NCBI RefSeq assembly: GCF_014526325.1
Contig: NZ_JACNMJ010000001.1
Coordinates: 372,001-436,000, forward strand
DNA length: 64,000 bases
Reading direction: 5' to 3'
From: Psychroserpens algicola
Lineage (GTDB): Bacteria > Bacteroidota > Bacteroidia > Flavobacteriales > Flavobacteriaceae
The position numbers were made by a program, and so were the translations under genes. Positions 1 through 64,000 of the stretch are shown one piece after another; within the stretch, counting starts at the first letter, position 1, and each line of letters opens with the position of its first letter. The notes under the pieces were generated by a model. The model saw only the letters and a list, made by a program, of their open reading frames with translations, ran no database searches and had not been told where the DNA came from.

Positions 1-2951
1 GGTATATCATAAGCTATAGAAACTGTTCTAAGTCTTGTTAATGATGCATCCAACCAATTATCTCTAGGATTAGTTCCTCCCGGAACTCCAAATGATGGTT
101 GGGTATCTGTATTATTTGGCGTATCTACGGTCCAATAATCTAAATCTTGCTCAAAGATTAACGGTGTTGAATTACTAAAAGTTTGGTTACTGAACAATCT
201 AGACGCATTTTGTGTACCATACAACTGCGCTGAAATACTAAACCCTTTGTATTGTGCGCCTAGAGTAAAGCCCCAAGTTCTTTGAGGTTGATTTGGATAA
301 CCGAAGGGTGCATTATCAAATTCAGAATTATAAATGCCGTCTCCATCAAAATCTACAAGACCATAATATCCAGGACGCACTGTACTTTGATTTTCATTTA
401 GAGGTGTTGAACTGTAAATATCGTCCCAACTTGTCAATATACCTGCAGGAATGCCTGAACTTCCTTGCCCAATACTGTAACCAGCTTCATTTAGATGAGC
501 AGCCCGTAAAGCTGGGTCATCTCTTACTATTACTTTATCTATAGCTTGCGTAAAATTAAAATCACCAGATAGAGTTAAACCGTTATCAAAAGTATATCTG
601 GAACCTAAAACAATCTCATAACCTCTTACCTCAACGACACCTCTATTAACATATGGATTTGCTGCCACAAAATCTGGTGTAGTTTGACTATTAGCAATTA
701 CAATTTTACTACGATCTTCTGCAAAATAGTCTAACTCTCCAGTTAACAAACCATTAAATAAATTAAACTCAGCACCTATGTTATACTTAACAGCTTCCTC
801 CCACTGAAGGTCTGGATTTCCAACGAGAGTTTCTCTGTAAAACGTGTAGGGTGAATTTCCTTGATAATCACTTGGCACTAAAAATGCAGAATCACCAGAC
901 TCCCATTGCGTAATGTAAGTCCATCTTGCTGCTTCATCAGTCGTGATAAAAGTATCATCACCAATAAGACCGTAAGACCCTCTAAACTTAAGTAAATTTA
1001 ACCAATCTACATTTTCCATAAAAGCTTCGTTTGAGACTGTCCAACCCAGTGCTATAGATGGAAATAAGTCGAAACGATATCCTGGACCAAATTGTTCAGA
1101 GCCATTGTATGCACCGTTAATATCTAAAAAGTATCTTGAGTCGTAATTATAAGTGGCTCTTCCTACCCAGTCTTCACGATATGTTGGAAAAGCGAAAATC
1201 CCAGTACCGCTTGCAGCCTCCTGTCTTCTCACTAAAAATAGACCTGTTATGTTATGCTTTTCATCAAAAGTTTTATTATAATTAAATGAAACATCATAAA
1301 CCATTCTTCGTCTTCGTCGGTTTTCCTCTACTTGAATATCTTCTAAAGTCCATGGTGGTTGAACATAACCAAATTGTGTATTATTATCTGGAATAAGTAA
1401 AATCTCTTCATCACCATCAAAAACCCTACTAATTACACCTCCATCAATTAAACGTTGCCTACTTCTCTGTGTATTATCTAGAGAAAATCGTCCTTGAAAC
1501 GACAATCCTTCAGTAATAAAGTCTAAATTTTGTTTTAATATAAAATCAGTATTGATTTGAAATTCTCTAAAAGTGTCATAACCCGAACCCGCTAAAGTAA
1601 TAAATGGGTTGTTATATACATTAAAGGGACTAAAAGGGGCTCCATACACACCATCTGGATACACAGGAGTGTAAAGCGTTGGTGCTATTAAGTAAAGTCC
1701 ATTAGTTACATTACCTAAGTTACCAGGATTCTCTCTAATACCATAAAAACCAGCTAGATTAACTGACAACTCAGTAGTTTTTGTAATGTTAAAATCAATA
1801 TTACTTCTAAAGTTAAATCTATCATATCGATACTCACCTAAATAGCCTCTTCCATTATCGTATCGTCCTCCATCAAAAATATCTTCTACTGTTTGAAAAG
1901 CTAAACTACCAAAATATTTAGCCGTTTTATTACCACCTCGCACAGACAAGTTAACTCTATAATCTTGTGCGTAATCTTTTAACAATTCATCTTCCCAATC
2001 AACATTAGGATAAATATAACTTTCTTGTAAACTGGAAGGGTTACGATATCTATCTATAATAGCTATTGGCGTATAATTATTCCATGTGTTTGGAGCTTGA
2101 GCTATTCCTCTTAAAATAGAACTATTTGCTTCTAATAAAGCATTGTAAGCATCTAATTTATTTGGCAATTGAGAAACGGTTTTAATGGTTGTATTAACAC
2201 TAAGCGACAGTTGCGCTTTTCCTGTTTGACCTCGCTTAGTGGTAATTAAAATTACCCCATTAGCGCCTTCTACACCAAAAACTGCCGTTGCAGAAGCATC
2301 TTTAAGCACTGATAAATTTTCAATATCGTTCATATCTATGTCGGACATTGACCTCTTAACACCATCCACAAGCACAAGAGGATCACCATTACCATTCCAT
2401 GAACTTCGACCACGAATAAAAATCCTAATATTGTCTTCACCAGGAACACCACTACCTTGTATAGCCGTAACACCTGGTAAATTTCCTTGTAATGCTTGTT
2501 CAACATTAGATGTACCAAGTGTCCTTTCCATCAAATCCTTACCTTTTATCTGCGTAATAGCAGCTACTACGCTTTCTTTTTTCTGAGTACCATAACCAAC
2601 AATGACTACCTCATCTAGACTTGCAACATCCTCTTCTAGGACTACATCGATGGTCGTTCTACCATTAACTTGAATCTCCTGAGTTTTAAAACCTAAATAA
2701 GAAAACACTAAAATTTCTTCACCCAAGGTTAATTCAAAAGAATATTTTCCATCAAAATCTGTTGATGCACCAGTAGAAGTTCCTTTTTGTATTACACTTA
2801 CTCCTGGTATTGGTATTCCTTCAGCATCTGTCACAACACCAGAAACCCTATTTTGAGCCTCCAAATTAATTGTTGTAAAGCTGGAAAACACTATTGCCAG
2901 TAATAATGCTAACCCAGAAACAGGAAATTGTTTTTTTAATTTTTGTTTCAT
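1..2951 (-). CDS. SusC/RagA-type TonB-dependent outer-membrane receptor (3' end cut off by the window)
   Basis: The reading frame is open on the minus strand from an ATG at 2951 to the window edge, giving about 983 codons without a stop. It starts with a signal peptide (residues ~1-32, ending in LEAQ). A carboxypeptidase-regulatory-like beta domain follows (VSGVVTDAEGIPIPGVSV, ~35-115), then the plug with the Bacteroidota SusC signatures DEVVIVGYGTQKKE and QALQGNLPGV, then barrel sequence rich in aromatic strand ends. The family imports oligosaccharides across the outer membrane together with a SusD lipoprotein, whose gene would be expected just left of the window. The substrate cannot be read from this gene. 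The shared upstream element at 3072 and the downstream uronate and xylose genes suggest a xylose- or uronate-containing glycan (inference). Confidence 0.93.
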   Translation of the reverse strand, partial: MKQKLKKQFPVSGLALLLAIVFSSFTTINLEAQNRVSGVVTDAEGIPIPGVSVIQKGTSTGASTDFDGKYSFELTLGEEILVFSYLGFKTQEIQVNGRTTIDVVLEEDVASLDEVVIVGYGTQKKESVVAAITQIKGKDLMERTLGTSNVEQALQGNLPGVTAIQGSGVPGEDNIRIFIRGRSSWNGNGDPLVLVDGVKRSMSDIDMNDIENLSVLKDASATAVFGVEGANGVILITTKRGQTGKAQLSLSVNTTIKTVSQLPNKLDAYNALLEANSSILRGIAQAPNTWNNYTPIAIIDRYRNPSSLQESYIYPNVDWEDELLKDYAQDYRVNLSVRGGNKTAKYFGSLAFQTVEDIFDGGRYDNGRGYLGEYRYDRFNFRSNIDFNITKTTELSVNLAGFYGIRENPGNLGNVTNGLYLIAPTLYTPVYPDGVYGAPFSPFNVYNNPFITLAGSGYDTFREFQINTDFILKQNLDFITEGLSFQGRFSLDNTQRSRQRLIDGGVISRVFDGDEEILLIPDNNTQFGYVQPPWTLEDIQVEENRRRRRMVYDVSFNYNKTFDEKHNITGLFLVRRQEAASGTGIFAFPTYREDWVGRATYNYDSRYFLDINGAYNGSEQFGPGYRFDLFPSIALGWTVSNEAFMENVDWLNLLKFRGSYGLIGDDTFITTDEAARWTYITQWESGDSAFLVPSDYQGNSPYTFYRETLVGNPDLQWEEAVKYNIGAEFNLFNGLLTGELDYFAEDRSKIVIANSQTTPDFVAANPYVNRGVVEVRGYEIVLGSRYTFDNGLTLSGDFNFTQAIDKVIVRDDPALRAAHLNEAGYSIGQGSSGIPAGILTSWDDIYSSTPLNENQSTVRPGYYGLVDFDGDGIYNSEFDNAPFGYPNQPQRTWGFTLGAQYKGFSISAQLYGTQNASRLFSNQTFSNSTPLIFEQDLDYWTVDTPNNTDTQPSFGVPGGTNPRDNWLDASLTRLRTVSIAYDI

Positions 2952-3071
2952 ATTCAGTTTAAGTTTCAACATATAGTTAGTAATAAATTTATCAAAATAC
3001 TTAAACTTTAGTGCGTCAAAGTCAAATCATAATGATATGTTAACAATATTAAAAATAACATTATATAACTG

Positions 3072-3088
3072 TATCCTGTACTATGCTG
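3072..3088 (-). promoter_or_regulatory. Candidate operator of the sugar/uronate regulon, upstream of susC
   Basis: The plus strand reads TATCCTGTACTATGCTG. Read toward susC it is CAGCATAGTACAGGATA. It differs by one base from the copy upstream of xylB (8198-8214), and the core lies exactly the same distance (122 nt) from the start codon as in that copy. Related copies lie at 8287, 20938 and 21076. The binding protein is not identifiable in this window. Confidence 0.6.
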
Positions 3089-3395
3089 CCAAGCGTATTT
3101 TTTATATAGGTTCTGATTAAATTTAACATTTTTATGCTTTAGATTATTTTGATTGACCAGGTGAGTTTCTAAAATTTACGCTACAACTGCTATTTTTAAT
3201 TATTTTACACTAAAATTTAAATCATTTTTCAGGGTTTTTAGTATCATTATTAACACTAAAAATTAACAACACCATGTTCTAAGATTAAAAAAATGCTATG
3301 ATTAATATTGTTGTCATTTTAATCTATTACAGAAATTAATTTAAAATAGATTTATATCATTTGAATAATTTATGATCTGATTTCTCCCAGAGAAT

Positions 3396-3533
3396 TTACA
3401 TTTCTTCTAGAGTTTTCTCTTTTATTTCAGGTACAAATTTCCAAACAAAAATTATAGCAAATAAAGACATCAAACCATAAGTCCAATAGGTAAATCCATA
3501 ATTAAACTGCTCAGTCAAGTAGCTTTTCGTCCA
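3396..3533 (-). pseudogene. C-terminal relic of a XylE-type MFS xylose permease
   Basis: Forty-five codons on the minus strand run into a TAA at 3396-3398. They read as the last transmembrane helix and tail of a sugar-porter MFS protein: a YGFTYWTYGLM segment, a hydrophobic stretch, then KFVPEIKEKTLEEM. E. coli XylE ends its core with the comparable KFVPETKGKTLEELE. An in-frame TGA at 3534-3536 and the lack of any upstream homologous sequence before the symporter stop (3592) show that about 90% of the gene is missing. The relic directly follows the xylB-xylA-symporter genes in the same direction, the position where a xylose permease would be expected. It was probably displaced by the sodium symporter gene (inference). 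Confidence 0.8.
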
Positions 3534-3591
3534 TCATTGGGAATATTAACTACCTAATAACTCGAGGAAAACTCACAATTCATTATATAAA

Positions 3592-5178
3592 TTAGCTAAA
3601 AATAAAATAGGTAGATATTACAATAGCACATATTATTAAACCTACTACTTTAACATGTTTCCAAGGGGTTACATCAACTTGCTGTGTATATTCTTGCACA
3701 TAATCTGTTCCTCTTGGTTTTAATTTACCAATAATCAGCATCAATATTACAGTTAAAACAAATGCTGCGAATTGAAAATGTAGAAAGTGAGGTAAATCCA
3801 TTTCTAAACCTTTTGATAAAATAATATAGGTAACGTAAAATGTAAAAGCGAATATAATACCTGCCTTCGCAGCAATTGCCGGCACTCTTTTTGTTAAGAC
3901 ACCAACAATAATAACTGTTAAAATTGGCACACTATAAGCACCGTTTACAGTTTGTAAATATCCGAAAAGTCCGTCTGAAGCATAGTATAAAAAAGGCGCT
4001 ACAAACATAGAAAATACTGCCAAAAATATTCCAAAACGTTTTCCTACAGTAACTACTTTTTTATCTTTAGCTTCTTTATTAATATATTGTTTATAAATAT
4101 CAACACCGAATAAAGTGACACAACTATTTAAAGCAGAATTAAATGAACTTAAAATAGCCCCAAACATTACTGCTGCAAAAAAACCGATTAAATATGTAGG
4201 TAACACCTCTGCAACCAACCTTGGATACGCCACATCATTATTCGCCAATACTTCTCCTCCCCATTTATGGTAAGCAATAATACCAGGAAGCACTACTATT
4301 ATTGGCCCTAATATTTTTATAACTGCGGCTAAGGTCAAACCTTTTTGTCCTTCTGCTAAATTTTTAGCACCTAAAGCGCGTTGTATAATTTGTTGATTAG
4401 TTCCCCAATAAAATAGTTGAACTAGCATCATTCCTGTAAAAATGGTTACAAAAGGAATTGAAGACTCTGCACCTCCAATTGCGTCTAATTTTTCCGGATA
4501 TTCGCTTGTTAATTTTGATAAACCTCCAAAAAAACTACCATCATCACTAATAGACATCAATCCGAAAAAAGGAATTAGCAATCCACCAATCAATAAACCA
4601 ATAGCATTTATAGTATCCGATACTGCGACGGCTTTTAGTCCACCAAAAATGGCATAAATAGAACCTATGACACCAATACTTATGACACAAATCCAAATAG
4701 ATTGCCATTCAGTTACTCCCAATAATTCTGGAAGGTTAAACATGCCACTAATACCTAAAGAACCAGAGTATAAAACGATTGGCAACAGAACAATTGCATA
4801 ACCAGATAAAAATAAACCAGATGTCATTGCTTTTGTAGTGACATCAAAACGCCGTTCTAAATATGTTGGTATGGTAGAAATACCACCTTTTAAATAGCGA
4901 GGTAATAGATATATAGCTGTAATTACCATAGCAATTGCAGCTAAAGTTTCCCAAGCCATTACTAAAATACCATCTGCATATGCGCTACCGTTAAGCCCAA
5001 CAATTTGTTCTGTAGATAAATTTGTAAGCAGTAATGAACCTGCTATAACGGTTGCTGTTAAACTTCTCCCTCCAAGAAAATAACCATCTGAAGTATTTTC
5101 GTTTGTTTTTCGTGTAGATAAATAAGCAATAATAGCTACAAGTAAGGTAAAGCCTACAAATGAAATAATTCCTAACAT
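3592..5178 (-). CDS. Sodium/sugar symporter, SSS (SGLT-like) family
   Basis: The 528-aa protein is almost entirely hydrophobic, with about 13-14 membrane segments. The family signature region is clear: GGRSL at residues 36-40, then NLSTEQIVGLNGSAYADG (53-70), and GGISTIPTYLERRF in the next loop. These parallel the corresponding segments of Vibrio vSGLT, including the SxEQ sequence in the first unwound core helix. The gene lies 66 nt downstream of xylA in the same direction, so D-xylose is the most likely substrate, though glucose or galactose cannot be excluded. It is the last gene of the xylB-xylA-symporter unit and is followed by a relic of a different, proton-type xylose permease. Confidence 0.88.
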   Translation of the reverse strand: MLGIISFVGFTLLVAIIAYLSTRKTNENTSDGYFLGGRSLTATVIAGSLLLTNLSTEQIVGLNGSAYADGILVMAWETLAAIAMVITAIYLLPRYLKGGISTIPTYLERRFDVTTKAMTSGLFLSGYAIVLLPIVLYSGSLGISGMFNLPELLGVTEWQSIWICVISIGVIGSIYAIFGGLKAVAVSDTINAIGLLIGGLLIPFFGLMSISDDGSFFGGLSKLTSEYPEKLDAIGGAESSIPFVTIFTGMMLVQLFYWGTNQQIIQRALGAKNLAEGQKGLTLAAVIKILGPIIVVLPGIIAYHKWGGEVLANNDVAYPRLVAEVLPTYLIGFFAAVMFGAILSSFNSALNSCVTLFGVDIYKQYINKEAKDKKVVTVGKRFGIFLAVFSMFVAPFLYYASDGLFGYLQTVNGAYSVPILTVIIVGVLTKRVPAIAAKAGIIFAFTFYVTYIILSKGLEMDLPHFLHFQFAAFVLTVILMLIIGKLKPRGTDYVQEYTQQVDVTPWKHVKVVGLIICAIVISTYFIFS

Positions 5179-5244
5179 ATTTCGTTTAGTTTTAGTTGAT
5201 ATGAAAATTCCATGGCGTAATGATTACCATAAAGGAATTATTTT

Positions 5245-6570
5245 TTATATATATTGATTAATGATATTCTCAAACAATTCTTGCTTACCACTTTGTAAAC
5301 TTAATTCTCCGTTTTCTTGAGCAACTTTGTATAAGTCTTGTAGTGATAATTTACCATTTTCAAAATCTTTTCCTTTACCAGAATCAAAAGACGCATAGCG
5401 TTCTGTTCTTAATTTCTCATAAGGAGAAGATGTGATAATCTTATCGGCAATTAACAAAGCTCTTGCAAAGGTATCTGCTCCACCAATATGCGCAAGGAAT
5501 ACATCTTCCATATCAGTTGAATTTCTCCTGATTTTTGCATCAAAATTAATTCCTCCTCCTTGTAGTCCGCCAGCTTTTAAGAATACCAACATGGCTTCAG
5601 TTGTTTCTTGGATATTGTTAGGGAATTGATCTGTGTCCCAACCATTTTGGTAATCACCTCTGTTAGCATCTATACTTCCTAACATGCCTGCTTTAGCAGC
5701 AACTGCTAATTCGTGCTGCATTGTATGTTGTGCCAAAGTAGCATGATTGACTTCAATATTCATTTTGAAATCTTTATCTAAACCATATTCTTTTAAGAAA
5801 CCAATTGCTGTGGCTGAATCAAAATCGTATTGATGCTTCATTGGTTCCATTGGTTTAGGCTCGATAAAGAAAGTTCCTTTAAAACCTTGTGCTCTTGCAT
5901 AATCTCTTGCCATTGTTAAAAATTGAGCCATATGATCTAACTCACGCCCCATGTCTGTATTTAAGAGCGACATATAACCTTCACGTCCTCCCCAAAACAC
6001 ATAGTTTTCACCACCTAATTTAATGGTGGCATCTAAGGCTAATTTTACTTGACCTCCTGCTCTTGCAACCACATCAAAATCAGGATTGGTTGACGCACCA
6101 TTCATATAACGTGGATTAGAAAAACAGTTGGCTGTTCCCCAAAGTAATTTAATGCCAGATTCTTCCTGTTTATATTTTATGTAATCTGTAATTGCAGCCA
6201 ATCTTTCTTCAGATTCTGTAAATGTTGATCCTTCTTGAATTAAATCAAAATCATGAAAACAGAAATAATCAAATCCCATTTTGCTTATAAATTCAAAAGC
6301 AGCATCTGCTTTGTCTTTAGCTGCTTGCACTGGGTCTGATGATTGATCCCAAGCAAAATTTTGTGTTCCTGGACCAAATGGGTCTCCTCCTTGCCCACAG
6401 AAGGTGTGCCAATAGGCTATGGCGAATTTAAAATGCTCACGCATCGTTTTGCCAGCAACAACTTGTTCTGGATTATAATATTTAAACGCCAAAGGATTGT
6501 CGGATGCTTTACCTTCAAATTTAACTTCTCCTATTCCTTTATAATATTCTTTTTGTCCTATAATTGCCAT
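5245..6570 (-). CDS. xylA: Xylose isomerase
   Basis: The enzyme isomerises D-xylose to D-xylulose in the cytoplasm. The 441-aa length is that of the class II (E. coli-like) enzymes. Catalytic and metal residues are in place: H106 and D109 (CFHDFDL), E237 and K239 (FIEPKP) and H246 (MKHQYDFD). The late substrate/metal segment [12 protein letters not shown] and the C-terminal [15 protein letters not shown] are also present. It lies 16 nt downstream of xylB, so the two are co-transcribed. The symporter follows. Confidence 0.97.
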
Positions 6571-6586
6571 TATTACTTGTTATGTG

Positions 6587-8077
6587 TTATACTTTATTTA
6601 ATATGAGTTCTAATTCTTTTTTCCAGTTATTGTAAGCTTCCTGATAAGGTGTCTTGTCTTTTAAAGGCGTAAATGTCATTACATAGTCATTATCCATAAT
6701 TACTTTTCCGAAGGCTTCAAAATCATCGTTATGTAAATTTACTGCTCTAGCTGCTCCAATAGCACCTGTTGTATTGTAAATTTCTATGTCTTGCGTTATT
6801 AAAGTCGCTACAGTATTTGAAAATATTTCTGAACGAAATAAATTATCGTTTCCGGCTCTAATGACACTTGGTTCAATCCCATCTGATATCATTATTTCCA
6901 TACCATACACAAATGAAAACGCTATCCCTTCTAAAGCCGCTCTACATAAATGACTTTTATGATGGTTGTTTAAATTCATATTTACAATACGTGTCCCTAT
7001 GTCTTTATTGTTAAGCATGCGCTCTGCACCATTTCCAAAGGGAATTAAACACACGCCGTCTGAACCTATTGAAATTTCTGATGCCAAATTATTCATCTCT
7101 TCATACGAACTAACCGACAGATTATTTAAAAGCCAACGGTACTGAATACCTGCACCATTGACACATAAAAGTTTCCCTATTCTTGCCTCACCATCTTTTT
7201 TATAATTGACATGTGCAAAGTTGTTAACACGTGCACTTTCTTTCACCGACAAACTATTTGTAACCGCATAAACAACGCCAGAAGTTCCACCAGTTGCTGC
7301 TACTTCGCCAGGATAAAATACGTTTAGCGATAAGGCGTTATTGGGCTGGTCGCCAGCTCTGTAATAAATTGGTGTACCTGCTTCCAATCCGCTTTCGGTT
7401 TCACCTTTTTCATCTACAACAGATTGTATACCAAAAGTTTCAACAATATCTGGAACTAATGCTTTGTCTACACCGTAATAATCTATTAGAAAATCTGCTA
7501 TACTATCATTTTTAAAATCCCAGAAGATACCTTCTGATAATCCTGATATGGTTGTGTTAATTGTATTAGAAAATTTATAGGCGATATAATCGCCAGGTAG
7601 CATAAATTTATAAATGCGCTTGTAAATATCTGGTTCATTATCTTTTACCCATTTTAATTTTGAGGCGGTAAAATTTGCTGGTGAGTTTAATAATTGGGAT
7701 GAACATTTGTCACTACCTATTTCATTAAATGCTTTGTTTCCAATTTCCACAGCTCTACTATCGCACCATATAATACTTTGACGTAAAGGATTGCCAGCTT
7801 TATCAATTAAAACGAGTCCATGCATTTGATAAGATATTCCAATGCCTTTAATTTGTGTTCTACTAATATTATGTTGCTTTTTTAGACGCTTAATAGCATT
7901 ACATATATGAAACCACCATTCGTCTGGATTTTGTTCTGCCCAACCATTTTTTTGAGCAAACATGCCCATTTCTTTCTCAGGTTCTTGCACAACACCTATA
8001 CTTTTACCTGATTCAACTTCTACTAATGCTGCTTTAATTGAGGAACTTCCAATATCTAATCCTAAGTTATAATTCAT
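6587..8077 (-). CDS. xylB: Xylulokinase (FGGY family)
   Basis: The enzyme phosphorylates D-xylulose to D-xylulose 5-phosphate. The 496-aa protein has the N-terminal actin-fold phosphate loop GLDIGSSSIKAAL (residues 6-18), the substrate-binding YQMHG (83-87) and the catalytic aspartate D243 in YRAGDQPNNALSLN. A C-terminal GGTSGVV adenosine-binding stretch also fits FGGY kinases. It is the first gene of a three-gene xylose unit. The candidate operator at 8198 lies 122 nt upstream of its ATG, at the same spacing as in front of susC. Confidence 0.95.
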   Translation of the reverse strand: MNYNLGLDIGSSSIKAALVEVESGKSIGVVQEPEKEMGMFAQKNGWAEQNPDEWWFHICNAIKRLKKQHNISRTQIKGIGISYQMHGLVLIDKAGNPLRQSIIWCDSRAVEIGNKAFNEIGSDKCSSQLLNSPANFTASKLKWVKDNEPDIYKRIYKFMLPGDYIAYKFSNTINTTISGLSEGIFWDFKNDSIADFLIDYYGVDKALVPDIVETFGIQSVVDEKGETESGLEAGTPIYYRAGDQPNNALSLNVFYPGEVAATGGTSGVVYAVTNSLSVKESARVNNFAHVNYKKDGEARIGKLLCVNGAGIQYRWLLNNLSVSSYEEMNNLASEISIGSDGVCLIPFGNGAERMLNNKDIGTRIVNMNLNNHHKSHLCRAALEGIAFSFVYGMEIMISDGIEPSVIRAGNDNLFRSEIFSNTVATLITQDIEIYNTTGAIGAARAVNLHNDDFEAFGKVIMDNDYVMTFTPLKDKTPYQEAYNNWKKELELILNKV

Positions 8078-8197
8078 TTATAATTAACCTCTTAATATCA
8101 TTTATTAGTTTTTTAAACGCTTTACAAACCCAATATATGGCTTCACTATTCGCCAAAATATTTTGAAGAACAATGTACTTTTGTTAGTACGATATCA

Positions 8198-8214
8198 TAT
8201 CCTGTACTGTGCTG
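8198..8214 (-). promoter_or_regulatory. Candidate operator upstream of xylB
   Basis: The plus strand reads TATCCTGTACTGTGCTG, or CAGCACAGTACAGGATA read toward xylB. It matches the susC copy (3072) in 16 of 17 bases and at identical distance from the start codon. It sits in the 302-bp divergent xylB/uxaC gap, which holds no gene. Confidence 0.65.
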
Positions 8215-8286
8215 TATTTTGAATATTACTTGTATTCTACTTTGCGAAACCCCTTAAAATTAATTAAAATCTAACACTAATCAGTA

Positions 8287-8302
8287 TAGCACAGGACGGA
8301 TA
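8287..8302 (+). promoter_or_regulatory. Candidate operator upstream of uxaC
   Basis: The sequence TAGCACAGGACGGATA is the second copy in this divergent gap. It points toward uxaC, with its ACAGGA core 83 nt from the ATG. It is less well conserved than the xylB copy (GACG in place of GATA). Confidence 0.5.
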
Positions 8303-8379
8303 ATATTTAAAACTAAATTATTTTGGTTCATTAAACGATTTCTTTTTAAAACACAGTAAATTGGTTAAAAATATATAAA

Positions 8380-9786
8380 ATGAAAACTTTTATAAACGAC
8401 GATTTTCTATTACAAAGTGACTTTGCAAAAACACTTTACCATAATTATGCAAAACCACTTCCAATAATCGATTATCACAACCATTTATCACCACAACAAA
8501 TTGCCGAAAACACTAAGTTTGAAAATATAACACAAGTTTGGTTATACGGCGACCATTATAAATGGCGCGCTATGCGAGCTTATGGAGTCAATGAAAAATA
8601 CATTACAGGAAATGCTTCAGATAAAGATAAATTTCTAAAATGGTCAGAAGTAGTACCTTACACTTTAAGGAACCCTTTGTATCACTGGACACATTTAGAA
8701 CTACAACGTTATTTTGGAATAAAAGATCTGTTAACACCCGAAAATGCTGAAAGTATTTACAATACAACTTCAGAACTACTAAAAAAATCGAGCCATACAA
8801 CTTGCGGATTATTAGAACAACAAAATATTGAATCGCTCTGCACGACAGATGATCCTGTAGATGATTTAAAGCATCATGAAGATATAGCAAATAGTGATGA
8901 GAAGATTAATGTATTTCCTACGTTTAGACCAGATAAGGCTTATGCTGTAGAAGATGAAAAAGCTTATGCAGAATACATTAAAAAATTAGAAAAAGAAATC
9001 GGTTTTTCTATTAAAACCTATGATGACTTATTAACTGCCCTAGAAAACAGAATAAACTATTTTGATTTACGTGGTTGTAAACTTTCTGACCATGGTTTGG
9101 AACAATTACATTTCTTTTCAAACAAAAAGTATAACATTTCAACCTTATTTACGTCTGTTATATCTGGTAAAAAATTAACTAAAGAAGAAGCGCAGTTTTT
9201 TAGAGCAGAAACACTACTTGCCTTAGGTAAATTCTATCATAAAAAAGGTTGGACGCAACAATTACATTTGGGTCCGATTAGAAATAACAATAAACGATTA
9301 TTAAAAGAATTAGGACCAGATACTGGCTTTGATTCGATTGGCGATTTTTCGCAAGCTGTTGGCTTAAGTGGTTTTTTAAATGCTTTAGATAGTTCAAATC
9401 AGCTTACAAAAACTATTGTGTACAATTTAAATCCTGCAGATAATGAAGTGTTTGCCACCATGGTTGGTAACTTTAACGATGGAAGTGTAAAAGGTAAAGT
9501 TCAGTTTGGTGCCGCTTGGTGGTTTTTAGACCAAAAAGATGGTATGGAAAAACAATTAAATACGCTTTCTAACCAAGGTCTATTAAGTTGTTTTGTAGGT
9601 ATGCTGACCGATTCTCGTAGTTTCTTATCCTTCCCAAGGCACGAATATTTTAGACGAATTTTATGTGATTTAATTGCGACTGATGTGGTTAACGGAGAAT
9701 TACCAAATGACGAAAAATGGTTAGGAAAAATAGTCAGTGATATTTGCTATTACAATGCAAAAACATATTTCAATTTTAAAGGTTAA
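8380..9786 (+). CDS. uxaC: Glucuronate isomerase
   Basis: The enzyme converts D-glucuronate to D-fructuronate (or galacturonate to tagaturonate), the first cytoplasmic step of the hexuronate isomerase pathway. The 468-aa length is typical. The amidohydrolase-fold metal site DYHNHLSP (D31, H33, H35) opens the protein. LHLGPIRNNNKRLL and AAWWFLDQKDGMEKQLNTLS are characteristic of the family. Its partners uxuB and uxuA lie about 9 kb away on the other strand. It heads a plus-strand unit with the oxidoreductase (1-nt gap) and probably galK-galT. Confidence 0.96.
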   Translation: MKTFINDDFLLQSDFAKTLYHNYAKPLPIIDYHNHLSPQQIAENTKFENITQVWLYGDHYKWRAMRAYGVNEKYITGNASDKDKFLKWSEVVPYTLRNPLYHWTHLELQRYFGIKDLLTPENAESIYNTTSELLKKSSHTTCGLLEQQNIESLCTTDDPVDDLKHHEDIANSDEKINVFPTFRPDKAYAVEDEKAYAEYIKKLEKEIGFSIKTYDDLLTALENRINYFDLRGCKLSDHGLEQLHFFSNKKYNISTLFTSVISGKKLTKEEAQFFRAETLLALGKFYHKKGWTQQLHLGPIRNNNKRLLKELGPDTGFDSIGDFSQAVGLSGFLNALDSSNQLTKTIVYNLNPADNEVFATMVGNFNDGSVKGKVQFGAAWWFLDQKDGMEKQLNTLSNQGLLSCFVGMLTDSRSFLSFPRHEYFRRILCDLIATDVVNGELPNDEKWLGKIVSDICYYNAKTYFNFKG

Positions 9787-9787
9787 A

Positions 9788-10759
9788 ATGAATACAATTA
9801 ATTGGGGAATTATAGGTTGTGGAGACGTTACAGAAGTAAAAAGCGGACCTGCATTTAATAAGGTTGAAAACTCGAGTTTAGTTGCTGTTATGCGTCGAAA
9901 TGCAGAGAAAGCTGAAGATTATGCCAAAAGACATAAAGTTCCTTTTTGGTATAGTAATGCTGATGATTTACTTCATCACAAAGATATAAATTCAATATAC
10001 ATTGCCACACCACCATCTAACCATTTAGAATATACTTTAAAAGCTCTAAAGTTCAATAAGAATGTTTATTTAGAAAAACCAATGGCACTAAATGCTCATG
10101 AAGCCAAACAAATTTATGAAGCGCTTAAATCTAGTAAAGCCAAGCTAACGGTTGCACACTACAGAAGACAGCTACCTATGTTCTTAAAAGTAAAACAGCT
10201 TGTTGATGATAATGAAATTGGAGCGATTCGTTGTGCAGACATACAGTTATTACAACCCTTAAACACGGACATGATAACCGTTACAGAAGATAATTGGCGT
10301 ACAAATAAAAGCATTTCTGGAGGAGGATTTTTTCATGATTTAGCACCACATCAATTAGATTTAATCTATTATTTTTTAGGAGACTATAAAGATGCACATG
10401 GTTTTGCTGTTAATCAGAGTAAAACTTACAACGCGGAAGATGTCGTAAACGGTATAATTGAACTTAAAAATGGTGTTCAATGCAGAGGATTGTGGGCATT
10501 TAATGTCAATGATTCTTCAAGCAAGGATGAACTAACCATATATGGAAGTTTAGGGAAAATTAAACTATCAATTTTTGGAAATGAAATTGAAATTACAAAA
10601 AAGGGAAACGTAAAAAATTTAAGTTTTAAACATCCCGAAAACATTCAACAGCCTATGATTGAAGCTACTGTAAATTATTTTCTTAGTAAGCAGGATAATC
10701 CGTGCTCTGCTTATGAAGGCATAAGAATTATGGAAATCATTGACAGATTTAGCACCTAA
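9788..10759 (+). CDS. Gfo/Idh/MocA-family oxidoreductase, substrate unknown
   Basis: The ATG at 9788, one base after the uxaC stop, gives a 323-aa protein. A longer frame from 9737 overlaps uxaC and is not needed. An N-terminal Rossmann fold starts with GIIGCGDV (residues 8-15) and is followed by the family lysine motif EKPMA (96-100). A C-terminal alpha/beta substrate domain contains GGGFFHDLAPHQLD. The family uses NAD(P)H on sugars, inositols and sugar acids. Tight coupling to uxaC suggests a role in uronate or aldose handling, but the reaction cannot be named from sequence. Confidence 0.85.
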   Translation: MNTINWGIIGCGDVTEVKSGPAFNKVENSSLVAVMRRNAEKAEDYAKRHKVPFWYSNADDLLHHKDINSIYIATPPSNHLEYTLKALKFNKNVYLEKPMALNAHEAKQIYEALKSSKAKLTVAHYRRQLPMFLKVKQLVDDNEIGAIRCADIQLLQPLNTDMITVTEDNWRTNKSISGGGFFHDLAPHQLDLIYYFLGDYKDAHGFAVNQSKTYNAEDVVNGIIELKNGVQCRGLWAFNVNDSSSKDELTIYGSLGKIKLSIFGNEIEITKKGNVKNLSFKHPENIQQPMIEATVNYFLSKQDNPCSAYEGIRIMEIIDRFST

Positions 10760-10867
10760 TATGTATTTGTTCTAAAGCCCCCCTTTAAATAATGCATAAA
10801 TGGATTACAAATAATAGAACTAAGTCAAATGTAAAGTATTGATTGGAAACTTAATTTAAACATATCA

Positions 10868-11995
10868 ATGTTAGACAAAAAGGCATTTAAAAGTGAAGTC
10901 GTAATTGAATCACCTGGAAGAATAAACTTAATCGGTGAGCATATTGACTATAACGGCGGTTATGTGCTTCCTGCTGCAATAGATAAAAAAATAACATTAC
11001 ATTTTAGAAAAAATAATTCTAATTCCTGTGAAATCTATTCTAGTAATTTTAAAAATAGTTTCACCATTAGTCTTAACAAATTAGAAAAAAGTGAAGTTGA
11101 GTGGCACAACTTTATTTTAGGAGTTCTTTTTCATATTGATGTTATTAAACCTAATTCAGTTAAAGGTTTTGATTGCATTATCGAAAGTGATCTTCCTCTC
11201 GGTTCAGGAATTAGCTCTTCTGCAGCTCTGGAATGTGGTATAGCAAAAGGTATAAATGAATTATTTGATATTGGGTTGAGCGATTTAGAAATCATTAAAT
11301 TATCTAGAGATGCTGAACATACTTTTGTTGGCACAAAGTGTGGTATCATGGATCAATTTGCAGTTGTAAAAGGAGAGAAAGACCATTTAATTCTTTTAAA
11401 CTGTGAAACTTTAGATTACGACTTAATTGAAGCCGATTTTAATCCTTATGTAATAGTATTGCTAAACTCTAATGTGTCTCATAACTTAGCGAGTAGTGCA
11501 TATAACGTGAGGCGAGATGAGTGTAAAAAAGCATTAGTCGCTATTCAAAAAAAAAATCCAAAGTATCAGTTTTTAACAGAAGTTCCAGCTCAGATTGTTG
11601 AAGAATTTAAAGTGATTTTACCAGAAAAAATATATAATCGTGCTTTATACGTCACTCAAGAAAACCAACGAACTTTAAAAGCAGTTAAATATTTAAAAAA
11701 GAAAGATTTATATAGTTTTGGACAATGCTTATACCAATCTCATCATGGTTTGCAAAACCTATATGAAGTGAGCTGTAAAGAATTAGATTTTTTAGTTGAA
11801 CATACTAAAGATTTAGACTATGTGCTTGGAGCTAGAATGATTGGAGGCGGATTTGGTGGTTGCACCATTAATATCGTTTACAAATATAAAGTCGAATCAT
11901 TAATAAAAAATATATCAGCTGCTTATGAAGAACATTTTAATATAAAACTATCTGCAATACATACAACTATAAGTCATGGTGTAAAAAATATATAA
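10868..11995 (+). CDS. galK: Galactokinase (GHMP family)
   Basis: The enzyme phosphorylates D-galactose at C1 in the Leloir pathway. The 375-aa protein has the galactokinase signature GRINLIGEHIDYNGG (residues 17-31), the GHMP ATP loop LPLGSGISSSAA (109-120), the catalytic aspartate D162 in GIMDQFAVVKG and the C-terminal GARMIGGGFGGCTI loop. It begins 108 nt after the oxidoreductase, and galT begins 2 nt after its stop, so galK-galT are translationally close. No galE occurs in the window, so UDP-glucose epimerase must be encoded elsewhere. Confidence 0.95.
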   Translation: MLDKKAFKSEVVIESPGRINLIGEHIDYNGGYVLPAAIDKKITLHFRKNNSNSCEIYSSNFKNSFTISLNKLEKSEVEWHNFILGVLFHIDVIKPNSVKGFDCIIESDLPLGSGISSSAALECGIAKGINELFDIGLSDLEIIKLSRDAEHTFVGTKCGIMDQFAVVKGEKDHLILLNCETLDYDLIEADFNPYVIVLLNSNVSHNLASSAYNVRRDECKKALVAIQKKNPKYQFLTEVPAQIVEEFKVILPEKIYNRALYVTQENQRTLKAVKYLKKKDLYSFGQCLYQSHHGLQNLYEVSCKELDFLVEHTKDLDYVLGARMIGGGFGGCTINIVYKYKVESLIKNISAAYEEHFNIKLSAIHTTISHGVKNI

Positions 11996-11997
11996 AC

Positions 11998-13047
11998 ATG
12001 GAATCTACATTAAACGCACAGCCACATAGAAGATATAATATATTAACAGATGAGTGGGTCTTAGTGTCACCACAAAGAAATAAACGTCCATGGCAAGGGA
12101 AAACAAATAAATCTATAACCTTAAAAAAGACGTCATACGACGAAAACTGTTTTTTGTGTCCTAAAAATAAAAGAGCAAGTGGAGACATTAATCCAGACTA
12201 TAAAAGTACTTATAGTTTTAAAAATGATTTTTCTGCTTTGCTACCAGACACACAACAGAACACCTTTGAAAATGGACTTTTAAAAGCAACTTCAGAATCT
12301 GGAATATGCAGAGTTATCTGTTTTTCTCCATACCATTCCATGACCTTACCATTAATGTCTGTTTCTGAGATTAGTGATATCATTAGCTTATGGCTACAGG
12401 AATATGTAGAACTTAGAGCGAATCCTAATATAAATTATGTGCAGATTTTTGAAAACAAAGGTGATATTATGGGCTGTAGCAATCCACATCCTCATGGTCA
12501 GATTTGGGCACAACGCTCTATTCCAGAAGTGGTTTTAAAAAAGCAAGCACAACAACATCACTATTGGGAAGCTCATAACAAAAGTTTGTTATCTACTTAC
12601 ATCCAACAAGAAATTAATTTAGACAAACGCATTATTTTAAAAAATGAACACTTCGTTGCATTGGTACCATACTGGGCAGTTTGGCCTTATGAAACTATGA
12701 TAGTTCCAATAAAACATTATCCGCACATTGGACAATTAAACACTGAGGAACAACAAGCTTTTGCTGAAATAATTAAGGATTTGACAACAAAATATGACAA
12801 TTTATTTGAGACATCTTTTCCGTATTCTTCAGGAATACATCAAAGCCCAACTGATAAAGAACATCCAGAATGGCATTTTCACATGTCATTCTATCCACCT
12901 CTATTGCGTTCAGCAGAAGTAAAAAAATTCATGGTTGGATATGAAATGTTTGCAAATCCTCAAAGAGATATAACGGCAGAACAAGCAGCAGATATATTAA
13001 AAAAGTTGAGCACAAAACATTACAGTGTGACTACTAGAACCAACTAA
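11998..13047 (+). CDS. galT: Galactose-1-phosphate uridylyltransferase
   Basis: The enzyme exchanges UMP between UDP-glucose and galactose 1-phosphate. The 349-aa protein has the HIT-type active site SNPHPHGQIWA, with H166 as the expected uridylylated residue and H164 beside it, the same numbering as in E. coli GalT. Zinc-type cysteines C51 and C54 (ENCFLCPKN) and the C-terminal EHPEWHFHMSFYPPLLRS are also family features. It is the last gene of the uxaC-galT run and converges on the TRAP operon with a 110-bp gap in which I see no clear terminator. Confidence 0.95.
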   Translation: MESTLNAQPHRRYNILTDEWVLVSPQRNKRPWQGKTNKSITLKKTSYDENCFLCPKNKRASGDINPDYKSTYSFKNDFSALLPDTQQNTFENGLLKATSESGICRVICFSPYHSMTLPLMSVSEISDIISLWLQEYVELRANPNINYVQIFENKGDIMGCSNPHPHGQIWAQRSIPEVVLKKQAQQHHYWEAHNKSLLSTYIQQEINLDKRIILKNEHFVALVPYWAVWPYETMIVPIKHYPHIGQLNTEEQQAFAEIIKDLTTKYDNLFETSFPYSSGIHQSPTDKEHPEWHFHMSFYPPLLRSAEVKKFMVGYEMFANPQRDITAEQAADILKKLSTKHYSVTTRTN

Positions 13048-13157
13048 CGCCTATTAAATGACTTAAAATAATTGGAAAAAAGATTAAGCTTAATAGAAGT
13101 CGTAGAAGTCATTCCGAAAGCTTTTATTAGTAAGCAGTTTAAAACTTCAATATTTAT

Positions 13158-14462
13158 CTAAAGACCAAACAATCTTGGTAAAAACATAGATATTTCAGGT
13201 ATAAAGCTGATAAGCATTAATACAATTACCATAATTAATAAAAATGGTAACAATGGCCTTATTACCTGAGTAACCGAAACTTTGGCGACTCCACTACCTA
13301 CAAATAGCAGCGTTCCTACAGGAGGTGTACAAATTCCTATACATAAGTTAAGAACAATCACAATTCCGAAATGAACAGGATCCATGCCTAAAGCCGTTAC
13401 AACCGGTAGAAAAATTGGTGTAAAAATTAAAACGGCAGGAGTCATATCCATAAATGTTCCTATAACTAATAAGATAAGGTTAATAGCCAAAAAGATCGCG
13501 AACTTATTGTTTAATGACTCTAGTAAAAAGGTGCTGATCATTTCAGGAATACCTTCAAAAGAAAATAACCACGACATGGCCATAGACGTACAAATTAAAA
13601 ACATAACGACAGCTGTGGTTTTTGCACTGGACAATAATACTCCAGAGAAATCTTTCATCTTCATATCACCATAAGCCAAGGATAATATTGCTGCATATAG
13701 CACAGCAATTACAGAAGCTTCAGTTGCAGTAAAAATTCCTGCGACAATGCCACCAACCACAATAACTAACAACATTAAACTGAAGAATGCCTTTCTAAAA
13801 AACGTCCAAATTTCAAAAAACGATGCACGCTTACCTTTTGGAAAGCCTTTACTGATAGCAATAAAAGCCACATAACCCATAATAGCAAAACCCAATAATA
13901 TGCCTGGAAGATAACCAGCAATAAACAAGGCTGCCACTGAAGCCGATCCTCCACTAGCTAAAGCATATACAATTAGAATGTTACTTGGTGGTATTAAAAG
14001 TCCAGTGGTTGAAGCTGTAATATTTACAGATGCACTTAAGGTTCTCGGGTAGCCTTCTTCTTCCATTCTATCCGTCATTATACTTCCTATGGCAGATGCA
14101 GCCGCAAGTGCCGAACCAGAAATTGCTCCAAATAACATAGAGGCTAAAATGTTGACATAAGCTAATCCTCCTGGAAGGCTAGACACTAATGATTTCGCAA
14201 AATTAATGAGTCTGTTCGCAATGCCACCACGTTTCATTATATCACCAGCCAGAATAAAAAACGGAATAGCCAATAAGGCAAAACTATCAATACCAGTAGT
14301 CATTCGTTGAGCGATAGTTGTTAAACCTGGTAATTTATCAATATTTAATAACAGACTTAATGTAGTTGCTATACCTATACTGTAAGCGACAGGCACTTTG
14401 AGTAACAATAACGTAAAGAAACTCACAAACAAAACGATGATACTTATAACTTCTATACTCAT
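13158..14462 (-). CDS. TRAP transporter large membrane subunit (DctM/SiaM-like)
   Basis: The 434-aa protein has about 12 membrane helices. It carries the repeated family motifs of the large TRAP subunit: AIPFFILAGDIMKRGG, GAISGSALAAASAIGSIM, TASTTGLLIPPSN, and PVGTLLFVGSGV in the second half. It forms the transport channel that works with the small subunit (14465) and the binding protein (14956), driven by the sodium gradient. Position in an operon with kduD, kduI, uxuA and uxuB points to import of hexuronates or 4,5-unsaturated uronates (inference). Confidence 0.93.
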   Translation of the reverse strand: MSIEVISIIVLFVSFFTLLLLKVPVAYSIGIATTLSLLLNIDKLPGLTTIAQRMTTGIDSFALLAIPFFILAGDIMKRGGIANRLINFAKSLVSSLPGGLAYVNILASMLFGAISGSALAAASAIGSIMTDRMEEEGYPRTLSASVNITASTTGLLIPPSNILIVYALASGGSASVAALFIAGYLPGILLGFAIMGYVAFIAISKGFPKGKRASFFEIWTFFRKAFFSLMLLVIVVGGIVAGIFTATEASVIAVLYAAILSLAYGDMKMKDFSGVLLSSAKTTAVVMFLICTSMAMSWLFSFEGIPEMISTFLLESLNNKFAIFLAINLILLVIGTFMDMTPAVLIFTPIFLPVVTALGMDPVHFGIVIVLNLCIGICTPPVGTLLFVGSGVAKVSVTQVIRPLLPFLLIMVIVLMLISFIPEISMFLPRLFGL

Positions 14463-14464
14463 AA

Positions 14465-14956
14465 TTAATAATCGTTTTTGTTATTAAATATTTTTGAAAT
14501 GTGGTATATAGAAAAGCACATAATTAGAAAACCACTGAATGGCATTATGGCATATACATAGCCTAAAGGAATTCGTAATGTTCCTGAAAGTTGTTCTAAA
14601 TGCAAAGTCGTATATACTAAATTTAAGCCACCAATAACCATGACAATAAGCGCAAATAAAAATATCAATACCTCTATAAGAACAGAGGCTTTTCTTTTAT
14701 TAGACTCTGAGAATTTCTGATATAAAAAATCCATAGATAAATGCTCTTTTTTTCCATTGAGATAGGCAGCTCCTAAAATAGTCATCCAAATTAATGCGAA
14801 TCGCGCAAACTCTTCGGTCCATGTAAAGGATGTTCCTAAAAGATATCTTGAAAACACCTGGAACAAAACATCCAGAACTAAAAGCGCAAAAATGACGATC
14901 ATAAACCATTCGAGAATTCTAAGAACTTTATTAAAAATAAGGTCAGATTTAGCCAT
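14465..14956 (-). CDS. TRAP transporter small membrane subunit (DctQ-like)
   Basis: The 163-aa protein has four predicted membrane helices. The DctQ hallmark FTWTEEFARFALIWMTILGAA lies between helices 1 and 2, and YVYAIMPFSGFLIMCF is in helix 4. It overlaps the binding-protein gene by one base and ends 2 nt before the large subunit, an arrangement usual for TRAP operons. It stabilises the large subunit and contacts the binding protein. Confidence 0.92.
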   Translation of the reverse strand: MAKSDLIFNKVLRILEWFMIVIFALLVLDVLFQVFSRYLLGTSFTWTEEFARFALIWMTILGAAYLNGKKEHLSMDFLYQKFSESNKRKASVLIEVLIFLFALIVMVIGGLNLVYTTLHLEQLSGTLRIPLGYVYAIMPFSGFLIMCFSIYHISKIFNNKNDY

Positions 14957-15945
14957 TACTTTTTATTTTTAATTTGATTTACGATGGGTTCCATTTCCGG
15001 AAATTCCTTCACAAACTCCTCTACAACAGATTTTGATTTTTCGGCAAATAAGGATTTTTCTGGAATGATAATTTCCACGCCAGCATCTTTTGCAATTTTC
15101 ATGGATTCATCAACAGAATCACTCCAAAACTTCTTCTGAGCCTGAGCAGATTCGTCTGCAGCTTCTTGCACCCATATTTTTTCTTCTTCCGATAATTTAT
15201 CCCAAAACTTAGTGCCAATTAAGAGGACGTCTGGAACCGAAGAATGCTGGTCTAAAGTGTAGTATTTACTGATTTCGTAGTGATTAGAAGATACAAATGA
15301 AGGTGGATTATTTTCGGCACCATCCACAACACCTTGTTGAATTGCCGTATATAATTCACCATAGGCAAGAGGCGTTGCCGATCCTCCCATAGAATTGACC
15401 ATATTAATAGCCATTTGATTGTTCATTACTCTAATTTTGAGCCCTTTTAAATCATCTGGTGTTCTAATGGCTTTTTTACTGGTATAAAAACTTCTGCTTC
15501 CTGCATCGTAATAACACAATCCGCGCAACCAAAATTTAGAACCTTTTTCTAAAATCGATTTGCCTATATCTCCTTCTAAAACATTAAATTGATGTTGCTT
15601 ATCTCTAAATAAATACGGAATACCTAAGAGGTGATATTCTGGTACAAAATTAGATAAGGTTGCCGCACTTACTTTGGTAGCAGCTACACTTCCAATTTGC
15701 AATAATTCCAAAACTTCTCTCTCTGAGCCCAATTGTGCATCAGGAAAAATCTTCACCTTTAATGTTCCATTAGATTTCTTTTCTAATGCCTTTTGAAATT
15801 CTACAATGCCCTTATGTACAGGGTGAGTTTGTGGCAACGTATGACCAAGGTACATTACTTTTGTCCCTGTTGCCTTATCGCAAGAAAAAGTATTTATAGA
15901 AATAATAGCAAGAAATATAATTGATGTTATCGGGAAATCTTTCAT
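14956..15945 (-). CDS. TRAP transporter substrate-binding protein (DctP family), predicted lipoprotein
   Basis: The 329-aa protein has the N-terminal segment IIFLAIISINTFSC, a lipoprotein-type signal with the cysteine at residue 22. Most proteobacterial TRAP receptors are instead soluble periplasmic proteins. DctP features are present: YLGHTLPQTHPVHKG, a GSEREVLELLQIGSV segment, the conserved substrate-carboxylate arginine region LKGLKIRVMNN, and YGELYTAIQQGVVDGAENNP. The family binds organic and sugar acids. Genomic context favours uronates. It starts the transporter block, 1 nt after the DUF4861 gene. Confidence 0.92.
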   Translation of the reverse strand: MKDFPITSIIFLAIISINTFSCDKATGTKVMYLGHTLPQTHPVHKGIVEFQKALEKKSNGTLKVKIFPDAQLGSEREVLELLQIGSVAATKVSAATLSNFVPEYHLLGIPYLFRDKQHQFNVLEGDIGKSILEKGSKFWLRGLCYYDAGSRSFYTSKKAIRTPDDLKGLKIRVMNNQMAINMVNSMGGSATPLAYGELYTAIQQGVVDGAENNPPSFVSSNHYEISKYYTLDQHSSVPDVLLIGTKFWDKLSEEEKIWVQEAADESAQAQKKFWSDSVDESMKIAKDAGVEIIIPEKSLFAEKSKSVVEEFVKEFPEMEPIVNQIKNKK

Positions 15946-15946
15946 A

Positions 15947-17128
15947 CTATTTTAATGGTTTTATAATATTGACTTGTAAAGGATTATCTAAACATTTTGA
16001 AAAACGAGACAGGTATTTATTCCAGTCATCTTTAGATTGAAATTGACCACTCTTTTTCCAACCAAAACCAGCATAATACTCAATGACTCCAGATACGTTA
16101 GCTTGGACATACAAATTACTCTCATCTTTTTTATCAGTAACATAGTTGTCAAAACCTATGATACTTTGTGGATTAGCATGCACTACTCCTTGACCTAATT
16201 CTGAATCATCAAATGGTTCCCAATAGCTCATCCATCCTTCAGCTGTATTTGTCGTTACTTCACCATCATTTTTGTGAAGCGTTAAACCTATTGAGACTTT
16301 ATCTGTACCTTTTAATTCAACAATATGTCGCGTAAGATTTTGTCCATAATCGAGCATAATGTGTTTTCTTTCTTTAATTTCTTTACCATTAGCATCCCAA
16401 TTGGCATAATCTAGAATAAAACTCGTTCTTATTGGTCCATTAGTAATTGTTTTATAGTTGGTGAAGTTTTTAGACACTGCATAAGCAGAATCTGTTTTTA
16501 CAGCAACACCACCAACACCACGACTAACTCCAACATGAAAATTATCTAAACCTTCACCTGTATCTTTATGATATGCTCCTTTTTCGACAGCATCTTTTGC
16601 ATACCATTTATTAATTATTGGATATTCTACACGTTTCAACCATGCATCCATACCACTTGTCAACGTACCTCCTTTGACACCATCTTCAATCATTTTTTGA
16701 GCTACTGGTCCAAAGGTTCTAAATGCTACTCTATTATTTTCCCAAGCATAATCATCTGTACGCTCTGGCACAAAACGCGAGTAGCATCTTATTAAGGTGC
16801 TATCAAGCTCTTCTTTAGATTGAATTAAGTTTATTTTAAAAGTGGCTTCTGATTTTGCCGAAATTTCTGGTTGAAAAAGTAACACTTTACCTACAGCACC
16901 TTTTCCATCATAATCTACAATTTGTGAAATTAAAATCTCACTAGTTTTAGAGTTTACAACTTCTAAGGATTGTCCGTTAAGCTCAATGTCAGTAATATCA
17001 ACTTCAATCGTTTCAAAAGCTCTATCTATATCTAATGTGTTTTTGACTGTTACTGATAGCACTTCTGAAGAATTATCGGCACATGAGAAACAGAATAAAA
17101 CTAAAACAAAAAAGATACTTTTTTTCAT
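15947..17128 (-). CDS. DUF4861-like lipoprotein of uronate-utilisation loci
   Basis: The 393-aa product has a lipoprotein signal (MKKSIFFVLVLFCFSC, cysteine at 16), so it is probably anchored in a membrane facing the periplasm. The remainder is beta-rich, with many aromatic, Asp and Asn residues (RFVPERTDDYAWENNRVAFR, HKDTGEGLDNFHVGVSRGVGG), as I remember for DUF4861. Members of this family commonly sit in pectin, alginate or ulvan gene clusters. An unsaturated-uronyl hydrolase or lyase-like role has been suggested by context only. It lies between kduD (1 nt) and the TRAP receptor (1 nt), so it is co-expressed with uronate import. Confidence 0.7.
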   Translation of the reverse strand: MKKSIFFVLVLFCFSCADNSSEVLSVTVKNTLDIDRAFETIEVDITDIELNGQSLEVVNSKTSEILISQIVDYDGKGAVGKVLLFQPEISAKSEATFKINLIQSKEELDSTLIRCYSRFVPERTDDYAWENNRVAFRTFGPVAQKMIEDGVKGGTLTSGMDAWLKRVEYPIINKWYAKDAVEKGAYHKDTGEGLDNFHVGVSRGVGGVAVKTDSAYAVSKNFTNYKTITNGPIRTSFILDYANWDANGKEIKERKHIMLDYGQNLTRHIVELKGTDKVSIGLTLHKNDGEVTTNTAEGWMSYWEPFDDSELGQGVVHANPQSIIGFDNYVTDKKDESNLYVQANVSGVIEYYAGFGWKKSGQFQSKDDWNKYLSRFSKCLDNPLQVNIIKPLK

Positions 17129-17129
17129 A

Positions 17130-17924
17130 TTATAATTCGTTTGAAGGTTTACCTATAGTCGCTAAAATACCACCATCCACATACAAAATATGGCCATTTA
17201 CAAAGTCACTTGCTTTTGAACTTAAAAATATGGCAGCACCTGCTAAATCATTAGGGTCTCCCCATTTTGCAGCAGGAGTTCTATTGACAATAAAATCATT
17301 AAATGGATGACCATCAATTCTAATCGGTGCTGTTTGAGATGTGGCAAAATAACCTGGTCCAATACCATTCACTTGAATGTTGAATCTTGCCCATTCTGTT
17401 GCCATATTTTTAGTCAACATTACCAAACCGCCTTTTGCCGCAGCATAAGCTCCAACCGTGTTCCGACCTAACTGACTCATCATAGAACAGATGTTAATAA
17501 TTTTGCCGGCTTTACGTTGCATCATGCCCTTTACAACATGTTTTGATACAATAAAAGGGCTTACCAAATCGATATCTAAGACTTGTTTAAAATCTTCAAC
17601 TTCCATTTCTGCTAATGGTGTTCGCTTAATAATTCCTGCGTTATTAACCAGAATATCGATATTTCCGACTTCGGTTTCAATCTTTTTTATAGCTTCAATA
17701 ACGTCACTTTCGTTTGCAACATTAAATTTATAACCAACAGCGTTGATGCCTTCTTTTTTGTATTCAGCAACAGCCTTATCAATTTTTTCTTGAGACGAGT
17801 TACCATTTACAACAATCGTTGCACCTGCCTTACCTAATCCCATTGCCATAGCCATTCCTAGTCCATGCGTACTACCAGTAACTAAGGCTACTTTTCCTTT
17901 TATGTTGAATAATTCTTGAGACAT
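17130..17924 (-). CDS. kduD: 2-dehydro-3-deoxy-D-gluconate 5-dehydrogenase (SDR family)
   Basis: The 264-aa short-chain dehydrogenase reduces 2,5-diketo-3-deoxygluconate (DK-II) to KDG. The NAD(P) loop is TGSTHGLGMAMA (residues 17-28). NNAG lies at 94-97, and the catalytic S147, Y160 and K164 (YAAAK) are present. The C-terminal NGHILYVDGG is usual for the family. It sits directly after kduI (1-nt gap), the enzyme that supplies its substrate, which supports the kduD assignment over other SDR functions. Confidence 0.9.
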   Translation of the reverse strand: MSQELFNIKGKVALVTGSTHGLGMAMAMGLGKAGATIVVNGNSSQEKIDKAVAEYKKEGINAVGYKFNVANESDVIEAIKKIETEVGNIDILVNNAGIIKRTPLAEMEVEDFKQVLDIDLVSPFIVSKHVVKGMMQRKAGKIINICSMMSQLGRNTVGAYAAAKGGLVMLTKNMATEWARFNIQVNGIGPGYFATSQTAPIRIDGHPFNDFIVNRTPAAKWGDPNDLAGAAIFLSSKASDFVNGHILYVDGGILATIGKPSNEL

Positions 17925-17925
17925 A

Positions 17926-18768
17926 TTATCTTAAATCTGTAATTTTTGCAACGTCCATATCGTTGTAATCTAAATTCTCACCTGCCATTCCCCAAATAAA
18001 GGTATAGTTTGAAGTCCCAGAACCAGAGTGAATAGACCAAGGTGGCGAAATTACAGCTTGGTGATTATGCATCCATATATGACGTGTTTCTTGTGGTTGT
18101 CCCATAAAATGGCAAACCGCTTGCTCTTCTGGTACATCTAAATAGAAATAGATTTCCATTCTACGATCATGAACGTGAGCTGGCATGGTATTCCAAACGC
18201 TTCCTGTTTTTAGTTCTGTCATTCCCATTTGTAATTGACATGTGGCAACTATACCACCAATTATCATTTGGCTAACCGTTCTGTGGTTGGCTGTTTCCAA
18301 ACTTCCCAATTCAATTTTATTAGCTTCCGCAAGACTTGTCTTTTTAGTTGGATAAGTTTTGTGAGCAGGTGCAGAATTCATATAGAATTTTGCAGGATTG
18401 TTAGCGTCATTACTTTTAAATATAACATCTCTTACCTCTTTGCCAATATATAAGGCATCCTTATGATTCATTTCATAAGTTTCGCCGTCTACATAGATAG
18501 TGCCTTCTCCACCAACATTAATAATTCCTAATTCACGACGCTCAAGAAAATATTCTGATTTTAAAGGGTCAATCGTTTCTAATTTCAAATTAGAATCAGT
18601 AGGTACAGCACCACCAGCCATATATCGGTCGTAGTGCGTGTAAACGAATTTTACTTTTCCAGTTTGCATTAAATCTGGAATTAAAAATTCATCTCTTAAT
18701 TGTTGTGTATCGTATTGTTTAACTGCTTTTGGACTAGAGGCGTAACGTGTTTCGAATGTAGTTGACAT
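17926..18768 (-). CDS. kduI: 5-keto-4-deoxyuronate isomerase
   Basis: The enzyme isomerises 5-keto-4-deoxyuronate, formed spontaneously from unsaturated uronates, to 2,5-diketo-3-deoxygluconate. The 280-aa cupin has the zinc ligands H198, H200, E205 (AHVHDRRMEIYFYLD) and H247 (WSIHSG), as in E. coli KduI. The segment CHFMGQPQETRHIWMHN is typical of the family. It lies between uxuA (73-nt gap containing an inverted repeat) and kduD. Its presence implies that the cell feeds on polysaccharide-lyase products. Confidence 0.95.
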   Translation of the reverse strand: MSTTFETRYASSPKAVKQYDTQQLRDEFLIPDLMQTGKVKFVYTHYDRYMAGGAVPTDSNLKLETIDPLKSEYFLERRELGIINVGGEGTIYVDGETYEMNHKDALYIGKEVRDVIFKSNDANNPAKFYMNSAPAHKTYPTKKTSLAEANKIELGSLETANHRTVSQMIIGGIVATCQLQMGMTELKTGSVWNTMPAHVHDRRMEIYFYLDVPEEQAVCHFMGQPQETRHIWMHNHQAVISPPWSIHSGSGTSNYTFIWGMAGENLDYNDMDVAKITDLR

Positions 18769-18807
18769 ATATTATTTGTTTTATTTTCTGTTTTAAATAT
18801 TTTTTCA

Positions 18808-18838
18808 GACCTGCAAGGTTTTGAAAACCTGCTAGGTC
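18808..18838. repeat. Inverted repeat between uxuA and kduI
   Basis: The arms GACCTGCAAGGTTTT and AAACCTGCTAGGTC surround a 2-base loop, with one mismatch pair near the middle of the stem. Similar AGACCTG/CAGGTCT palindromes are scattered in flavobacterial genomes (from memory). It could act as an intra-operon transcript stabiliser or weak terminator, reducing kduI expression relative to uxuA. It could also be a mobile palindromic repeat. Confidence 0.65.
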
Positions 18839-18841
18839 ATT

Positions 18842-20029
18842 TTATAATGAACGACGGATTCCAAGTTCTAACCCTCTAAGTTCTGCTAAACCTCTCAGAC
18901 GTCCTATTCCTGAATATCCAGGATTTGTTTTCTTTTTTAAATCATCGAGCATTTTATGACCATGGTCTGGTCTAAATGGCATGCGTAAATCTTTACGACC
19001 TGCTTTAGCACGCTTTTGCTGTTCTAAAATTAAGGCTTTCATCACGGCATACATATCTACATCTCCTTCTAAATGGTCGGCTTCATGAAAGTTGCCTTCA
19101 GCATCACGTTTGGTGGCTCTTAAATGAATAAAATGAATACGATCACCTAAGCGTTCTACCATACCTGCTAAATCATTATCTGCTCGCACTCCAAATGAAC
19201 CTGTACAGAATGTGAGTCCGTTATTAGGACTTTTAACCGCGTTGTATAAATCGACAATATCTTGTTCTGTACTCACCACTCTTGGTAATCCCAAAATCGG
19301 AAAAGGTGGATCATCTGGATGTATGCACATTAAAACTTCAGCTTTTTCCGCTGCAGGAATAATTTCAGATAGAAAAGAAAACAGATTTGCTTTCAGTTCT
19401 TTTGGTCCGATATCATTATAAGTTGCAAGAATAGCATTAAACTCTTCTAGTGTATAACCCTCTTCAGCACCAGGTAAACCAGCGATGATATTTCTTACTA
19501 AGGTTTTTTGATCGTCATCGGATGCATTTTCTAAATAACGTTTTGCGTTTTCTTTTTGTGCATCAGTATAATCATGTTCTGCTCCTGGACGTTTCAATAA
19601 AAACAATTCGAAAGCAGCAAAAGCAGCAGCTTCAAAACGAAGCGCTGTTGATTTATCATCCACTTCGTAATCTAAATTGGTTCGTGTCCAATCCAAAACT
19701 GGCATAAAGTTGTAACATACGATATCAATTCCGCATGCACCTAAATTAAGTAGTGTTTGCTTATAATTCTTAATATAGCTTTCAAACTGACCAGTTCTTG
19801 TCTTTATGTTTTCGTGAACAGGAACACTTTCTACTACAGACCAAGTTAAGCCAACACTTTCAATTTCAGATATACGTTTTTTAATTTCATCTGTTGTCCA
19901 GACTTCTCCATTGGGAATATGATGTAATGCAGAGACTATACCTATTGCACCAGATTGTTTTATATCTAATAATGAGACTGGGTCGTTAGGACCGTACCAT
20001 CTCCATGTTTGTTCTAATTTCAAATTCAT
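18842..20029 (-). CDS. uxuA: Mannonate dehydratase
   Basis: The enzyme dehydrates D-mannonate to KDG. The 395-aa length is typical. Family segments include [13 protein letters not shown] at the N-terminus, the metal-site stretch [44 protein letters not shown] and the C-terminal [14 protein letters not shown]. It lies 10 nt downstream of the SDR-type uxuB, which makes its substrate. It completes the glucuronate route begun by uxaC. Confidence 0.96.
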
Positions 20030-20039
20030 TTATTATTTT

Positions 20040-20867
20040 TTAAACTCCACTGTAAGCTGCAAATCCACCATCGATTGGCACAACCACACCAGTTACAAAT
20101 TTTGATCCTTCACCACATAACCAGAGTGTTGTGCCCACTAAATCTTCAGGTTCACCATAGCGATTCATTGGTGTTTGATCAATAATTTGTTGTCCACGTT
20201 GTGTTAAACTTCCATCTTCATTGGTTAATAGCGTCCGATTTTGATCTGTTAAGAAAAAACCAGGTGCTAAAGCATTAACACGAATCCCTACTTTTGAAAA
20301 ATGAACAGCCAACCATTGTGTAAAATTAGATACTGCAGCTTTTGCGCCACTGTAAGCTGGAATTTTAGTTAAAGGTGTAAAGGCATTCATTGAAGATATA
20401 TTCAATACACTGCAACCTTCTCGACCAACCATATCCTCTGCGAATACTTGTGTAGGTATTAAGGTCCCTAAAAAATTTAAGTTGAATGTAAACTCAATCC
20501 CTTTTGGATCTAAATCAAAAAACGTTTTGAAACCTTCGGTTGTATTTTTAAGATCTTCCATTTCAAAAAATGGATTACTTGTTGTGCCTAAAGGGTGATT
20601 CCCACCAGCTCCATTGATTAAAATATCGCATTTGCCAAAAGCTTCATTTACTTCTTCTTTTGCCTGAATTAGTGACTCTTTTTCTAATACATTTGCTTCA
20701 ACACCTATAGCATTTCCTCCATTTTTATTTATGGTTTCAGCGACCTTATCTGCAGCTTCTTTTCTTAAATCCAGGACAGCAATATTATGTCCTTTTTTAG
20801 CTAAAGCTTTTGCTATGGTGCTACATAATACACCTCCTGCTCCTGTTAGTACAATGGTTTTGTTCAT
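20040..20867 (-). CDS. uxuB: SDR-type D-mannonate oxidoreductase (fructuronate reductase)
   Basis: The 275-aa SDR protein has the cofactor loop TGAGGVLCSTIA (residues 8-19), an NGAGGNHPLGTTS segment (85-97), the catalytic S158, Y172 and K176 (YSGAK) and C-terminal VTGVVVPIDGGF. E. coli UxuB belongs to the unrelated long-chain polyol dehydrogenases. Bacteroidota use an SDR of this type, recognisable by its insertion after NGAGGNHP and its place before uxuA. It reduces D-fructuronate to D-mannonate with NAD(P)H. It is the first gene of the minus-strand uronate operon and has an operator copy 72 nt upstream. Confidence 0.85.
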   Translation of the reverse strand: MNKTIVLTGAGGVLCSTIAKALAKKGHNIAVLDLRKEAADKVAETINKNGGNAIGVEANVLEKESLIQAKEEVNEAFGKCDILINGAGGNHPLGTTSNPFFEMEDLKNTTEGFKTFFDLDPKGIEFTFNLNFLGTLIPTQVFAEDMVGREGCSVLNISSMNAFTPLTKIPAYSGAKAAVSNFTQWLAVHFSKVGIRVNALAPGFFLTDQNRTLLTNEDGSLTQRGQQIIDQTPMNRYGEPEDLVGTTLWLCGEGSKFVTGVVVPIDGGFAAYSGV

Positions 20868-20937
20868 TTATAGTTAGTTGTTAGTCTTTTTTAAATTTCT
20901 ATTCTAGTGCTAAGATTAGCAATTAATAGGTATTTAG

Positions 20938-20955
20938 TATCCTGTTCTGTTATGC
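20938..20955 (-). promoter_or_regulatory. Candidate operator upstream of uxuB
   Basis: The plus strand reads TATCCTGTTCTGTTATGC. Read toward uxuB it ends in AGAACAGGATA, matching the xylB and susC copies through the AGNACAGGATA core. It lies in the 298-bp uxuB/galM divergent gap, which has no gene. Confidence 0.6.
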
Positions 20956-21075
20956 TTTTTTAGCTAACTTAAATTTACTTTATACCTATCATTAAAACTA
21001 AAAAAAAGAATCTATCTTCACATAAATTACAATTTAAAACGGCATCCAGTTACATTTAGAGAAATATAAGTAGGA

Positions 21076-21087
21076 TGGCACAGGATA
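21076..21087 (+). promoter_or_regulatory. Candidate operator upstream of galM
   Basis: TGGCACAGGATA points toward galM, with its ACAGGA core 80 nt from the ATG. It has almost the same spacing as the uxaC copy (83 nt). Together with the uxuB copy it repeats the back-to-back arrangement seen between xylB and uxaC. Confidence 0.6.
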
Positions 21088-21165
21088 ATAAAAAGTTGAA
21101 AGTGAATTAACTTTGATCTTTGACAGCTAGTTACTATCAAAACCTTTTTAATTAAAGACTTAAAA

Positions 21166-22065
21166 ATGTACAAAATAGAACGTAATAAAGACGATAGATT
21201 TAGCGAGATTATATTGACAAATACTCAGAATACGTCTTATGCTAAAATAGCTTTAAACAAAGGTGCGAATCTGCAAGAACTATGTTTAAATAACATGTTA
21301 GTTATTGAAAGTTTAGCCCCTTTAAAATATTCTGAAACCTATGCTTCTTCTATTTTATTTCCATTTGCAAACAGGATCAAAGATGGAACTTATGCTTTTA
21401 AAGGAGAATGTTATCAGTTTGAAATAAATCGAAAAGAAGAAAACAACGCATTACATGGTTTGGTTTATGACAAAACCTTTATAGTTTTAGATAAACATGC
21501 CTCTGAAACTGAAGCTATAATAACACTCGAATATGAGGAATTAAATGAATCTAAAGGTTTTCCTTTTACATATATTATTCAGTTAAAATATACTTTGAAT
21601 AACCATGGATTAAAATTAAATGTTTTAGTGAAAAACACAGACTCAAAAGCTTTTCCTTTCACATTAGGTTGGCATCCCTATTTTAAAAGCGATAATTTAT
21701 ATGAAAGCACATTGCAGTTCGACTGTAACAAAAAACTGGTTTTGGATGAAAGAATGATTACTACAGGTATTGAAGACTATAAAAATAATAACACATTTGA
21801 AGTTAAAGACAAAAAACTAGATGACTGTTTCATTTTAAATACCAATACTATAAAATTCTCAACTCCAAGTTATGATATGGAAATGACCACATCATCAAAC
21901 GAAACTTTTTTACAACTCTATACTCCTCCTAAAAGTAATACAATTGCGATTGAACCTACTACAGGCGTGTCTGATAGTTTTAATAATAAAATGGGATTGC
22001 AAGTTTTAGAACCTGAAAAAACCTATAGTATTGATTGGGAAATTAAATGCAATACAAAAGAGTAA
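21166..22065 (+). CDS. galM: Aldose 1-epimerase (mutarotase)
   Basis: The 299-aa protein belongs to the galactose mutarotase-like fold. Both catalytic histidines (H97 in ALHGLV, H170 in LGWHPYF) and the catalytic glutamate E263 (AIEPTTG) can be seen, as can the substrate arginine in FPFANRIKDGTY. It interconverts alpha and beta anomers of aldoses. With xylA and galK in the same regulon, xylose or galactose are plausible substrates. It is monocistronic, followed by a bidirectional terminator at 22245. Confidence 0.88.
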   Translation: MYKIERNKDDRFSEIILTNTQNTSYAKIALNKGANLQELCLNNMLVIESLAPLKYSETYASSILFPFANRIKDGTYAFKGECYQFEINRKEENNALHGLVYDKTFIVLDKHASETEAIITLEYEELNESKGFPFTYIIQLKYTLNNHGLKLNVLVKNTDSKAFPFTLGWHPYFKSDNLYESTLQFDCNKKLVLDERMITTGIEDYKNNNTFEVKDKKLDDCFILNTNTIKFSTPSYDMEMTTSSNETFLQLYTPPKSNTIAIEPTTGVSDSFNNKMGLQVLEPEKTYSIDWEIKCNTKE

Positions 22066-22244
22066 CAAAATATTGCAACTAAACAAAAATAAAAGTTTAT
22101 TAATCAAAAAAACAGATTTCTCATCTGCTTTTGTACTACCGACGATATTTAAACATGGTAAGAAATAGTTTTTAATATTAAATATACTTAAAACTTAATA
22201 TTGTAAATTAAATCAAATAAAACATCAAAATGTTGTACTCAAAC

Positions 22245-22277
22245 AAAAAAACCTCTCAAAATTGAGAGGTTTTTTTA
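22245..22277. terminator. Bidirectional intrinsic terminator between galM and tRNA-Leu
   Basis: The perfect 9-bp stem ACCTCTCAA/TTGAGAGGT is flanked by an A-run on the left and a T-run on the right. It can stop both galM (plus) and the tRNA transcript (minus). Confidence 0.85.
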
Positions 22278-22301
22278 ACTACATATTTGTAGTTAAACAA
22301 G

Positions 22302-22383
22302 TACAGGCGGAGAGACTCGAACTCTCACACCTTGCGGCACTAGATCCTAAGTCTAGCGTGTCTACCAATTCCACCACGCCTGC
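22302..22383 (-). tRNA. tRNA-Leu (anticodon TAG)
   Basis: On the minus strand the 82-nt gene starts GCAGGCGTGGTGGAATTGG and ends TTCGAGTCTCTCCGCCTGTA. The acceptor stem GCAGGCG pairs with CGCCTGT (one G-T), with discriminator A. The anticodon loop CTTAGGA lies on the CTAGA/TCTAG stem and gives anticodon TAG, reading CUA. The long variable arm TGCCGCAAGGTG is that of a class II leucine tRNA. CCA is not encoded. Confidence 0.96.
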
Positions 22384-22471
22384 AACTTTCCATTAATAAT
22401 GGGATGCAAATATAAACAATACTTTCAATATTCAAATAACTTTAATTAGGAAAAAATAGTCTTCATTTTTG

Positions 22472-22479
22472 TACTTTTG
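22472..22479 (+). promoter_or_regulatory. Bacteroidota -7 box upstream of the M20 peptidase
   Basis: TACTTTTG matches the flavobacterial TAnnTTTG -7 element. The TTG that would start a longer peptidase frame (22477) lies within this box. Transcription should therefore begin downstream of it, which favours the ATG at 22504 as start codon. Confidence 0.55.
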
Positions 22480-22503
22480 GAAGAATCAAAAAAACAAACA
22501 CCT

Positions 22504-23895
22504 ATGCAACATATTCAATCTTATATTGAAGACCATAAAGATCGCTTTCTTAACGAACTTATTGACCTGCTTAAAATCCCGTCAGTAAGTGCCGATCCTG
22601 CATATAAAGAGCATGTTTTTAAAACAGCTGAAGTGATTAAAGCTAGTTTACTTAAAGCTGGATGTGACCATGTTGAAATTTGCGAAACAGAAGGGTTTCC
22701 AATCGTGTATGGCGAAAAAATTATAGATGCTAATTTACCAACAGTATTAGTCTACGGACACTATGACGTCCAACCAGCCGATCCTTTAGAACTATGGGAC
22801 TCTCCGCCTTACGAACCTGTAATCAAGAAAACCGATATTCATCCTGAAGGTGCCATATTTGCACGAGGAGCTTGTGATGATAAAGGTCAAATGTACATGC
22901 ATGTGAAAGCCATGGAGTTTATGACAGAAACAAATCAACTCCCATGTAATGTCAAATTTATGATTGAAGGGGAAGAAGAAGTTGGCAGTGTAAATCTGTC
23001 TAAGTTTGTAAAAAACAATCAGGAGAAGCTTAAAAATGATGTCATTTTAATTTCTGATACTGGCATGATTGCTCAAGATGTACCTTCAATTACAACTGGT
23101 CTACGCGGATTAAGTTATGTTGAAGTTGAAGTCACAGGACCAAATAGAGATTTGCATTCTGGTTTATATGGTGGTGCAGTGGCAAACCCAATAAACATAC
23201 TAACAAAAATGATTGCCTCTCTTCATGACGACAATAACCATATCACTATTCCAGGGTTTTATGATAAGGTTGAAGAGCTTTCCGAAGCTGAAAGGGCAGA
23301 AATGGCTAAAGCTCCATTTTCGCTAGATGATTATAAAAAAGCTCTAGATATTGATGCTGTATATGGTGAAAAAGGATACACTACTAACGAACGTAACTCT
23401 ATACGACCAACTTTAGATGTCAACGGAATCTGGGGAGGTTATATCGGTGAAGGTGCAAAAACCGTTATTGCCAGTAAAGCTTTTGCTAAAATATCGATGC
23501 GACTTGTTCCTCATCAGGATTGGGAAGAAATTACAGACTTATTTAAAACTCATTTCGAAAGTATTGCTCCGGCTGGTGTAAAAGTAAAGGTTAAGCCTCA
23601 TCATGGCGGACAAGGTTATGTCACACCAATAGACAGTATTGGCTACCAGGCCGCTTCAAAAGCATATCATGATACTTTTGGCAAAAACCCAATTCCGCAA
23701 CGAAGTGGTGGGAGTATTCCTATTGTATCTCTTTTTGAACAAGAATTAAAAAGCAAAACTATTTTAATGGGATTTGGATTAAACAGTGATGCGATCCACT
23801 CTCCTAACGAACATTTTGGGGTCTGGAATTACTTTAAAGGTATAGAAACCATCCCTTTATTTTATAAGTATTTTACTGAGTTGAGTCAATCATAA
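22504..23895 (+). CDS. M20-family metallopeptidase (dipeptidase)
   Basis: The 463-aa cytoplasmic dipeptidase of the ArgE/DapE/carnosinase-like M20 family has a two-zinc site. Visible residues are H86 and the catalytic D88 (GHYDVQPADP), D125 (GACDDKGQ) and E157/E158 (EGEEEVG); H444 lies near the C-terminus in SDAIHSPNE. A dimerisation lid domain lies at about 190-310. The start was set at the ATG 22504 because the upstream TTG falls inside the promoter. The gene stands alone and is followed by a good terminator. Confidence 0.9.
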   Translation: MQHIQSYIEDHKDRFLNELIDLLKIPSVSADPAYKEHVFKTAEVIKASLLKAGCDHVEICETEGFPIVYGEKIIDANLPTVLVYGHYDVQPADPLELWDSPPYEPVIKKTDIHPEGAIFARGACDDKGQMYMHVKAMEFMTETNQLPCNVKFMIEGEEEVGSVNLSKFVKNNQEKLKNDVILISDTGMIAQDVPSITTGLRGLSYVEVEVTGPNRDLHSGLYGGAVANPINILTKMIASLHDDNNHITIPGFYDKVEELSEAERAEMAKAPFSLDDYKKALDIDAVYGEKGYTTNERNSIRPTLDVNGIWGGYIGEGAKTVIASKAFAKISMRLVPHQDWEEITDLFKTHFESIAPAGVKVKVKPHHGGQGYVTPIDSIGYQAASKAYHDTFGKNPIPQRSGGSIPIVSLFEQELKSKTILMGFGLNSDAIHSPNEHFGVWNYFKGIETIPLFYKYFTELSQS

Positions 23896-23904
23896 AATTT
23901 ACCA

Positions 23905-23939
23905 TAAAAAAACCTTCAAGTAACATTGAAGGTTTTTTT
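23905..23939. terminator. Intrinsic terminator between the M20 and M28 peptidase genes
   Basis: The stem AACCTTCAA/TTGAAGGTT with a 6-nt loop has a T-run on the right and an A-run on the left. It serves the two convergent genes in both directions. Confidence 0.85.
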
Positions 23940-23954
23940 ATATTTTGAAATTAA

Positions 23955-25319
23955 TTATTCTTTTACGATTTTATAAGTTCCGGTTTTTTCAGAAGACGAG
24001 ATATTTAAGAAATAAATTCCCTGTGGAAACGCTTTTAAATTTAAGGTTGTTAATGATTCCGAAGTTCTTAAATTATAAATTAATTTTCCAGAGATATCAT
24101 ACAAATTAATATCTAAATCACTCATATCATCACTTAGCCCGATATTGAGGTATGATGTAACAGGATTTGGATATATAGAAATGTCTTCTTCTAAAAAAGT
24201 ATCAAACCCTAACGTATTAAAAAACAAACAACCACTGCGCTCTGTACAATTTCCTGAAGAAACTTCAACAGCATAACTTCCATTCGACGAAGGCATAAAA
24301 GTTTGATTTGTAGCTCCCGAAATGGCTAAATTTGTATCGCAATCGTACCATTGGTAAGATGCCGATGATTGATTGGATGTGATGGAGGTTGATGTCACAG
24401 TAAGGGTATTATCAATGGCGACTAAGCTTGCTTTTGTTGCCATATAAGCCGCTGATAACTTAACCATTTCAAGATAAAAAGGTAAATCTAAATTACTTAC
24501 AACATCTCCAGTAGTGTGATATTGGTCATTTTCATCACCTTCAGACCAAGCTTCTCCAACCAATACTGCAGGAAAGCCTCTATTCCAAAAACTAGAATGA
24601 TCACTTAATTCGGTTCCTGGATTAATAATATTAGCATTCAAATTAAATGTATAAGAATTTAGAACCGTATTAATTTCATTTCCCATATTGATTGAAGCTG
24701 TATCACCTTGTCTAACATCTATATCAAAACTATTATCACCATCACCATCGTATGCCATCATATCAATATTATAAACACCTATAATATTATCATTGTTATT
24801 TACGGCGTCAATAGCATAATCTCTGGAGCCTCGTAGTCCAATTTCTTCTTCATCCCAAAGTGCATATACAATTGTATTATCTAGACATTGTGTCGATAAA
24901 ATTCGTGCAATTTCTAAAATAGCCGCAACTCCACTTACATTATCGTCGGCACAAAAGTCGGCTACCGAATCATAATGAGCACAAATGATGTAAATATTAT
25001 CAGGATTTGTTTTTCCTTCTTGGGTAGCATAAATATTACGTCCATTAGTATTAAAAGACTGATCTGTAACCGTTACGTTATCTAGCGCTTCAAATCGCTC
25101 AACCAAATAATCTGCTGCCAAATCATTATTGGCTTGCTGTCTGCTTAAAATAGTTACAGTACTACCATTAACTATGGTTGACTGTTCTCCGGAAAACTCA
25201 TTGAGTGTTAAAGTTAAATTTGCTAAATCGACCTGATTAATAATTTCCTGTACTGTCTGTCCATAAGAAAATATGGTGCATAGAAAGACACCTATCAAAG
25301 TAGTTTTAATCGTTTTCAT
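23955..25319 (-). CDS. Secreted M28 zinc aminopeptidase with T9SS sorting domain
   Basis: The 454-aa protein has a signal peptide (residues 1-20). An M28 domain carries the two-zinc ligands H115 (AHYD), D126 (ADDNVSG), E158 with the catalytic E157 (WDEEEIG), D187 and H241 (SDHSSF). An Ig-like or PKD-type stretch rich in Cys pairs follows (~300-370). The C-terminal sorting domain has IYPNPVTSYLNI and QGIYFLNI and ends in KIVKE. It is exported by the type IX system and probably removes N-terminal residues from extracellular peptides. The ATG at 25319 is preferred over a TTG three codons upstream. Confidence 0.9.
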   Translation of the reverse strand: MKTIKTTLIGVFLCTIFSYGQTVQEIINQVDLANLTLTLNEFSGEQSTIVNGSTVTILSRQQANNDLAADYLVERFEALDNVTVTDQSFNTNGRNIYATQEGKTNPDNIYIICAHYDSVADFCADDNVSGVAAILEIARILSTQCLDNTIVYALWDEEEIGLRGSRDYAIDAVNNNDNIIGVYNIDMMAYDGDGDNSFDIDVRQGDTASINMGNEINTVLNSYTFNLNANIINPGTELSDHSSFWNRGFPAVLVGEAWSEGDENDQYHTTGDVVSNLDLPFYLEMVKLSAAYMATKASLVAIDNTLTVTSTSITSNQSSASYQWYDCDTNLAISGATNQTFMPSSNGSYAVEVSSGNCTERSGCLFFNTLGFDTFLEEDISIYPNPVTSYLNIGLSDDMSDLDINLYDISGKLIYNLRTSESLTTLNLKAFPQGIYFLNISSSEKTGTYKIVKE

Positions 25320-25597
25320 TTTGGGCAATTTTCTATTTATTTTTTATCAAATATAGTTGATTTTATATAAAACACTTATTAAAACGATTAGCCAGCTCTT
25401 GTGTTTATTAAGTTTATACCTCTAAATGACATTGTTTCAAAAGGAAAAATTATAAGCTGTGGACTTAATTTGACATAAACATGCCCTTCAACATCTATTT
25501 CCACGTAGTTTTACGTGGTTTAGGTTTAGGGTAGAACACAGCTAAAATTGCAATGCATATGATCCTATTTTTAAGCATCATCTTTAAACCATACGTA

Positions 25598-26413
25598 ATG
25601 AAAAGATCTGACAATCCTAAAGCTAGAATTTTACAATCCTTGATTTTTTTCGTAGTTCTAGCTATAAACTTGACCATGTGCCAAAAGGCAGAAGCGCAGC
25701 AAAAAGCAGTAGAAAAGACTCCGATGTTACCGCTTATTCATGACAAAATAGAATATTTAGATTCGCTTTTTACAGCTGCCATGAAAGATGCTCAAAATCC
25801 GGAGCCTCATGAAATAAGCAATAAACTCATAAACTTAGAAACTAATAAAAATCTTTTGGATACAATCATTAATGGTGAACGCTATATTAAAATGGTTTCG
25901 TGGAAAGCTAAACCAGAATGGTTTCCTAAACACGGTAAATACAACACTAAAACATTTGATATCTGGGTAACAGTAGCACCAATTATTCAGGATAGCTGCA
26001 GAAATTATTACAAAACACAAAAAGACCCTAATATGCGACTTCGTCAGTTATTAGGACTACAACCTTTAACTGTTGAAACGTTTTTTTTAGAACTCTGGGT
26101 TAAACCTGCAGATTTATACAGACCGGCTCCTGACAATGAAACCAATGATAGCACAAGTGGTCTTAACTTACCCAACAATGTATCGCCAGCCTACCGCAAA
26201 TGGTTTAATCAAACCAGAGCATTTCAGTATAGAGACTGTAACGACAGCTTATTTCAACAATATGGATACCCTTGGACCCAGTTAGGTTACACTTACGACT
26301 GGAGTCCAGACAACCCATCACACCATGGCTTATCAGAGTTTGTAATTAACCAAAAAACTATCGTGTATGTAAGCGGGAAATACAGTAATAAAGTGTATTG
26401 CACTAAAGATTAA
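25598..26413 (+). CDS. Exported protein of unknown function
   Basis: From the ATG at 25598 the product has 271 residues. A hydrophobic segment (SLIFFVVLAINLTMC) followed by AEAQ indicates export. It could be cleaved after AEA or be a lipoprotein with an atypical lipobox (TMC). The mature part is rich in Trp and Tyr and has Cys residues in DSCRNYY, YRDCNDS and VYCTKD. I do not recognise a catalytic motif or family. An ATG 15 codons upstream adds only hydrophobic residues before a Met-Lys start that looks better. It is followed by a strong hairpin terminator. Confidence 0.7.
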   Translation: MKRSDNPKARILQSLIFFVVLAINLTMCQKAEAQQKAVEKTPMLPLIHDKIEYLDSLFTAAMKDAQNPEPHEISNKLINLETNKNLLDTIINGERYIKMVSWKAKPEWFPKHGKYNTKTFDIWVTVAPIIQDSCRNYYKTQKDPNMRLRQLLGLQPLTVETFFLELWVKPADLYRPAPDNETNDSTSGLNLPNNVSPAYRKWFNQTRAFQYRDCNDSLFQQYGYPWTQLGYTYDWSPDNPSHHGLSEFVINQKTIVYVSGKYSNKVYCTKD

Positions 26414-26441
26414 AGAGACATTATTACACAATATTATAATT

Positions 26442-26479
26442 GACCTTTTATTACTATAATTAGTATAAAAGGTCTTTTT
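26442..26479 (+). terminator. Intrinsic terminator after the exported unknown protein
   Basis: A long near-perfect hairpin, GACCTTTTAT...ATAAAAGGTC with an inner TACTA/TAGTA stem, is followed by TTTTTC. Confidence 0.8.
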
Positions 26480-26546
26480 CTGTTAAAAAATGTAACAAAC
26501 TTAAGCATCTTACGTTCTAATAGGTAATCAATCAAAATCAATCATC

Positions 26547-27647
26547 ATGTTAAAAAAATTCTTCATTATCTGCTCTGGAGCAGACACAGACATTCTCGAT
26601 ACTTGTGCTATAGGTGAACAAAATAAATATGCTGGCATTGGAGCCACAGTATTTTTTACGGCTGTAATGGCTTTTATCGCTTGTAGTTATGCTTTATATT
26701 CGGTTTTTGATAACCTCTTTGCTTCTATAGGTTTTGGGTTTATTTGGGGTTTGCTCATTTTTAACCTCGACCGCTTTATTGTATCAACCATCAAAAAAAG
26801 AAACAATATCATAGATGAAATTATTCAGGCATCTCCTAGGTTAATTTTAGCAGTTATCATTGCTGTGGTCATTTCAAAACCTTTAGAGCTTAAAATTTTT
26901 GAAAAAGAAATTAACCAGGTACTCCTTGAACAAAAAAATGAATTGACACTAGCCAATCAAAGTCAAATTGCAGAACAGTTTACTCCAAATGTTAAGGCTT
27001 TAGAAACCAATATTTCTATATTAGAATCACAAATTACAGCCAAAGAAAAAGAAGTTAACGCTTTGTATGACGTCTATATTTCAGAAGCCGAAGGAACTGC
27101 TGGCACGCAACTTTTGGGCAAAGGTCCTGTTTATAAAGAAAAACGTGAAAAACATGATGCTGCACTGGCTGAATTACAGCAATTAAAAGCCGATAATAAA
27201 GCGAAAATTGCAGATATTGAAGCACAAATCGCACAGTTAAATACAGATTACAAAACTCAGGTCAGTTCAACACAACCAATTATTGACGGTTTTGACGGAC
27301 TGATGGCTAGAGTTAATGCTTTAGGTGAATTGCCATGGCTCCCTTCATTTTTTATTCTATTACTGTTTTTAGCCATTGAAACCTCTCCTATTTTTGCCAA
27401 ATTATTATCTCCAAAAGGAGAATATGATTATAAATTAGAAGATGCTGAAACTGCAGTGAAAACTTGGGTAGAACAAAAAGTGAGTGAACGTCAAGTTTTA
27501 TTACATACCGATCAGGTTTTAAATAATAAAATTTATAATGATATTGCCGAAGAAGACGAACTCTACACCTACAAGCGCAAAAAAGCACGCGAATTGATGC
27601 AATTACAAGCTGATGCCTTTTTTAAGCATCAAAAGAATGCATTATAA
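26547..27647 (+). CDS. DUF4407-domain inner-membrane protein
   Basis: The 366-aa protein has two N-terminal membrane helices (~30-52, 55-75), a third at about 97-113 and a fourth near 265-285. Between helices 3 and 4 lies a long charged coiled coil (residues ~115-245) with heptads such as EKEINQVLLEQKNELTLANQ. The order and the GLLIFNLDRFIVSTIKK motif fit DUF4407, a Bacteroidota-rich membrane family with no established function. The coiled coil would lie on one face of the membrane. It converges on the small STAS gene (22-nt gap). Confidence 0.82.
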   Translation: MLKKFFIICSGADTDILDTCAIGEQNKYAGIGATVFFTAVMAFIACSYALYSVFDNLFASIGFGFIWGLLIFNLDRFIVSTIKKRNNIIDEIIQASPRLILAVIIAVVISKPLELKIFEKEINQVLLEQKNELTLANQSQIAEQFTPNVKALETNISILESQITAKEKEVNALYDVYISEAEGTAGTQLLGKGPVYKEKREKHDAALAELQQLKADNKAKIADIEAQIAQLNTDYKTQVSSTQPIIDGFDGLMARVNALGELPWLPSFFILLLFLAIETSPIFAKLLSPKGEYDYKLEDAETAVKTWVEQKVSERQVLLHTDQVLNNKIYNDIAEEDELYTYKRKKARELMQLQADAFFKHQKNAL

Positions 27648-27669
27648 ATAATTATAGTAGCAATAATAA

Positions 27670-27951
27670 CTAGGCTGCAGCTTCCTCAGTCTTAAAATGA
27701 TTATAAAGACTACTGTGCCCAAGACCAATAATTGAAAGACGTTTGTTTTTAACCAAAGCTTCATTATGTAATTGTGCAATAGCACTCACACCATAACGAT
27801 CAATGCTTGTCAAATGTTCTATACTAACAGTAATTACGTTAGCACTTTCAAATACATTTCTAAATTGCTTTTTAAACACATGTATGTTGTGTCTGTCTAA
27901 AGCTCCTTTAACTTTGAAGAAGTTGTTTGCGTGGGTAATTTCTAGGTTCAT
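27670..27951 (-). CDS. Small single-domain STAS protein
   Basis: The 93-aa protein shows the anti-anti-sigma/STAS pattern: an initial beta pair, INVKG-like turns, the central TVSIEHLTSIDRYGVSAIAQL strand-loop-helix and a final SIIGLG strand. In SpoIIAA-type proteins a phosphorylatable Ser or Thr directly precedes the Gly of that loop. Here the position is Tyr (IDRYG), so switching by a serine kinase is doubtful. It is a distant paralogue of the 92-aa STAS protein at 51801, with the same length and an Ala-rich end. No partner kinase gene is nearby. Confidence 0.75.
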   Translation of the reverse strand: MNLEITHANNFFKVKGALDRHNIHVFKKQFRNVFESANVITVSIEHLTSIDRYGVSAIAQLHNEALVKNKRLSIIGLGHSSLYNHFKTEEAAA

Positions 27952-28321
27952 AATAAATTGATTTAGGTTAATGTTGTAAAAAACTCTACTTTGCTATTAA
28001 TCAATATCATGATTCATGCCATTTACTATTTTCTTACATTTATATAGTAACTAGCTTTGTAAATATCAGAAATTAAACAAGGTTTCTATGATATTTTCGA
28101 TTAAATGTATATTTGGTTGGTTTTGGATTATTAACGGGATACTTTACCCGATAAACTACACATAACGAACAGATTGCGCTATCTCTTTTTTAAGATTTTT
28201 GTAATTATTTTCTGTAATATTTCACCTCAAAAAGACTTTTTTGTAAAACTTAGTTTTAATTATTAGCTATTTTTACCTTCAATTTGACCCTAATTTTAAT
28301 CTAAAAAGGAAATTAATTACA
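27952..28321. other. Intergenic gap without recognised genes
   Basis: The 370-bp AT-rich divergent spacer between the STAS gene and the S37 peptidase must hold both promoters. I found no ORF, RNA gene, clear hairpin terminator or convincing repeat in it. Confidence 0.6.
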
Positions 28322-29641
28322 ATGAAACTACGCAATTATTTATACGCCTTACTCATATCATTAAGTATTGTTGGTTGTAAATCGACTAAAGACGTACAGA
28401 GTACATCGATTCAAAACGAGATCTCCACGTTTGAAAAACTATCAAACATAAAGAACGTTGTTACTGTTGAACTCAAAACCCCAACAAGTCATTTTGATGA
28501 ATTTTATGAAATTTGGTTCGAGCAACCTATTGATCATAACGATACCTCAAAAGGCAGCTTCAAACAACGCGTACTTTTAGGTTTTGAAAATTCAAATTTA
28601 CCTGTCATTGTAGAATTAGAAGGTTATGGTATTAACTCTGAAAAAGCAGGCGAACTTACAACGCATTATAAGGCAAATGAAATTATTATTGAACACCGTT
28701 ATTTTAATAATTCCCGTCCTGAAGAAATCGATTGGAATACTCTAACATTAGAAAATGCAGCAAAAGATCAAAATATGATCATTAAAAGCATCAAAGATGC
28801 AGTATTTCCTAAAGCCAAATTTATAACTACCGGAATTTCTAAAGGATGCCAAACCACTATGGCACATCGCCGATTTTTTCCAAATGCAGTTGATGCCAGT
28901 GTATGCTATGTTGGACCACTAAATTACAAACGTGAAGACCCTAGAGTTTACAGTTTTTTAAAAACAGTTGCTACTCAAGATGAAAGAGACAAAGTAATGG
29001 CGTTTCAAAATTTATGTTTTAAAAATAAGTCTGCATTGCTAGAAAAAATGAAAGCAGCAGCAATAGCTAAAAACATGTCCTGGGAATTTGGGGTTGAAAA
29101 AGCTATCGAATATACCATCCTTGAATACTCATTTGCATTTTGGCAATGGGGAACATCTACTGATGACATTCCTTCACAAAATGCCTCAATCGATGCAATT
29201 TATAAGCACTTGATTGATGTTGTTGGCTATGGCTTTTTTGAAGAAAGCTCTGTTAATAAACTTCAGCCCTATTTTTGGGCAGCTCTAACGCAACAAGGCA
29301 TTTATGGCTATGAAACTGCGCCTTTTAAAACCTATTTAAACACTGAAGATATTTATAAATTTGATTGGGCATTTCCTGAAGGCATTTCCAAGACCTATGA
29401 TCTTAAACCTATGCAAGACATCAAATGGTTTTTAGACACTACAGCCGAGGACATGTTATTCATTTATGGTGAATATGATGCTTGGAGTGCTACAGCTGTT
29501 GAATTAAATGATACGTCTAAAGACAGAGAAATATACAAATATGTAAAGCCTAAAGGAGATCACACCACTCGTATTAAAAGTTTTTCAGAAGATACTCAGC
29601 AATCTATTTATTCTATCATAGATGGATGGCTAAATGACTAA
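28322..29641 (+). CDS. S37-type (PS-10) tripeptidyl aminopeptidase-like lipoprotein
   Basis: The 439-aa product has a lipoprotein signal (LLISLSIVGC, cysteine 19). The alpha/beta-hydrolase body has the family segment EHRYFNNSRPEEIDW, a nucleophile elbow TGISKGCQT with S173, MAHRRFFPNAVDASVCYV, and C-terminal YGEYDAWSA and KGDHTTRI, which would supply Asp and His. This matches the Streptomyces PS-10 family in arrangement. It probably trims peptides in the periplasm. Its stop codon directly abuts the stop of the hydroxyproline-operon dehydrogenase with no gap. Confidence 0.78.
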   Translation: MKLRNYLYALLISLSIVGCKSTKDVQSTSIQNEISTFEKLSNIKNVVTVELKTPTSHFDEFYEIWFEQPIDHNDTSKGSFKQRVLLGFENSNLPVIVELEGYGINSEKAGELTTHYKANEIIIEHRYFNNSRPEEIDWNTLTLENAAKDQNMIIKSIKDAVFPKAKFITTGISKGCQTTMAHRRFFPNAVDASVCYVGPLNYKREDPRVYSFLKTVATQDERDKVMAFQNLCFKNKSALLEKMKAAAIAKNMSWEFGVEKAIEYTILEYSFAFWQWGTSTDDIPSQNASIDAIYKHLIDVVGYGFFEESSVNKLQPYFWAALTQQGIYGYETAPFKTYLNTEDIYKFDWAFPEGISKTYDLKPMQDIKWFLDTTAEDMLFIYGEYDAWSATAVELNDTSKDREIYKYVKPKGDHTTRIKSFSEDTQQSIYSIIDGWLND

Positions 29642-30889
29642 TTAAAAGCGTCTGTCGGGATGAAACATCTGTGTTGGAATAGATGTGCTTTTATCATTAA
29701 TAATTTCTGAAACTAATTTACCTGTTGCTGTTGCCATACTCCAACCCATCATAGCGTGGCCAGTTGCAATAGTTAGATTTTCACATTTTGAAGATTTACC
29801 AATATAAGGCAATCCGTCTGGTGATACAGGACGTAAACCGGAAGCTGCATTATTTTTCTCTTCGGAATTTAAAGTCACTTCAGGATAATAACGTGACGCA
29901 GCCTCTGCTATAGCTTCAACGCGTATGTGATTGATATTATGGTTAATTCCTGCTATTTCCATAGTGCCTGCAAATCGAGTAAATCCGTTCATAGGTGTGA
30001 CTGCTACTTTAGCTTCGGCTAAAATTGCAGGAAGCGTAATTCCTGTGATTTGAGTGGTATTAATTCGGTATCCTTTTCCCGCTTGAAGCAATAGTCTTAA
30101 TCCTAATTTTTTACTTAACATATGAGACCATGAGCCTGCTGCAAGTACAAATTCGTCGGCTTTCAACACTTGTTTATCTGTAGTAATAGATTGTATTCTC
30201 TTATCTGAAACCTCTAAATCTTCAACTTTTTCATTTTTAAAAAACTGAACACCTGCAGCTTTTAAATGTGCTTTCATTTCATCCATAAACTCATGCGGTG
30301 TTGTATGTGAATCACATTGGTAAAATGCAGCGCCTTTTGCTTCTATTTTGGCATTGGGCTCTAAAATTTTTAATTCTTCAGGAGCAATCATTTTTGCAGC
30401 TAAACCTTCTCGTTTTGCAAGTTGAACAGTGTGAACCTCTTCTTCAAGCATTTTTTCAGTTTGACACAACATCAATAAGCCCTTTTTCTCATACTGAAAT
30501 GTAAAATGTTCATCTTTTTTGATATCATCGTATAAATCTTGACTCCATACAGCAATTGACTTTATAGCAGGAATAGCCTTATTTACATGACTCAAATTAC
30601 AAGATTTATTAAACGCCCAAACCCATTTTAAAAAGTCTGATTCTAATCTGGGTTTTATATACAAAGGACTCGAAGCATTAAACATCCATTTGAGCCCTTT
30701 TTTCATAACTCCGGGAGCAGATAGTGGTATAATATGACTTGGTGATAAATATCCAGCATTCACATAAGAAGCTCCAGCATCTAAATTAGACTGATCGACA
30801 ATGGTCACCTGATGCCCTTCTTTTTGCAGGTAATATGCAGAACACAATCCTATTATTCCGCCTCCTATCACGATAACTCTTTTACTCAT
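29642..30889 (-). CDS. FAD-dependent D-hydroxyproline (D-amino acid) dehydrogenase
   Basis: The 415-aa DadA-type oxidoreductase starts with the FAD-binding VIGGGIIGLCSAYYLQKEG (residues 6-24) and ends with the second cofactor motif GLRPVSPDGLPYIG and ATGHAMMGWSMATATG. In this operon the likely reaction is oxidation of cis-4-hydroxy-D-proline to 1-pyrroline-4-hydroxy-2-carboxylate, because the epimerase, deaminase and semialdehyde dehydrogenase of that pathway are all present. It is the last gene of the operon, starting at the stop of the DPP-IV-like gene. Confidence 0.88.
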   Translation of the reverse strand: MSKRVIVIGGGIIGLCSAYYLQKEGHQVTIVDQSNLDAGASYVNAGYLSPSHIIPLSAPGVMKKGLKWMFNASSPLYIKPRLESDFLKWVWAFNKSCNLSHVNKAIPAIKSIAVWSQDLYDDIKKDEHFTFQYEKKGLLMLCQTEKMLEEEVHTVQLAKREGLAAKMIAPEELKILEPNAKIEAKGAAFYQCDSHTTPHEFMDEMKAHLKAAGVQFFKNEKVEDLEVSDKRIQSITTDKQVLKADEFVLAAGSWSHMLSKKLGLRLLLQAGKGYRINTTQITGITLPAILAEAKVAVTPMNGFTRFAGTMEIAGINHNINHIRVEAIAEAASRYYPEVTLNSEEKNNAASGLRPVSPDGLPYIGKSSKCENLTIATGHAMMGWSMATATGKLVSEIINDKSTSIPTQMFHPDRRF

Positions 30890-33145
30890 TTATTCCCATT
30901 CAAAGTTCCAAATTGGTGTTTCATCACGTAAATGTTCCACAAAGTAATTCCATCGTTTTTTGATAAAATACTTACGATGTTGGTCTCTATATCCATGACG
31001 CTGACTTGGTAAAATCAGTAAGTCAAACTCCTTATCTGCTTTTACTAAGGCTTCAGCAAGTTTAAACGTTGCCGAAGGGTTTACATTATCGTCTAAGCCT
31101 CCATGAACTAACAATAATTTTCCTTTTAAATTTTTAGCATTAGTAATATTTGAAACAGCCTCATAAGAGTCATCTACAGGCCAACCTTGATACATTTCTG
31201 GCCACCAAGCTTTCTCCATTCTGAAATCATGATCTGCTGAACTTGCCACACCAACTTTGTAGAAATCAGGAAAAGCTAGCATCGCCCTTCCTGTATCATA
31301 ACCTCCTGCCGAATGACCAAAAACTCCAACACGATTCGTATCAATCCAACTAAATTTTTTACCTAGATATGTAATAGCCAGCACATGATCTTCTAAATTA
31401 TTCCCCATGTTTTTATACGAATGCTCTCGAAATTCTTTTGAGCGGCCTGAAGTACCTAGCCCATCTATTTGAACCACTATAAAACCTAATTCTGCTAAGG
31501 ATTGATTATCAAAACCACGATTAAACGATTTAGGAAAACGTTGTGTGTGTGGTCCTGTATAGGTAGCATCAATTATGGGATATGCTTTGGAAGCATCAAA
31601 ATTTGTAGGTTTCCAAAGTGCGCCATAAATGGTCGTTTTTCCATCTTTTGCTGTAAGTTCAAAAACTTCTGGAGGAGTCCACCCTTTTGACTTTACAATT
31701 GAAACATCAGCTTGGGTCAAATGGGCCACTATCATTCCTGATTTAGCCTCTCTTAAAACTGTTGTTGTAGGCATATTAATCGTTGAATAATTATCTACAA
31801 AGTAGTTTCCATCTTCAGAAAATTGAAGAATATGATGTGCATTTTCAGGTGTTAGCAGTGTTTCTTGTCCGTTAAAATCTACTCTATAAAGTTGCTGATG
31901 ATAACAATTATTTGCGCGTTCTTTTCCTGAAGCTAAAAAATAAATTATACCATGGTCTTCATCTATATATTCAATATTATTGATATAATACCCATTACTG
32001 GTAAGCAATCGTGTTTCGTTTGTTTTAAGGTCGACAATATGAAGTTGTCTCCAACCTGTTCGTTCGGATAAGAAGACGATTTTTTGTTGGTCCTCTAAAA
32101 CGCGATACTCAAAACTATCAATTCCTGAATTACTAGTTTCTTCAATTAGAATTTCCTCTGTATCAGAATTTAAATCCACACGTTTTACATATTCTTTCAA
32201 ATAACCACGCTCTGGATACCTTGCATAAAATACACCTGACGCCTTAGACCAATGCCCAGAAACAGAATTAATATGAGTTCCGGTAGGCAATTTTGTTTTC
32301 ACTTCTTTTTTTGTGTCAACATTATAAAATACTGGTGTGATTTTTACCATGGTGGTATCTCCTGGTGAACCGCGGAAATAAGACAGCAATTTAGGTTTAT
32401 ACAAAGAATCAATACTATAGTCCAAAAGGTACATTTTTTCAGCAGTTCTAAAATCGACTATAGAGGTAGATATCCATTTAGAATCTTCAGACCAATTCAC
32501 ATAAAAGTGCTTTTCACGCTCGCCATTTTCACCTTCCATTTTATCGAACCATCCATACCAAGTTGCGTATTCATAATCTTTTTGACCCTTAAAACTTAAT
32601 TGATGTTCCTCCTCATTTTCTGTAGATTTTATGAATAAGTTATAATCTTTCGTGTAAGCAATCCATTTACCATCTGGTGATGTAGACTCTAATGGGTTCT
32701 CTTCTTCTTCTTTTTCAGGAGGTTTAATTTTGAGTTCGTAGGTTTTTAAATTTAATTCGTACTGTATTTCTTCTGAAGAGAATAAAAGCATTTTTGAATC
32801 TTTTTTGATCTGACTTAATTCCAACTGATTCGGACTAACAGTTTTATTAGTCACCTTTGTTATGGCTTCTGCTAATTTTTGATGATCAAAGAGTAATTCT
32901 ACCGTATTGCTTTTAAACGCTACAGTTTTATAGGTTTTGCCTTGTTTATCATAATCAATAAACCAAAGTCCGGAGTTATCTTCAAACCAATTAACCTGAG
33001 TATAAAGGTTGAACGCTGTTTTATTGTTATAGTTATCATACATAAAACTTACAGCACTTTTGTAATGATCTTGTGATGGACTTTGAGCTTGAATAGTTCC
33101 TACATAACAACTAAATGCAATAAAACTTAAGAGTAGTGTCTTCAT
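30890..33145 (-). CDS. S9 prolyl oligopeptidase-family peptidase (DPP-IV-like), exported
   Basis: The 751-aa protein has a signal peptide (residues ~1-20), a beta-propeller of about 480 residues (DPP4_N type, with SPDGKWIAYTKDYNLFI) and a C-terminal alpha/beta-hydrolase. The catalytic triad is S612 (GVFGHSAGGYD), D685 (GGLDDNV) and H717 (RHGYRD). Family members release Xaa-Pro, or Xaa-Hyp, dipeptides from peptide N-termini. Its place between the hydroxyproline epimerase and dehydrogenase suggests it frees hydroxyproline-containing peptides derived from collagen. The serine elbow reads GHSAGG rather than the commoner GWSYGG. Confidence 0.9.
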   Translation of the reverse strand: MKTLLLSFIAFSCYVGTIQAQSPSQDHYKSAVSFMYDNYNNKTAFNLYTQVNWFEDNSGLWFIDYDKQGKTYKTVAFKSNTVELLFDHQKLAEAITKVTNKTVSPNQLELSQIKKDSKMLLFSSEEIQYELNLKTYELKIKPPEKEEEENPLESTSPDGKWIAYTKDYNLFIKSTENEEEHQLSFKGQKDYEYATWYGWFDKMEGENGEREKHFYVNWSEDSKWISTSIVDFRTAEKMYLLDYSIDSLYKPKLLSYFRGSPGDTTMVKITPVFYNVDTKKEVKTKLPTGTHINSVSGHWSKASGVFYARYPERGYLKEYVKRVDLNSDTEEILIEETSNSGIDSFEYRVLEDQQKIVFLSERTGWRQLHIVDLKTNETRLLTSNGYYINNIEYIDEDHGIIYFLASGKERANNCYHQQLYRVDFNGQETLLTPENAHHILQFSEDGNYFVDNYSTINMPTTTVLREAKSGMIVAHLTQADVSIVKSKGWTPPEVFELTAKDGKTTIYGALWKPTNFDASKAYPIIDATYTGPHTQRFPKSFNRGFDNQSLAELGFIVVQIDGLGTSGRSKEFREHSYKNMGNNLEDHVLAITYLGKKFSWIDTNRVGVFGHSAGGYDTGRAMLAFPDFYKVGVASSADHDFRMEKAWWPEMYQGWPVDDSYEAVSNITNAKNLKGKLLLVHGGLDDNVNPSATFKLAEALVKADKEFDLLILPSQRHGYRDQHRKYFIKKRWNYFVEHLRDETPIWNFEWE

Positions 33146-33198
33146 TTGTTTATTTTTTACAATTTCGAAACCAATTCGAGATCATTTTCAACTTTGTA

Positions 33199-34209
33199 CT
33201 AAATCACCTGAAATCCATACGCATATGGATCATCTTCAGGGTCTATTGTTATGGTGTTATAGCCATATATTTTTGCCCAACCTTGAATGCTCGGAATTAT
33301 AGCTTTTATGCCATTTAAAGTGGTCTCTTCTTGTACTCGACCTATAAATTTTGAACCTATAAAACTTTCATGAATAAATGGTTCATCTAATTTTAATTTC
33401 CCTTTGGCATATAACTGCGCTAAACGAGCTGACGTACCTGTGCCACACGGACTCCTATCGATAGCTTTATCACCATAAAATACGGCATTTCTTCCAGAAG
33501 ATGTTTCGTCTATTGGAGAACCTGTCCATAAAATATGTGACACGTCTCGTATGGTTTCATTCTCAGGGTGTACAAATGCATTGGGATATCTGGTATTAAT
33601 TAATGTTCTTAGTGTTTGAGAATACTGGATAATTTGACCTGCTGAAAATTGATGCACTCCTGAAAAATTCTCTTGCGGATCGATAATGGCGTAAAAATTT
33701 CCACCGTAAGCTACATCAAAAGTAAGTACACCTAATTGCGGACATTCTATAGTTAAGCCTTCGGCTGCCAAATAACTTTTGACATTCGTCAATTTCACCC
33801 AATCTACTTTACCTTTAGTTTGCTGATAGTCGATTTCAACCAAACCCGCTGGCGTTTCCATTCTAATTTTTCCAGGAATTTTTGGTATAATTAGTCCTTC
33901 TTCAATTGCGATGGTAATGGTTCCTATTGTACCATGACCACACATGGGCAGACAGCCAGAAGTTTCAATAAATAAAATGGCAAAATCATTGTCTGAGTGA
34001 TGTGGTGGATACAAAATACTGCCACTCATCATATCATGCCCACGAGGTTCAAACATCAAACCTTTACGAATCCAATCGTAATGTTCTAAGAAGTACTGAC
34101 GCTTCTCGCTCATGGTATTTCCTAGTAATTCCGGACCACCTTCTTTGATGAGTCTTACAGGATTACCACAAGTGTGCGCATCAATGCAAACAAAGGTTGA
34201 TTTACTCAT
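33199..34209 (-). CDS. 4-hydroxyproline 2-epimerase
   Basis: The enzyme interconverts trans-4-hydroxy-L-proline and cis-4-hydroxy-D-proline without cofactor. From the ATG at 34209 (overlapping the DUF885 stop by 8 nt) the product is 336 aa. The proline-racemase fold has both catalytic cysteines, C90 (PMCGHGTIG) and C255 (RSPCGTGTSA). Two cysteines mark a true epimerase; dehydratase relatives have Thr at the second position. The upstream TTG start (34224) would only add five residues. Confidence 0.93.
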   Translation of the reverse strand: MSKSTFVCIDAHTCGNPVRLIKEGGPELLGNTMSEKRQYFLEHYDWIRKGLMFEPRGHDMMSGSILYPPHHSDNDFAILFIETSGCLPMCGHGTIGTITIAIEEGLIIPKIPGKIRMETPAGLVEIDYQQTKGKVDWVKLTNVKSYLAAEGLTIECPQLGVLTFDVAYGGNFYAIIDPQENFSGVHQFSAGQIIQYSQTLRTLINTRYPNAFVHPENETIRDVSHILWTGSPIDETSSGRNAVFYGDKAIDRSPCGTGTSARLAQLYAKGKLKLDEPFIHESFIGSKFIGRVQEETTLNGIKAIIPSIQGWAKIYGYNTITIDPEDDPYAYGFQVI

Positions 34210-35932
34210 TTTTAAGTCGATCAATATAATTATTTACGCGTCTTTCAAGTATTGATAAAGTCACAGTACCTTGCTCTAAAACAATTTCATGAAATGCTCT
34301 GATATCAAATTTAGCTCCTAATTCTTTTTCAGCTTTTTGTCTAAGCTCTCTTATTTTAAGTTCTCCTATTTTATAGGATAATGCTTGACCTGGCCATGAG
34401 ATATATCGGTCTGTTTCGGTATTAATCTCATGCAACGATAAAGCAGTATTAGAGGCCATATACGTAACAACCTGATCTCGCGTCCAGCCTTTTGCATGAA
34501 TTCCTGTATCGACAACTAATCGGCATGCACGCCACATTTCATAGGTTAATTTACCAAACTCTTCATATGGAGTGGTGTACATTCCCATTTCATTGGCTAA
34601 AAACTCAGAATACAAACCCCATCCTTCACCATATGCAGACAAGTATAAATTCTTTCTAAACTGCGGAATACTATCACCTAATTCATTATTTAAACTGCCT
34701 TGTAAATGATGACCTGGAACCGCTTCATGAACCGTTAAAGCTGGTAAAGTATATAGAGTTCGGCTAGGTAAATCATACGTATTTACCCAATAATAACCAG
34801 GTTCTGTGCTTTCTTTTGTAGTTCCTACATAACGTCCGCTAGTGTATTTTGGAGCAATTGCATCTGGAACTGGTGCAACACCATATGGCTTTCTGGGTAA
34901 AGTCTTGAAAAATTTTGGCAGTTGCGCATCGGCACGTTTTGCCATACCTCTTGCAATCATTAAAAGTTGTTCGGGTGTCTTGGCATAGAACTGTTCGTCT
35001 GTTCTTAAAAAATGAAAAAAATCTGCAAAGCTTCCTTTAAAGTTTAAATCTGAAATGATTTGTTCCATTTCCGCTTTAATACGAGCCACTTCACTTAGTC
35101 CGATTTGATGAATATCTTCGGCTGTATAAGCATCACTAGTTGTATAAAAATTGATTCGGTTTTGGTAATAGGCTTTACCATTCGGAGTTTCAGACACACC
35201 TAAAGTTGTTCTAGTTTTAGGAAAATACTCGGTTTCAAAAAATGTCTTTATACGTTTAAATTGCGGTATAACATGCTTTTCAATACTAATTTTAGCTGCA
35301 ATTAATACTGAGTCTTTTTGAGCTTGAGTTATATCTGATGGTAAATTTTTAAACGGAGAATAGTAATGGCTATCTTCAAAATTCTCAACAATATTAGTAT
35401 CGTAAGTTGACTCATAACCTTTAAAAATCACAAGTGGTTGAGAAACTCCTTTTTCTAAACCCTCACGAAGGTTATCAAAATGCTGATCTACAAATTCGGG
35501 AATGGCATTTAAGGTATTCAGGTAATTTTTAACCTGATTATAATCATTTAACGGTCTGACTTCATACGTTAAATTGCTATGAAAACCTGTATCAGAAAGT
35601 AATGGATTTAAATACTGCTCAAATTCATAAAAATGTATCTGATCTTCCAATACAAACTTTAAAAGCTCTGCTGAAATCTGTTCGGTTTCGTTTAATTCAT
35701 CGAAATTAATATGAGATAACTCTTCTAATTTGGTTTTTGCAAATTCTGCTTCCGATTTATAATAGTCTTTTGTAAAAAGACCCAAAGGATATGCATTTTT
35801 ATCATATCCTTCATGGTCTTGATAGCTATTAATTATTTGGGTTAAATCTTTTGTAATTGGTGTCGATTTTTCTTTTTCACAACCAAAAATTAATAGCAGT
35901 ATTATTAGTGAAATTATAGTATAGTGTTTCAT
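34202..35932 (-). CDS. DUF885-family lipoprotein, probable metallopeptidase
   Basis: The 576-aa protein has a lipoprotein signal (LIILLLIFGC). The long helical body carries LTVHEAVPGHHLQGSL, an HExxxxHH zinc-type motif, followed by YGEGWGLYSEFLANEMG, which supplies a further Glu. These features are those of the DUF885 peptidase-like family. Its start overlaps the aldehyde dehydrogenase stop (ATGA) and its end overlaps the epimerase start. It is therefore firmly part of the hydroxyproline operon, where a periplasmic di- or tripeptidase role is reasonable (inference). Confidence 0.85.
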   Translation of the reverse strand: MKHYTIISLIILLLIFGCEKEKSTPITKDLTQIINSYQDHEGYDKNAYPLGLFTKDYYKSEAEFAKTKLEELSHINFDELNETEQISAELLKFVLEDQIHFYEFEQYLNPLLSDTGFHSNLTYEVRPLNDYNQVKNYLNTLNAIPEFVDQHFDNLREGLEKGVSQPLVIFKGYESTYDTNIVENFEDSHYYSPFKNLPSDITQAQKDSVLIAAKISIEKHVIPQFKRIKTFFETEYFPKTRTTLGVSETPNGKAYYQNRINFYTTSDAYTAEDIHQIGLSEVARIKAEMEQIISDLNFKGSFADFFHFLRTDEQFYAKTPEQLLMIARGMAKRADAQLPKFFKTLPRKPYGVAPVPDAIAPKYTSGRYVGTTKESTEPGYYWVNTYDLPSRTLYTLPALTVHEAVPGHHLQGSLNNELGDSIPQFRKNLYLSAYGEGWGLYSEFLANEMGMYTTPYEEFGKLTYEMWRACRLVVDTGIHAKGWTRDQVVTYMASNTALSLHEINTETDRYISWPGQALSYKIGELKIRELRQKAEKELGAKFDIRAFHEIVLEQGTVTLSILERRVNNYIDRLKNE

Positions 35933-37512
35933 ATAGCATCACGTGTTTGTGTGTTATTTAACAATCTTGAAATCTCTAAAGGATTTTCATTTTTGAGTTC
36001 ATCAGGTAGTAAGTTATTAGGCCAGTCTTGATAACTAAACGGTCTCACCCAACGTTTAATCGAATGAATCCCAACTGCCGTAAAACGACTATCTGTAGAA
36101 GCTGGATAAGGTCCGCCATGCACCATTGACGGACAAACCTCAACACCCGTTGGAACACCATTATAAATGATTCGACCAACGCGATTTTGTAGTGCCGAAA
36201 TGACTTTAGAGTAATTAGAAACCTCGTTCGTTTCGGCAATCACTGTTCCTGTAAGTTGCCCTTCTAACTTAGTAATGACAGTCTCCAGCTCTTTAGCATC
36301 TTTGCATTGAACCACCATTGAAAATGGACCAAAAACCTCTTCATGTAAGTCTGAATTTTTGATAAACGACGCCCCTTTTACAGTTGTTACTGCTTGCCTG
36401 GCATAATTGGTTTGCACCTCCATATTATAATCGGCTGATATCTCAAGTTCAGAGTGCGCCAAAGCTTTAGCCTTTTTAGAGTTATACGCACCCATAATAT
36501 TAGGATGCAACATACAAGCAGGTTCTATGTTTATAATTTCTGCGGAAAGTTGCGTGATAAAGTGAGATAAGGCTTCACTTTCAATCCCTAAGATCAAACC
36601 TGGATTGGTACAAAACTGACCTGTTCCTAAAGTAATAGAACTCGCATAGGTTTTTGCCAAAGCTTCACCTCTATTTTTTAAGGCTTCCGGAAGCATCACT
36701 ACGGGATTGACACTTCCCATTTCAGCAAATACAGGAATAGGTTCTTCGCGTTGGGAAGCTAAATCATACAGCGCTCGACCTCCTTTTATACTTCCAGTAA
36801 AACCAACGGCTTTAACTCGAGAATCCTTAACTAATTGCGTTCCTACCTCAATGCCGCTACTATTTAAATTTGAAAACACACCCTTAGGCATACCCGTTTT
36901 TTTTGCAGCTTTTACAATAGCAGAGGCCACCAATTCGCCAGTTCCAGCATGCATAGGATGTGATTTTACAATCACAGGGCAACCCGCAGCCAAAGCAGCA
37001 GCAGTATCACCTCCTGCTGTAGAGTATGCTAAAGGAAAATTACTCGCACCAAACACCACAACAGGTCCCAAAGGCACCATCATTTTACGAATATCAGATT
37101 TTGGCATCGGTTCTCTATCAGGTTGCGCTGTATCAATTGTGGCTTCAACCCATGATCCTTCTGCAACTAATTCGGCAAAGGATCGTAATTGACCGATAGT
37201 TCGTCCACGCTCTCCTTTGGCGCGACCTTCAGGCAATCCTGTTTCAGAGCAATAAGTCTGAATCAGTTCGTCGTCTAGAGCTAAAATTTCATCAGCAATA
37301 GCATTCAAAAAAGCGGCTTTATCTTTTCCTGAAAACGTTTTATAACTATGAAATGCGCTTTCAGCTAAGAGACACGCCGTTTCAATTTCGGCAGGTGTCG
37401 CTTCAATAAACGTTGTTTGGTTTTCAATATTTAATTGCGGATTGAAGGTTTTGTAGCTCAAATTTCCTTTCGCTGACAATTCAAATCCGATGTAGTTTTT
37501 TCCTGTAATCAT
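35929..37512 (-). CDS. 2-oxoglutarate semialdehyde (2,5-dioxovalerate) dehydrogenase
   Basis: The 527-aa NADP-type aldehyde dehydrogenase has the oxyanion N158 (GASNFP), K183, the general base E264 (FAEMGSVNP) and the nucleophile C301 (GTGQFCTNPG). The extra length and EMGSVNP are typical of the alpha-ketoglutaric semialdehyde branch. It carries out the last step of hydroxyproline breakdown, giving 2-oxoglutarate. The same enzyme could also serve a uronate oxidative route, but the operon context favours hydroxyproline. An ATG at 37512 is preferred over a TTG two codons earlier. Confidence 0.9.
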   Translation of the reverse strand: MITGKNYIGFELSAKGNLSYKTFNPQLNIENQTTFIEATPAEIETACLLAESAFHSYKTFSGKDKAAFLNAIADEILALDDELIQTYCSETGLPEGRAKGERGRTIGQLRSFAELVAEGSWVEATIDTAQPDREPMPKSDIRKMMVPLGPVVVFGASNFPLAYSTAGGDTAAALAAGCPVIVKSHPMHAGTGELVASAIVKAAKKTGMPKGVFSNLNSSGIEVGTQLVKDSRVKAVGFTGSIKGGRALYDLASQREEPIPVFAEMGSVNPVVMLPEALKNRGEALAKTYASSITLGTGQFCTNPGLILGIESEALSHFITQLSAEIINIEPACMLHPNIMGAYNSKKAKALAHSELEISADYNMEVQTNYARQAVTTVKGASFIKNSDLHEEVFGPFSMVVQCKDAKELETVITKLEGQLTGTVIAETNEVSNYSKVISALQNRVGRIIYNGVPTGVEVCPSMVHGGPYPASTDSRFTAVGIHSIKRWVRPFSYQDWPNNLLPDELKNENPLEISRLLNNTQTRDAI

Positions 37513-37531
37513 AATCAATCTTCCCTATGTG

Positions 37532-37798
37532 TTATGTTTTATTGATGCGCTCTAAATGCGTTTTTAAATCTACGGGTTTATGTATCACTTTTGTCGATAC
37601 GGGATATTTTTTTAATAAATTTTCTGGTCGGATAGGTCGTTTTTCAAATCCGCCACCACAATTAGGACACACTTGTTGTAATATGTTTTCGACACAATCT
37701 ATACAATACGTGCATTCGAAAGTGCAAATCATAGCCTCTTGTGAATCGAAAGCCAATTTCTTATTGCAATGCTCGCATGTTGGTCTTATTTCTAACAT
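37532..37798 (-). CDS. DUF1272-type zinc-ribbon protein
   Basis: The 88-aa protein has eight cysteines in paired CxxC arrangements (CEHC, CTFEC, CIDC, CPNC) in the first 50 residues, which would hold zinc. A basic tail follows (RPIRPENLLKKYP). The layout fits DUF1272, a small family of unknown function. It lies between the deaminase and the dehydrogenase of the hydroxyproline operon, and its role there is unclear. Confidence 0.82.
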   Translation of the reverse strand: MLEIRPTCEHCNKKLAFDSQEAMICTFECTYCIDCVENILQQVCPNCGGGFEKRPIRPENLLKKYPVSTKVIHKPVDLKTHLERINKT

Positions 37799-37834
37799 TG
37801 TATCATTTGTTTATCTAATTGCTAGTTATCCAAA

Positions 37835-37922
37835 ATTCGTGTTAAGGATTGCAGCGACATCCTTTTGTTTTACAAAAGATATAGCGGAAAGCCTGACCTC
37901 GCCAAAGCGAGGTAACACCCAA
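37835..37922. repeat. Structured intergenic repeat-like element in the hydroxyproline operon
   Basis: The minus strand of this 130-bp gap carries a GC-rich hairpin CCTCGC-4 nt-GCGAGG, then AGGCTTTCCGCTATATC, a hairpin CTTTTGT/ACAAAAG, and TCGCTGCAATCCTTAACACG. I recall similar GGCTTTCCGC...CGCTGCAATCCCTAACGC elements scattered between genes in flavobacterial genomes. There is only one copy in this window, so its repeat status rests on memory. Confidence 0.5.
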
Positions 37923-37928
37923 ATTATA

Positions 37929-38843
37929 TTATAAATTTTTATAATCTGGAAGCGTTGGTCGTCTTTTCAAACCATTTTCAATAACGTTTAGAACATGTTT
38001 GCGTTCTTCTCCATGTAAAGGCAAACGTGGCTCACGAACGGTTTCTGTTCCTAAACCAGTTGCGACTTCAGCTAACTTTATGTTTTGTACTAATTTAGGG
38101 TTTATATCTAACTCTAGCAATGGTAAAAACCAGCGATAGATTTCAATAGCTTCTTGAATACGTCCTGCTTTTTGAAGTTCATAAATGGCAACCGTTTCGG
38201 CTGGAAAGGCACAGACCAAACCTGCAATCCATCCCTCTGCTCCCATAAGTAAACTCTCTAAGGCGACTGTATCAACACCAGTCATAATTTTGAGTCGGTC
38301 ACCAAAACGATTTTTAATCCTTGTGACATTAGAGACATCTCTGGTGGATTCTTTAACCGCTTCGATAGTATCACATTTGAGTAGCTCCTCAAACATATCT
38401 AGCGTTACTTCGATGTTATAATCAACTGGGTTATTATACACCATAATTGGAAGTGAAGTGTTATTTGCCACGGTTTTAAAATAGGTCACAGTTTCCCGAT
38501 CGCCAGATTTATAGCGCATTGGTGGCAACATCATTAAGGCAGAGGCACCATCATCTTCGGCATGTTGAGCCGCTTGAATGGCCGATTTTGTAGATTGCTC
38601 GGCAATATTTATAAGCACAGGTACTTTATTATCTACATGACTGACCGTTGCTCGTGTTAAAATGCGCTTTTCATCATGACTCAAAGTACTCGCTTCTCCT
38701 AATGTTCCACCGAGAACAATGCCATGAACACCAGCTTCTAATTGCGCTGTAATATTATGTTCAAACATCTGTAAATCTAAGGTGTCAGAATCTGTAAATT
38801 TTGTCGTGACTGCAGGCATAACGCCTTTCCATTGGATACTCAT
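37929..38843 (-). CDS. DapA-family 1-pyrroline-4-hydroxy-2-carboxylate deaminase
   Basis: The 304-aa TIM-barrel lyase of the dihydrodipicolinate synthase family has the Schiff-base lysine K164 (EAVKESTRDV), Y136 (MVYNNP) and the N-terminal GTLGEASTLS loop (46-55). In this operon it should deaminate 1-pyrroline-4-hydroxy-2-carboxylate to 2-oxoglutarate semialdehyde, the step between the FAD dehydrogenase and the aldehyde dehydrogenase. A KDG aldolase or DapA role is less likely given the neighbours. It is the first gene of the minus-strand operon and faces the AraC regulator. Confidence 0.85.
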   Translation of the reverse strand: MSIQWKGVMPAVTTKFTDSDTLDLQMFEHNITAQLEAGVHGIVLGGTLGEASTLSHDEKRILTRATVSHVDNKVPVLINIAEQSTKSAIQAAQHAEDDGASALMMLPPMRYKSGDRETVTYFKTVANNTSLPIMVYNNPVDYNIEVTLDMFEELLKCDTIEAVKESTRDVSNVTRIKNRFGDRLKIMTGVDTVALESLLMGAEGWIAGLVCAFPAETVAIYELQKAGRIQEAIEIYRWFLPLLELDINPKLVQNIKLAEVATGLGTETVREPRLPLHGEERKHVLNVIENGLKRRPTLPDYKNL

Positions 38844-38999
38844 ATGTTTACTTTTTTACGATGTAAAACTACTGTAGTCTTGCAGAATTAAATAATGGCT
38901 ATTTATCCAATATTGATATTATATTATCCAATAAATGTTTTAAAATTAATAATAAGAATAGTATTTGCGTATATTAGTACATCAAATGCATTTTATTTC

Positions 39000-39857
39000 G
39001 TGAAAGTTTTACCCTTTAAAATACCAAAACCCGACTTTGAAGCTTTAGTTTTTCAAGAAGATAAAGGTCCCTTATTTTTTGATAAGTTGCATCAGCACGA
39101 GGAAATTCAGGTGAGTTTAATTGTTGAAGGTGAAGGCACATTAATTGTTGGAGATACTATAAACTATTACAGTTCTGGTGATATTTTGGTGATAGGAAGT
39201 AAGCTTCCGCATGTATTTAAAAGTGATGTTTCCGCAGAAAAAGAGGCTTACATGATAAGTTTGTTTTTTACGGAATCTTCGTTTGGATTACATTTTTTTA
39301 ACCTTGAAGAATTAAAAGAATTACAACCTTTTTTCAAACGTGCAAAACATGGGTTTAAAGCGACATCTCATAAAACACTAATGCGTGATTATTTCAAACA
39401 ATTAGAATCAGCATCAAAACTAAAACGGTTTATCGTGCTACTTGAATTACTTCAGTTATTATCGAAATCTGCATATACGAGTTTATCAGCTTTCATTTAT
39501 AATAAAACCTTTACAACGGTTGAAGGCAATCGTATGCGTGATGTGTTTGAATATACGATGAACAATTATGACCAACCGATTTCATTAGAACACATTTCGA
39601 GTGTCGCCAATATGACAAAAACAGCGTTTTGTAAGTACTTTAAAAAGCGTACAAACAAAACCTATATAACCTTTTTAAATGAATTGCGTGTGGAGCATGC
39701 CTGTCGATTATTGCAATCGTCACAAGATTTGTCAATAGCAGCCATTGCTGAACTTTCAGGCTTTCAGAATATTTCAAATTTCAATCGACAATTTAAAGCT
39801 GTGAAGCTGGTAAATCCGTCAAAATTTAAAGCTTCAAAAACTGCTACGATTTTTTAA
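39000..39857 (+). CDS. AraC-family transcriptional regulator, likely of the hydroxyproline operon
   Basis: From a GTG at 39000 the protein has 285 residues. It comprises a cupin sensor domain (LHQHEEIQVSLIVEGEGTLIVGD) and two C-terminal helix-turn-helix units (ISLEHISSVANMTKTAFCKYFKKRTNKT; SIAAIAELSGFQNISNFNRQFK). The reading frame extends upstream to 38895, but that part is promoter-like sequence, and VKVLPFKIPKP is a sensible start. It is divergent from the DapA-like gene and so probably controls the operon in response to hydroxyproline (inference). Its last 14 nt overlap the convergent phnA-like gene. Confidence 0.85.
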   Translation: MKVLPFKIPKPDFEALVFQEDKGPLFFDKLHQHEEIQVSLIVEGEGTLIVGDTINYYSSGDILVIGSKLPHVFKSDVSAEKEAYMISLFFTESSFGLHFFNLEELKELQPFFKRAKHGFKATSHKTLMRDYFKQLESASKLKRFIVLLELLQLLSKSAYTSLSAFIYNKTFTTVEGNRMRDVFEYTMNNYDQPISLEHISSVANMTKTAFCKYFKKRTNKTYITFLNELRVEHACRLLQSSQDLSIAAIAELSGFQNISNFNRQFKAVKLVNPSKFKASKTATIF

Positions 39858-40422
39858 CGTACTGTGTAATGATGACAATCTGCTGACCATCGACTCTACC
39901 TTCAATATACTCGGCATTTTCGTGATCTAATCGAATGTTTCTAACCGCAGTACCTTGTTTGGCAACCATACTTGAGCCTTTCACCTTTAAATCTTTAATG
40001 AGTACCACAGAATCTCCAGATTCCAAAATTACACCATTAGAATCGCGGTGAATGATTTTGTTTGCTTCATCTTCATGCTCTCCAGTTGCTCTTGCTAAAG
40101 CTAAAGCATCATCGTCAAGGTACATCATGTCTAATAAATCTTGCGGCCAACCTTCGTTACGAAGTCTTTGCAACATTCGCCAGGCCATAATCTGCACTGC
40201 AACGTGCTCACTCCACATACTGTCGTTAAGACTTCTCCAATGGTTAGGATCCATGTCGGTTTTACTCTCAATCTGATCTAAACAGGTATTACAAACTAAG
40301 ACATCATTAGCGACATTTTCATTTAGAGAAGGCGGAATTGTATATTGCTTTAAACCATTAGTAGATGCGCATAATTCACAGGTATTGTTGCTGCGTTCTT
40401 GTAGAGTTTGTAGTACGCTCAT
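39844..40422 (-). CDS. PhnA-domain protein
   Basis: The 192-aa protein has an N-terminal zinc-ribbon (CELC, CNTCLDQ) and the C-terminal PhnA domain (DSNGVILESGDSVVLIKDLKVKGSSMVAKQGTAVRNI). The ATG at 40422 is chosen because the longer GTG start (40461) lies upstream of a TATATTTG-like promoter box. Despite the name, the family is not shown to act on phosphonates; its function is unknown. It overlaps the AraC gene tail to tail. Confidence 0.85.
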   Translation of the reverse strand: MSVLQTLQERSNNTCELCASTNGLKQYTIPPSLNENVANDVLVCNTCLDQIESKTDMDPNHWRSLNDSMWSEHVAVQIMAWRMLQRLRNEGWPQDLLDMMYLDDDALALARATGEHEDEANKIIHRDSNGVILESGDSVVLIKDLKVKGSSMVAKQGTAVRNIRLDHENAEYIEGRVDGQQIVIITQYVKKS

Positions 40423-40482
40423 ATTGACTATTTTTAAAAGGCAAATATATGAATTGTTCACTTTTAAAATTAAAAAAAGAGT

Positions 40483-41484
40483 TTATGATGCATAGGATGT
40501 TTTATGATTAAGATTTCTATCGATATAAACTTCTAATAATTTGGCATTTGAAGCTTCGAAAGTTACAGTATCAGTGACTGCTGGCAGTAATATTGTATCT
40601 CCCATTTTTAATGTTTCTTTCACCTCACCTGCAGTAATGTCTACCTGCCCCTCAACACACATAGAAATGATAAATGAATCTAATAGCTGATAGTTTTTGA
40701 CAAATCTGTTTTTGACCTTTATAATATTCGTAGTAAAAAAATCACAATCAACAAGATTAGCACTGTCATTTGATTTTAATTGGTATTGCGCTTTACTATT
40801 AAATGAAAATTGTTTTGTTGCTTGTTCTGCTAACTGCGTATGTAACTCTCTTTTATCACCATTATCATCGGTACGATCCCAATCGTAAACACGATAAGTT
40901 ATATCTGAAGTTTGCTGAATTTCGGCTGCCAAAACACCAGCTCCAATAGCATGAATCTTTCCTGCTGGAATAAAAAAACTTTCACCCTTTACAACAGCTT
41001 CCCTATTAAAAACAGTATTTACATTCTCTGAAGTGATGTGATTTAAAACTTTAGGATTGGTAATGTCATCTTTTAATCCCAAAATAATATTAGCGTCATC
41101 ATCGCTATCCATGATATACCACATTTCAGTTTTACCAAAAGAATTATGGTACTTTTTAGCCATTGTATCATCTGGATGTACTTGCACAGACAAATCAGTT
41201 TTAGCATCTAAAAACTTAATCAATAATGGAAAGTTATGACCAAATTGTTTAAAATTATGAGTTCCTAAAAATTGTGATTCATGATTTAACATGAGTTCTT
41301 TTAGACTTAGGCCTGAATAAATTCCGTTTTCTACTATAGAAACATTATCATTTACATCAGATATTTCCCAACTTTCCCCTATGTTATCCTTATCGGTGTC
41401 TTTTGATAACAGGGAACTTAATTTATGGCCTCCCCAAATCTTTTCTTTAAGTATGGGATTAAATTTTATAGGATATACTTTCAT
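40483..41484 (-). CDS. manA: Mannose-6-phosphate isomerase, class I
   Basis: The 333-aa cupin enzyme interconverts mannose 6-phosphate and fructose 6-phosphate. The zinc ligands occur in LSVQVHPDD (Gln and His), GKTEMWYI (Glu) and IPAGKIHAIGAG (His). EKIWGGHKL near the N-terminus is also typical. The ATG at 41484 avoids overlap with the upstream gene (a TTG-type start at 41529 is less likely). It follows the pseudo-glycosyltransferase by 13 nt and can feed mannose units to the neighbouring polysaccharide locus. Confidence 0.92.
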   Translation of the reverse strand: MKVYPIKFNPILKEKIWGGHKLSSLLSKDTDKDNIGESWEISDVNDNVSIVENGIYSGLSLKELMLNHESQFLGTHNFKQFGHNFPLLIKFLDAKTDLSVQVHPDDTMAKKYHNSFGKTEMWYIMDSDDDANIILGLKDDITNPKVLNHITSENVNTVFNREAVVKGESFFIPAGKIHAIGAGVLAAEIQQTSDITYRVYDWDRTDDNGDKRELHTQLAEQATKQFSFNSKAQYQLKSNDSANLVDCDFFTTNIIKVKNRFVKNYQLLDSFIISMCVEGQVDITAGEVKETLKMGDTILLPAVTDTVTFEASNAKLLEVYIDRNLNHKTSYAS

Positions 41485-41497
41485 TTTTGATTTGGTT

Positions 41498-41992
41498 TTA
41501 AAATTTACTTTGATAATGTAAATTATCAACTTGCTTTTCTAGTTCGATTTTTTTCAAATAATCAACCACTGAGAATAGCTTTTGAAATAGTGTTTGTTTT
41601 TTATTTTGATCTCTTAAAATCTTTTTATCATACCTGATAATCTCATCTTGATATTCATTAATCATTACCATGACAGTATTTAGACCATGATGTCTTGTAT
41701 TTAATGAATTCGCATTGACATATCCTAAGTGTTTCAATTTAAATGCATTGAACATATACCTTGCGCCACATTTAACTGCTGAAATATCTGATTTAAATCG
41801 TTTGATATTAACTACTGAAACATTCTTAAAGTGTTCTTTTAGGTCTTTTAGAATTAAATATGTATCATCCTTACTATCGTTATTTACTAAGCAGAATTCT
41901 ATGTGCTTTAATTCTCTACAGTAACTCTTAAAAAAATCAATATCAATTTCATTTTCATAGTTATGAAAAACAATGATGATTCCAGTTTTCAT
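41498..41992 (-). CDS. Short GT2-like protein with a degenerate DxD motif
   Basis: The 164-aa product covers only the nucleotide-binding half of a GT-A fold. It starts TGIIIVFHNYENEID with VNNDSKDDT at 36-44, equivalent to VNDGSKDNT (171-179) of the neighbouring fusion protein. Where that protein has FLDADLSTD, this one has YVNANSLNT (91-99), so both metal-binding Asp residues are Asn (N93, N95). It probably lacks transferase activity and could be a partner or regulator of the upstream fusion enzyme, or a decaying copy. It lies 15 nt downstream of that gene. Confidence 0.75.
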   Translation of the reverse strand: MKTGIIIVFHNYENEIDIDFFKSYCRELKHIEFCLVNNDSKDDTYLILKDLKEHFKNVSVVNIKRFKSDISAVKCGARYMFNAFKLKHLGYVNANSLNTRHHGLNTVMVMINEYQDEIIRYDKKILRDQNKKQTLFQKLFSVVDYLKKIELEKQVDNLHYQSKF

Positions 41993-42007
41993 AAAATCAG
42001 TTTAATA

Positions 42008-43195
42008 TTAATTGACAATTGTAAACGTAGGTTTGACGGCTTCTTGCGTTATTGGTTTTTTACTTCGATACACCCAAGCGATTTGCGCCAACTGACCTAT
42101 AATTTTAAAGGAATCTTTCATAGATAACTTAGATCCATCGGCATGAATCCATCGTTTCAAAGGCTGTTCACATAACATCGATTTAGCTTTCGTTAAGCCA
42201 AAATGTAGTGTGATTCTTTTAAAGATTTCCACATCAAAAATCCATTGTGTGACAAACTTTTTATCAAAGGCAACGGCTATAACATCTTTATGAAAAATTT
42301 TAGCACCACACTGCGTGTCTTTGAAATCCATTGACAAAATCTTTCTGATGATAAAATTGATTGTTAAACTAATAATTTTTCTAGCAGATTCTTTAGTTAT
42401 ATTGGCTCCCATTCTAGAAATCCTAGATCCACTAACAATTTTAAAATCTGATTGTTCAATGGTTTTTACCAAGTCATCAAAATCAGATAAATCTGTAGAT
42501 AAATCTGCATCCAGAAAGCCGATATAATCCAAATCTTCCTTTTTGGACATATGAAGCATTCCTAAACGAACCGCTTCAGCTTTGCCTCCATTTTTTTCAC
42601 AATCATAAACCGTAATAAAATCTTCTCTACCCTCTTGTAATTCTTTTAAAACGTTTAAGGTATTGTCTTTACTACCATCGTTTACAAAACATAAGTGATA
42701 TCCTGTATTTTTATCGATATAGTCTATAAATTCTTTACTTAACAAGCGTTCTTCTTCATTATAGCAAGGAATTACTACACCAACACAACGCTGTTGAATC
42801 ATGACATTACTATTCGTGTTAGCTTCTGACAGGTTTGGTACACCTATTAATCGCTTAACTCTTGCACAAATTTCATTTAGGCTTAAAGGCTTTTTCATAT
42901 AATCATCAATTCCTAAGTCAAAACCTTTGGTAATAGTTTCATCATTAGTATTTCCTGAAAGAATCATTATTGGAGTTGAATGCTTTTTAGTACGTCTTAT
43001 ATATTTAACGACATCCAATCCTGATACACCTGGCATATTAATATCTACAATGACCAAATCTGGTTGAATTGAATCGTATATTTCTAATCCTTTAGCAGAA
43101 TTAGTTTCTATATTCACCTCATAACCGAGTTCTAATAAACGCTTCTGTAAAGGAAGTAAAACAAGTTGTTGATCATCGATTGCTAAAACTTTCAT
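42008..43195 (-). CDS. Response regulator-glycosyltransferase (REC-GT2) fusion
   Basis: The 395-aa protein joins a receiver domain to a GT2 polyprenyl-phosphate glycosyltransferase. The receiver (1-118) has acidic D7/D8, phosphoacceptor D51 (IVDINMPG), S80 and K102 (MKKP). The GT2 part (137-380) has VVIPCYNEEERL, VNDGSKDNT, KNGGKAEAVRLG, the DxD D229-A-D231 (FLDADLS) and a C-terminal QWIFDVEIFKR-W region like dolichyl-phosphate mannosyltransferases. Predicted membrane helices are absent or weak. Phosphorylation of D51 could set transferase activity. It heads the minus-strand unit with the pseudo-GT and manA and has LytTR-like repeats 85 nt upstream. Confidence 0.88.
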   Translation of the reverse strand: MKVLAIDDQQLVLLPLQKRLLELGYEVNIETNSAKGLEIYDSIQPDLVIVDINMPGVSGLDVVKYIRRTKKHSTPIMILSGNTNDETITKGFDLGIDDYMKKPLSLNEICARVKRLIGVPNLSEANTNSNVMIQQRCVGVVIPCYNEEERLLSKEFIDYIDKNTGYHLCFVNDGSKDNTLNVLKELQEGREDFITVYDCEKNGGKAEAVRLGMLHMSKKEDLDYIGFLDADLSTDLSDFDDLVKTIEQSDFKIVSGSRISRMGANITKESARKIISLTINFIIRKILSMDFKDTQCGAKIFHKDVIAVAFDKKFVTQWIFDVEIFKRITLHFGLTKAKSMLCEQPLKRWIHADGSKLSMKDSFKIIGQLAQIAWVYRSKKPITQEAVKPTFTIVN

Positions 43196-43280
43196 AATAG
43201 TATATTTTTATTGTTTTGTTAGGTCAAAAGTAGTCTCATTGACGTTTGAAAATTGTTTATTTAGTTTATCTAACACTTAG

Positions 43281-43310
43281 TGTAGACGAATGGTAGATTG
43301 CTGTAGACGA
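43281..43310 (-). promoter_or_regulatory. LytTR-like direct repeat upstream of the REC-GT2 gene
   Basis: Two identical 9-mers, TGTAGACGA, start at 43281 and 43302, exactly 21 bp apart (9 + 12). This is the spacing usual for LytTR-family binding sites. The site lies in the divergent gap between the REC-GT2 gene (85 nt) and the large membrane protein (62 nt). Confidence 0.6.
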
Positions 43311-43372
43311 CCGATAAATGCCTCACTGTTATAATTATATATATTTACAATATCTAATTAGCTTAAGCTTAA

Positions 43373-46300
43373 ATGAAAGAAACCACAAATAAATATTTAA
43401 TCGCAGCACTGCTTTTAGGGTTAACATTTCATGGGACTTCCATCTTTTTTACTTTGGAATCTACCTACGATGCACTAATCCATTTGTTTTTCGCTGATCA
43501 TTATGCCAACAGCTGGTTTGAGCCATGGAATTATAAGTGGTATACCGGATTTACTGTTATGAGTTATCCACCTTTAGTACACCAAAGTATTGCCTTATTC
43601 TCTATTATTGGAGGTCTGAAATTTGGCTTGTTTTCGGTTGCATTAATAAGCATTATCTTATTTATTACTGGTGTATACCGATTTTCATTACTTCTAACTG
43701 GACACAAAACAGTAGCAGGATATGCTGCCTTACTTGCTGTATTTTCTTCATCATTTGTTGAAACATTACATGTATTTGGACAATTGCCTAGTATTATCGG
43801 TATTTCTATTTTAATGCATGCATTACCTGAAATATACCTTTGGTTAAAAACAGGTAAATATTGGTATTTGGCTACATCATTATCTCTTATTTCGGTAACA
43901 GTAACATCCCATCATGTCACTCCTATATTTGGAATGGTCTTTTTCATTTTTCCACTTATTGGAATGGTGATAATGGATGTCGCAAAAGAAACATCCGGAT
44001 CGATTAAAAGTGTAAATTTCAAAGTGTTTTTAAATAGTTTTCTCAAACTTTTTAAACGTATTATTAGCTTCGGGATTCTATCACTAATCATTATCATTGG
44101 TTGTATTCTTCCTTATTGGATTAACTCTAAAAACAACCCAATAACTCAAGTTCCAATTCCGCATGGTTCACGAGACAACTTTCTTGAGGTTACATCATCA
44201 GGACTGGTTTTTTTCTTAATTCCTTGGGGCGTCTTGCTTATTCTTTTACCTTATATTTTTTATAGATACTATAGTAAACGCTATCTCTTTTTTGGTCTGT
44301 CCATAACAATTCTGACTGTTTTGGGTACAGGAGGCAGCACTCCAATTCCGCGAATCGTTTTAGGTGAAACGGCTTTTAACATATTAACCCTAGATCGATT
44401 TACGCTTTGGGCATCCATTATGTCATTGCCTTTATTAGGAGAATTTGCTTATCGTTTCATCCAAGGGGATTTAAAAACTCTAATTCAAACAAAATTTGGT
44501 GCAGTTTACCATAGAATCTCAGGTGGCATCCTAGCGGGACTTTTTATATTCATGACCATTTTCACCATGAGTTTAGGATACTTTAGACCTTCGCAACCTC
44601 AACAAATTAAAATGCTACCGATAGTTAATTTCTTAAATCAGGATGATCATGATAAATGGCGTTTTTTAACCTTAGGTTTTGGAGATCAAATGGCTTGGCT
44701 AAGTGCACAAACGAATGCAATGACTGTAGATGGAAATTATCATTCTGCAAGACGCCTTCCAGAATTAACCACAAGACCTATTGAGCGCTTAGAAAACTCA
44801 AAATTTAAAGGTGTCGCAGGTATTGGATCTTTGCAACAATTTTTAACTACACCTGAAAAATATAATCTCAAATACATATTTTCTAACGACAAATTCTATG
44901 ATCCAATTCTTTATTTCTGTGGGTGGCAACGTTTACAGCAATTGGAAAACGGGATTATGGTTTGGGAACGATTAAATGTGCCTCCAGTGTCATCCATTTT
45001 ACCAAAAGAAGATGTTTCAAAATGGCAAAAATTACTTTGGGGAATTGTACCACTCCTCACTGTTTTAATTGCTTTTATATTAAATATTCAAATGCTTTGG
45101 GTACATGCTTTAAAAACTAAAATTAAGAAAGCTCCAGTATTTTTCAGCTTTAAAAAAGAGTATTCAAAATTCTCAAATACCATTCTTAAACTTACACATC
45201 TTTGGTCAGTTATACTGGCTATTTTACTTTGTTTTTGCGTCTATCAGTTTTACATAAAGAATGACTCACAACGCAGTCCGGAAAATGCAATTATGGCCTA
45301 CTATGACGCCTTAGATTTTAAAGAATTTGAAAGTGCTTACAATTTAATTAATCCAAAAAGCAATAAGACCATCAGGCAGTATATGCTGGAGGTTTCGGTT
45401 ACCGACGGACTCTTAAGCAGCTATGCCAAATTGGATGCTATAAGTTCTGAAATTATCAACCAGAATGACAGTTTAGCACAAGCCAAAGTCATAACCCATT
45501 GGATTACACCTCTTGAAAAAATACAAAGAATAGATTATAAATCGCTGACAAAGCAAAACGGGAAATGGTTTTTAGAACCTGATGATATTGACACCGACTT
45601 ACCGCCAGACCAGCTTTACTCAAATGCTACGACTAGCTATTTTAATCAAGGACGCAGAAGGATTACAACCGAACAAACTCATCATGAAGATGTTTTAAAA
45701 CAACCCGTTTTAGAAGTCCTTTCTGCCAAACTCGTCAAATACAATACACACTACGCTATTATAGGCGAAGTACAAAATATAGATAATGTTCCAGCAGATA
45801 TTGTTTTAAAAGGCACCTTATATGATGCTAATCATAAAGAACTGGCCACTTATAATGCCAAATATCATATGAAACATAAACTGATGCCGAAAGAAACCAC
45901 CAGTTTTAAAATCAATTTTGAAGGCATCGCCTGGTCTAAAACTAAAGACTCGATACCACATACATTCAACCCAGATGAGTTTACACCTGTAGAATTAGAA
46001 CATCAACCTATTACATTTAATATTCAGGCTGCTGGCAATGTTTCTGGATCTGATTTATATAAAAACGTAGTATTGAGTGATATTAATTTTAGTGAAGATT
46101 ATATGTATGGTACTTTATTTAATAGTGGTCTCCAAGAAATCACTGTACCTCAACTTCTGATAAGTTATTATGACGAAAATAAATCCATAGTATGGGTGGA
46201 TCACTTGTTTATTAAGGAAGGTATAAGACAGCAAAGGCAACAAGGATTTCAATATGATTTGATATCTAATACTACCATCAAAATCATTAATGAAAGTATG

Positions 46301-46462
46301 GAAAACATTTATGTTAATGGGTTACCAAATGAGCCCATTTCCAATAAAATAGTTCCTGATAGAATTGAAAAACATCTCAATTTAGAATTACAACAAATCA
46401 ATCATCCAGATTTTAGCTACATAAAAGTTGAAACAAACACTTATATTGGAAACCCAAACTAA
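43373..46462 (+). CDS. Large polytopic membrane protein, PTPS-related/GT-C-like, exopolysaccharide locus
   Basis: The 1029-aa protein has about 10-12 membrane helices in the first 560 residues. The early motif WYTGFTVMSYPPLVH lies after helix 1 and resembles the membrane family called 6-pyruvoyl-tetrahydropterin synthase-related (PTPS_related), which looks like lipid-linked-sugar GT-C transferases. One more helix follows near 615-635, then an NTF2/DUF4878-like domain (SPENAIMAYYDALDFKEFESAYNLI, ~645-760) and a beta-rich exported tail. It shares one base with the next gene's start (TAATG). It probably polymerises or modifies the polysaccharide at the outer face of the inner membrane (inference). 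Confidence 0.7.
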   Translation: MKETTNKYLIAALLLGLTFHGTSIFFTLESTYDALIHLFFADHYANSWFEPWNYKWYTGFTVMSYPPLVHQSIALFSIIGGLKFGLFSVALISIILFITGVYRFSLLLTGHKTVAGYAALLAVFSSSFVETLHVFGQLPSIIGISILMHALPEIYLWLKTGKYWYLATSLSLISVTVTSHHVTPIFGMVFFIFPLIGMVIMDVAKETSGSIKSVNFKVFLNSFLKLFKRIISFGILSLIIIIGCILPYWINSKNNPITQVPIPHGSRDNFLEVTSSGLVFFLIPWGVLLILLPYIFYRYYSKRYLFFGLSITILTVLGTGGSTPIPRIVLGETAFNILTLDRFTLWASIMSLPLLGEFAYRFIQGDLKTLIQTKFGAVYHRISGGILAGLFIFMTIFTMSLGYFRPSQPQQIKMLPIVNFLNQDDHDKWRFLTLGFGDQMAWLSAQTNAMTVDGNYHSARRLPELTTRPIERLENSKFKGVAGIGSLQQFLTTPEKYNLKYIFSNDKFYDPILYFCGWQRLQQLENGIMVWERLNVPPVSSILPKEDVSKWQKLLWGIVPLLTVLIAFILNIQMLWVHALKTKIKKAPVFFSFKKEYSKFSNTILKLTHLWSVILAILLCFCVYQFYIKNDSQRSPENAIMAYYDALDFKEFESAYNLINPKSNKTIRQYMLEVSVTDGLLSSYAKLDAISSEIINQNDSLAQAKVITHWITPLEKIQRIDYKSLTKQNGKWFLEPDDIDTDLPPDQLYSNATTSYFNQGRRRITTEQTHHEDVLKQPVLEVLSAKLVKYNTHYAIIGEVQNIDNVPADIVLKGTLYDANHKELATYNAKYHMKHKLMPKETTSFKINFEGIAWSKTKDSIPHTFNPDEFTPVELEHQPITFNIQAAGNVSGSDLYKNVVLSDINFSEDYMYGTLFNSGLQEITVPQLLISYYDENKSIVWVDHLFIKEGIRQQRQQGFQYDLISNTTIKIINESMENIYVNGLPNEPISNKIVPDRIEKHLNLELQQINHPDFSYIKVETNTYIGNPN

Positions 46463-47679
46463 TGCAATTAAAACATATATACATAGGATTTTTAGGTTTG
46501 ATAGTATTGTCATCATTTGCTATGATTCAAGACGACAACATAATCCTTGACCTCAAACTATTAACGACACAAACAGAATTCGAATCTGGAAGTTCGATTA
46601 CCTTAAAATTCTCAACTTCTAAAATGTCAGACCTCATACTGTATTGTTCTTCTAGTTACGGAACAACTTTATTGTCTCCTAAAGTTGAAAAATCTACGAT
46701 TACATATACTATTCCTGATCATATTAGCAATAAAAGTGGACAAGTACAATGGCAACTTATAAATGGTAATAACAGTTTATCCGGACAATTTAATATCATT
46801 CCTAAATCAGATGTTGCCACCATGGAAACATATATTGGTCCGCCAAGCATTGAAGCTGGAGGAACAGATTATACGATGTTAGTCGTGATACCTACAGATC
46901 GTCTGGATAATCCTTTACCTAAAAACACCTTAGTCAATGCAAAGCATCAGTTTTTATCATCTCAATTTTCTGACAGTATTACAACGAATCATATCATTGC
47001 TTATAAAACTATTTATTCCAAAAATGAAAGTGGACGAATACTTGTTTCGTCAGAAAGTTCAAACACCAATTCTAAAGAATATTCAATTACAGTATTTCCG
47101 GCCATACCGACTCATTTCAAAATTTCAGCAAAGCAACCTCATAATTATGCAGATGGCAATCAAGTGACAACTTTTGAAACATCTGTTATAAGAGATAAAC
47201 TAAACAATATTGTAAGTGATGGGACTTATGTTTCATTTTTTATTACCAATAGTAAAGGAAATAAATTAAAAACCTCTGGAACAACCATAAATGGTGTTGC
47301 AAAAGCAATGATGATTCATCCAGATCACCAAACTCAATGGACTGTTAAAGGTTATGTTGATGGCATCTCAGAAAGTGATCCTATTTCAGTAAATTTCAAG
47401 CAGGTTATTGAAGATTTTGATGTAACATTTTCTAATAACAATAGATTAATATCTATCGGACCGCTTCAGAGTTTTATGAATCAACTCATTCCTGATGGCT
47501 TTAAAGTAGAGTTGCTCTTATATAAAAACGACAAGCTCTTAAATATACTCACCAAAACATCAATTGATGGTTATGTGAATTTCAATTTAACATCTAATAT
47601 CGCAACAAACGACACTTATACTATTGTAATTAAATCTGCTGGATTGGAGAAAGCATTTAATACTATAAACGTATGGTAA
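46462..47679 (+). CDS. Exported Ig-like-repeat protein of the exopolysaccharide locus
   Basis: The 405-aa protein has an N-terminal signal or anchor (IYIGFLGLIVLSSFAM). The rest is beta-rich, with pattern repeats like invasin/bacterial Ig domains (FESGSSITLKFSTS, NKSGQVQWQLINGNN, ADGNQVTTFETSVIRD). There is no catalytic motif. Translation is coupled to both neighbours: 1-nt overlap before and 7-nt overlap after. A structural or carbohydrate-contacting periplasmic role is possible. Confidence 0.7.
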   Translation: MQLKHIYIGFLGLIVLSSFAMIQDDNIILDLKLLTTQTEFESGSSITLKFSTSKMSDLILYCSSSYGTTLLSPKVEKSTITYTIPDHISNKSGQVQWQLINGNNSLSGQFNIIPKSDVATMETYIGPPSIEAGGTDYTMLVVIPTDRLDNPLPKNTLVNAKHQFLSSQFSDSITTNHIIAYKTIYSKNESGRILVSSESSNTNSKEYSITVFPAIPTHFKISAKQPHNYADGNQVTTFETSVIRDKLNNIVSDGTYVSFFITNSKGNKLKTSGTTINGVAKAMMIHPDHQTQWTVKGYVDGISESDPISVNFKQVIEDFDVTFSNNNRLISIGPLQSFMNQLIPDGFKVELLLYKNDKLLNILTKTSIDGYVNFNLTSNIATNDTYTIVIKSAGLEKAFNTINVW

Positions 47680-49193
47680 ATCTCAACAGAACCATAATTC
47701 GAACAGTTTTAATCGTATCATACATATTGATTATCTCACTTGTTGTCTATGCTATTAGTGCATTATTTGGTTACCTCAATACTGGTGCTGACAGAAGTAC
47801 AATTCTTCATACCGAACTAAAGAAGATAGAACAGTACAAACCAAAAGTCATTTGGATGCCTCTAACTAATGAAGGCCGACCGATAGATAATGAAAGTCTC
47901 AAGGCAATTGAAACTGATTATTTAGATGCATGGTATGTAAAACAAGTGGCCTACAAAACCAATACCACAGCTGGTATAAACGATTATTATACAGATAATG
48001 CCCGAAAGAATATTTTTGATTTTATAACACTAAATTCAAATGAAAATATTAGCATAGAATCTACAACTCTTGAACATCATCCCAAGCTAGAATTTTTTAG
48101 TGAAGACGGACAATTAGCAGTAATTACCGACAATGATGTCATTGAATATAAGCGTGTTTATAAAGACAATAAATTGGTAATAGAAACTAATGAAATTTCC
48201 ACATATAAAGTGGTGCTTTTATTAGAAGATGGGTTTTGGAGAATTCGTCATTTGATAAAAGAAAGTACTGAAGACTATATAGTAGAACTCCATCAAATCG
48301 CTACCAATCATCTCAATATAAAAGGCATTAATTACTATCCACAAGCCACGCCCTGGGACATGTTTGGCGACTCATTTTCTAAAGATACGATTGCAAAAGA
48401 TTTTAAAATAATTAAAGAGGCAGGATTAAATTCTGTACGCCTTTTTGTACAATATGATGACTTCGGAAAAGCTAATGTTAACAAAGAAAAACTCGACAAA
48501 TTAAAATTAACTTTGGATGCTGCTGAAACGGTAAACCTCGGAGTAGTTATAACCCTTTTTGATTTTTATGGTAACTATGATGTTCTTGATTGGACACTAA
48601 ACATGCGTCATGCAGAAACCATAGTCTCTGAGTTAAAAAACCATAAAGCCATTATAGCCTGGGACATTAAAAATGAGCCTAATTTAGATTTTGAAACCCG
48701 AGGTAAAGCTAAGGTCATAGCCTGGTTGGAGCATATGATTGCTCATGTGAAATCTATAGACAAAGTTCATCCTATCACAATAGGTTGGTCAAATACGCAA
48801 AGTGCTTCTTTACTCAATGAGCAAGTCGATTTTATATCATTTCATTACTATGAAGATTTAGACAAATTAGGCACATCACTGGAAGCTTTAAAAAATGAAA
48901 TCCCGAATAAAACTCTGGTAATGGGCGAATTTGGCTTATCATCTTATGATGGCATTTGGAAACCTTTTGGCGATAGCGAAAAAGATCAAGCGAATTACCA
49001 TAAAAAAGCCCAAGACATTATTGCGCAACACAATTTGCAATATTTATCATGGACTTTATATGACTTTACTGAAATACCAAAGGAAGTCGTAGGTGGACTT
49101 CCTTGGCGTAAAAATGCTCAAAAAAATTTTGGTTTTATAGACGAAAATGGGGCAAAAAAGCCTGCGTTCACTTATATTTCTAAGCCGCAGTAG
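47673..49193 (+). CDS. Membrane-anchored GH5-like glycoside hydrolase
   Basis: The 506-aa protein has an N-terminal membrane anchor (~9-34), an NTF2-like region (~75-200) also seen in the large membrane protein of this operon, and a TIM-barrel hydrolase (~215-500). The clan GH-A catalytic pair is visible: acid/base E335 (WDIKNEP) and nucleophile E419 (VMGEFGL), with SFHYYEDL between them. It may trim or cut the nascent polysaccharide in the periplasm, as hydrolases do in cellulose, alginate or Pel systems. Its 3' end overlaps the convergent GT4 gene by 14 nt. Confidence 0.82.
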   Translation: MVNLNRTIIRTVLIVSYILIISLVVYAISALFGYLNTGADRSTILHTELKKIEQYKPKVIWMPLTNEGRPIDNESLKAIETDYLDAWYVKQVAYKTNTTAGINDYYTDNARKNIFDFITLNSNENISIESTTLEHHPKLEFFSEDGQLAVITDNDVIEYKRVYKDNKLVIETNEISTYKVVLLLEDGFWRIRHLIKESTEDYIVELHQIATNHLNIKGINYYPQATPWDMFGDSFSKDTIAKDFKIIKEAGLNSVRLFVQYDDFGKANVNKEKLDKLKLTLDAAETVNLGVVITLFDFYGNYDVLDWTLNMRHAETIVSELKNHKAIIAWDIKNEPNLDFETRGKAKVIAWLEHMIAHVKSIDKVHPITIGWSNTQSASLLNEQVDFISFHYYEDLDKLGTSLEALKNEIPNKTLVMGEFGLSSYDGIWKPFGDSEKDQANYHKKAQDIIAQHNLQYLSWTLYDFTEIPKEVVGGLPWRKNAQKNFGFIDENGAKKPAFTYISKPQ

Positions 49194-50400
49194 AATCAAA
49201 TTCTACTTTGTTTTTAATCGCTTTATCAGCTATTATTGTTGAAAATGTATTGACATACATATTTGAAATTTTTGACATTGGATAAGCTGTAGCGGCTTGA
49301 TAATTTGTTTTTCCTAAAGCTATTCTGTAAGCTTCATTAGTTACAATGTTTTCTATAGCCAAGGCTAAACTCGATACAGAGTTAGGGTCAAAAAATTCAC
49401 CTAAATATCCCTCATCTTTAACTAGTAAAGCTAAATCTCCTAAGTCTGGCATCACAACTGCTTTGCCATAACTTCCTGCCTGATGCAAAACTCCTGAGCT
49501 TCCTGTTGTTGACGTATACGGAAACACAACCACTGCGCTTTCATGAAATAAAGTTGGTACTTCATGTTCTTCAACATAACCTGTAAAACGAACTTTAGGC
49601 ACATGCTTATAATTTTCTTCAACTTGAGCTAAATATCCAGGCACATTTGGATTATCAGTTCCTGCAATAACAACTTCCAAATCTAATCCTGTCGATGCTC
49701 TAACCATCTCTACAGCCTCGATCATAGCTTCTACTTTTTTATAAGTTCCAAACTTTCCAAAAGTCATGACTTGCATTGGTCCTTCTGGAATGGTGTAATC
49801 TGGTTGTGTATTTGAAATTTCAAAAGTTCCGTGTGGAATTAATTTCACATTGTTAGCTTTATATTTTTCTTCTAAAATCGTTACATATTTTTGCATGGTT
49901 ACTGCAACTGTATCAGACTGTAGTATTAATTTGGTTAAGCTTGTTCCTATAAAACCATATACTTTTTGCATTAGTCTATTTGTTGTAAATCCTGCAGATC
50001 CTAAATCGACTTCCTCTAAAATATTATGAAGTAATACAATGTTTGGAATCCCTTTTAATTTACAAACTAATGGTAACATTAACCCTAAAGCTGCAGCAAT
50101 TTTTTTATCGCCAAACTTCATAAACTGCATATTAAATAAGACAGCGTCTGGTTGCGTAGCATTAATCGCTTTGGTAACATTTATAATGTTTGTATAACTA
50201 TTAAATGACCAACACTCATTAACTGTTACTGTACAACCGTCTTCAGTAAAAGCGATGTCTTTTGCGCCTTCAGTTTTATCAGTTAATAAAATAATTTCGG
50301 TAATAGACTGGTGTTGTCTAAAATGCTTAACTAAGTGATAAGCATATTCATTTAATGTCACTTTACTTGGTGGATATGCTGTTACAATTGCTAGTTTCAT
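49180..50400 (-). CDS. GT4-family glycosyltransferase
   Basis: The 406-aa protein is a GT-B transferase. The N-terminal MKLAIVTAYPPSKVTLNEYAYHLV is followed by LPLVCKLKGIPNIVLLHNILEE. The C-terminal nucleotide-sugar domain has VMTFGKFGTYKKVEAMIEA, KVRFTGYVEEHEVPTLF and FPYTSTTGSSGVLHQAGSYGKAVV with the donor-binding Glu region replaced by H-Q-A. It probably adds a sugar on the cytoplasmic face. It has its own promoter region with a LytTR-like repeat and a CAAATTTG -7-like box at 50437-50444. Confidence 0.85.
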   Translation of the reverse strand: MKLAIVTAYPPSKVTLNEYAYHLVKHFRQHQSITEIILLTDKTEGAKDIAFTEDGCTVTVNECWSFNSYTNIINVTKAINATQPDAVLFNMQFMKFGDKKIAAALGLMLPLVCKLKGIPNIVLLHNILEEVDLGSAGFTTNRLMQKVYGFIGTSLTKLILQSDTVAVTMQKYVTILEEKYKANNVKLIPHGTFEISNTQPDYTIPEGPMQVMTFGKFGTYKKVEAMIEAVEMVRASTGLDLEVVIAGTDNPNVPGYLAQVEENYKHVPKVRFTGYVEEHEVPTLFHESAVVVFPYTSTTGSSGVLHQAGSYGKAVVMPDLGDLALLVKDEGYLGEFFDPNSVSSLALAIENIVTNEAYRIALGKTNYQAATAYPMSKISNMYVNTFSTIIADKAIKNKVEFDSTAA

Positions 50401-50472
50401 GGGAATAAATTTTTAAAGTATTTATTAATTATACTACAAATTTGCACTATAATATCTAGTAAAATAGATGTC

Positions 50473-50502
50473 TATAGATAAGGCGCTGTTTACTGTAGGT
50501 GA
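50473..50502 (-). promoter_or_regulatory. LytTR-like direct repeat upstream of the GT4 gene
   Basis: TATAGATAA (50473-50481) and TGTAGGTGA (50494-50502) start 21 bp apart and match the TGTAGACGA half-site in 5 and 7 of 9 positions respectively. They lie 72 nt upstream of the ATG and 28 nt upstream of the -7-like box at 50437-50444. Confidence 0.5.
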
Positions 50503-50521
50503 ATGGAATAAAAGTTTCGAT

Positions 50522-51775
50522 TTAGATTTTGTTAGCTTTTGATTTTGAATCAAAAAAGAAATAGATTATTTGGAATATGAGAAGTAGTAGCATGGCTATA
50601 ATTTGTACATGTACCACTTGCTCTAAATTCTTATGAAAGAACACGACTAGAGCCATTTGCAGCATTCCGAAGAGCCCTGAGAAAATAACAGGAATATAGC
50701 GATCTAACGACAAATAATAATATGCAAAAATGTTTGAGATTGCAAAGAGTCCGGTTGCCAAAGCATATTTCCAAAGAAACGGAGCCATGGCTAAATAATG
50801 TTCTCCAAATAATAAAGTGATTCCTGTTTCAGGAAATAAAGCGCAGATAAAAATAATTACTGATGCTATCACAGCAATATATCCAACATACTTAAATAAT
50901 ATCGGAGTTGTTGCTTTTCCTTCCTTTTTCAATCGAACAACTGTTGGTAATAATAACATTACAAACATCCAGGCAATAAAATAAACGATACGGCCAATAA
51001 GTGCCAAGGACGCATATAAACCTGCCTCATAAGATTCAAAATAGTGCTTTACTAATAGAATATCACTGTTGTTGATAATGATTTGTGTGAGCTCATAAAA
51101 AGCTGTAATGATAAAAAAGCTACGGACTTGTTTCGATTGATTTGCTTTTAAACGTATTGAGGTTTTGAAGCGTAAATTTTTAAACTTAAATGGAATTAAC
51201 CCAAAACCAAAAGAGATTAAAATCCCTAAAGCAATCACTACAGAAGACTGTATATTAAAAAGATAAATCAACCCAATTGTTACCAGTAATCGGGTTATCA
51301 TTTCTGATTGATAAGTCACTGATAATAGTTTATAGGCTTTTTGACCTTGAAACACGCCACGATTTACACTCATGATAAAGTATATTGGAACTCCAATACC
51401 AAATATGACAAACATAAGTGATGATGAAGTGTAAAAAACCTGTTGTAATTGTTTTGAAAACAGTATAATTAATACACCTAAAATTACACCTGTACCTATC
51501 GCGTTTTTATAAAGCTGTGAAATAAAACGCGTTAATATTTTATGTTCAAACAGTACTGAGAATTTTGCTGTTACTAGCTGAAAGGTCATCGCTATAAAGG
51601 ATAAAACCAATAAAAAGGTGATTAAAACTGCAGCATCAGCAAATTGCTCTGGACCTAAAAGTCGACCCAAAACCAAATTATATAAATAATTACCTCCATT
51701 AACTAATAATACACTAAGCATAAATAGCTGTTCTGGAGTTAATGTTTTTGATTTAATAGCTGAAATAACTTGCAT
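50522..51775 (-). CDS. Wzx-like polysaccharide flippase (MOP superfamily)
   Basis: From the ATG at 51775 the protein has 417 residues and about 12 membrane helices. Flippase-type features are an early GNYLYNLVLGRLLGPEQFADAAVLI segment and a RLVTIGLIYLFN half-repeat. It would move a lipid-linked glycan across the inner membrane. A longer frame from 51832 would overlap the STAS gene end and add a polar, non-conserved-looking extension, so it was not used. It follows the STAS gene by 25 nt. Confidence 0.85.
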   Translation of the reverse strand: MQVISAIKSKTLTPEQLFMLSVLLVNGGNYLYNLVLGRLLGPEQFADAAVLITFLLVLSFIAMTFQLVTAKFSVLFEHKILTRFISQLYKNAIGTGVILGVLIILFSKQLQQVFYTSSSLMFVIFGIGVPIYFIMSVNRGVFQGQKAYKLLSVTYQSEMITRLLVTIGLIYLFNIQSSVVIALGILISFGFGLIPFKFKNLRFKTSIRLKANQSKQVRSFFIITAFYELTQIIINNSDILLVKHYFESYEAGLYASLALIGRIVYFIAWMFVMLLLPTVVRLKKEGKATTPILFKYVGYIAVIASVIIFICALFPETGITLLFGEHYLAMAPFLWKYALATGLFAISNIFAYYYLSLDRYIPVIFSGLFGMLQMALVVFFHKNLEQVVHVQIIAMLLLLIFQIIYFFFDSKSKANKI

Positions 51776-51800
51776 GTTTTTTATGTTTTGATTTTTAAAA

Positions 51801-52079
51801 TTATGCTGCGACTGAACTCTTATACTCATCATAAATATCTTTACACCCGTTTCCTATAACTGAAAATATATGATTAGAGCGCAAAGCATTAGTCATTACC
51901 ATTTTTAAAGCCTCAACACCTGTTGCATCAATTGTGTTTACATTATCAATATTTATAGTAATATTTTTCACCGTATTGATCATGTGCTCAAAGTGCATAA
52001 TAAAGGATTTTGTTGTTGCTGTGGTTAAACTTCCATGTAGTTCAAATGTTCCGTTTTCTTCTAAAATTTGTAAAGCCAT
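51801..52079 (-). CDS. Small STAS protein of the exopolysaccharide locus
   Basis: The 92-aa single STAS domain has ITINIDNVNTIDATGVEALKMVM as the central strand-loop-helix and HIFSVIGNG as the late strand. A Thr stands directly before the loop Gly (IDATG), the position of the regulatory phospho-Ser in SpoIIAA-type proteins, so phosphorylation switching is possible. It is a paralogue of the STAS gene at 27670. As first gene of a unit with the flippase, it is well placed to regulate polysaccharide export (inference). Confidence 0.8.
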   Translation of the reverse strand: MALQILEENGTFELHGSLTTATTKSFIMHFEHMINTVKNITINIDNVNTIDATGVEALKMVMTNALRSNHIFSVIGNGCKDIYDEYKSSVAA

Positions 52080-52154
52080 AATTGTAATTTTTTAATGGTT
52101 ATGTGTTTAAATCTGACGCTAATATCTTAACAACTTCTGTGTAAACCCTTTTGA

Positions 52155-52184
52155 TTTCGACGGATGACATTTTACTGTAGATGA
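52155..52184 (-). promoter_or_regulatory. LytTR-like direct repeat between the STAS and TPR/beta-barrel genes
   Basis: TTTCGACGG (52155-52163) and TGTAGATGA (52176-52184) start 21 bp apart. The second extends as GATGAATGA, close to the sequences at 43281 and 50494. It is 75 nt from the STAS start and 48 nt from the TPR gene start. An inverted repeat GATGAAT/ATTCATC at 52180-52201 overlaps it. Confidence 0.5.
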
Positions 52185-52232
52185 ATGAAGCGGTATTCAT
52201 CCGTAACTTGCAATTAAGCAAATCAAACAGAT

Positions 52233-54296
52233 ATGAAGACTTTAAAATCATTGATATTAGCCTCCTTTTTATTACTTGTAGTTACGAGTAATGCTCAAAA
52301 TATGCAGGAAGGTTTTAACCACTTAGAAACTGGTGAATATGCATTAGCAGAAACATTTTTCGATACCGTATTAAAATCATATCCTAAAAACAAAACAGCT
52401 CGTTTATGCTACGGAAGAGCTGTGGGTTTAAATGGTGATCCAGAAAAAGCAAATCATATTTTTTTAGAACTGCTGAAAGAGTATCCAACCGATTTTGAAG
52501 TCAAACTCAATTATGGTGAGTCTTTATTATGGAAAAATGAATTTAGTGATGCCAAAAGCTACTATGAAGCATTAGTTTTTGAAGCACCTGAAAGTTTTCC
52601 TGCTCTATTAGGATTAGCAAATACTTTGTCTAACCTAAAAGACTATAATAATGCATTGATCTATGTGAATAAAGCTTTAGAGGTCTCTCCGGGAAATCCT
52701 AACGCTTTGATTTCTAAAAAATATATTTATTTAGGATTTGCTTATCAAAAGCAGCTCGCACAACTTTATGATGAAGCTGAAATATTATTAATTAAAAATT
52801 TAGAATTATTTGGTGAAGACAAAGAAACTTTAATGAATCTCGCGAATCTCTACTTAATTAACAATCAGTTAGATTTTGCAAAAGGCACATACAAGCGATT
52901 GGCTGAAAACCCTTTACACACAATAGAGGCTTTAAACGGATTAGCTTTAGTTGCTCATTTAAACGGAAAAGAAAAACATGCTTTACAATTGAGTCATGAT
53001 GCTTATACTAGCATAGATACCAAAACATCTGAAGTTTTGATACAACAAACCACTGAGCGTTACATTCAAGCCTTAATCTGGAATAAAAAATACAAACAAG
53101 CCGAACACAGTATTGATGAGTTAATAGCTAATAGTCCAAATGCAAATTGGGTTTTAGCATTAAGAGCAACATTAAATATTTATAAGAGTAACTTTAAAAA
53201 AAGTCTTAGTGACTACAATAGAATATTAGAAAACGACAGTACATCATTTGATGGCAATCTAGGAAAAGCGAATGCCTTAAAAGCATTGGGATACTATGAT
53301 GACGCTTATATTTCAGCAGAAAACACTTTGAAATTTTATGACAATCAAAAGGATGCTTTAAATTTCATCAACATCTTAAATACTAGTTTTATACCTGTTT
53401 CAGATTCTAAAGCAGCATACACTTTTGATAATGGCAATAACAGAGCGTTTACATTTAATACTAATGTATCGTTTCCGCTTTCAACAAAATTTAAGCTTTT
53501 AGGACGTTACAATTACAGAACAACAAATAATTCGGTTACAAATAACGAAGCAAATTCTAATGATATTTCATTGGGTTTATCTTACCAGTTAATAAATAAT
53601 ATCACCTTTAATGGCACTACTGGATTAACCACAGCAAACACTGAAAGTAATAACTATACCCAACTTTTAACAGATGTATCCTTCAATATTAAACCCTTGA
53701 AACTACAAACTTTAGATATTGGCTACAAGAGAGACATTCAAAGTTTTAACGCCGACTTATTAGATCGTGAGATTGTACAAAATAACTACTATGCAAATTA
53801 TAACCTAAATACAAATTTTAATTTAGGCTGGTTTACTCAATTTATGCACACTTCTCAAAATGATGGTAATAAAAGAAACTTACTATTTACATCTCTATAC
53901 TATAATCTATTCTCAAAGCCCTCTTTAAAAATGGGGTTAAATTACCAATATATCACTTTTGCAGACCAAGTGCCAACCGTATACTTTAGTCCAGAATCTT
54001 TTCAAGCAGGAGAAGTATTTTTAAATTTAATTAAAGATGAAAACATCACTAAATCCAAACAGTGGTTTTACGAGTTAACAGCTGCAACTGGGTTTCAATT
54101 TATTGAAGATGGAGAGCGCCAGAGCACCTATCGCGTTCAAGGAAAAATAGGTTATAAATTTTCTGAACGTTGTATGGCAAATGTCTTTGGAACAAGAAGT
54201 AATATTGCTTCTGCAACTGCTGCAGGTTTTACCTTTACCGAAATAGGCTTACGTTTTAAATGGCACTTATTTGATGCACCTGTATTTAGAAAGTAA
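52233..54296 (+). CDS. TPR plus YaiO-like outer-membrane beta-barrel protein
   Basis: The 687-aa protein has a signal peptide (1-21). Tetratricopeptide repeats run through about residues 25-385 (for example NHLETGEYALAETFFDTVL, DYNNALIYVNKALEVSPGNP). A C-terminal beta-barrel of some 290 residues follows, with alternating aromatic strands ending FKWHLFDAPVFRK. TPR plus barrel is the layout of secretin-like export pores of PgaA, BcsC and PelB/AlgK-AlgE type. It is therefore the best candidate for the outer-membrane exit of the polysaccharide made by this locus (inference). The barrel resembles the YaiO family. Confidence 0.82.
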   Translation: MKTLKSLILASFLLLVVTSNAQNMQEGFNHLETGEYALAETFFDTVLKSYPKNKTARLCYGRAVGLNGDPEKANHIFLELLKEYPTDFEVKLNYGESLLWKNEFSDAKSYYEALVFEAPESFPALLGLANTLSNLKDYNNALIYVNKALEVSPGNPNALISKKYIYLGFAYQKQLAQLYDEAEILLIKNLELFGEDKETLMNLANLYLINNQLDFAKGTYKRLAENPLHTIEALNGLALVAHLNGKEKHALQLSHDAYTSIDTKTSEVLIQQTTERYIQALIWNKKYKQAEHSIDELIANSPNANWVLALRATLNIYKSNFKKSLSDYNRILENDSTSFDGNLGKANALKALGYYDDAYISAENTLKFYDNQKDALNFINILNTSFIPVSDSKAAYTFDNGNNRAFTFNTNVSFPLSTKFKLLGRYNYRTTNNSVTNNEANSNDISLGLSYQLINNITFNGTTGLTTANTESNNYTQLLTDVSFNIKPLKLQTLDIGYKRDIQSFNADLLDREIVQNNYYANYNLNTNFNLGWFTQFMHTSQNDGNKRNLLFTSLYYNLFSKPSLKMGLNYQYITFADQVPTVYFSPESFQAGEVFLNLIKDENITKSKQWFYELTAATGFQFIEDGERQSTYRVQGKIGYKFSERCMANVFGTRSNIASATAAGFTFTEIGLRFKWHLFDAPVFRK

Positions 54297-54383
54297 ATAT
54301 TTGGATCAAGGCTAATAGATGGATGATTGTTTGAAGTTTATCTTCATATCTCCTCACTATAAAAGCCAAAATCAAGAATAATG

Positions 54384-54415
54384 AAGGTGTTCGTTCTTTA
54401 ACTAACACCTTTTTA
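54384..54415 (+). terminator. Intrinsic terminator after the TPR/beta-barrel gene
   Basis: The stem AAGGTGTT/AACACCTT with a 12-nt loop is followed by TTTTAT, about 90 nt after the stop codon. Confidence 0.75.
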
Positions 54416-54997
54416 TCGTTATCTCTGAGGTTATCAAAATAAAACAATGCGCTACTCTAATTAAAGTCATTAGATAAATGTCTATAAATCGTCATTTCTC
54501 ATGACAACACAAATTTGCATTATAAGATTCAGTGATTTCCATTTGCGGTTAAACACCATTCTAAATTATTAGATCAACCACATCATTACTAAAGGATCTT
54601 CCACAAGACAAATCCATTTGATTCAAAGTTAAGTTAGTGATAATCATCAATACCAGTCTCACCTATTGGTGATTGTATTCATTTTATTCAATTCAAAATC
54701 ATTAGCAATAACTTAATACCATAGTGTTCTTGGGTTTAAGCATCTACTACTTTCAGAGTAAGGTTTTTGTGTCTCTTAAATACAATTATAGACTTAACTA
54801 AAATCTTGCTCAACTCCAGCATTACAGTCTTTCATTTCCAGGCAGTATTATCACTATATACTATGTATTTAACGTATACCAGAACGAGATTATAATACCA
54901 TTTGTAGGTACGTTTTGTAAATACTGGTTCATAAGTTATAAAACAGCGACAACTCTATTGATTAATTAATTGACAGTCAATCTTTCCTGTACTAAAT

Positions 54998-55029
54998 AAA
55001 AAAAGGCAAAAGTTTTCACTTTTGCCTTT
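54998..55029 (-). terminator. Intrinsic terminator after the 865-aa exported protein
   Basis: On the minus strand AAAGGCAAAAGT-GAAA-ACTTTTGCCTTT runs into a T-tract. The stem is 12 bp and perfect. Confidence 0.85.
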
Positions 55030-55087
55030 ACTAAATTCAACTTTGCTGCAAATCTCAATGCTCAGTTGAATTAAGATTAGTCTAGGG

Positions 55088-57685
55088 TTATCTAATAATT
55101 AATTTTAATGGGGTATATAAGGTGTCGTGACTTAGTATCTTACAGAAATACAAACCTGCACTCAAGTTATTTCTATCTAAAGTCATTTCATTTGTTCCAG
55201 GAGTAGTTTTGTGAGTGGTTTGATACACAATCTTTCCTAATTGGTCATAGACTACAAATTGTACAGTCTCTGTGTGTTTTGCTGAAAACTGAATACTTGT
55301 TGATGACGTCATTGGGTTTGGCACAGCAGATAGCTTCGATGTTTCGTCAGCTATATCTTCAACTGATAAAGTATCTTGAGACAAACGTAAGTTTTCTAAT
55401 GTCAATTCTTTTGTAGTTGTAATACCATCTTCACTTACCATAGTAAATACTACAGTCACAACGTCATCTAAAACGGCATCAAACCCGCTTTCAGACTCAA
55501 AACCAGATATTGGTAATACATAATCCTGAATAACATTGTCTAATGTGATATTAGCGTGATATTGTTCTTCCCAGTTAGAAATACTTTCTTTTACAAAGGT
55601 AATTTGTAATTCACCTGTACCTCTAGCACTAAATTTCAGACTATTATAATCGCTAAGATCAACCGCCTTAAATCTTGGTGTTAATGCTCTATAAGCAGCA
55701 ACATAGCTACTTGTAGTTGCTTTTAATACAACGTTTCGTTCTATTGGGAAGTCTAAAACGTCATAGGTATAGTTGTTAGGAATAACAGCATACGTATCAA
55801 CTGTTGTATCTTGTTGAGAATCGTCGATTCCCCATGGTCCATCAGACATGAATAAATCGTCTGGTGTTGCGATGCCATCACCAATTCTAAATCCGATATC
55901 AAATAGATTTCCGGTTTCTAACTGTAGGTTTGTAATGTAATCTTGGTTAAGGTTTATGGTAGAGTTTAGGGCTCCAAATTCGCTTGTTTCAGTCGTTCTA
56001 AAACCTGCGTCAAAGGTGACGTTTTCGGTAGCATTGGTATTAATGATTTGTAGGTTAAGGGAACCATTAATATATTTTCCTTTTCTAACGAAAACCGTCG
56101 GAGGGATTGAATTATCATAACTTGAGATAGGCTTTTGAACCTCTAGTAGATTTAAGACTTCTTGACCCAGAGCATGTAAATCGTCTATAGCGTTGGTCCA
56201 AATTTGAAAGTTGTAAAATGTAACATTTTGTTCGTATTGATCTAGATTCCAATGGCTTTCGATGGCAAAATTTTCGTCATTATTTACCACTTTAGCAGAT
56301 AAACTCAATACAAACTCATAAGTGCCATCAACATTCTTGATAATAGATTTGATAAATGAATGTCCGTTGATATCAATGGTGTTGACTGAGATTAATTCGG
56401 CACCCAGCAGTCTATCACAAATATATTTTGTGTGTTCATAAACGCCATTTTCAGTTTTTAGTGCCATGATTGAAGCTACAGGAGTATTGCTTTCTATATA
56501 ATCAACTGCATAAATTTCGGTAGCATTGGTAATTGCTAATAAATCACTTGGCGTAGACTCGATAACTTCATCTTCATTAATCACGTCTAATGGAATAAAA
56601 TCTTCGAGTGTAAATTCAGAATTAGCATTTCTCTGAAAATAGCTATCTAATTTTGTCAAGCGCTTAGCTTTACTTCTATCGAATGTATAACCTGTTTTTG
56701 CACGATTAAAGTTTCGTGTATTTATTTGCTCTGAAAGTCTGTTATTACTTTCCAGTCCGCCATCATTTCCACCAGATGTCGGAGGTACAATGACTGCACA
56801 ATCACCAAAACCTGAACATGAAGGATCCTCACAATCTATAAGTCCGTCGCCATCATCATCAATTCCATTATCGCAAATTTCTTGTAAAACCGGAGCAGTA
56901 GGACAACGTGCACCATCATTACTTGAACTAGAAGGACCGAAAGCAAATAAATTAGAGTCCATTATACTATTCACAGCCAAATTTTGAACATTTTGAATGA
57001 CATAAATCGTCCCTGTTTGATTAGCCGACACATAAAAACGACCGTCAGCATCAAAATAGACAGCACCATAAGTGTAGTTTAACCCAGACAAAATTGGCAC
57101 TTCGCCTAGAGCTAGTACATTTCCATTAGAAGGATCAATGCGATATAAAATATTACTGTTTTTTTCTACAGAATATAAGTATCCATCAACAGCATTAAAT
57201 GCCCAATCATGAATATTTATATTTTGAGACAACGTTGTTGTTTCTTGATGTTGCGTGTAGTTTTCAGATTCGGGATTAAGATTAATTTTATAATACGTTG
57301 TTCCTCCTCCTTTTAAATAATAAACTCCTGTACTACTTATATCGCCAACATATCTGTTATTTGTTGGTAACTCATCTACATAAAATGTTGTTGTGGTAAA
57401 ATTTCTACCAATACGAACAATTGATTTTGCAGGTGAAGTTAACGATCCCCAAATAAAACCATCAGCAGGATTGTATGCTGCTGCATTGATATTACCCGAC
57501 GTGACATCTTGTGCAACTTGATAAGAATTACCTGAAGCCAAATCTACTGCGTAGACATCATTGTATTGAAATAGATAGGCGTTATAGTCACAATCGAATG
57601 GAATATCTTGCGCTTTTGTGATGAAACACATCAAGATTGTACTTAATAGGACTAGTTGATTTTTTAAAGTGTAAAGTTTACTCAT
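55088..57685 (-). CDS. Large exported protein with DUF6923-like and T9SS sorting domains
   Basis: The 865-aa protein has a signal peptide (1-25), then a beta-propeller-like N-terminal domain of the DUF6923 kind (FDCDYNAYLFQYNDVYAVDLASG). A calcium-type linker ICDNGIDDDGDGLIDCEDPSC follows (about 270-290). A central region has many beta strands, then a carbohydrate-binding-like segment (LKFSARGTGELQITFVKESISNW) and a C-terminal sorting domain (SAVPNPMTSSTSIQF, LSAGLYFCKIL). No catalytic residues are obvious. It is surface-exposed or released, possibly an adhesin or matrix protein. It has a perfect -7 box and LytTR-like repeats upstream. Confidence 0.82.
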   Translation of the reverse strand: MSKLYTLKNQLVLLSTILMCFITKAQDIPFDCDYNAYLFQYNDVYAVDLASGNSYQVAQDVTSGNINAAAYNPADGFIWGSLTSPAKSIVRIGRNFTTTTFYVDELPTNNRYVGDISSTGVYYLKGGGTTYYKINLNPESENYTQHQETTTLSQNINIHDWAFNAVDGYLYSVEKNSNILYRIDPSNGNVLALGEVPILSGLNYTYGAVYFDADGRFYVSANQTGTIYVIQNVQNLAVNSIMDSNLFAFGPSSSSNDGARCPTAPVLQEICDNGIDDDGDGLIDCEDPSCSGFGDCAVIVPPTSGGNDGGLESNNRLSEQINTRNFNRAKTGYTFDRSKAKRLTKLDSYFQRNANSEFTLEDFIPLDVINEDEVIESTPSDLLAITNATEIYAVDYIESNTPVASIMALKTENGVYEHTKYICDRLLGAELISVNTIDINGHSFIKSIIKNVDGTYEFVLSLSAKVVNNDENFAIESHWNLDQYEQNVTFYNFQIWTNAIDDLHALGQEVLNLLEVQKPISSYDNSIPPTVFVRKGKYINGSLNLQIINTNATENVTFDAGFRTTETSEFGALNSTINLNQDYITNLQLETGNLFDIGFRIGDGIATPDDLFMSDGPWGIDDSQQDTTVDTYAVIPNNYTYDVLDFPIERNVVLKATTSSYVAAYRALTPRFKAVDLSDYNSLKFSARGTGELQITFVKESISNWEEQYHANITLDNVIQDYVLPISGFESESGFDAVLDDVVTVVFTMVSEDGITTTKELTLENLRLSQDTLSVEDIADETSKLSAVPNPMTSSTSIQFSAKHTETVQFVVYDQLGKIVYQTTHKTTPGTNEMTLDRNNLSAGLYFCKILSHDTLYTPLKLIIR

Positions 57686-57711
57686 TATCTGTTTTATTTG
57701 AGATTCTGAAG

Positions 57712-57719
57712 CAAATATA
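57712..57719 (-). promoter_or_regulatory. Bacteroidota -7 box of the 865-aa exported protein gene
   Basis: TATATTTG on the minus strand matches TAnnTTTG and lies 26 nt upstream of the ATG. No good -33 TTG is visible at the right distance, which fits dependence on an activator bound at 57747-57797. Confidence 0.6.
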
Positions 57720-57746
57720 TTCTGTTATACACTCTGTTTTTCTGAT

Positions 57747-57797
57747 TTTCGATAGACGTATCTTAGACTAGGTTGGATTGTCTTTTTGTATCGATGA
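57747..57797 (-). promoter_or_regulatory. Three 21-bp-spaced LytTR-like half-sites upstream of the exported protein
   Basis: TTTCGATAG, CTAGGTTGG and TATCGATGA start at 57747, 57768 and 57789, each 21 bp apart. The last extends to GATGAATGG as in the exopolysaccharide promoters. The array ends 27 nt upstream of the -7 box, suitable for activation. A second, similar array lies at 58029. Confidence 0.5.
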
Positions 57798-57910
57798 ATG
57801 GTTTTTAATTATAAAATATATCGACTGTGTTTCATAATCAGAATCACACATGTTTAGAACACTATAATCTGACAACTATAGACATATGACATCAAAGGTG
57901 AGTTGTGAAA

Positions 57911-57944
57911 ATAAAAAAGGCAAAAGAATAAAATCCTTTTGCCT
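57911..57944 (-). terminator. Intrinsic terminator after the LytTR signalling operon
   Basis: On the minus strand AGGCAAAAG-9 nt-CTTTTGCCT is followed by a T-tract, about 140 nt past the lytTR stop. The stem sequence is shared with the terminator at 54998. Confidence 0.8.
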
Positions 57945-58028
57945 CTTAAGTTGCCATTAATCAAACAAACTACTTATCTCGTATTTGTTACAACAAAAGT
58001 AAAAGGAATATTATGATACCTATAACAA

Positions 58029-58079
58029 TTTCGACTGTTAGAACCGAAGGCTAGGTAGAATACCAAAAAGTGTCGATTA
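58029..58079 (-). promoter_or_regulatory. Second set of 21-bp-spaced LytTR-like half-sites
   Basis: TTTCGACTG, GCTAGGTAG and TGTCGATTA start at 58029, 58050 and 58071. In order and spacing they mirror the array at 57747 (TTTCGA, CTAGGT, xxTCGATxAATGG). They sit between the LytTR stop codon and the terminator, so their function as a promoter site is uncertain. Confidence 0.4.
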
Positions 58080-58085
58080 ATGGTT

Positions 58086-58796
58086 TTATAGCAAGTTTAG
58101 ACGCTTCATTAATTCTGGTCTGTTAGAACGACTAACAGGAATCACATCCTTTTTAATTAGTACACTGTTATCTTCAATATCAATAATTTTATCAACGTTG
58201 ATGATATAAGAACGATGTACTTTTAAGAATAAGTCGTTTGGTAATTTCTCTTCGATTTTCTTCAAAGTAGAATGCACTGTATAATTTTGATTTTCGGTTT
58301 TTACATGAATATAATCACCTTTAGCTTCGACCAAATAAATGCTTGGAATGTCAATTTTTATGAGTCGGCGGTCAATATTCACATACAAATCATTTCCTGA
58401 TGTAGATTCTACTTTTTCAGAAGCAGACGCCTCTATTGGCTTATTCGTTTTAGCTTCAGCTTTTAGGATTGCTTTTTGAAAACGATCTAGTGCAATAGGT
58501 TTCACCAAATAATCTACAATACAATCGTACTCAAAAGCCTGAATAGCAAAATTAGAATCGGAAGTTGTTAGAATAATTTTTGGTGGATTTTTAAGCGTTT
58601 CTATGAAATCAAAGCCTGTAAAATCTGGCATATGAATATCTAAGAAGATTAGATCAATTTCATTTTGATTTAAATATTTTATAGCTTGAATGGCATTTGG
58701 AAATTCCTCTAAAACATTTAAACTTTTTACATTAGAACATAACTGACCAATAATTGCTCTGGCTGTTGCTTCATCATCAATAATAATACAATTCAT
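58086..58796 (-). CDS. LytTR-family response regulator
   Basis: The 236-aa protein has a receiver domain (1-115) with D7/D8, phosphoacceptor D53 (IFLDIHMP), T77/T78 and K99 (LVKP). The DNA-binding LytTR domain (~138-236) includes DIPSIYLVEAKGDYIHVKTENQNYTVHSTLKKIEEKL and FLKVHRSYIINVDKI. It is the apparent output of the upstream kinase/Hpt chain, 15 nt after the Hpt gene. LytTR proteins bind paired 9-bp direct repeats about 12 bp apart. Such repeats occur upstream of four nearby transcription units. Confidence 0.92.
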   Translation of the reverse strand: MNCIIIDDEATARAIIGQLCSNVKSLNVLEEFPNAIQAIKYLNQNEIDLIFLDIHMPDFTGFDFIETLKNPPKIILTTSDSNFAIQAFEYDCIVDYLVKPIALDRFQKAILKAEAKTNKPIEASASEKVESTSGNDLYVNIDRRLIKIDIPSIYLVEAKGDYIHVKTENQNYTVHSTLKKIEEKLPNDLFLKVHRSYIINVDKIIDIEDNSVLIKKDVIPVSRSNRPELMKRLNLL

Positions 58797-58811
58797 AAAA
58801 ATTTTACCTCA

Positions 58812-59129
58812 TTATAACTCTTGTAAATAATTAGTCATGATTTGTAAAATAGCTTCAAACTCATCCTGAAGTAATGTTTTATCTTCAAGCAAATTAGTTT
58901 CATAATTTACGGCAACATCATAACTTTTCTCAAGGCCTAAAATACTAATTTTATGTTTAAGTTTGTGAACAATCTCAGCAGTAAGTTTATAGTCTTTTGC
59001 TGAAATGTTATCAAAATAGACTTGCTTTTCTATAGGAAATTCTGTTTTTATGATGTGGATTAACTTTTGTTCAAAAGCTTGATCTCCTCCAGACATACTA
59101 TGTATATATGACAAATTAGGTTGTTCCAT
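58812..59129 (-). CDS. Histidine phosphotransfer (Hpt) protein
   Basis: The 105-aa helical protein has H55 in VHKLKHKISILG, in the position of the xHxLK phosphohistidine motif. There is no other domain. It starts 2 nt after the second histidine kinase gene. It probably shuttles phosphate between the kinases or receivers of this operon and the LytTR regulator. Confidence 0.85.
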   Translation of the reverse strand: MEQPNLSYIHSMSGGDQAFEQKLIHIIKTEFPIEKQVYFDNISAKDYKLTAEIVHKLKHKISILGLEKSYDVAVNYETNLLEDKTLLQDEFEAILQIMTNYLQEL

Positions 59130-59131
59130 AA

Positions 59132-60178
59132 CTATTTTTTTAGTGTAAAATAAAATATTGTGCCTTCGTTAACTTTAGAGGTCAACCATATTTCACCACC
59201 ATAAAGTTCTACAATTTTTCTAACGATTGACAACCCAATACCTGTTGATTGATTTCCACTATCTAGGGTTTCAAAGGTTTTAAAAATCTTTTCAAAATAA
59301 GCGTCGGGAATACCTTTACCATTATCTTTTACGTAAAATTGCCAAAGGCTTCCTTTATCTTCCGCTCCAATTTCAATTCGTCCTTTATCTTTATCATTAT
59401 AATTAATTGCGTTTCCGATTAAGTTTTGGAAAAGCTGCTGAAGTCTGTATTTATCTCCTTTTACAACTGGTAATTTAGATCTAGAAATCTGAATGTGTTC
59501 TGGAACTTGAATAATCTTTAATATATCATCAATAAGCGTATTTAAATTGACATCATAAACCTCTATTTGATTTTTACCAATGGTTGAATATTCAAGAATT
59601 CCATTAATCAAGGTATCCATCTTTTCGACATTATTCCTAATAAGACGTATCGTTTTCTGACCATTCTCGTCAAAAGCATCACTATAATCTTCTTTTAACC
59701 AGGCTGTTAAAGCATCGATACTTCGTAATGGTGATTTTAAATCGTGAGATACCATATGAGCATAATCACTAAGCTCCTGATTTTGATGTGCTAATTCATT
59801 TAAAAGCGATTCTTTCTGTTTATTTATTTCTATAATCTCTTTGGTTTGATTGTCAATAAAGTCAACCAGTTTTGACCCATTCAAATCTAAATGTTCAGTG
59901 GGTTTATTATCCTCAAGATTATAAAATTTGAGCGTATCAATAACATTTTTGAGTTTATCTATTAACTCTTTCTGCTCGTTTGCCTCTTTTTGTAGTTGCC
60001 TGTTAGCCTTATACAATTCATCTGAACTTATAGACATTGCTCTTTGAATCATGGCAGATTGCTCGTCAAAATTATTGTAAGACCTATCAACAGCATTGAT
60101 GAACTCCTCTAAAGATGTATCATGCTTAAGCTCTTCACTTAAATATTTTCGTATTTGACGTTTGAGCAACGAATTCAT
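59132..60178 (-). CDS. Cytoplasmic histidine kinase (HisKA-HATPase)
   Basis: The 348-aa protein has no signal or membrane helix. An N-terminal helical/coiled-coil region (1-135) precedes the HisKA box YAHMVSHDLKSPLRSIDAL with H145, then N, G1 and G2 boxes (LIGNAINYN, VKDNGKGIPDAYFEKIF, STGIGLSIVRKIVELYGG). Without a sensor of its own, it is probably controlled by the FIST protein, whose stop overlaps this gene's start. The HisKA box is nearly identical to that of the PAS kinase two genes upstream, pointing to duplication. Confidence 0.93.
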   Translation of the reverse strand: MNSLLKRQIRKYLSEELKHDTSLEEFINAVDRSYNNFDEQSAMIQRAMSISSDELYKANRQLQKEANEQKELIDKLKNVIDTLKFYNLEDNKPTEHLDLNGSKLVDFIDNQTKEIIEINKQKESLLNELAHQNQELSDYAHMVSHDLKSPLRSIDALTAWLKEDYSDAFDENGQKTIRLIRNNVEKMDTLINGILEYSTIGKNQIEVYDVNLNTLIDDILKIIQVPEHIQISRSKLPVVKGDKYRLQQLFQNLIGNAINYNDKDKGRIEIGAEDKGSLWQFYVKDNGKGIPDAYFEKIFKTFETLDSGNQSTGIGLSIVRKIVELYGGEIWLTSKVNEGTIFYFTLKK

Positions 60179-61311
60179 TATTCACTTATTAACGTTATCG
60201 TCATTGTTTGATTATGTAACTGGCAAGCTATTTCTCCATGAAAAGGTGCAATTTCACCATAGGAATAAAAACCGCTTACTGTAGTATCATCGCCTAAAAC
60301 TTCTATTACTTCTTCAATTTCTTCTTCTACGCGTTGATCTAACACCAATTTACGACCAATACAACTGACTAAAAAGGCAACTTCTGGTTTGTGTTCTCTA
60401 TATTCTAAAGCCTGTTTTGCTGCTCGTTCTGATGCGTTAGCAATATGATCGACATTAGTCATCATCAATTGTACTTTTGAGTTTTCAGGAATATCTCCTG
60501 CAAGAATTACTGCGTTTTCAGCTTCATTTATATTTAAAATAGACCTTACTATCGATTGACTTTCGTCTTTTGAAGTGACATTTAAAGGATAGAGCAAAGC
60601 TGCTCCTGGTAAATCTTTAGCTTTATCACCTAAATAGGTTTTGTATAAATCTAAAGCAGGTTGACCATCTAGTTCGTATAGCGTATTATCTTTAGATTTG
60701 GTGACAATTCGTTCTGGACCAAAAGGTGTCCAGCCTCCATGAATTGAAAATGTAATTTCTAGAGATTCGCCATAAAATCCAACAGCTACAATTTCGCCTT
60801 CTTTTGGGTTTTCATTATACGAAGCTAATGTTTTTTCAAAGCGTGTATCATCACCACATAAACCTCCTGTAATTAACAGGTTATTTTGAGTAGAAGCAGT
60901 CATTCCTTTTGTAAGTTGACTTCCGTTAATAAAACTTCCTTCAGATACGACAAAGACATATTTTAAATCTTTTTCAGGAAATTGTTTTATCAAATCATTT
61001 CCTGTTTTAAAACTGTCTAAATCTGCATTTAAAACGTTACTTGTTTTAATAAGAAAGCGGCTTTTTTCAAACTCCATTGCAGTTATGGTGATGCTGTCTT
61101 CATTTACTGTACTTGAAGAAATTTCAGCACATGCTGATCCAAATACGATGTGACCATCTGGAAATATAGCTTTTATTTCCTCATAGATAGAATGCTCTTC
61201 AAGCAAATATCTATTACCGAACACAAGAACTAATGGTTCATTTAATTTTTGATTTTCACCAACATATGTCCACTGTTGATCTTTATGTTTTACTAATTGT
61301 ACTGTTTTCAT
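60178..61311 (-). CDS. FIST-domain sensory protein (NosP-like)
   Basis: The 377-aa protein has the FIST N domain (VLVFGNRYLLEEHSIYEEIKAIFPDGHIVFGSACAEISS, then NNLLITGGLCGDDTRFEKTL) and the FIST C domain (YKTYLGDKAKDLPGAALLYPL, CIGRKLVLDQRVEEEIEEV, VSGFYSYGEIAPFHGEIACQLHNQT). Some FIST proteins (NosP) bind heme and nitric oxide and steer a co-encoded kinase. The histidines near the C-terminus are compatible, but heme binding cannot be proven from sequence. It lies between two kinase genes with 2-nt and 1-nt spacing. Confidence 0.88.
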   Translation of the reverse strand: MKTVQLVKHKDQQWTYVGENQKLNEPLVLVFGNRYLLEEHSIYEEIKAIFPDGHIVFGSACAEISSSTVNEDSITITAMEFEKSRFLIKTSNVLNADLDSFKTGNDLIKQFPEKDLKYVFVVSEGSFINGSQLTKGMTASTQNNLLITGGLCGDDTRFEKTLASYNENPKEGEIVAVGFYGESLEITFSIHGGWTPFGPERIVTKSKDNTLYELDGQPALDLYKTYLGDKAKDLPGAALLYPLNVTSKDESQSIVRSILNINEAENAVILAGDIPENSKVQLMMTNVDHIANASERAAKQALEYREHKPEVAFLVSCIGRKLVLDQRVEEEIEEVIEVLGDDTTVSGFYSYGEIAPFHGEIACQLHNQTMTITLISE

Positions 61312-61313
61312 TG

Positions 61314-63272
61314 TTATTTTTTTAATGTAAAGTAGAAGGTTGTTCCTTTCCCTAATTCACTCTCTAACCATATGTTACCTTCATGCTGATTTACAATTTT
61401 TTTCACTATTGACAAGCCAATACCAGTAGAGTCTTTACTTTTATTTAGAGCATGGAATATCTTAAATATTTTATCATAAAACTGTTTTTCAATCCCTATC
61501 CCATTGTCTGAAATCGAAAATTCATAACAATCGCTTTTAGATGTAACGTCTATGGTGATTATACCTTCAGGTTTATCTATAAATTTAATAGCATTGCTTA
61601 TTAGATTTTGAAATAATTGCTGGAGTTTGACCTTATCTCCTTTTAGACTTGGGAGCTTATTGCTAACTGAAATTGAAACATGTTCTGGAACGTACAAAAT
61701 TTTAATTAAATCATCGACCAAAACAGCAATGTCTACATTGGTTTTTTCATCATTCATTGCACCAATACTGGAGTAATCTAAAATATCTGAAATAAGCAAT
61801 TCCATTTTCTCTAAAGTACGCTCTATATGATTAAAATTTTGTAAACTGACATCATCTAACTTACCTTTATTATCTTCTTTTATCCAGTTTATTAAAGCAT
61901 CAATACTTCGCAATGGCGATTTTAAATCGTGAGAAACAATATGAGCATATTCTTGAAGTTCGTTATTACTCTTTTCCAGTTCTAAAAGCAATTTTTCTTT
62001 TTGATACTCTAAAGTTTTTAAATCTGTAATGTCTAAATGAATCCCTATAGAGCCGACGACTTCACCATTTAAATCATAGTTTGGAGCACCACTAATTAAC
62101 CAATAGCGAATATGACCTTGTTTGGTTTTCACTTTTAGTTCATATGAATTAGATTGTCCTTGTTGCCGTTTTTTATTTTCTTCTGAAATAATATCAGACC
62201 CACCTTCAATTGGGAATAATAGCCCTGCCTTTTTTCCTAAAACTTCATCTTGAGTATAACCTGACATCTCAGAAAAACTCTGATTAATCATTAAAATTTC
62301 ATCATCGTTATTGACTTCGACTAATCCCAAATGCATATTAGCAATTATGCCATAATACTTTTGCTTTTGTGTTTCTAAACTTTTACGATATGTTCTTTTC
62401 AAAGTGACATCAGTAAAGGTCCATAAAAACCCTTTCGATTTTTCTCCAATGGTTATTGGCATATAGTTACGCTCAAGGATTTTACCATCTAACATCTCTA
62501 ATTCATCACCAATGACTAATTGCTTATCCTTATCTATAGCTTTCATTCTTTCAATAAAAGCTTCAGGGTCTTTAAATAGCATTTTGTTTTGTTCAGAAGC
62601 CGAGGTACAATCTATACCGATTAAATCATCAGGTTGTGCATTGATATTAAACAGGTTACAAAATTTCTTATTAGTTAATACAATGTTTCGGTTTTCATCT
62701 TCTAAAACAATACCACTATCAAGATTAAGTATGAGTGCCGCTAATCGGTTTTCAGATTCGATAAGTTTTTCTTCAGAAGCTTTTTGGTCTGTGATATCAC
62801 GAACAATACCTTGTGCTGCAATGGGTCTTTTCTTTTTATCAAAAACGACACTGGCATTGATATGTACCCATTTAACTTCCTTAGATTTTGTATAAACTCT
62901 GGCTTCGTAATCTTTAAAAAAACCATTGGTTTTGAGCTGATGAAACGAATTCATAGCGTAGTCGTAATCATCCTTATAAATCAGATTTTGAACATTCAAG
63001 GATTCTTTACTTATATCATAGCCAAATAATTTTGTTGCAGCTTCATTGAGTTTGAGAACCTTTCCTTCGAGATCCATTACCACATATGCATCGACAATAT
63101 TTTCGAATATACCTTGGAGTTGAGAAGATTTCTCTTCTAATAAAAGTTCTAATTTTTGAGATGTTAGAAATAGCTCTCTTGATTTTTCTTCAAGAATTTT
63201 TTCGGCAGCTTTTCTGGCAGCCTTTTCCCGCTCTAGAGCTCGTTTTAATATGTCAAGCTGATCTTGACTCAT
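61314..63272 (-). CDS. PAS-domain sensor histidine kinase
   Basis: The 652-aa cytoplasmic protein has an N-terminal coiled coil (8-55), three PAS domains with PAC tails (about 52-165, 172-292, 303-418), HisKA with H448 (YAHIVSHDLKSPLRSIDAL) and HATPase (LISNAIKFI, ISDNGIGIEKQFYDKIF, STGIGLSIVKKIVNQHEG). No membrane helix is present. Its start shares a base with the H-NOX stop, so the two are translationally coupled. H-NOX proteins usually inhibit such a kinase when nitric oxide is bound. Confidence 0.93.
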   Translation of the reverse strand: MSQDQLDILKRALEREKAARKAAEKILEEKSRELFLTSQKLELLLEEKSSQLQGIFENIVDAYVVMDLEGKVLKLNEAATKLFGYDISKESLNVQNLIYKDDYDYAMNSFHQLKTNGFFKDYEARVYTKSKEVKWVHINASVVFDKKKRPIAAQGIVRDITDQKASEEKLIESENRLAALILNLDSGIVLEDENRNIVLTNKKFCNLFNINAQPDDLIGIDCTSASEQNKMLFKDPEAFIERMKAIDKDKQLVIGDELEMLDGKILERNYMPITIGEKSKGFLWTFTDVTLKRTYRKSLETQKQKYYGIIANMHLGLVEVNNDDEILMINQSFSEMSGYTQDEVLGKKAGLLFPIEGGSDIISEENKKRQQGQSNSYELKVKTKQGHIRYWLISGAPNYDLNGEVVGSIGIHLDITDLKTLEYQKEKLLLELEKSNNELQEYAHIVSHDLKSPLRSIDALINWIKEDNKGKLDDVSLQNFNHIERTLEKMELLISDILDYSSIGAMNDEKTNVDIAVLVDDLIKILYVPEHVSISVSNKLPSLKGDKVKLQQLFQNLISNAIKFIDKPEGIITIDVTSKSDCYEFSISDNGIGIEKQFYDKIFKIFHALNKSKDSTGIGLSIVKKIVNQHEGNIWLESELGKGTTFYFTLKK

Positions 63273-63811
63273 TAATTTTGTTCAATTATAAAACGTACTT
63301 CTGTTCCATCGTCCTTAATCTTTTCTAAAACGATACTTGCAGAAGAATTAAAATACTCAAATGTTTTATTCATTAAGCCCAATCCAAAATGATGCATCGC
63401 TCTACTCGATTTATAATCCATTATTAATGAATTTTCGGTTTTTTCAATAACTTCAAAAGTAGGTAATTCGGCATCAGGATAAATTTTCCTCACCTCCACA
63501 TGAATATGGTTTTCTATAGACGATATCATTTCGATAGGATCTTTGTAGGTCGCTAAAAGCCCAGGATAACTATCTTCTAAGACACCAAAAAAATGTTCGG
63601 CATATACCAGTAATAAATCATCAATGCTCATTTTTGTCCTAGTACTTAAATGCTGTAATAATTGAAGCATCTCTGAGAACTTATATGTTCCTACTGCAGT
63701 ATAAACACCTTGAGATTCTAAATCAGAATTAGTTATGATATGATCTACCATTTCTAAACCAAACTTATCTTCTACTAAATCTAAAAATTCTGTAAATACA
63801 ATACCTTTCAT
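63272..63811 (-). CDS. H-NOX heme nitric-oxide sensor
   Basis: The 179-aa protein fits the bacterial H-NOX (HNOB) domain over its full length. It starts MKGIVFTEFLDLVE. The expected proximal heme ligand is H104 in NHIHVEVRKIYP. The heme-propionate clamp YxSxR is Y133-K-S135-S-R137 (DYKSSR). GLGLMNKTFEYF follows. It binds NO, and possibly O2 depending on a distal Tyr that I cannot place with confidence. It is encoded directly before its presumed kinase. Its start ATG overlaps the stop of the preceding receiver gene (TAATG). Confidence 0.92.
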   Translation of the reverse strand: MKGIVFTEFLDLVEDKFGLEMVDHIITNSDLESQGVYTAVGTYKFSEMLQLLQHLSTRTKMSIDDLLLVYAEHFFGVLEDSYPGLLATYKDPIEMISSIENHIHVEVRKIYPDAELPTFEVIEKTENSLIMDYKSSRAMHHFGLGLMNKTFEYFNSSASIVLEKIKDDGTEVRFIIEQN

Positions 63812-64000
63812 TATGCTTTTATTAATTCGTTAATACTCCAATAGGCAAATATCTTTTCTATTTTTTTAACATAGTCCTCATACTTCAAAGGCTTTAAAAC
63901 ATATCCTGCTACACCAATTTTGTAACACTCTAATAAGTCTTTTTGATTATTAGACGTTGTTAATATGATTGTTGGTATGTATCTCAACGTTTCATCGCTT
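63811..64000 (-). CDS. Response-regulator receiver domain (5' end beyond the window)
   Basis: The frame continues off the right edge. The visible 62 residues are the C-terminal half of a receiver: YIPTIILTTSNNQKD (the switch Thr region), then YKIGVAGYVLKPLKYEDYVKKI with the conserved Lys before Pro, and a stop right after the last helix. It is likely a single-domain Rcp1/CheY-like regulator. Its stop overlaps the H-NOX start by 1 nt, so it belongs to the same operon. Confidence 0.88.
   Translation of the reverse strand, partial: SDETLRYIPTIILTTSNNQKDLLECYKIGVAGYVLKPLKYEDYVKKIEKIFAYWSINELIKA

Follow-up and report, generated by a model that had tools for sequence, protein, structure and literature searches.

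The analysed stretch of DNA, a 64,000-nt window of the Psychroserpens algicola genome to which all coordinates refer, contains one operon on the - strand with seven ORFs, encoding a stand-alone receiver (REC), an H-NOX protein, a histidine kinase (HK1), a FIST protein, a second histidine kinase (HK2), a putative phosphotransfer protein (Hpt) and a LytTR response regulator (Table 1). From the LytTR gene to the end of REC, the intergenic gaps are 15, 2, -1, 2, -1 and -1 nt. An earlier note on this DNA had described a seven-gene operon with gaps of at most 15 nt, in which H-NOX and FIST each directly precede a kinase and a single Hpt is present, and the ORFs and Pfam domains agree with this; the near-identical HisKA boxes that it mentioned share 22 of 26 residues in the YAH..KED stretch of the two kinases (counted by eye). 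Pfam matches exceed their cut-offs for LytTR and Response_reg in the regulator, HisKA and HATPase_c in both kinases, FIST and FIST_C, HNOB, and PAS. The part of REC that falls within the window, 62 aa, scores 24.1 bits, under the Pfam Response_reg cut-off of 30.2, and the full protein of 141 aa is encoded in the adjoining contig sequence (L082:11812-12237, equivalent to 63811-64236 of the window).

Table 1. Genes and predicted LytTR-type boxes of the operon and the adjacent polysaccharide cluster in the window.
Feature	Position	Strand	Basis
REC, stand-alone receiver, phytochrome-RR/Rcp1-like, 141 aa	63811..64000 in window (C-terminal 62 aa), to window-equivalent 64236	-	
H-NOX heme sensor, 179 aa	63272..63811	-	Pfam HNOB 132.5 bits
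HK1, PAS-containing non-hybrid histidine kinase, 652 aa	61314..63272	-	Pfam PAS, HisKA, HATPase_c
FIST-FIST_C protein, 377 aa, optional second sensor	60178..61311	-	Pfam
HK2, non-hybrid histidine kinase, 348 aa	59132..60178	-	Pfam HisKA, HATPase_c
Predicted Hpt phosphotransfer protein, 105 aa, likely phospho-His H55	58812..59129	-	Fold
LytTR response regulator, D53	58086..58796	-	Pfam LytTR 77.9 bits, Response_reg 66.9 bits
Weak LytTR-type box upstream of DUF6923/T9SS gene	57772..57803	-	Profile R1, 16.0 bits
D1, DUF6923 protein with T9SS sorting tail, predicted target	55088..57685	-	Pfam, TIGR04183
TPR + outer-membrane-barrel-like protein, polysaccharide-export-like	52233..54296	+	Pfam TPR; barrel inferred
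LytTR-type box between STAS/flippase (-) and TPR-barrel (+)	52152..52187	-	27.6 bits, E 1.2e-5, own genome
Small STAS-domain protein	51831..52079	-	Pfam STAS 28.8 bits
Polysaccharide flippase	50522..51832	-	Pfam Polysacc_synt_3 46.3 bits
LytTR-type box upstream of group 1 glycosyltransferase	50489..50520	-	20.6 bits, E 0.00175, own genome
Group 1 glycosyltransferase (GT1)	49180..50400	-	Pfam Glyco_trans_1_4 63.7 bits
Glycoside-hydrolase-like protein (GH2 TIM barrel)	47673..49193	+	Pfam Glyco_hydro_2_C 43.7 bits
Possible Ig-like-repeat protein, 405 aa	46462..47679	+	Sub-threshold Pfam Invasin_D3/Big_1 only
Cluster marker, 1029-aa membrane-like protein	43373..46462	+	Membrane nature inferred from sequence
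LytTR-type box upstream of REC-GT2 fusion, divergent from 1029-aa gene	43277..43310	-	26.7 bits, E 2.2e-5, own genome
Response regulator fused to family 2 glycosyltransferase (REC-GT2)	42008..43195	-	Response_reg 85.5, Glycos_transf_2 77.5 bits
Short GT2-like protein, cluster accessory	41498..41992	-	In 14/20 relatives
Mannose-6-phosphate isomerase, cluster accessory	40483..41529	-	TIGR00218 141.6 bits, over cut-off; in 11/20 relatives

This gene order is found again in many genomes and is thus not due to chance. The core of REC, H-NOX, kinase, Hpt and LytTR recurs across the Flavobacteriaceae, and FIST and the second kinase are optional. The presence of both sensors in one operon, previously regarded as unusual, is therefore real but no one-off. 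Among 81 loci from the best 80 of 168 H-NOX relatives, REC, Hpt and LytTR are each found in 79 and FIST in 58, counts which are not independent since the loci are related to each other. Some strains of Kordia, Winogradskyella and Psychroserpens have the identical seven-gene order, as does Kordia algicida (locus L048).

The H-NOX protein exceeds the HNOB (PF07700) cut-off of 25.5 bits, and its residues H104, Y133, S135 and R137 are invariant in 81 of 81 H-NOX sequences (best 80 of 168 relatives); the first is the proximal His, and the others form the YxSxR heme motif. The nearest solved chains are 6bdd and 6bde, with a full-length match to 6bdd at 1.6e-96. Residues 1-179 of 6bdd are identical to the H-NOX of K. 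algicida, and we assume that this entry is the published Kordia H-NOX. The molecule name given by its depositors is that of an aldolase. The P. algicola H-NOX contains no Cys, so that the zinc/Cys redox site is absent, and the O2-binding distal Tyr of Tt H-NOX would correspond to Phe142, which is conserved in the H-NOX alignment of the loci. The predicted ligand of H-NOX is NO. The missing Cys, the invariant heme residues and Phe142 argue against an alternative in which relay and regulon are of the same build but H-NOX and FIST report heme, the redox state, CO or another ligand instead of NO or along with it; we consider this rather unlikely.

The FIST protein (Pfam FIST 146.5, FIST_C 125.2 bits) combines FIST and FIST_C domains and is encoded beside a kinase, as is asked of NosP, but its earlier identification as NosP could not be upheld, as it scores 54.9 bits with the NCBIfam NosP model (NF041558) against an equivalog cut-off of 450. 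The best PDB fold match of its AlphaFold model (pLDDT 88.8) is FBXO22. Two FIST types, 20-23% identical, occupy the same operon slot, as if the second ligand can change, and no His is invariant across both types in the alignment of 58 rows; position 366 (H366) is His in 50 rows, whereas 7 rows of type II carry Tyr and 1 has a gap. Both observations are in line with a signal other than NO, as are the response of which Vibrio cholerae H-NOX is capable towards oxidants (PMC8738867) and the possible use of FIST for heme by Vibrio CdpA (PMC8846402). For the NO reading preferred here, the FIST ligand would be a second, predicted input signal. HK2 is a paralogue of HK1 in the tree, and no receiver domain was found by Pfam in HK1 or HK2. 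Both kinases are thus non-hybrid, which makes the stand-alone REC a likely step between kinase and Hpt; of the claim that both kinases feed one Hpt, the single Hpt stands, whereas the transfer would probably run through REC.

The full REC matches the solved response regulators 6xvu, 8avv (bacteriophytochrome-response regulator) and Rcp1 in the PDB, and its residues E15, D16, D63, T94 and K115, like D53 of the LytTR regulator, are kept in 97% or more of the 79 rows. The 105-aa protein gave no Pfam or NCBIfam match at E 0.001, while its AlphaFold model (pLDDT 95) has Hpt domains as best PDB matches (3myf and 3iqt, probability 1.00, TM 0.76 and 0.73, with weak Foldseek E-values, the best being 0.039), and H55 is invariant (79/79 rows). 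The modelled Hpt-like helical fold and the conserved His support its assignment as an Hpt. In our reading, phosphate would pass from kinase to REC, Hpt and LytTR in a Spo0-like four-step relay. Alternatively, the kinases could phosphorylate LytTR directly, with REC and Hpt acting as a phosphate sink or reverse path. Non-hybrid kinases can in general phosphorylate several receivers, and a second receiver exists in the REC-GT2 fusion, but REC and Hpt, each in 79 of the 81 loci (best 80 of 168 relatives) with the same partners, fit an obligatory pair, and we give this direct route only a minor chance.

Upstream of the operon lies a box made of two direct repeats of 9 bp with 12 bp between them (CCATTCGTC-12-CCATTCGTC); in most relatives, these repeats are placed roughly 115 and 94 bp ahead of the operon. 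Published LytTR sites have this layout, with two 9-bp repeats separated by 10-13 bp, and the box is a predicted operator resembling the published AlgR box CCGTTCGTC; the repeats used by AlgR are not in every case 12 bp apart (PMC4064291). The box was found before REC in 75 of 79 loci and before D1 in 53 of 65 (best 80 of 168 relatives), counts that are partly circular because the profile was trained on REC and D1 boxes. A second copy before REC, with at most 3 mismatches, is present in 39 loci, and in every one of them its start follows that of the first by exactly 21 bp. Six of the best seven profile matches in the 3.80 Mb P. algicola genome fall within 22 kb, although the D1 and U1 boxes are weak there (16.0 and 14.5 bits). 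Across 22 relative genomes, 99 of 110 matches are, by manual count, no more than about 30 kb away from the REC box, and the remaining 11 lie elsewhere; the profile search gave no box matches in genome G310.

The LytTR regulator would, as predicted from sequence, bind these boxes. That they instead serve some other regulator, or are promoter elements of another kind, and lie beside the relay by chance is quite improbable in our view. The pairing of box and LytTR is a sequence-based prediction, 11 of the 110 matches are far from the locus, and in the phylum sample weak matches occur in 5 of 18 same-family genomes without H-NOX, the strongest of which adjoins a LytTR gene. Against this, the layout of the box is that of published LytTR sites, its sequence resembles the AlgR box, and it tracks the relay across genomes (12/12 relay genomes of the same sample), including genome G088, in which REC-kinase-Hpt-LytTR and FIST-HK2 are on separate contigs, each with a box; in G088, no box is seen at the cluster (L263) or at the unit with H-NOX (L147).

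A predicted box-marked regulon next to the operon, missed by the earlier note, is the main new result of this study. Among boxes left out of the training, those in 20 relatives precede REC-GT2 in 17, GT1 in 15 and STAS or flippase in 15; 105 of 107 boxes lie outside the matched genes, and 83 of 107 at 30-130 bp before one. In REC-GT2, D51 is present in 17 of 19 rows, with a gap in 2. The TPR-barrel protein scores 52.5 bits with the PgaA model, under the cut-off of 366.65, and the 1029-aa cluster marker has no Pfam or NCBIfam match. In genome searches that scored only 150 first-look candidates in each genome, 10 of 296 genomes of the phylum carry this marker, and every one of these belongs to the 22 that have H-NOX (hypergeometric P 5e-13, ignoring relatedness). 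An ordinary two-component operon with an unrelated polysaccharide cluster beside it would be compatible with what is seen in G084, G029 and G202 (the last without H-NOX), three of the 13 relay genomes in the phylum sample, where the marker is absent, and linkage alone can hold gene neighbours together; however, the restriction of the marker to H-NOX genomes and the boxes preceding the cluster genes make this very improbable. The cluster product would presumably be biofilm matrix.

Searches of the same kind, with 150 candidates scored per genome, gave GGDEF matches in 0 of 19 genomes (P. algicola and relatives; controls 8/14) and EAL matches in 0 of 1 (P. algicola; controls 6/14), supporting the previous suggestion that a LytTR regulator takes the place of a c-di-GMP enzyme as output. 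Considering the boxes at operon and cluster, the co-occurrence of the marker and the lack of GGDEF matches, the system probably carries the NO signal to the matrix genes by transcription instead of c-di-GMP. We therefore favour, with reasonable though not high confidence, a multi-input phosphorelay that senses NO and whose output is transcriptional and of the polysaccharide type. Ferrous-heme H-NOX with NO bound would set the activity of HK1, while HK2, the paralogue of HK1, would be governed by the FIST protein; each kinase would pass phosphate to REC, and from there it would reach D53 of the LytTR regulator through Hpt. The LytTR protein on the repeat pair before the operon would exert autoregulation, and further targets may be the T9SS-exported DUF6923 gene, the STAS/flippase unit, the glycosyltransferase and the receiver-glycosyltransferase fusion. 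In this way, NO would raise or lower the production of matrix with no part played by c-di-GMP. More tentatively, and with some doubt on our side, the locus could be a self-contained Flavobacteriaceae NO-to-matrix module, in which two interchangeable gas/heme sensors with paralogous kinases act through one REC-Hpt-LytTR relay on itself and, via one shared box, on the adjacent polysaccharide cluster, wholly without c-di-GMP. The relay would here also phosphorylate the REC-GT2 fusion, so that one signal would alter gene expression and, at the same time, act directly upon the synthesis of polysaccharide.

c-di-GMP metabolism is the output in many of the H-NOX and NosP systems described, yet the tested genomes carry these sensors without GGDEF matches, and the proposed relay offers an output. 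As one conserved DNA box ties the sensors to named genes, cultured marine Flavobacteriaceae allow direct tests of regulon, wiring and phenotype; among them, K. algicida has, in the same operon, an H-NOX matching a solved structure. In the Spo0 system of Bacillus, several kinases feed one single-domain receiver, one phosphotransfer protein and one DNA-binding regulator; Spo0B differs from a typical Hpt, and the spo0 genes lie scattered. The likeness is one of architecture only.

The closest known logic is that of Vibrio fischeri H-NOX/HahK - SypF - syp (PMC8738867): there too, H-NOX is found next to a kinase, phosphate is likely to pass through an Hpt, and the output is transcriptional, in the form of an exopolysaccharide regulon. 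There, Hpt is a domain of SypF, whereas REC and Hpt stand alone here; the optional FIST-kinase input, the LytTR regulator, and the relay and polysaccharide genes in one locus with one shared box also differ from V. fischeri as described. In HnoX-HnoK-HnoB of Shewanella and Vibrio, H-NOX likewise controls an adjacent kinase with a biofilm-related output, but this output is a c-di-GMP phosphodiesterase (PMC8846402, PMC8738867), in contrast to the DNA-binding output and the lack of GGDEF matches in 19 genomes (P. algicola and relatives) reported here. A FIST protein encoded with a kinase is also known from NosP-NahK/NosK-NarR/NosR, and in V. cholerae NosP-VpsS-LuxU phosphate reaches a shared Hpt (PMC12570481, PMC8846402, PMC6769237); our FIST protein far under the NosP cut-off, the non-hybrid kinase and the LytTR output differ from these systems as presented there. 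The shared Hpt LuxU is fed by NO-sensing kinases in Vibrio, namely H-NOX/HqsK in V. harveyi and V. parahaemolyticus and NosP/VpsS in V. cholerae, and a neighbourhood network had already noted FIST genes near hnox (PMC8738867). In gene arrangement, Legionella Hnox2 - kinase Lpg2458 - CheY-like Lpg2457 is similar in bringing together H-NOX, kinase and a single-domain receiver; no downstream step is known for it (PMC11237717, PMC8738867), whereas the operon here goes on to encode Hpt and LytTR. The proposed relay would thus offer a full downstream path for an H-NOX - kinase - CheY-like arrangement of the Legionella kind.

The seven closely spaced genes described in the earlier note, encoding a receiver (REC), H-NOX, a PAS kinase (HK1), a FIST protein, a second kinase (HK2), an Hpt and a LytTR regulator, were all confirmed in the 3.80-Mb genome of Psychroserpens algicola, with gaps of at most 15 nt. 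Five of the seven proteins matched Pfam above the cut-off. REC is truncated by the window end and full-length in the adjoining sequence, the fragment in the window scoring 24.1 bits, under the cut-off of 30.2 bits, and the 105-aa Hpt had no match in Pfam or NCBIfam. A comparison of gene order showed that a core of REC, H-NOX, HK1, Hpt and LytTR recurs with an optional FIST-HK2 pair, since among 81 loci (the own locus and the best 80 of 168 relatives from an H-NOX scan of genome contigs) REC, Hpt and LytTR were each present in 79, versus 58 for FIST (one truncated by a contig end). REC was absent from L047 and L074 (the latter begins at a contig end), Hpt from L005 (contig end) and L080, and LytTR from L005 and L033. 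Variants include operons with three kinases (L138, L140), one in which the Hpt-LytTR pair is duplicated (L153) and one whose relay lacks H-NOX (L171). A search for an H-NOX remnant in genome G202, where the relay has no H-NOX, found none. Across a phylum sample of 296 genomes, the H-NOX domain HNOB occurred in 22 and FIST in 70, and both were present in 14 genomes versus 5.2 expected (hypergeometric P 3.6e-5, kinship ignored), lying within about 3.5 kb of each other in 8 of these 14.

The H-NOX residues H104 and YxSxR were unchanged in all 81 proteins, and residue 71 was Ala in 76. The nearest solved chains, 6bdd and 6bde, are full-length relatives, and residues 1-179 of 6bdd are identical to the H-NOX of Kordia algicida OT-1 (L048), a locus sharing the seven-gene order. 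We take 6bdd to be the Kordia H-NOX that was published with heme bound, and 6bde to be the A71G mutant of this protein. Both PDB entries name the molecule an aldolase, which is unfitting given that 6bdd 1-179 is the Kordia protein.

The FIST protein had been equated with the NO sensor NosP. This name was dropped, as the NCBIfam NosP model scored 54.9 bits against a cut-off of 450. The AlphaFold model (pLDDT 88.8) had human FBXO22 as its top PDB fold match, and a sequence search for solved FIST relatives gave nothing credible (three matches at E > 0.5). A second FIST type, 20-23% identical to the own protein, occupies the same slot between HK1 and HK2 in 7 of the 58 rows, and no His is unchanged over both types among these rows. 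Position 366 carries His in 50 of the 58, Tyr in 7 and a gap in the remaining one, and a wider set has His there in 40 of 43 rows; the portion of the NosP literature covered named no heme-ligand residue of FIST. Because of the low NosP score and the lack of a His common to both types, a role of FIST as NO sensor is a guess by analogy. The HK2 of the five second-type loci included in the kinase tree cluster together (weak support, 85/71).

The FIST-HK2 pair could have been imported as a unit along with the kinases found beside FIST in other contexts, an explanation rejected on the basis of the kinase tree, in which HK1 and HK2 of the relay (60 rows) split from those kinases (6 rows) with support of 100/100. 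The HK2 rows fall within a 36-row group (93/96) that includes HK1 rows of more distant genomes, and HK1 is thus not one clean clade; the tree has numerous weak inner forks and flagged long branches, and its root serves for drawing only.

The Hpt model, built on 45 aligned sequences (pLDDT 95), had Hpt domains as its first PDB matches (3myf and BarA 3iqt, probability 1.00), with weak Foldseek E-values of 0.039 and 0.15, respectively, and residues H55 and K58 show no or almost no variation. Full-length REC matches solved response regulators, resembling the phytochrome type, and the phospho-acceptor residues are kept in both REC and LytTR. Neither HK1 nor HK2 of the own locus has a receiver domain in Pfam. 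Because a stand-alone REC and an Hpt adjoin non-hybrid kinases, the arrangement suggests that phosphate passes from kinase to REC, Hpt and LytTR, with inferred direction and specificity.

The sequences upstream of REC and of D1, the DUF6923/T9SS-tail gene after LytTR, share the motif CCATTCGTC[G/T]ACACTTA, a predicted LytTR-type box of paired 9-bp direct repeats 12 bp apart. Allowing up to three mismatches, the box was found less than 400 bp upstream of REC in 75 of 79 loci and less than 600 bp upstream of D1 in 53 of 65, and at 46 other places in 1.6 Mb, part of them near U1, the gene upstream of REC, or farther upstream of D1. A second copy at REC, present in 39 loci under this mismatch limit, starts 21 bp after the first in all 39. 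Published LytTR sites consist of nine-bp repeats with a spacing of 10-13 bp (PMC11347149, PMC6193735, PMC4064291). The AlgR box CCGTTCGTC differs from the box repeat by one base, AlgR sites not always being paired at such spacing (PMC4064291).

A profile was built from 74 sites, with REC and D1 sites in the training set and other sites outside it. It gave nine matches at E <=10 in the own genome, and six of the best seven lie within C8:415277-436760. Of the 22 genomes behind the loci, 21 had matches, 110 in total, and 99 of these (counted by hand) are no farther than about 30 kb from the REC box. In 20 of these genomes, the flippase, STAS, TPR-barrel, group 1 glycosyltransferase (GT1), GH, Ig-like, 1029-aa and REC-GT2 (receiver-family 2 glycosyltransferase fusion) genes were each matched in 18-20 at E 1e-4, some perhaps as paralogues. 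Of the 107 boxes of these 20 genomes, 105 lie outside matched genes and 104 outside every ORF of at least 150 aa, and 83 begin 30-130 bp ahead of a matched gene. Boxes precede REC in 20 genomes, D1 in 18, REC-GT2 in 17, GT1 in 15 and STAS or flippase in 15.

Features of the locus and of related genomes (window, G000:C8:372001-436000; positions without a handle are those of the window)
Feature	Location	Strand	Remark
Box upstream of REC		-	profile match
Box upstream of D1		-	profile match, weak
Box upstream of U1		-	profile match, weak
Box upstream of STAS/flippase unit		-	profile match; polysaccharide-type cluster; unit divergent from TPR-barrel gene
Box upstream of GT1		-	profile match; polysaccharide-type cluster
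Box upstream of REC-GT2		-	profile match; polysaccharide-type cluster; REC-GT2 divergent from 1029-aa gene
REC-GT2	42008-43195		
1029-aa membrane-like protein	43373-46462		no Pfam or NCBIfam match
97-aa protein upstream of REC	L082:12351-12644		beyond window; own weak LytTR-type box; in some relatives; no Pfam match
LytTR relative of G234	L266:6182-7131		may be a remnant or serve a different input
Boxes of G088	L261:7995-8027, L265:7284-7303		away from relay parts and cluster
Second FIST type	L002, L010, L012, L013, L029, L040, L046		replaces usual FIST

In the phylum sample, the box was present in all 12 relay genomes tested versus 5 of 18 genomes of the same family that lack H-NOX, where it scored at most 21.4 bits. 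The strongest of these five, located in G234, follows a LytTR relative (58% identical) at a distance of 218 bp. In G088 the system is dispersed, with REC-HK-Hpt-LytTR (L262) and FIST-HK2 (L161) on separate contigs, each preceded by a box no more than about 100 bp away, and no box at E 2 was found at its REC-H-NOX-HK unit (L147) or cluster (L263).

The 1029-aa gene, a marker of the polysaccharide-type cluster, occurred in 10 of the 296 phylum genomes, each of them one of the 22 that carry H-NOX (P 5e-13, kinship ignored). In 8 of the 10 it shares a contig with H-NOX, at a distance of 11-21 kb; the relay is present but the gene absent in G084, G029 and G202. PgaA and the other polysaccharide-synthesis models matching the cluster all score below their cut-offs. 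D51 of REC-GT2 is kept in 17 of 19 rows, and the protein is possibly a phospho-controlled glycosyltransferase, which could supply an extra direct branch from the relay. No GGDEF domain was detected in the own genome and its relatives, 19 genomes in total of which two are less than 90% complete (controls 8/14 positive), and no EAL domain in the own genome.

Overall, we propose that the system likely mediates NO-dependent transcriptional control of extracellular polysaccharide and a secreted protein. In the literature covered on H-NOX/NosP, on H-NOX in Bacteroidetes, flavobacteria and Kordia algicida, and on LytTR with exopolysaccharide in Bacteroidetes, which leaves out most subscription papers, no account of this regulon was found, nor anything of this kind combining H-NOX with LytTR; this falls short of proof of novelty. 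The control logic is not of a new kind, since Vibrio fischeri has a similar logic built from other parts (PMC8738867).
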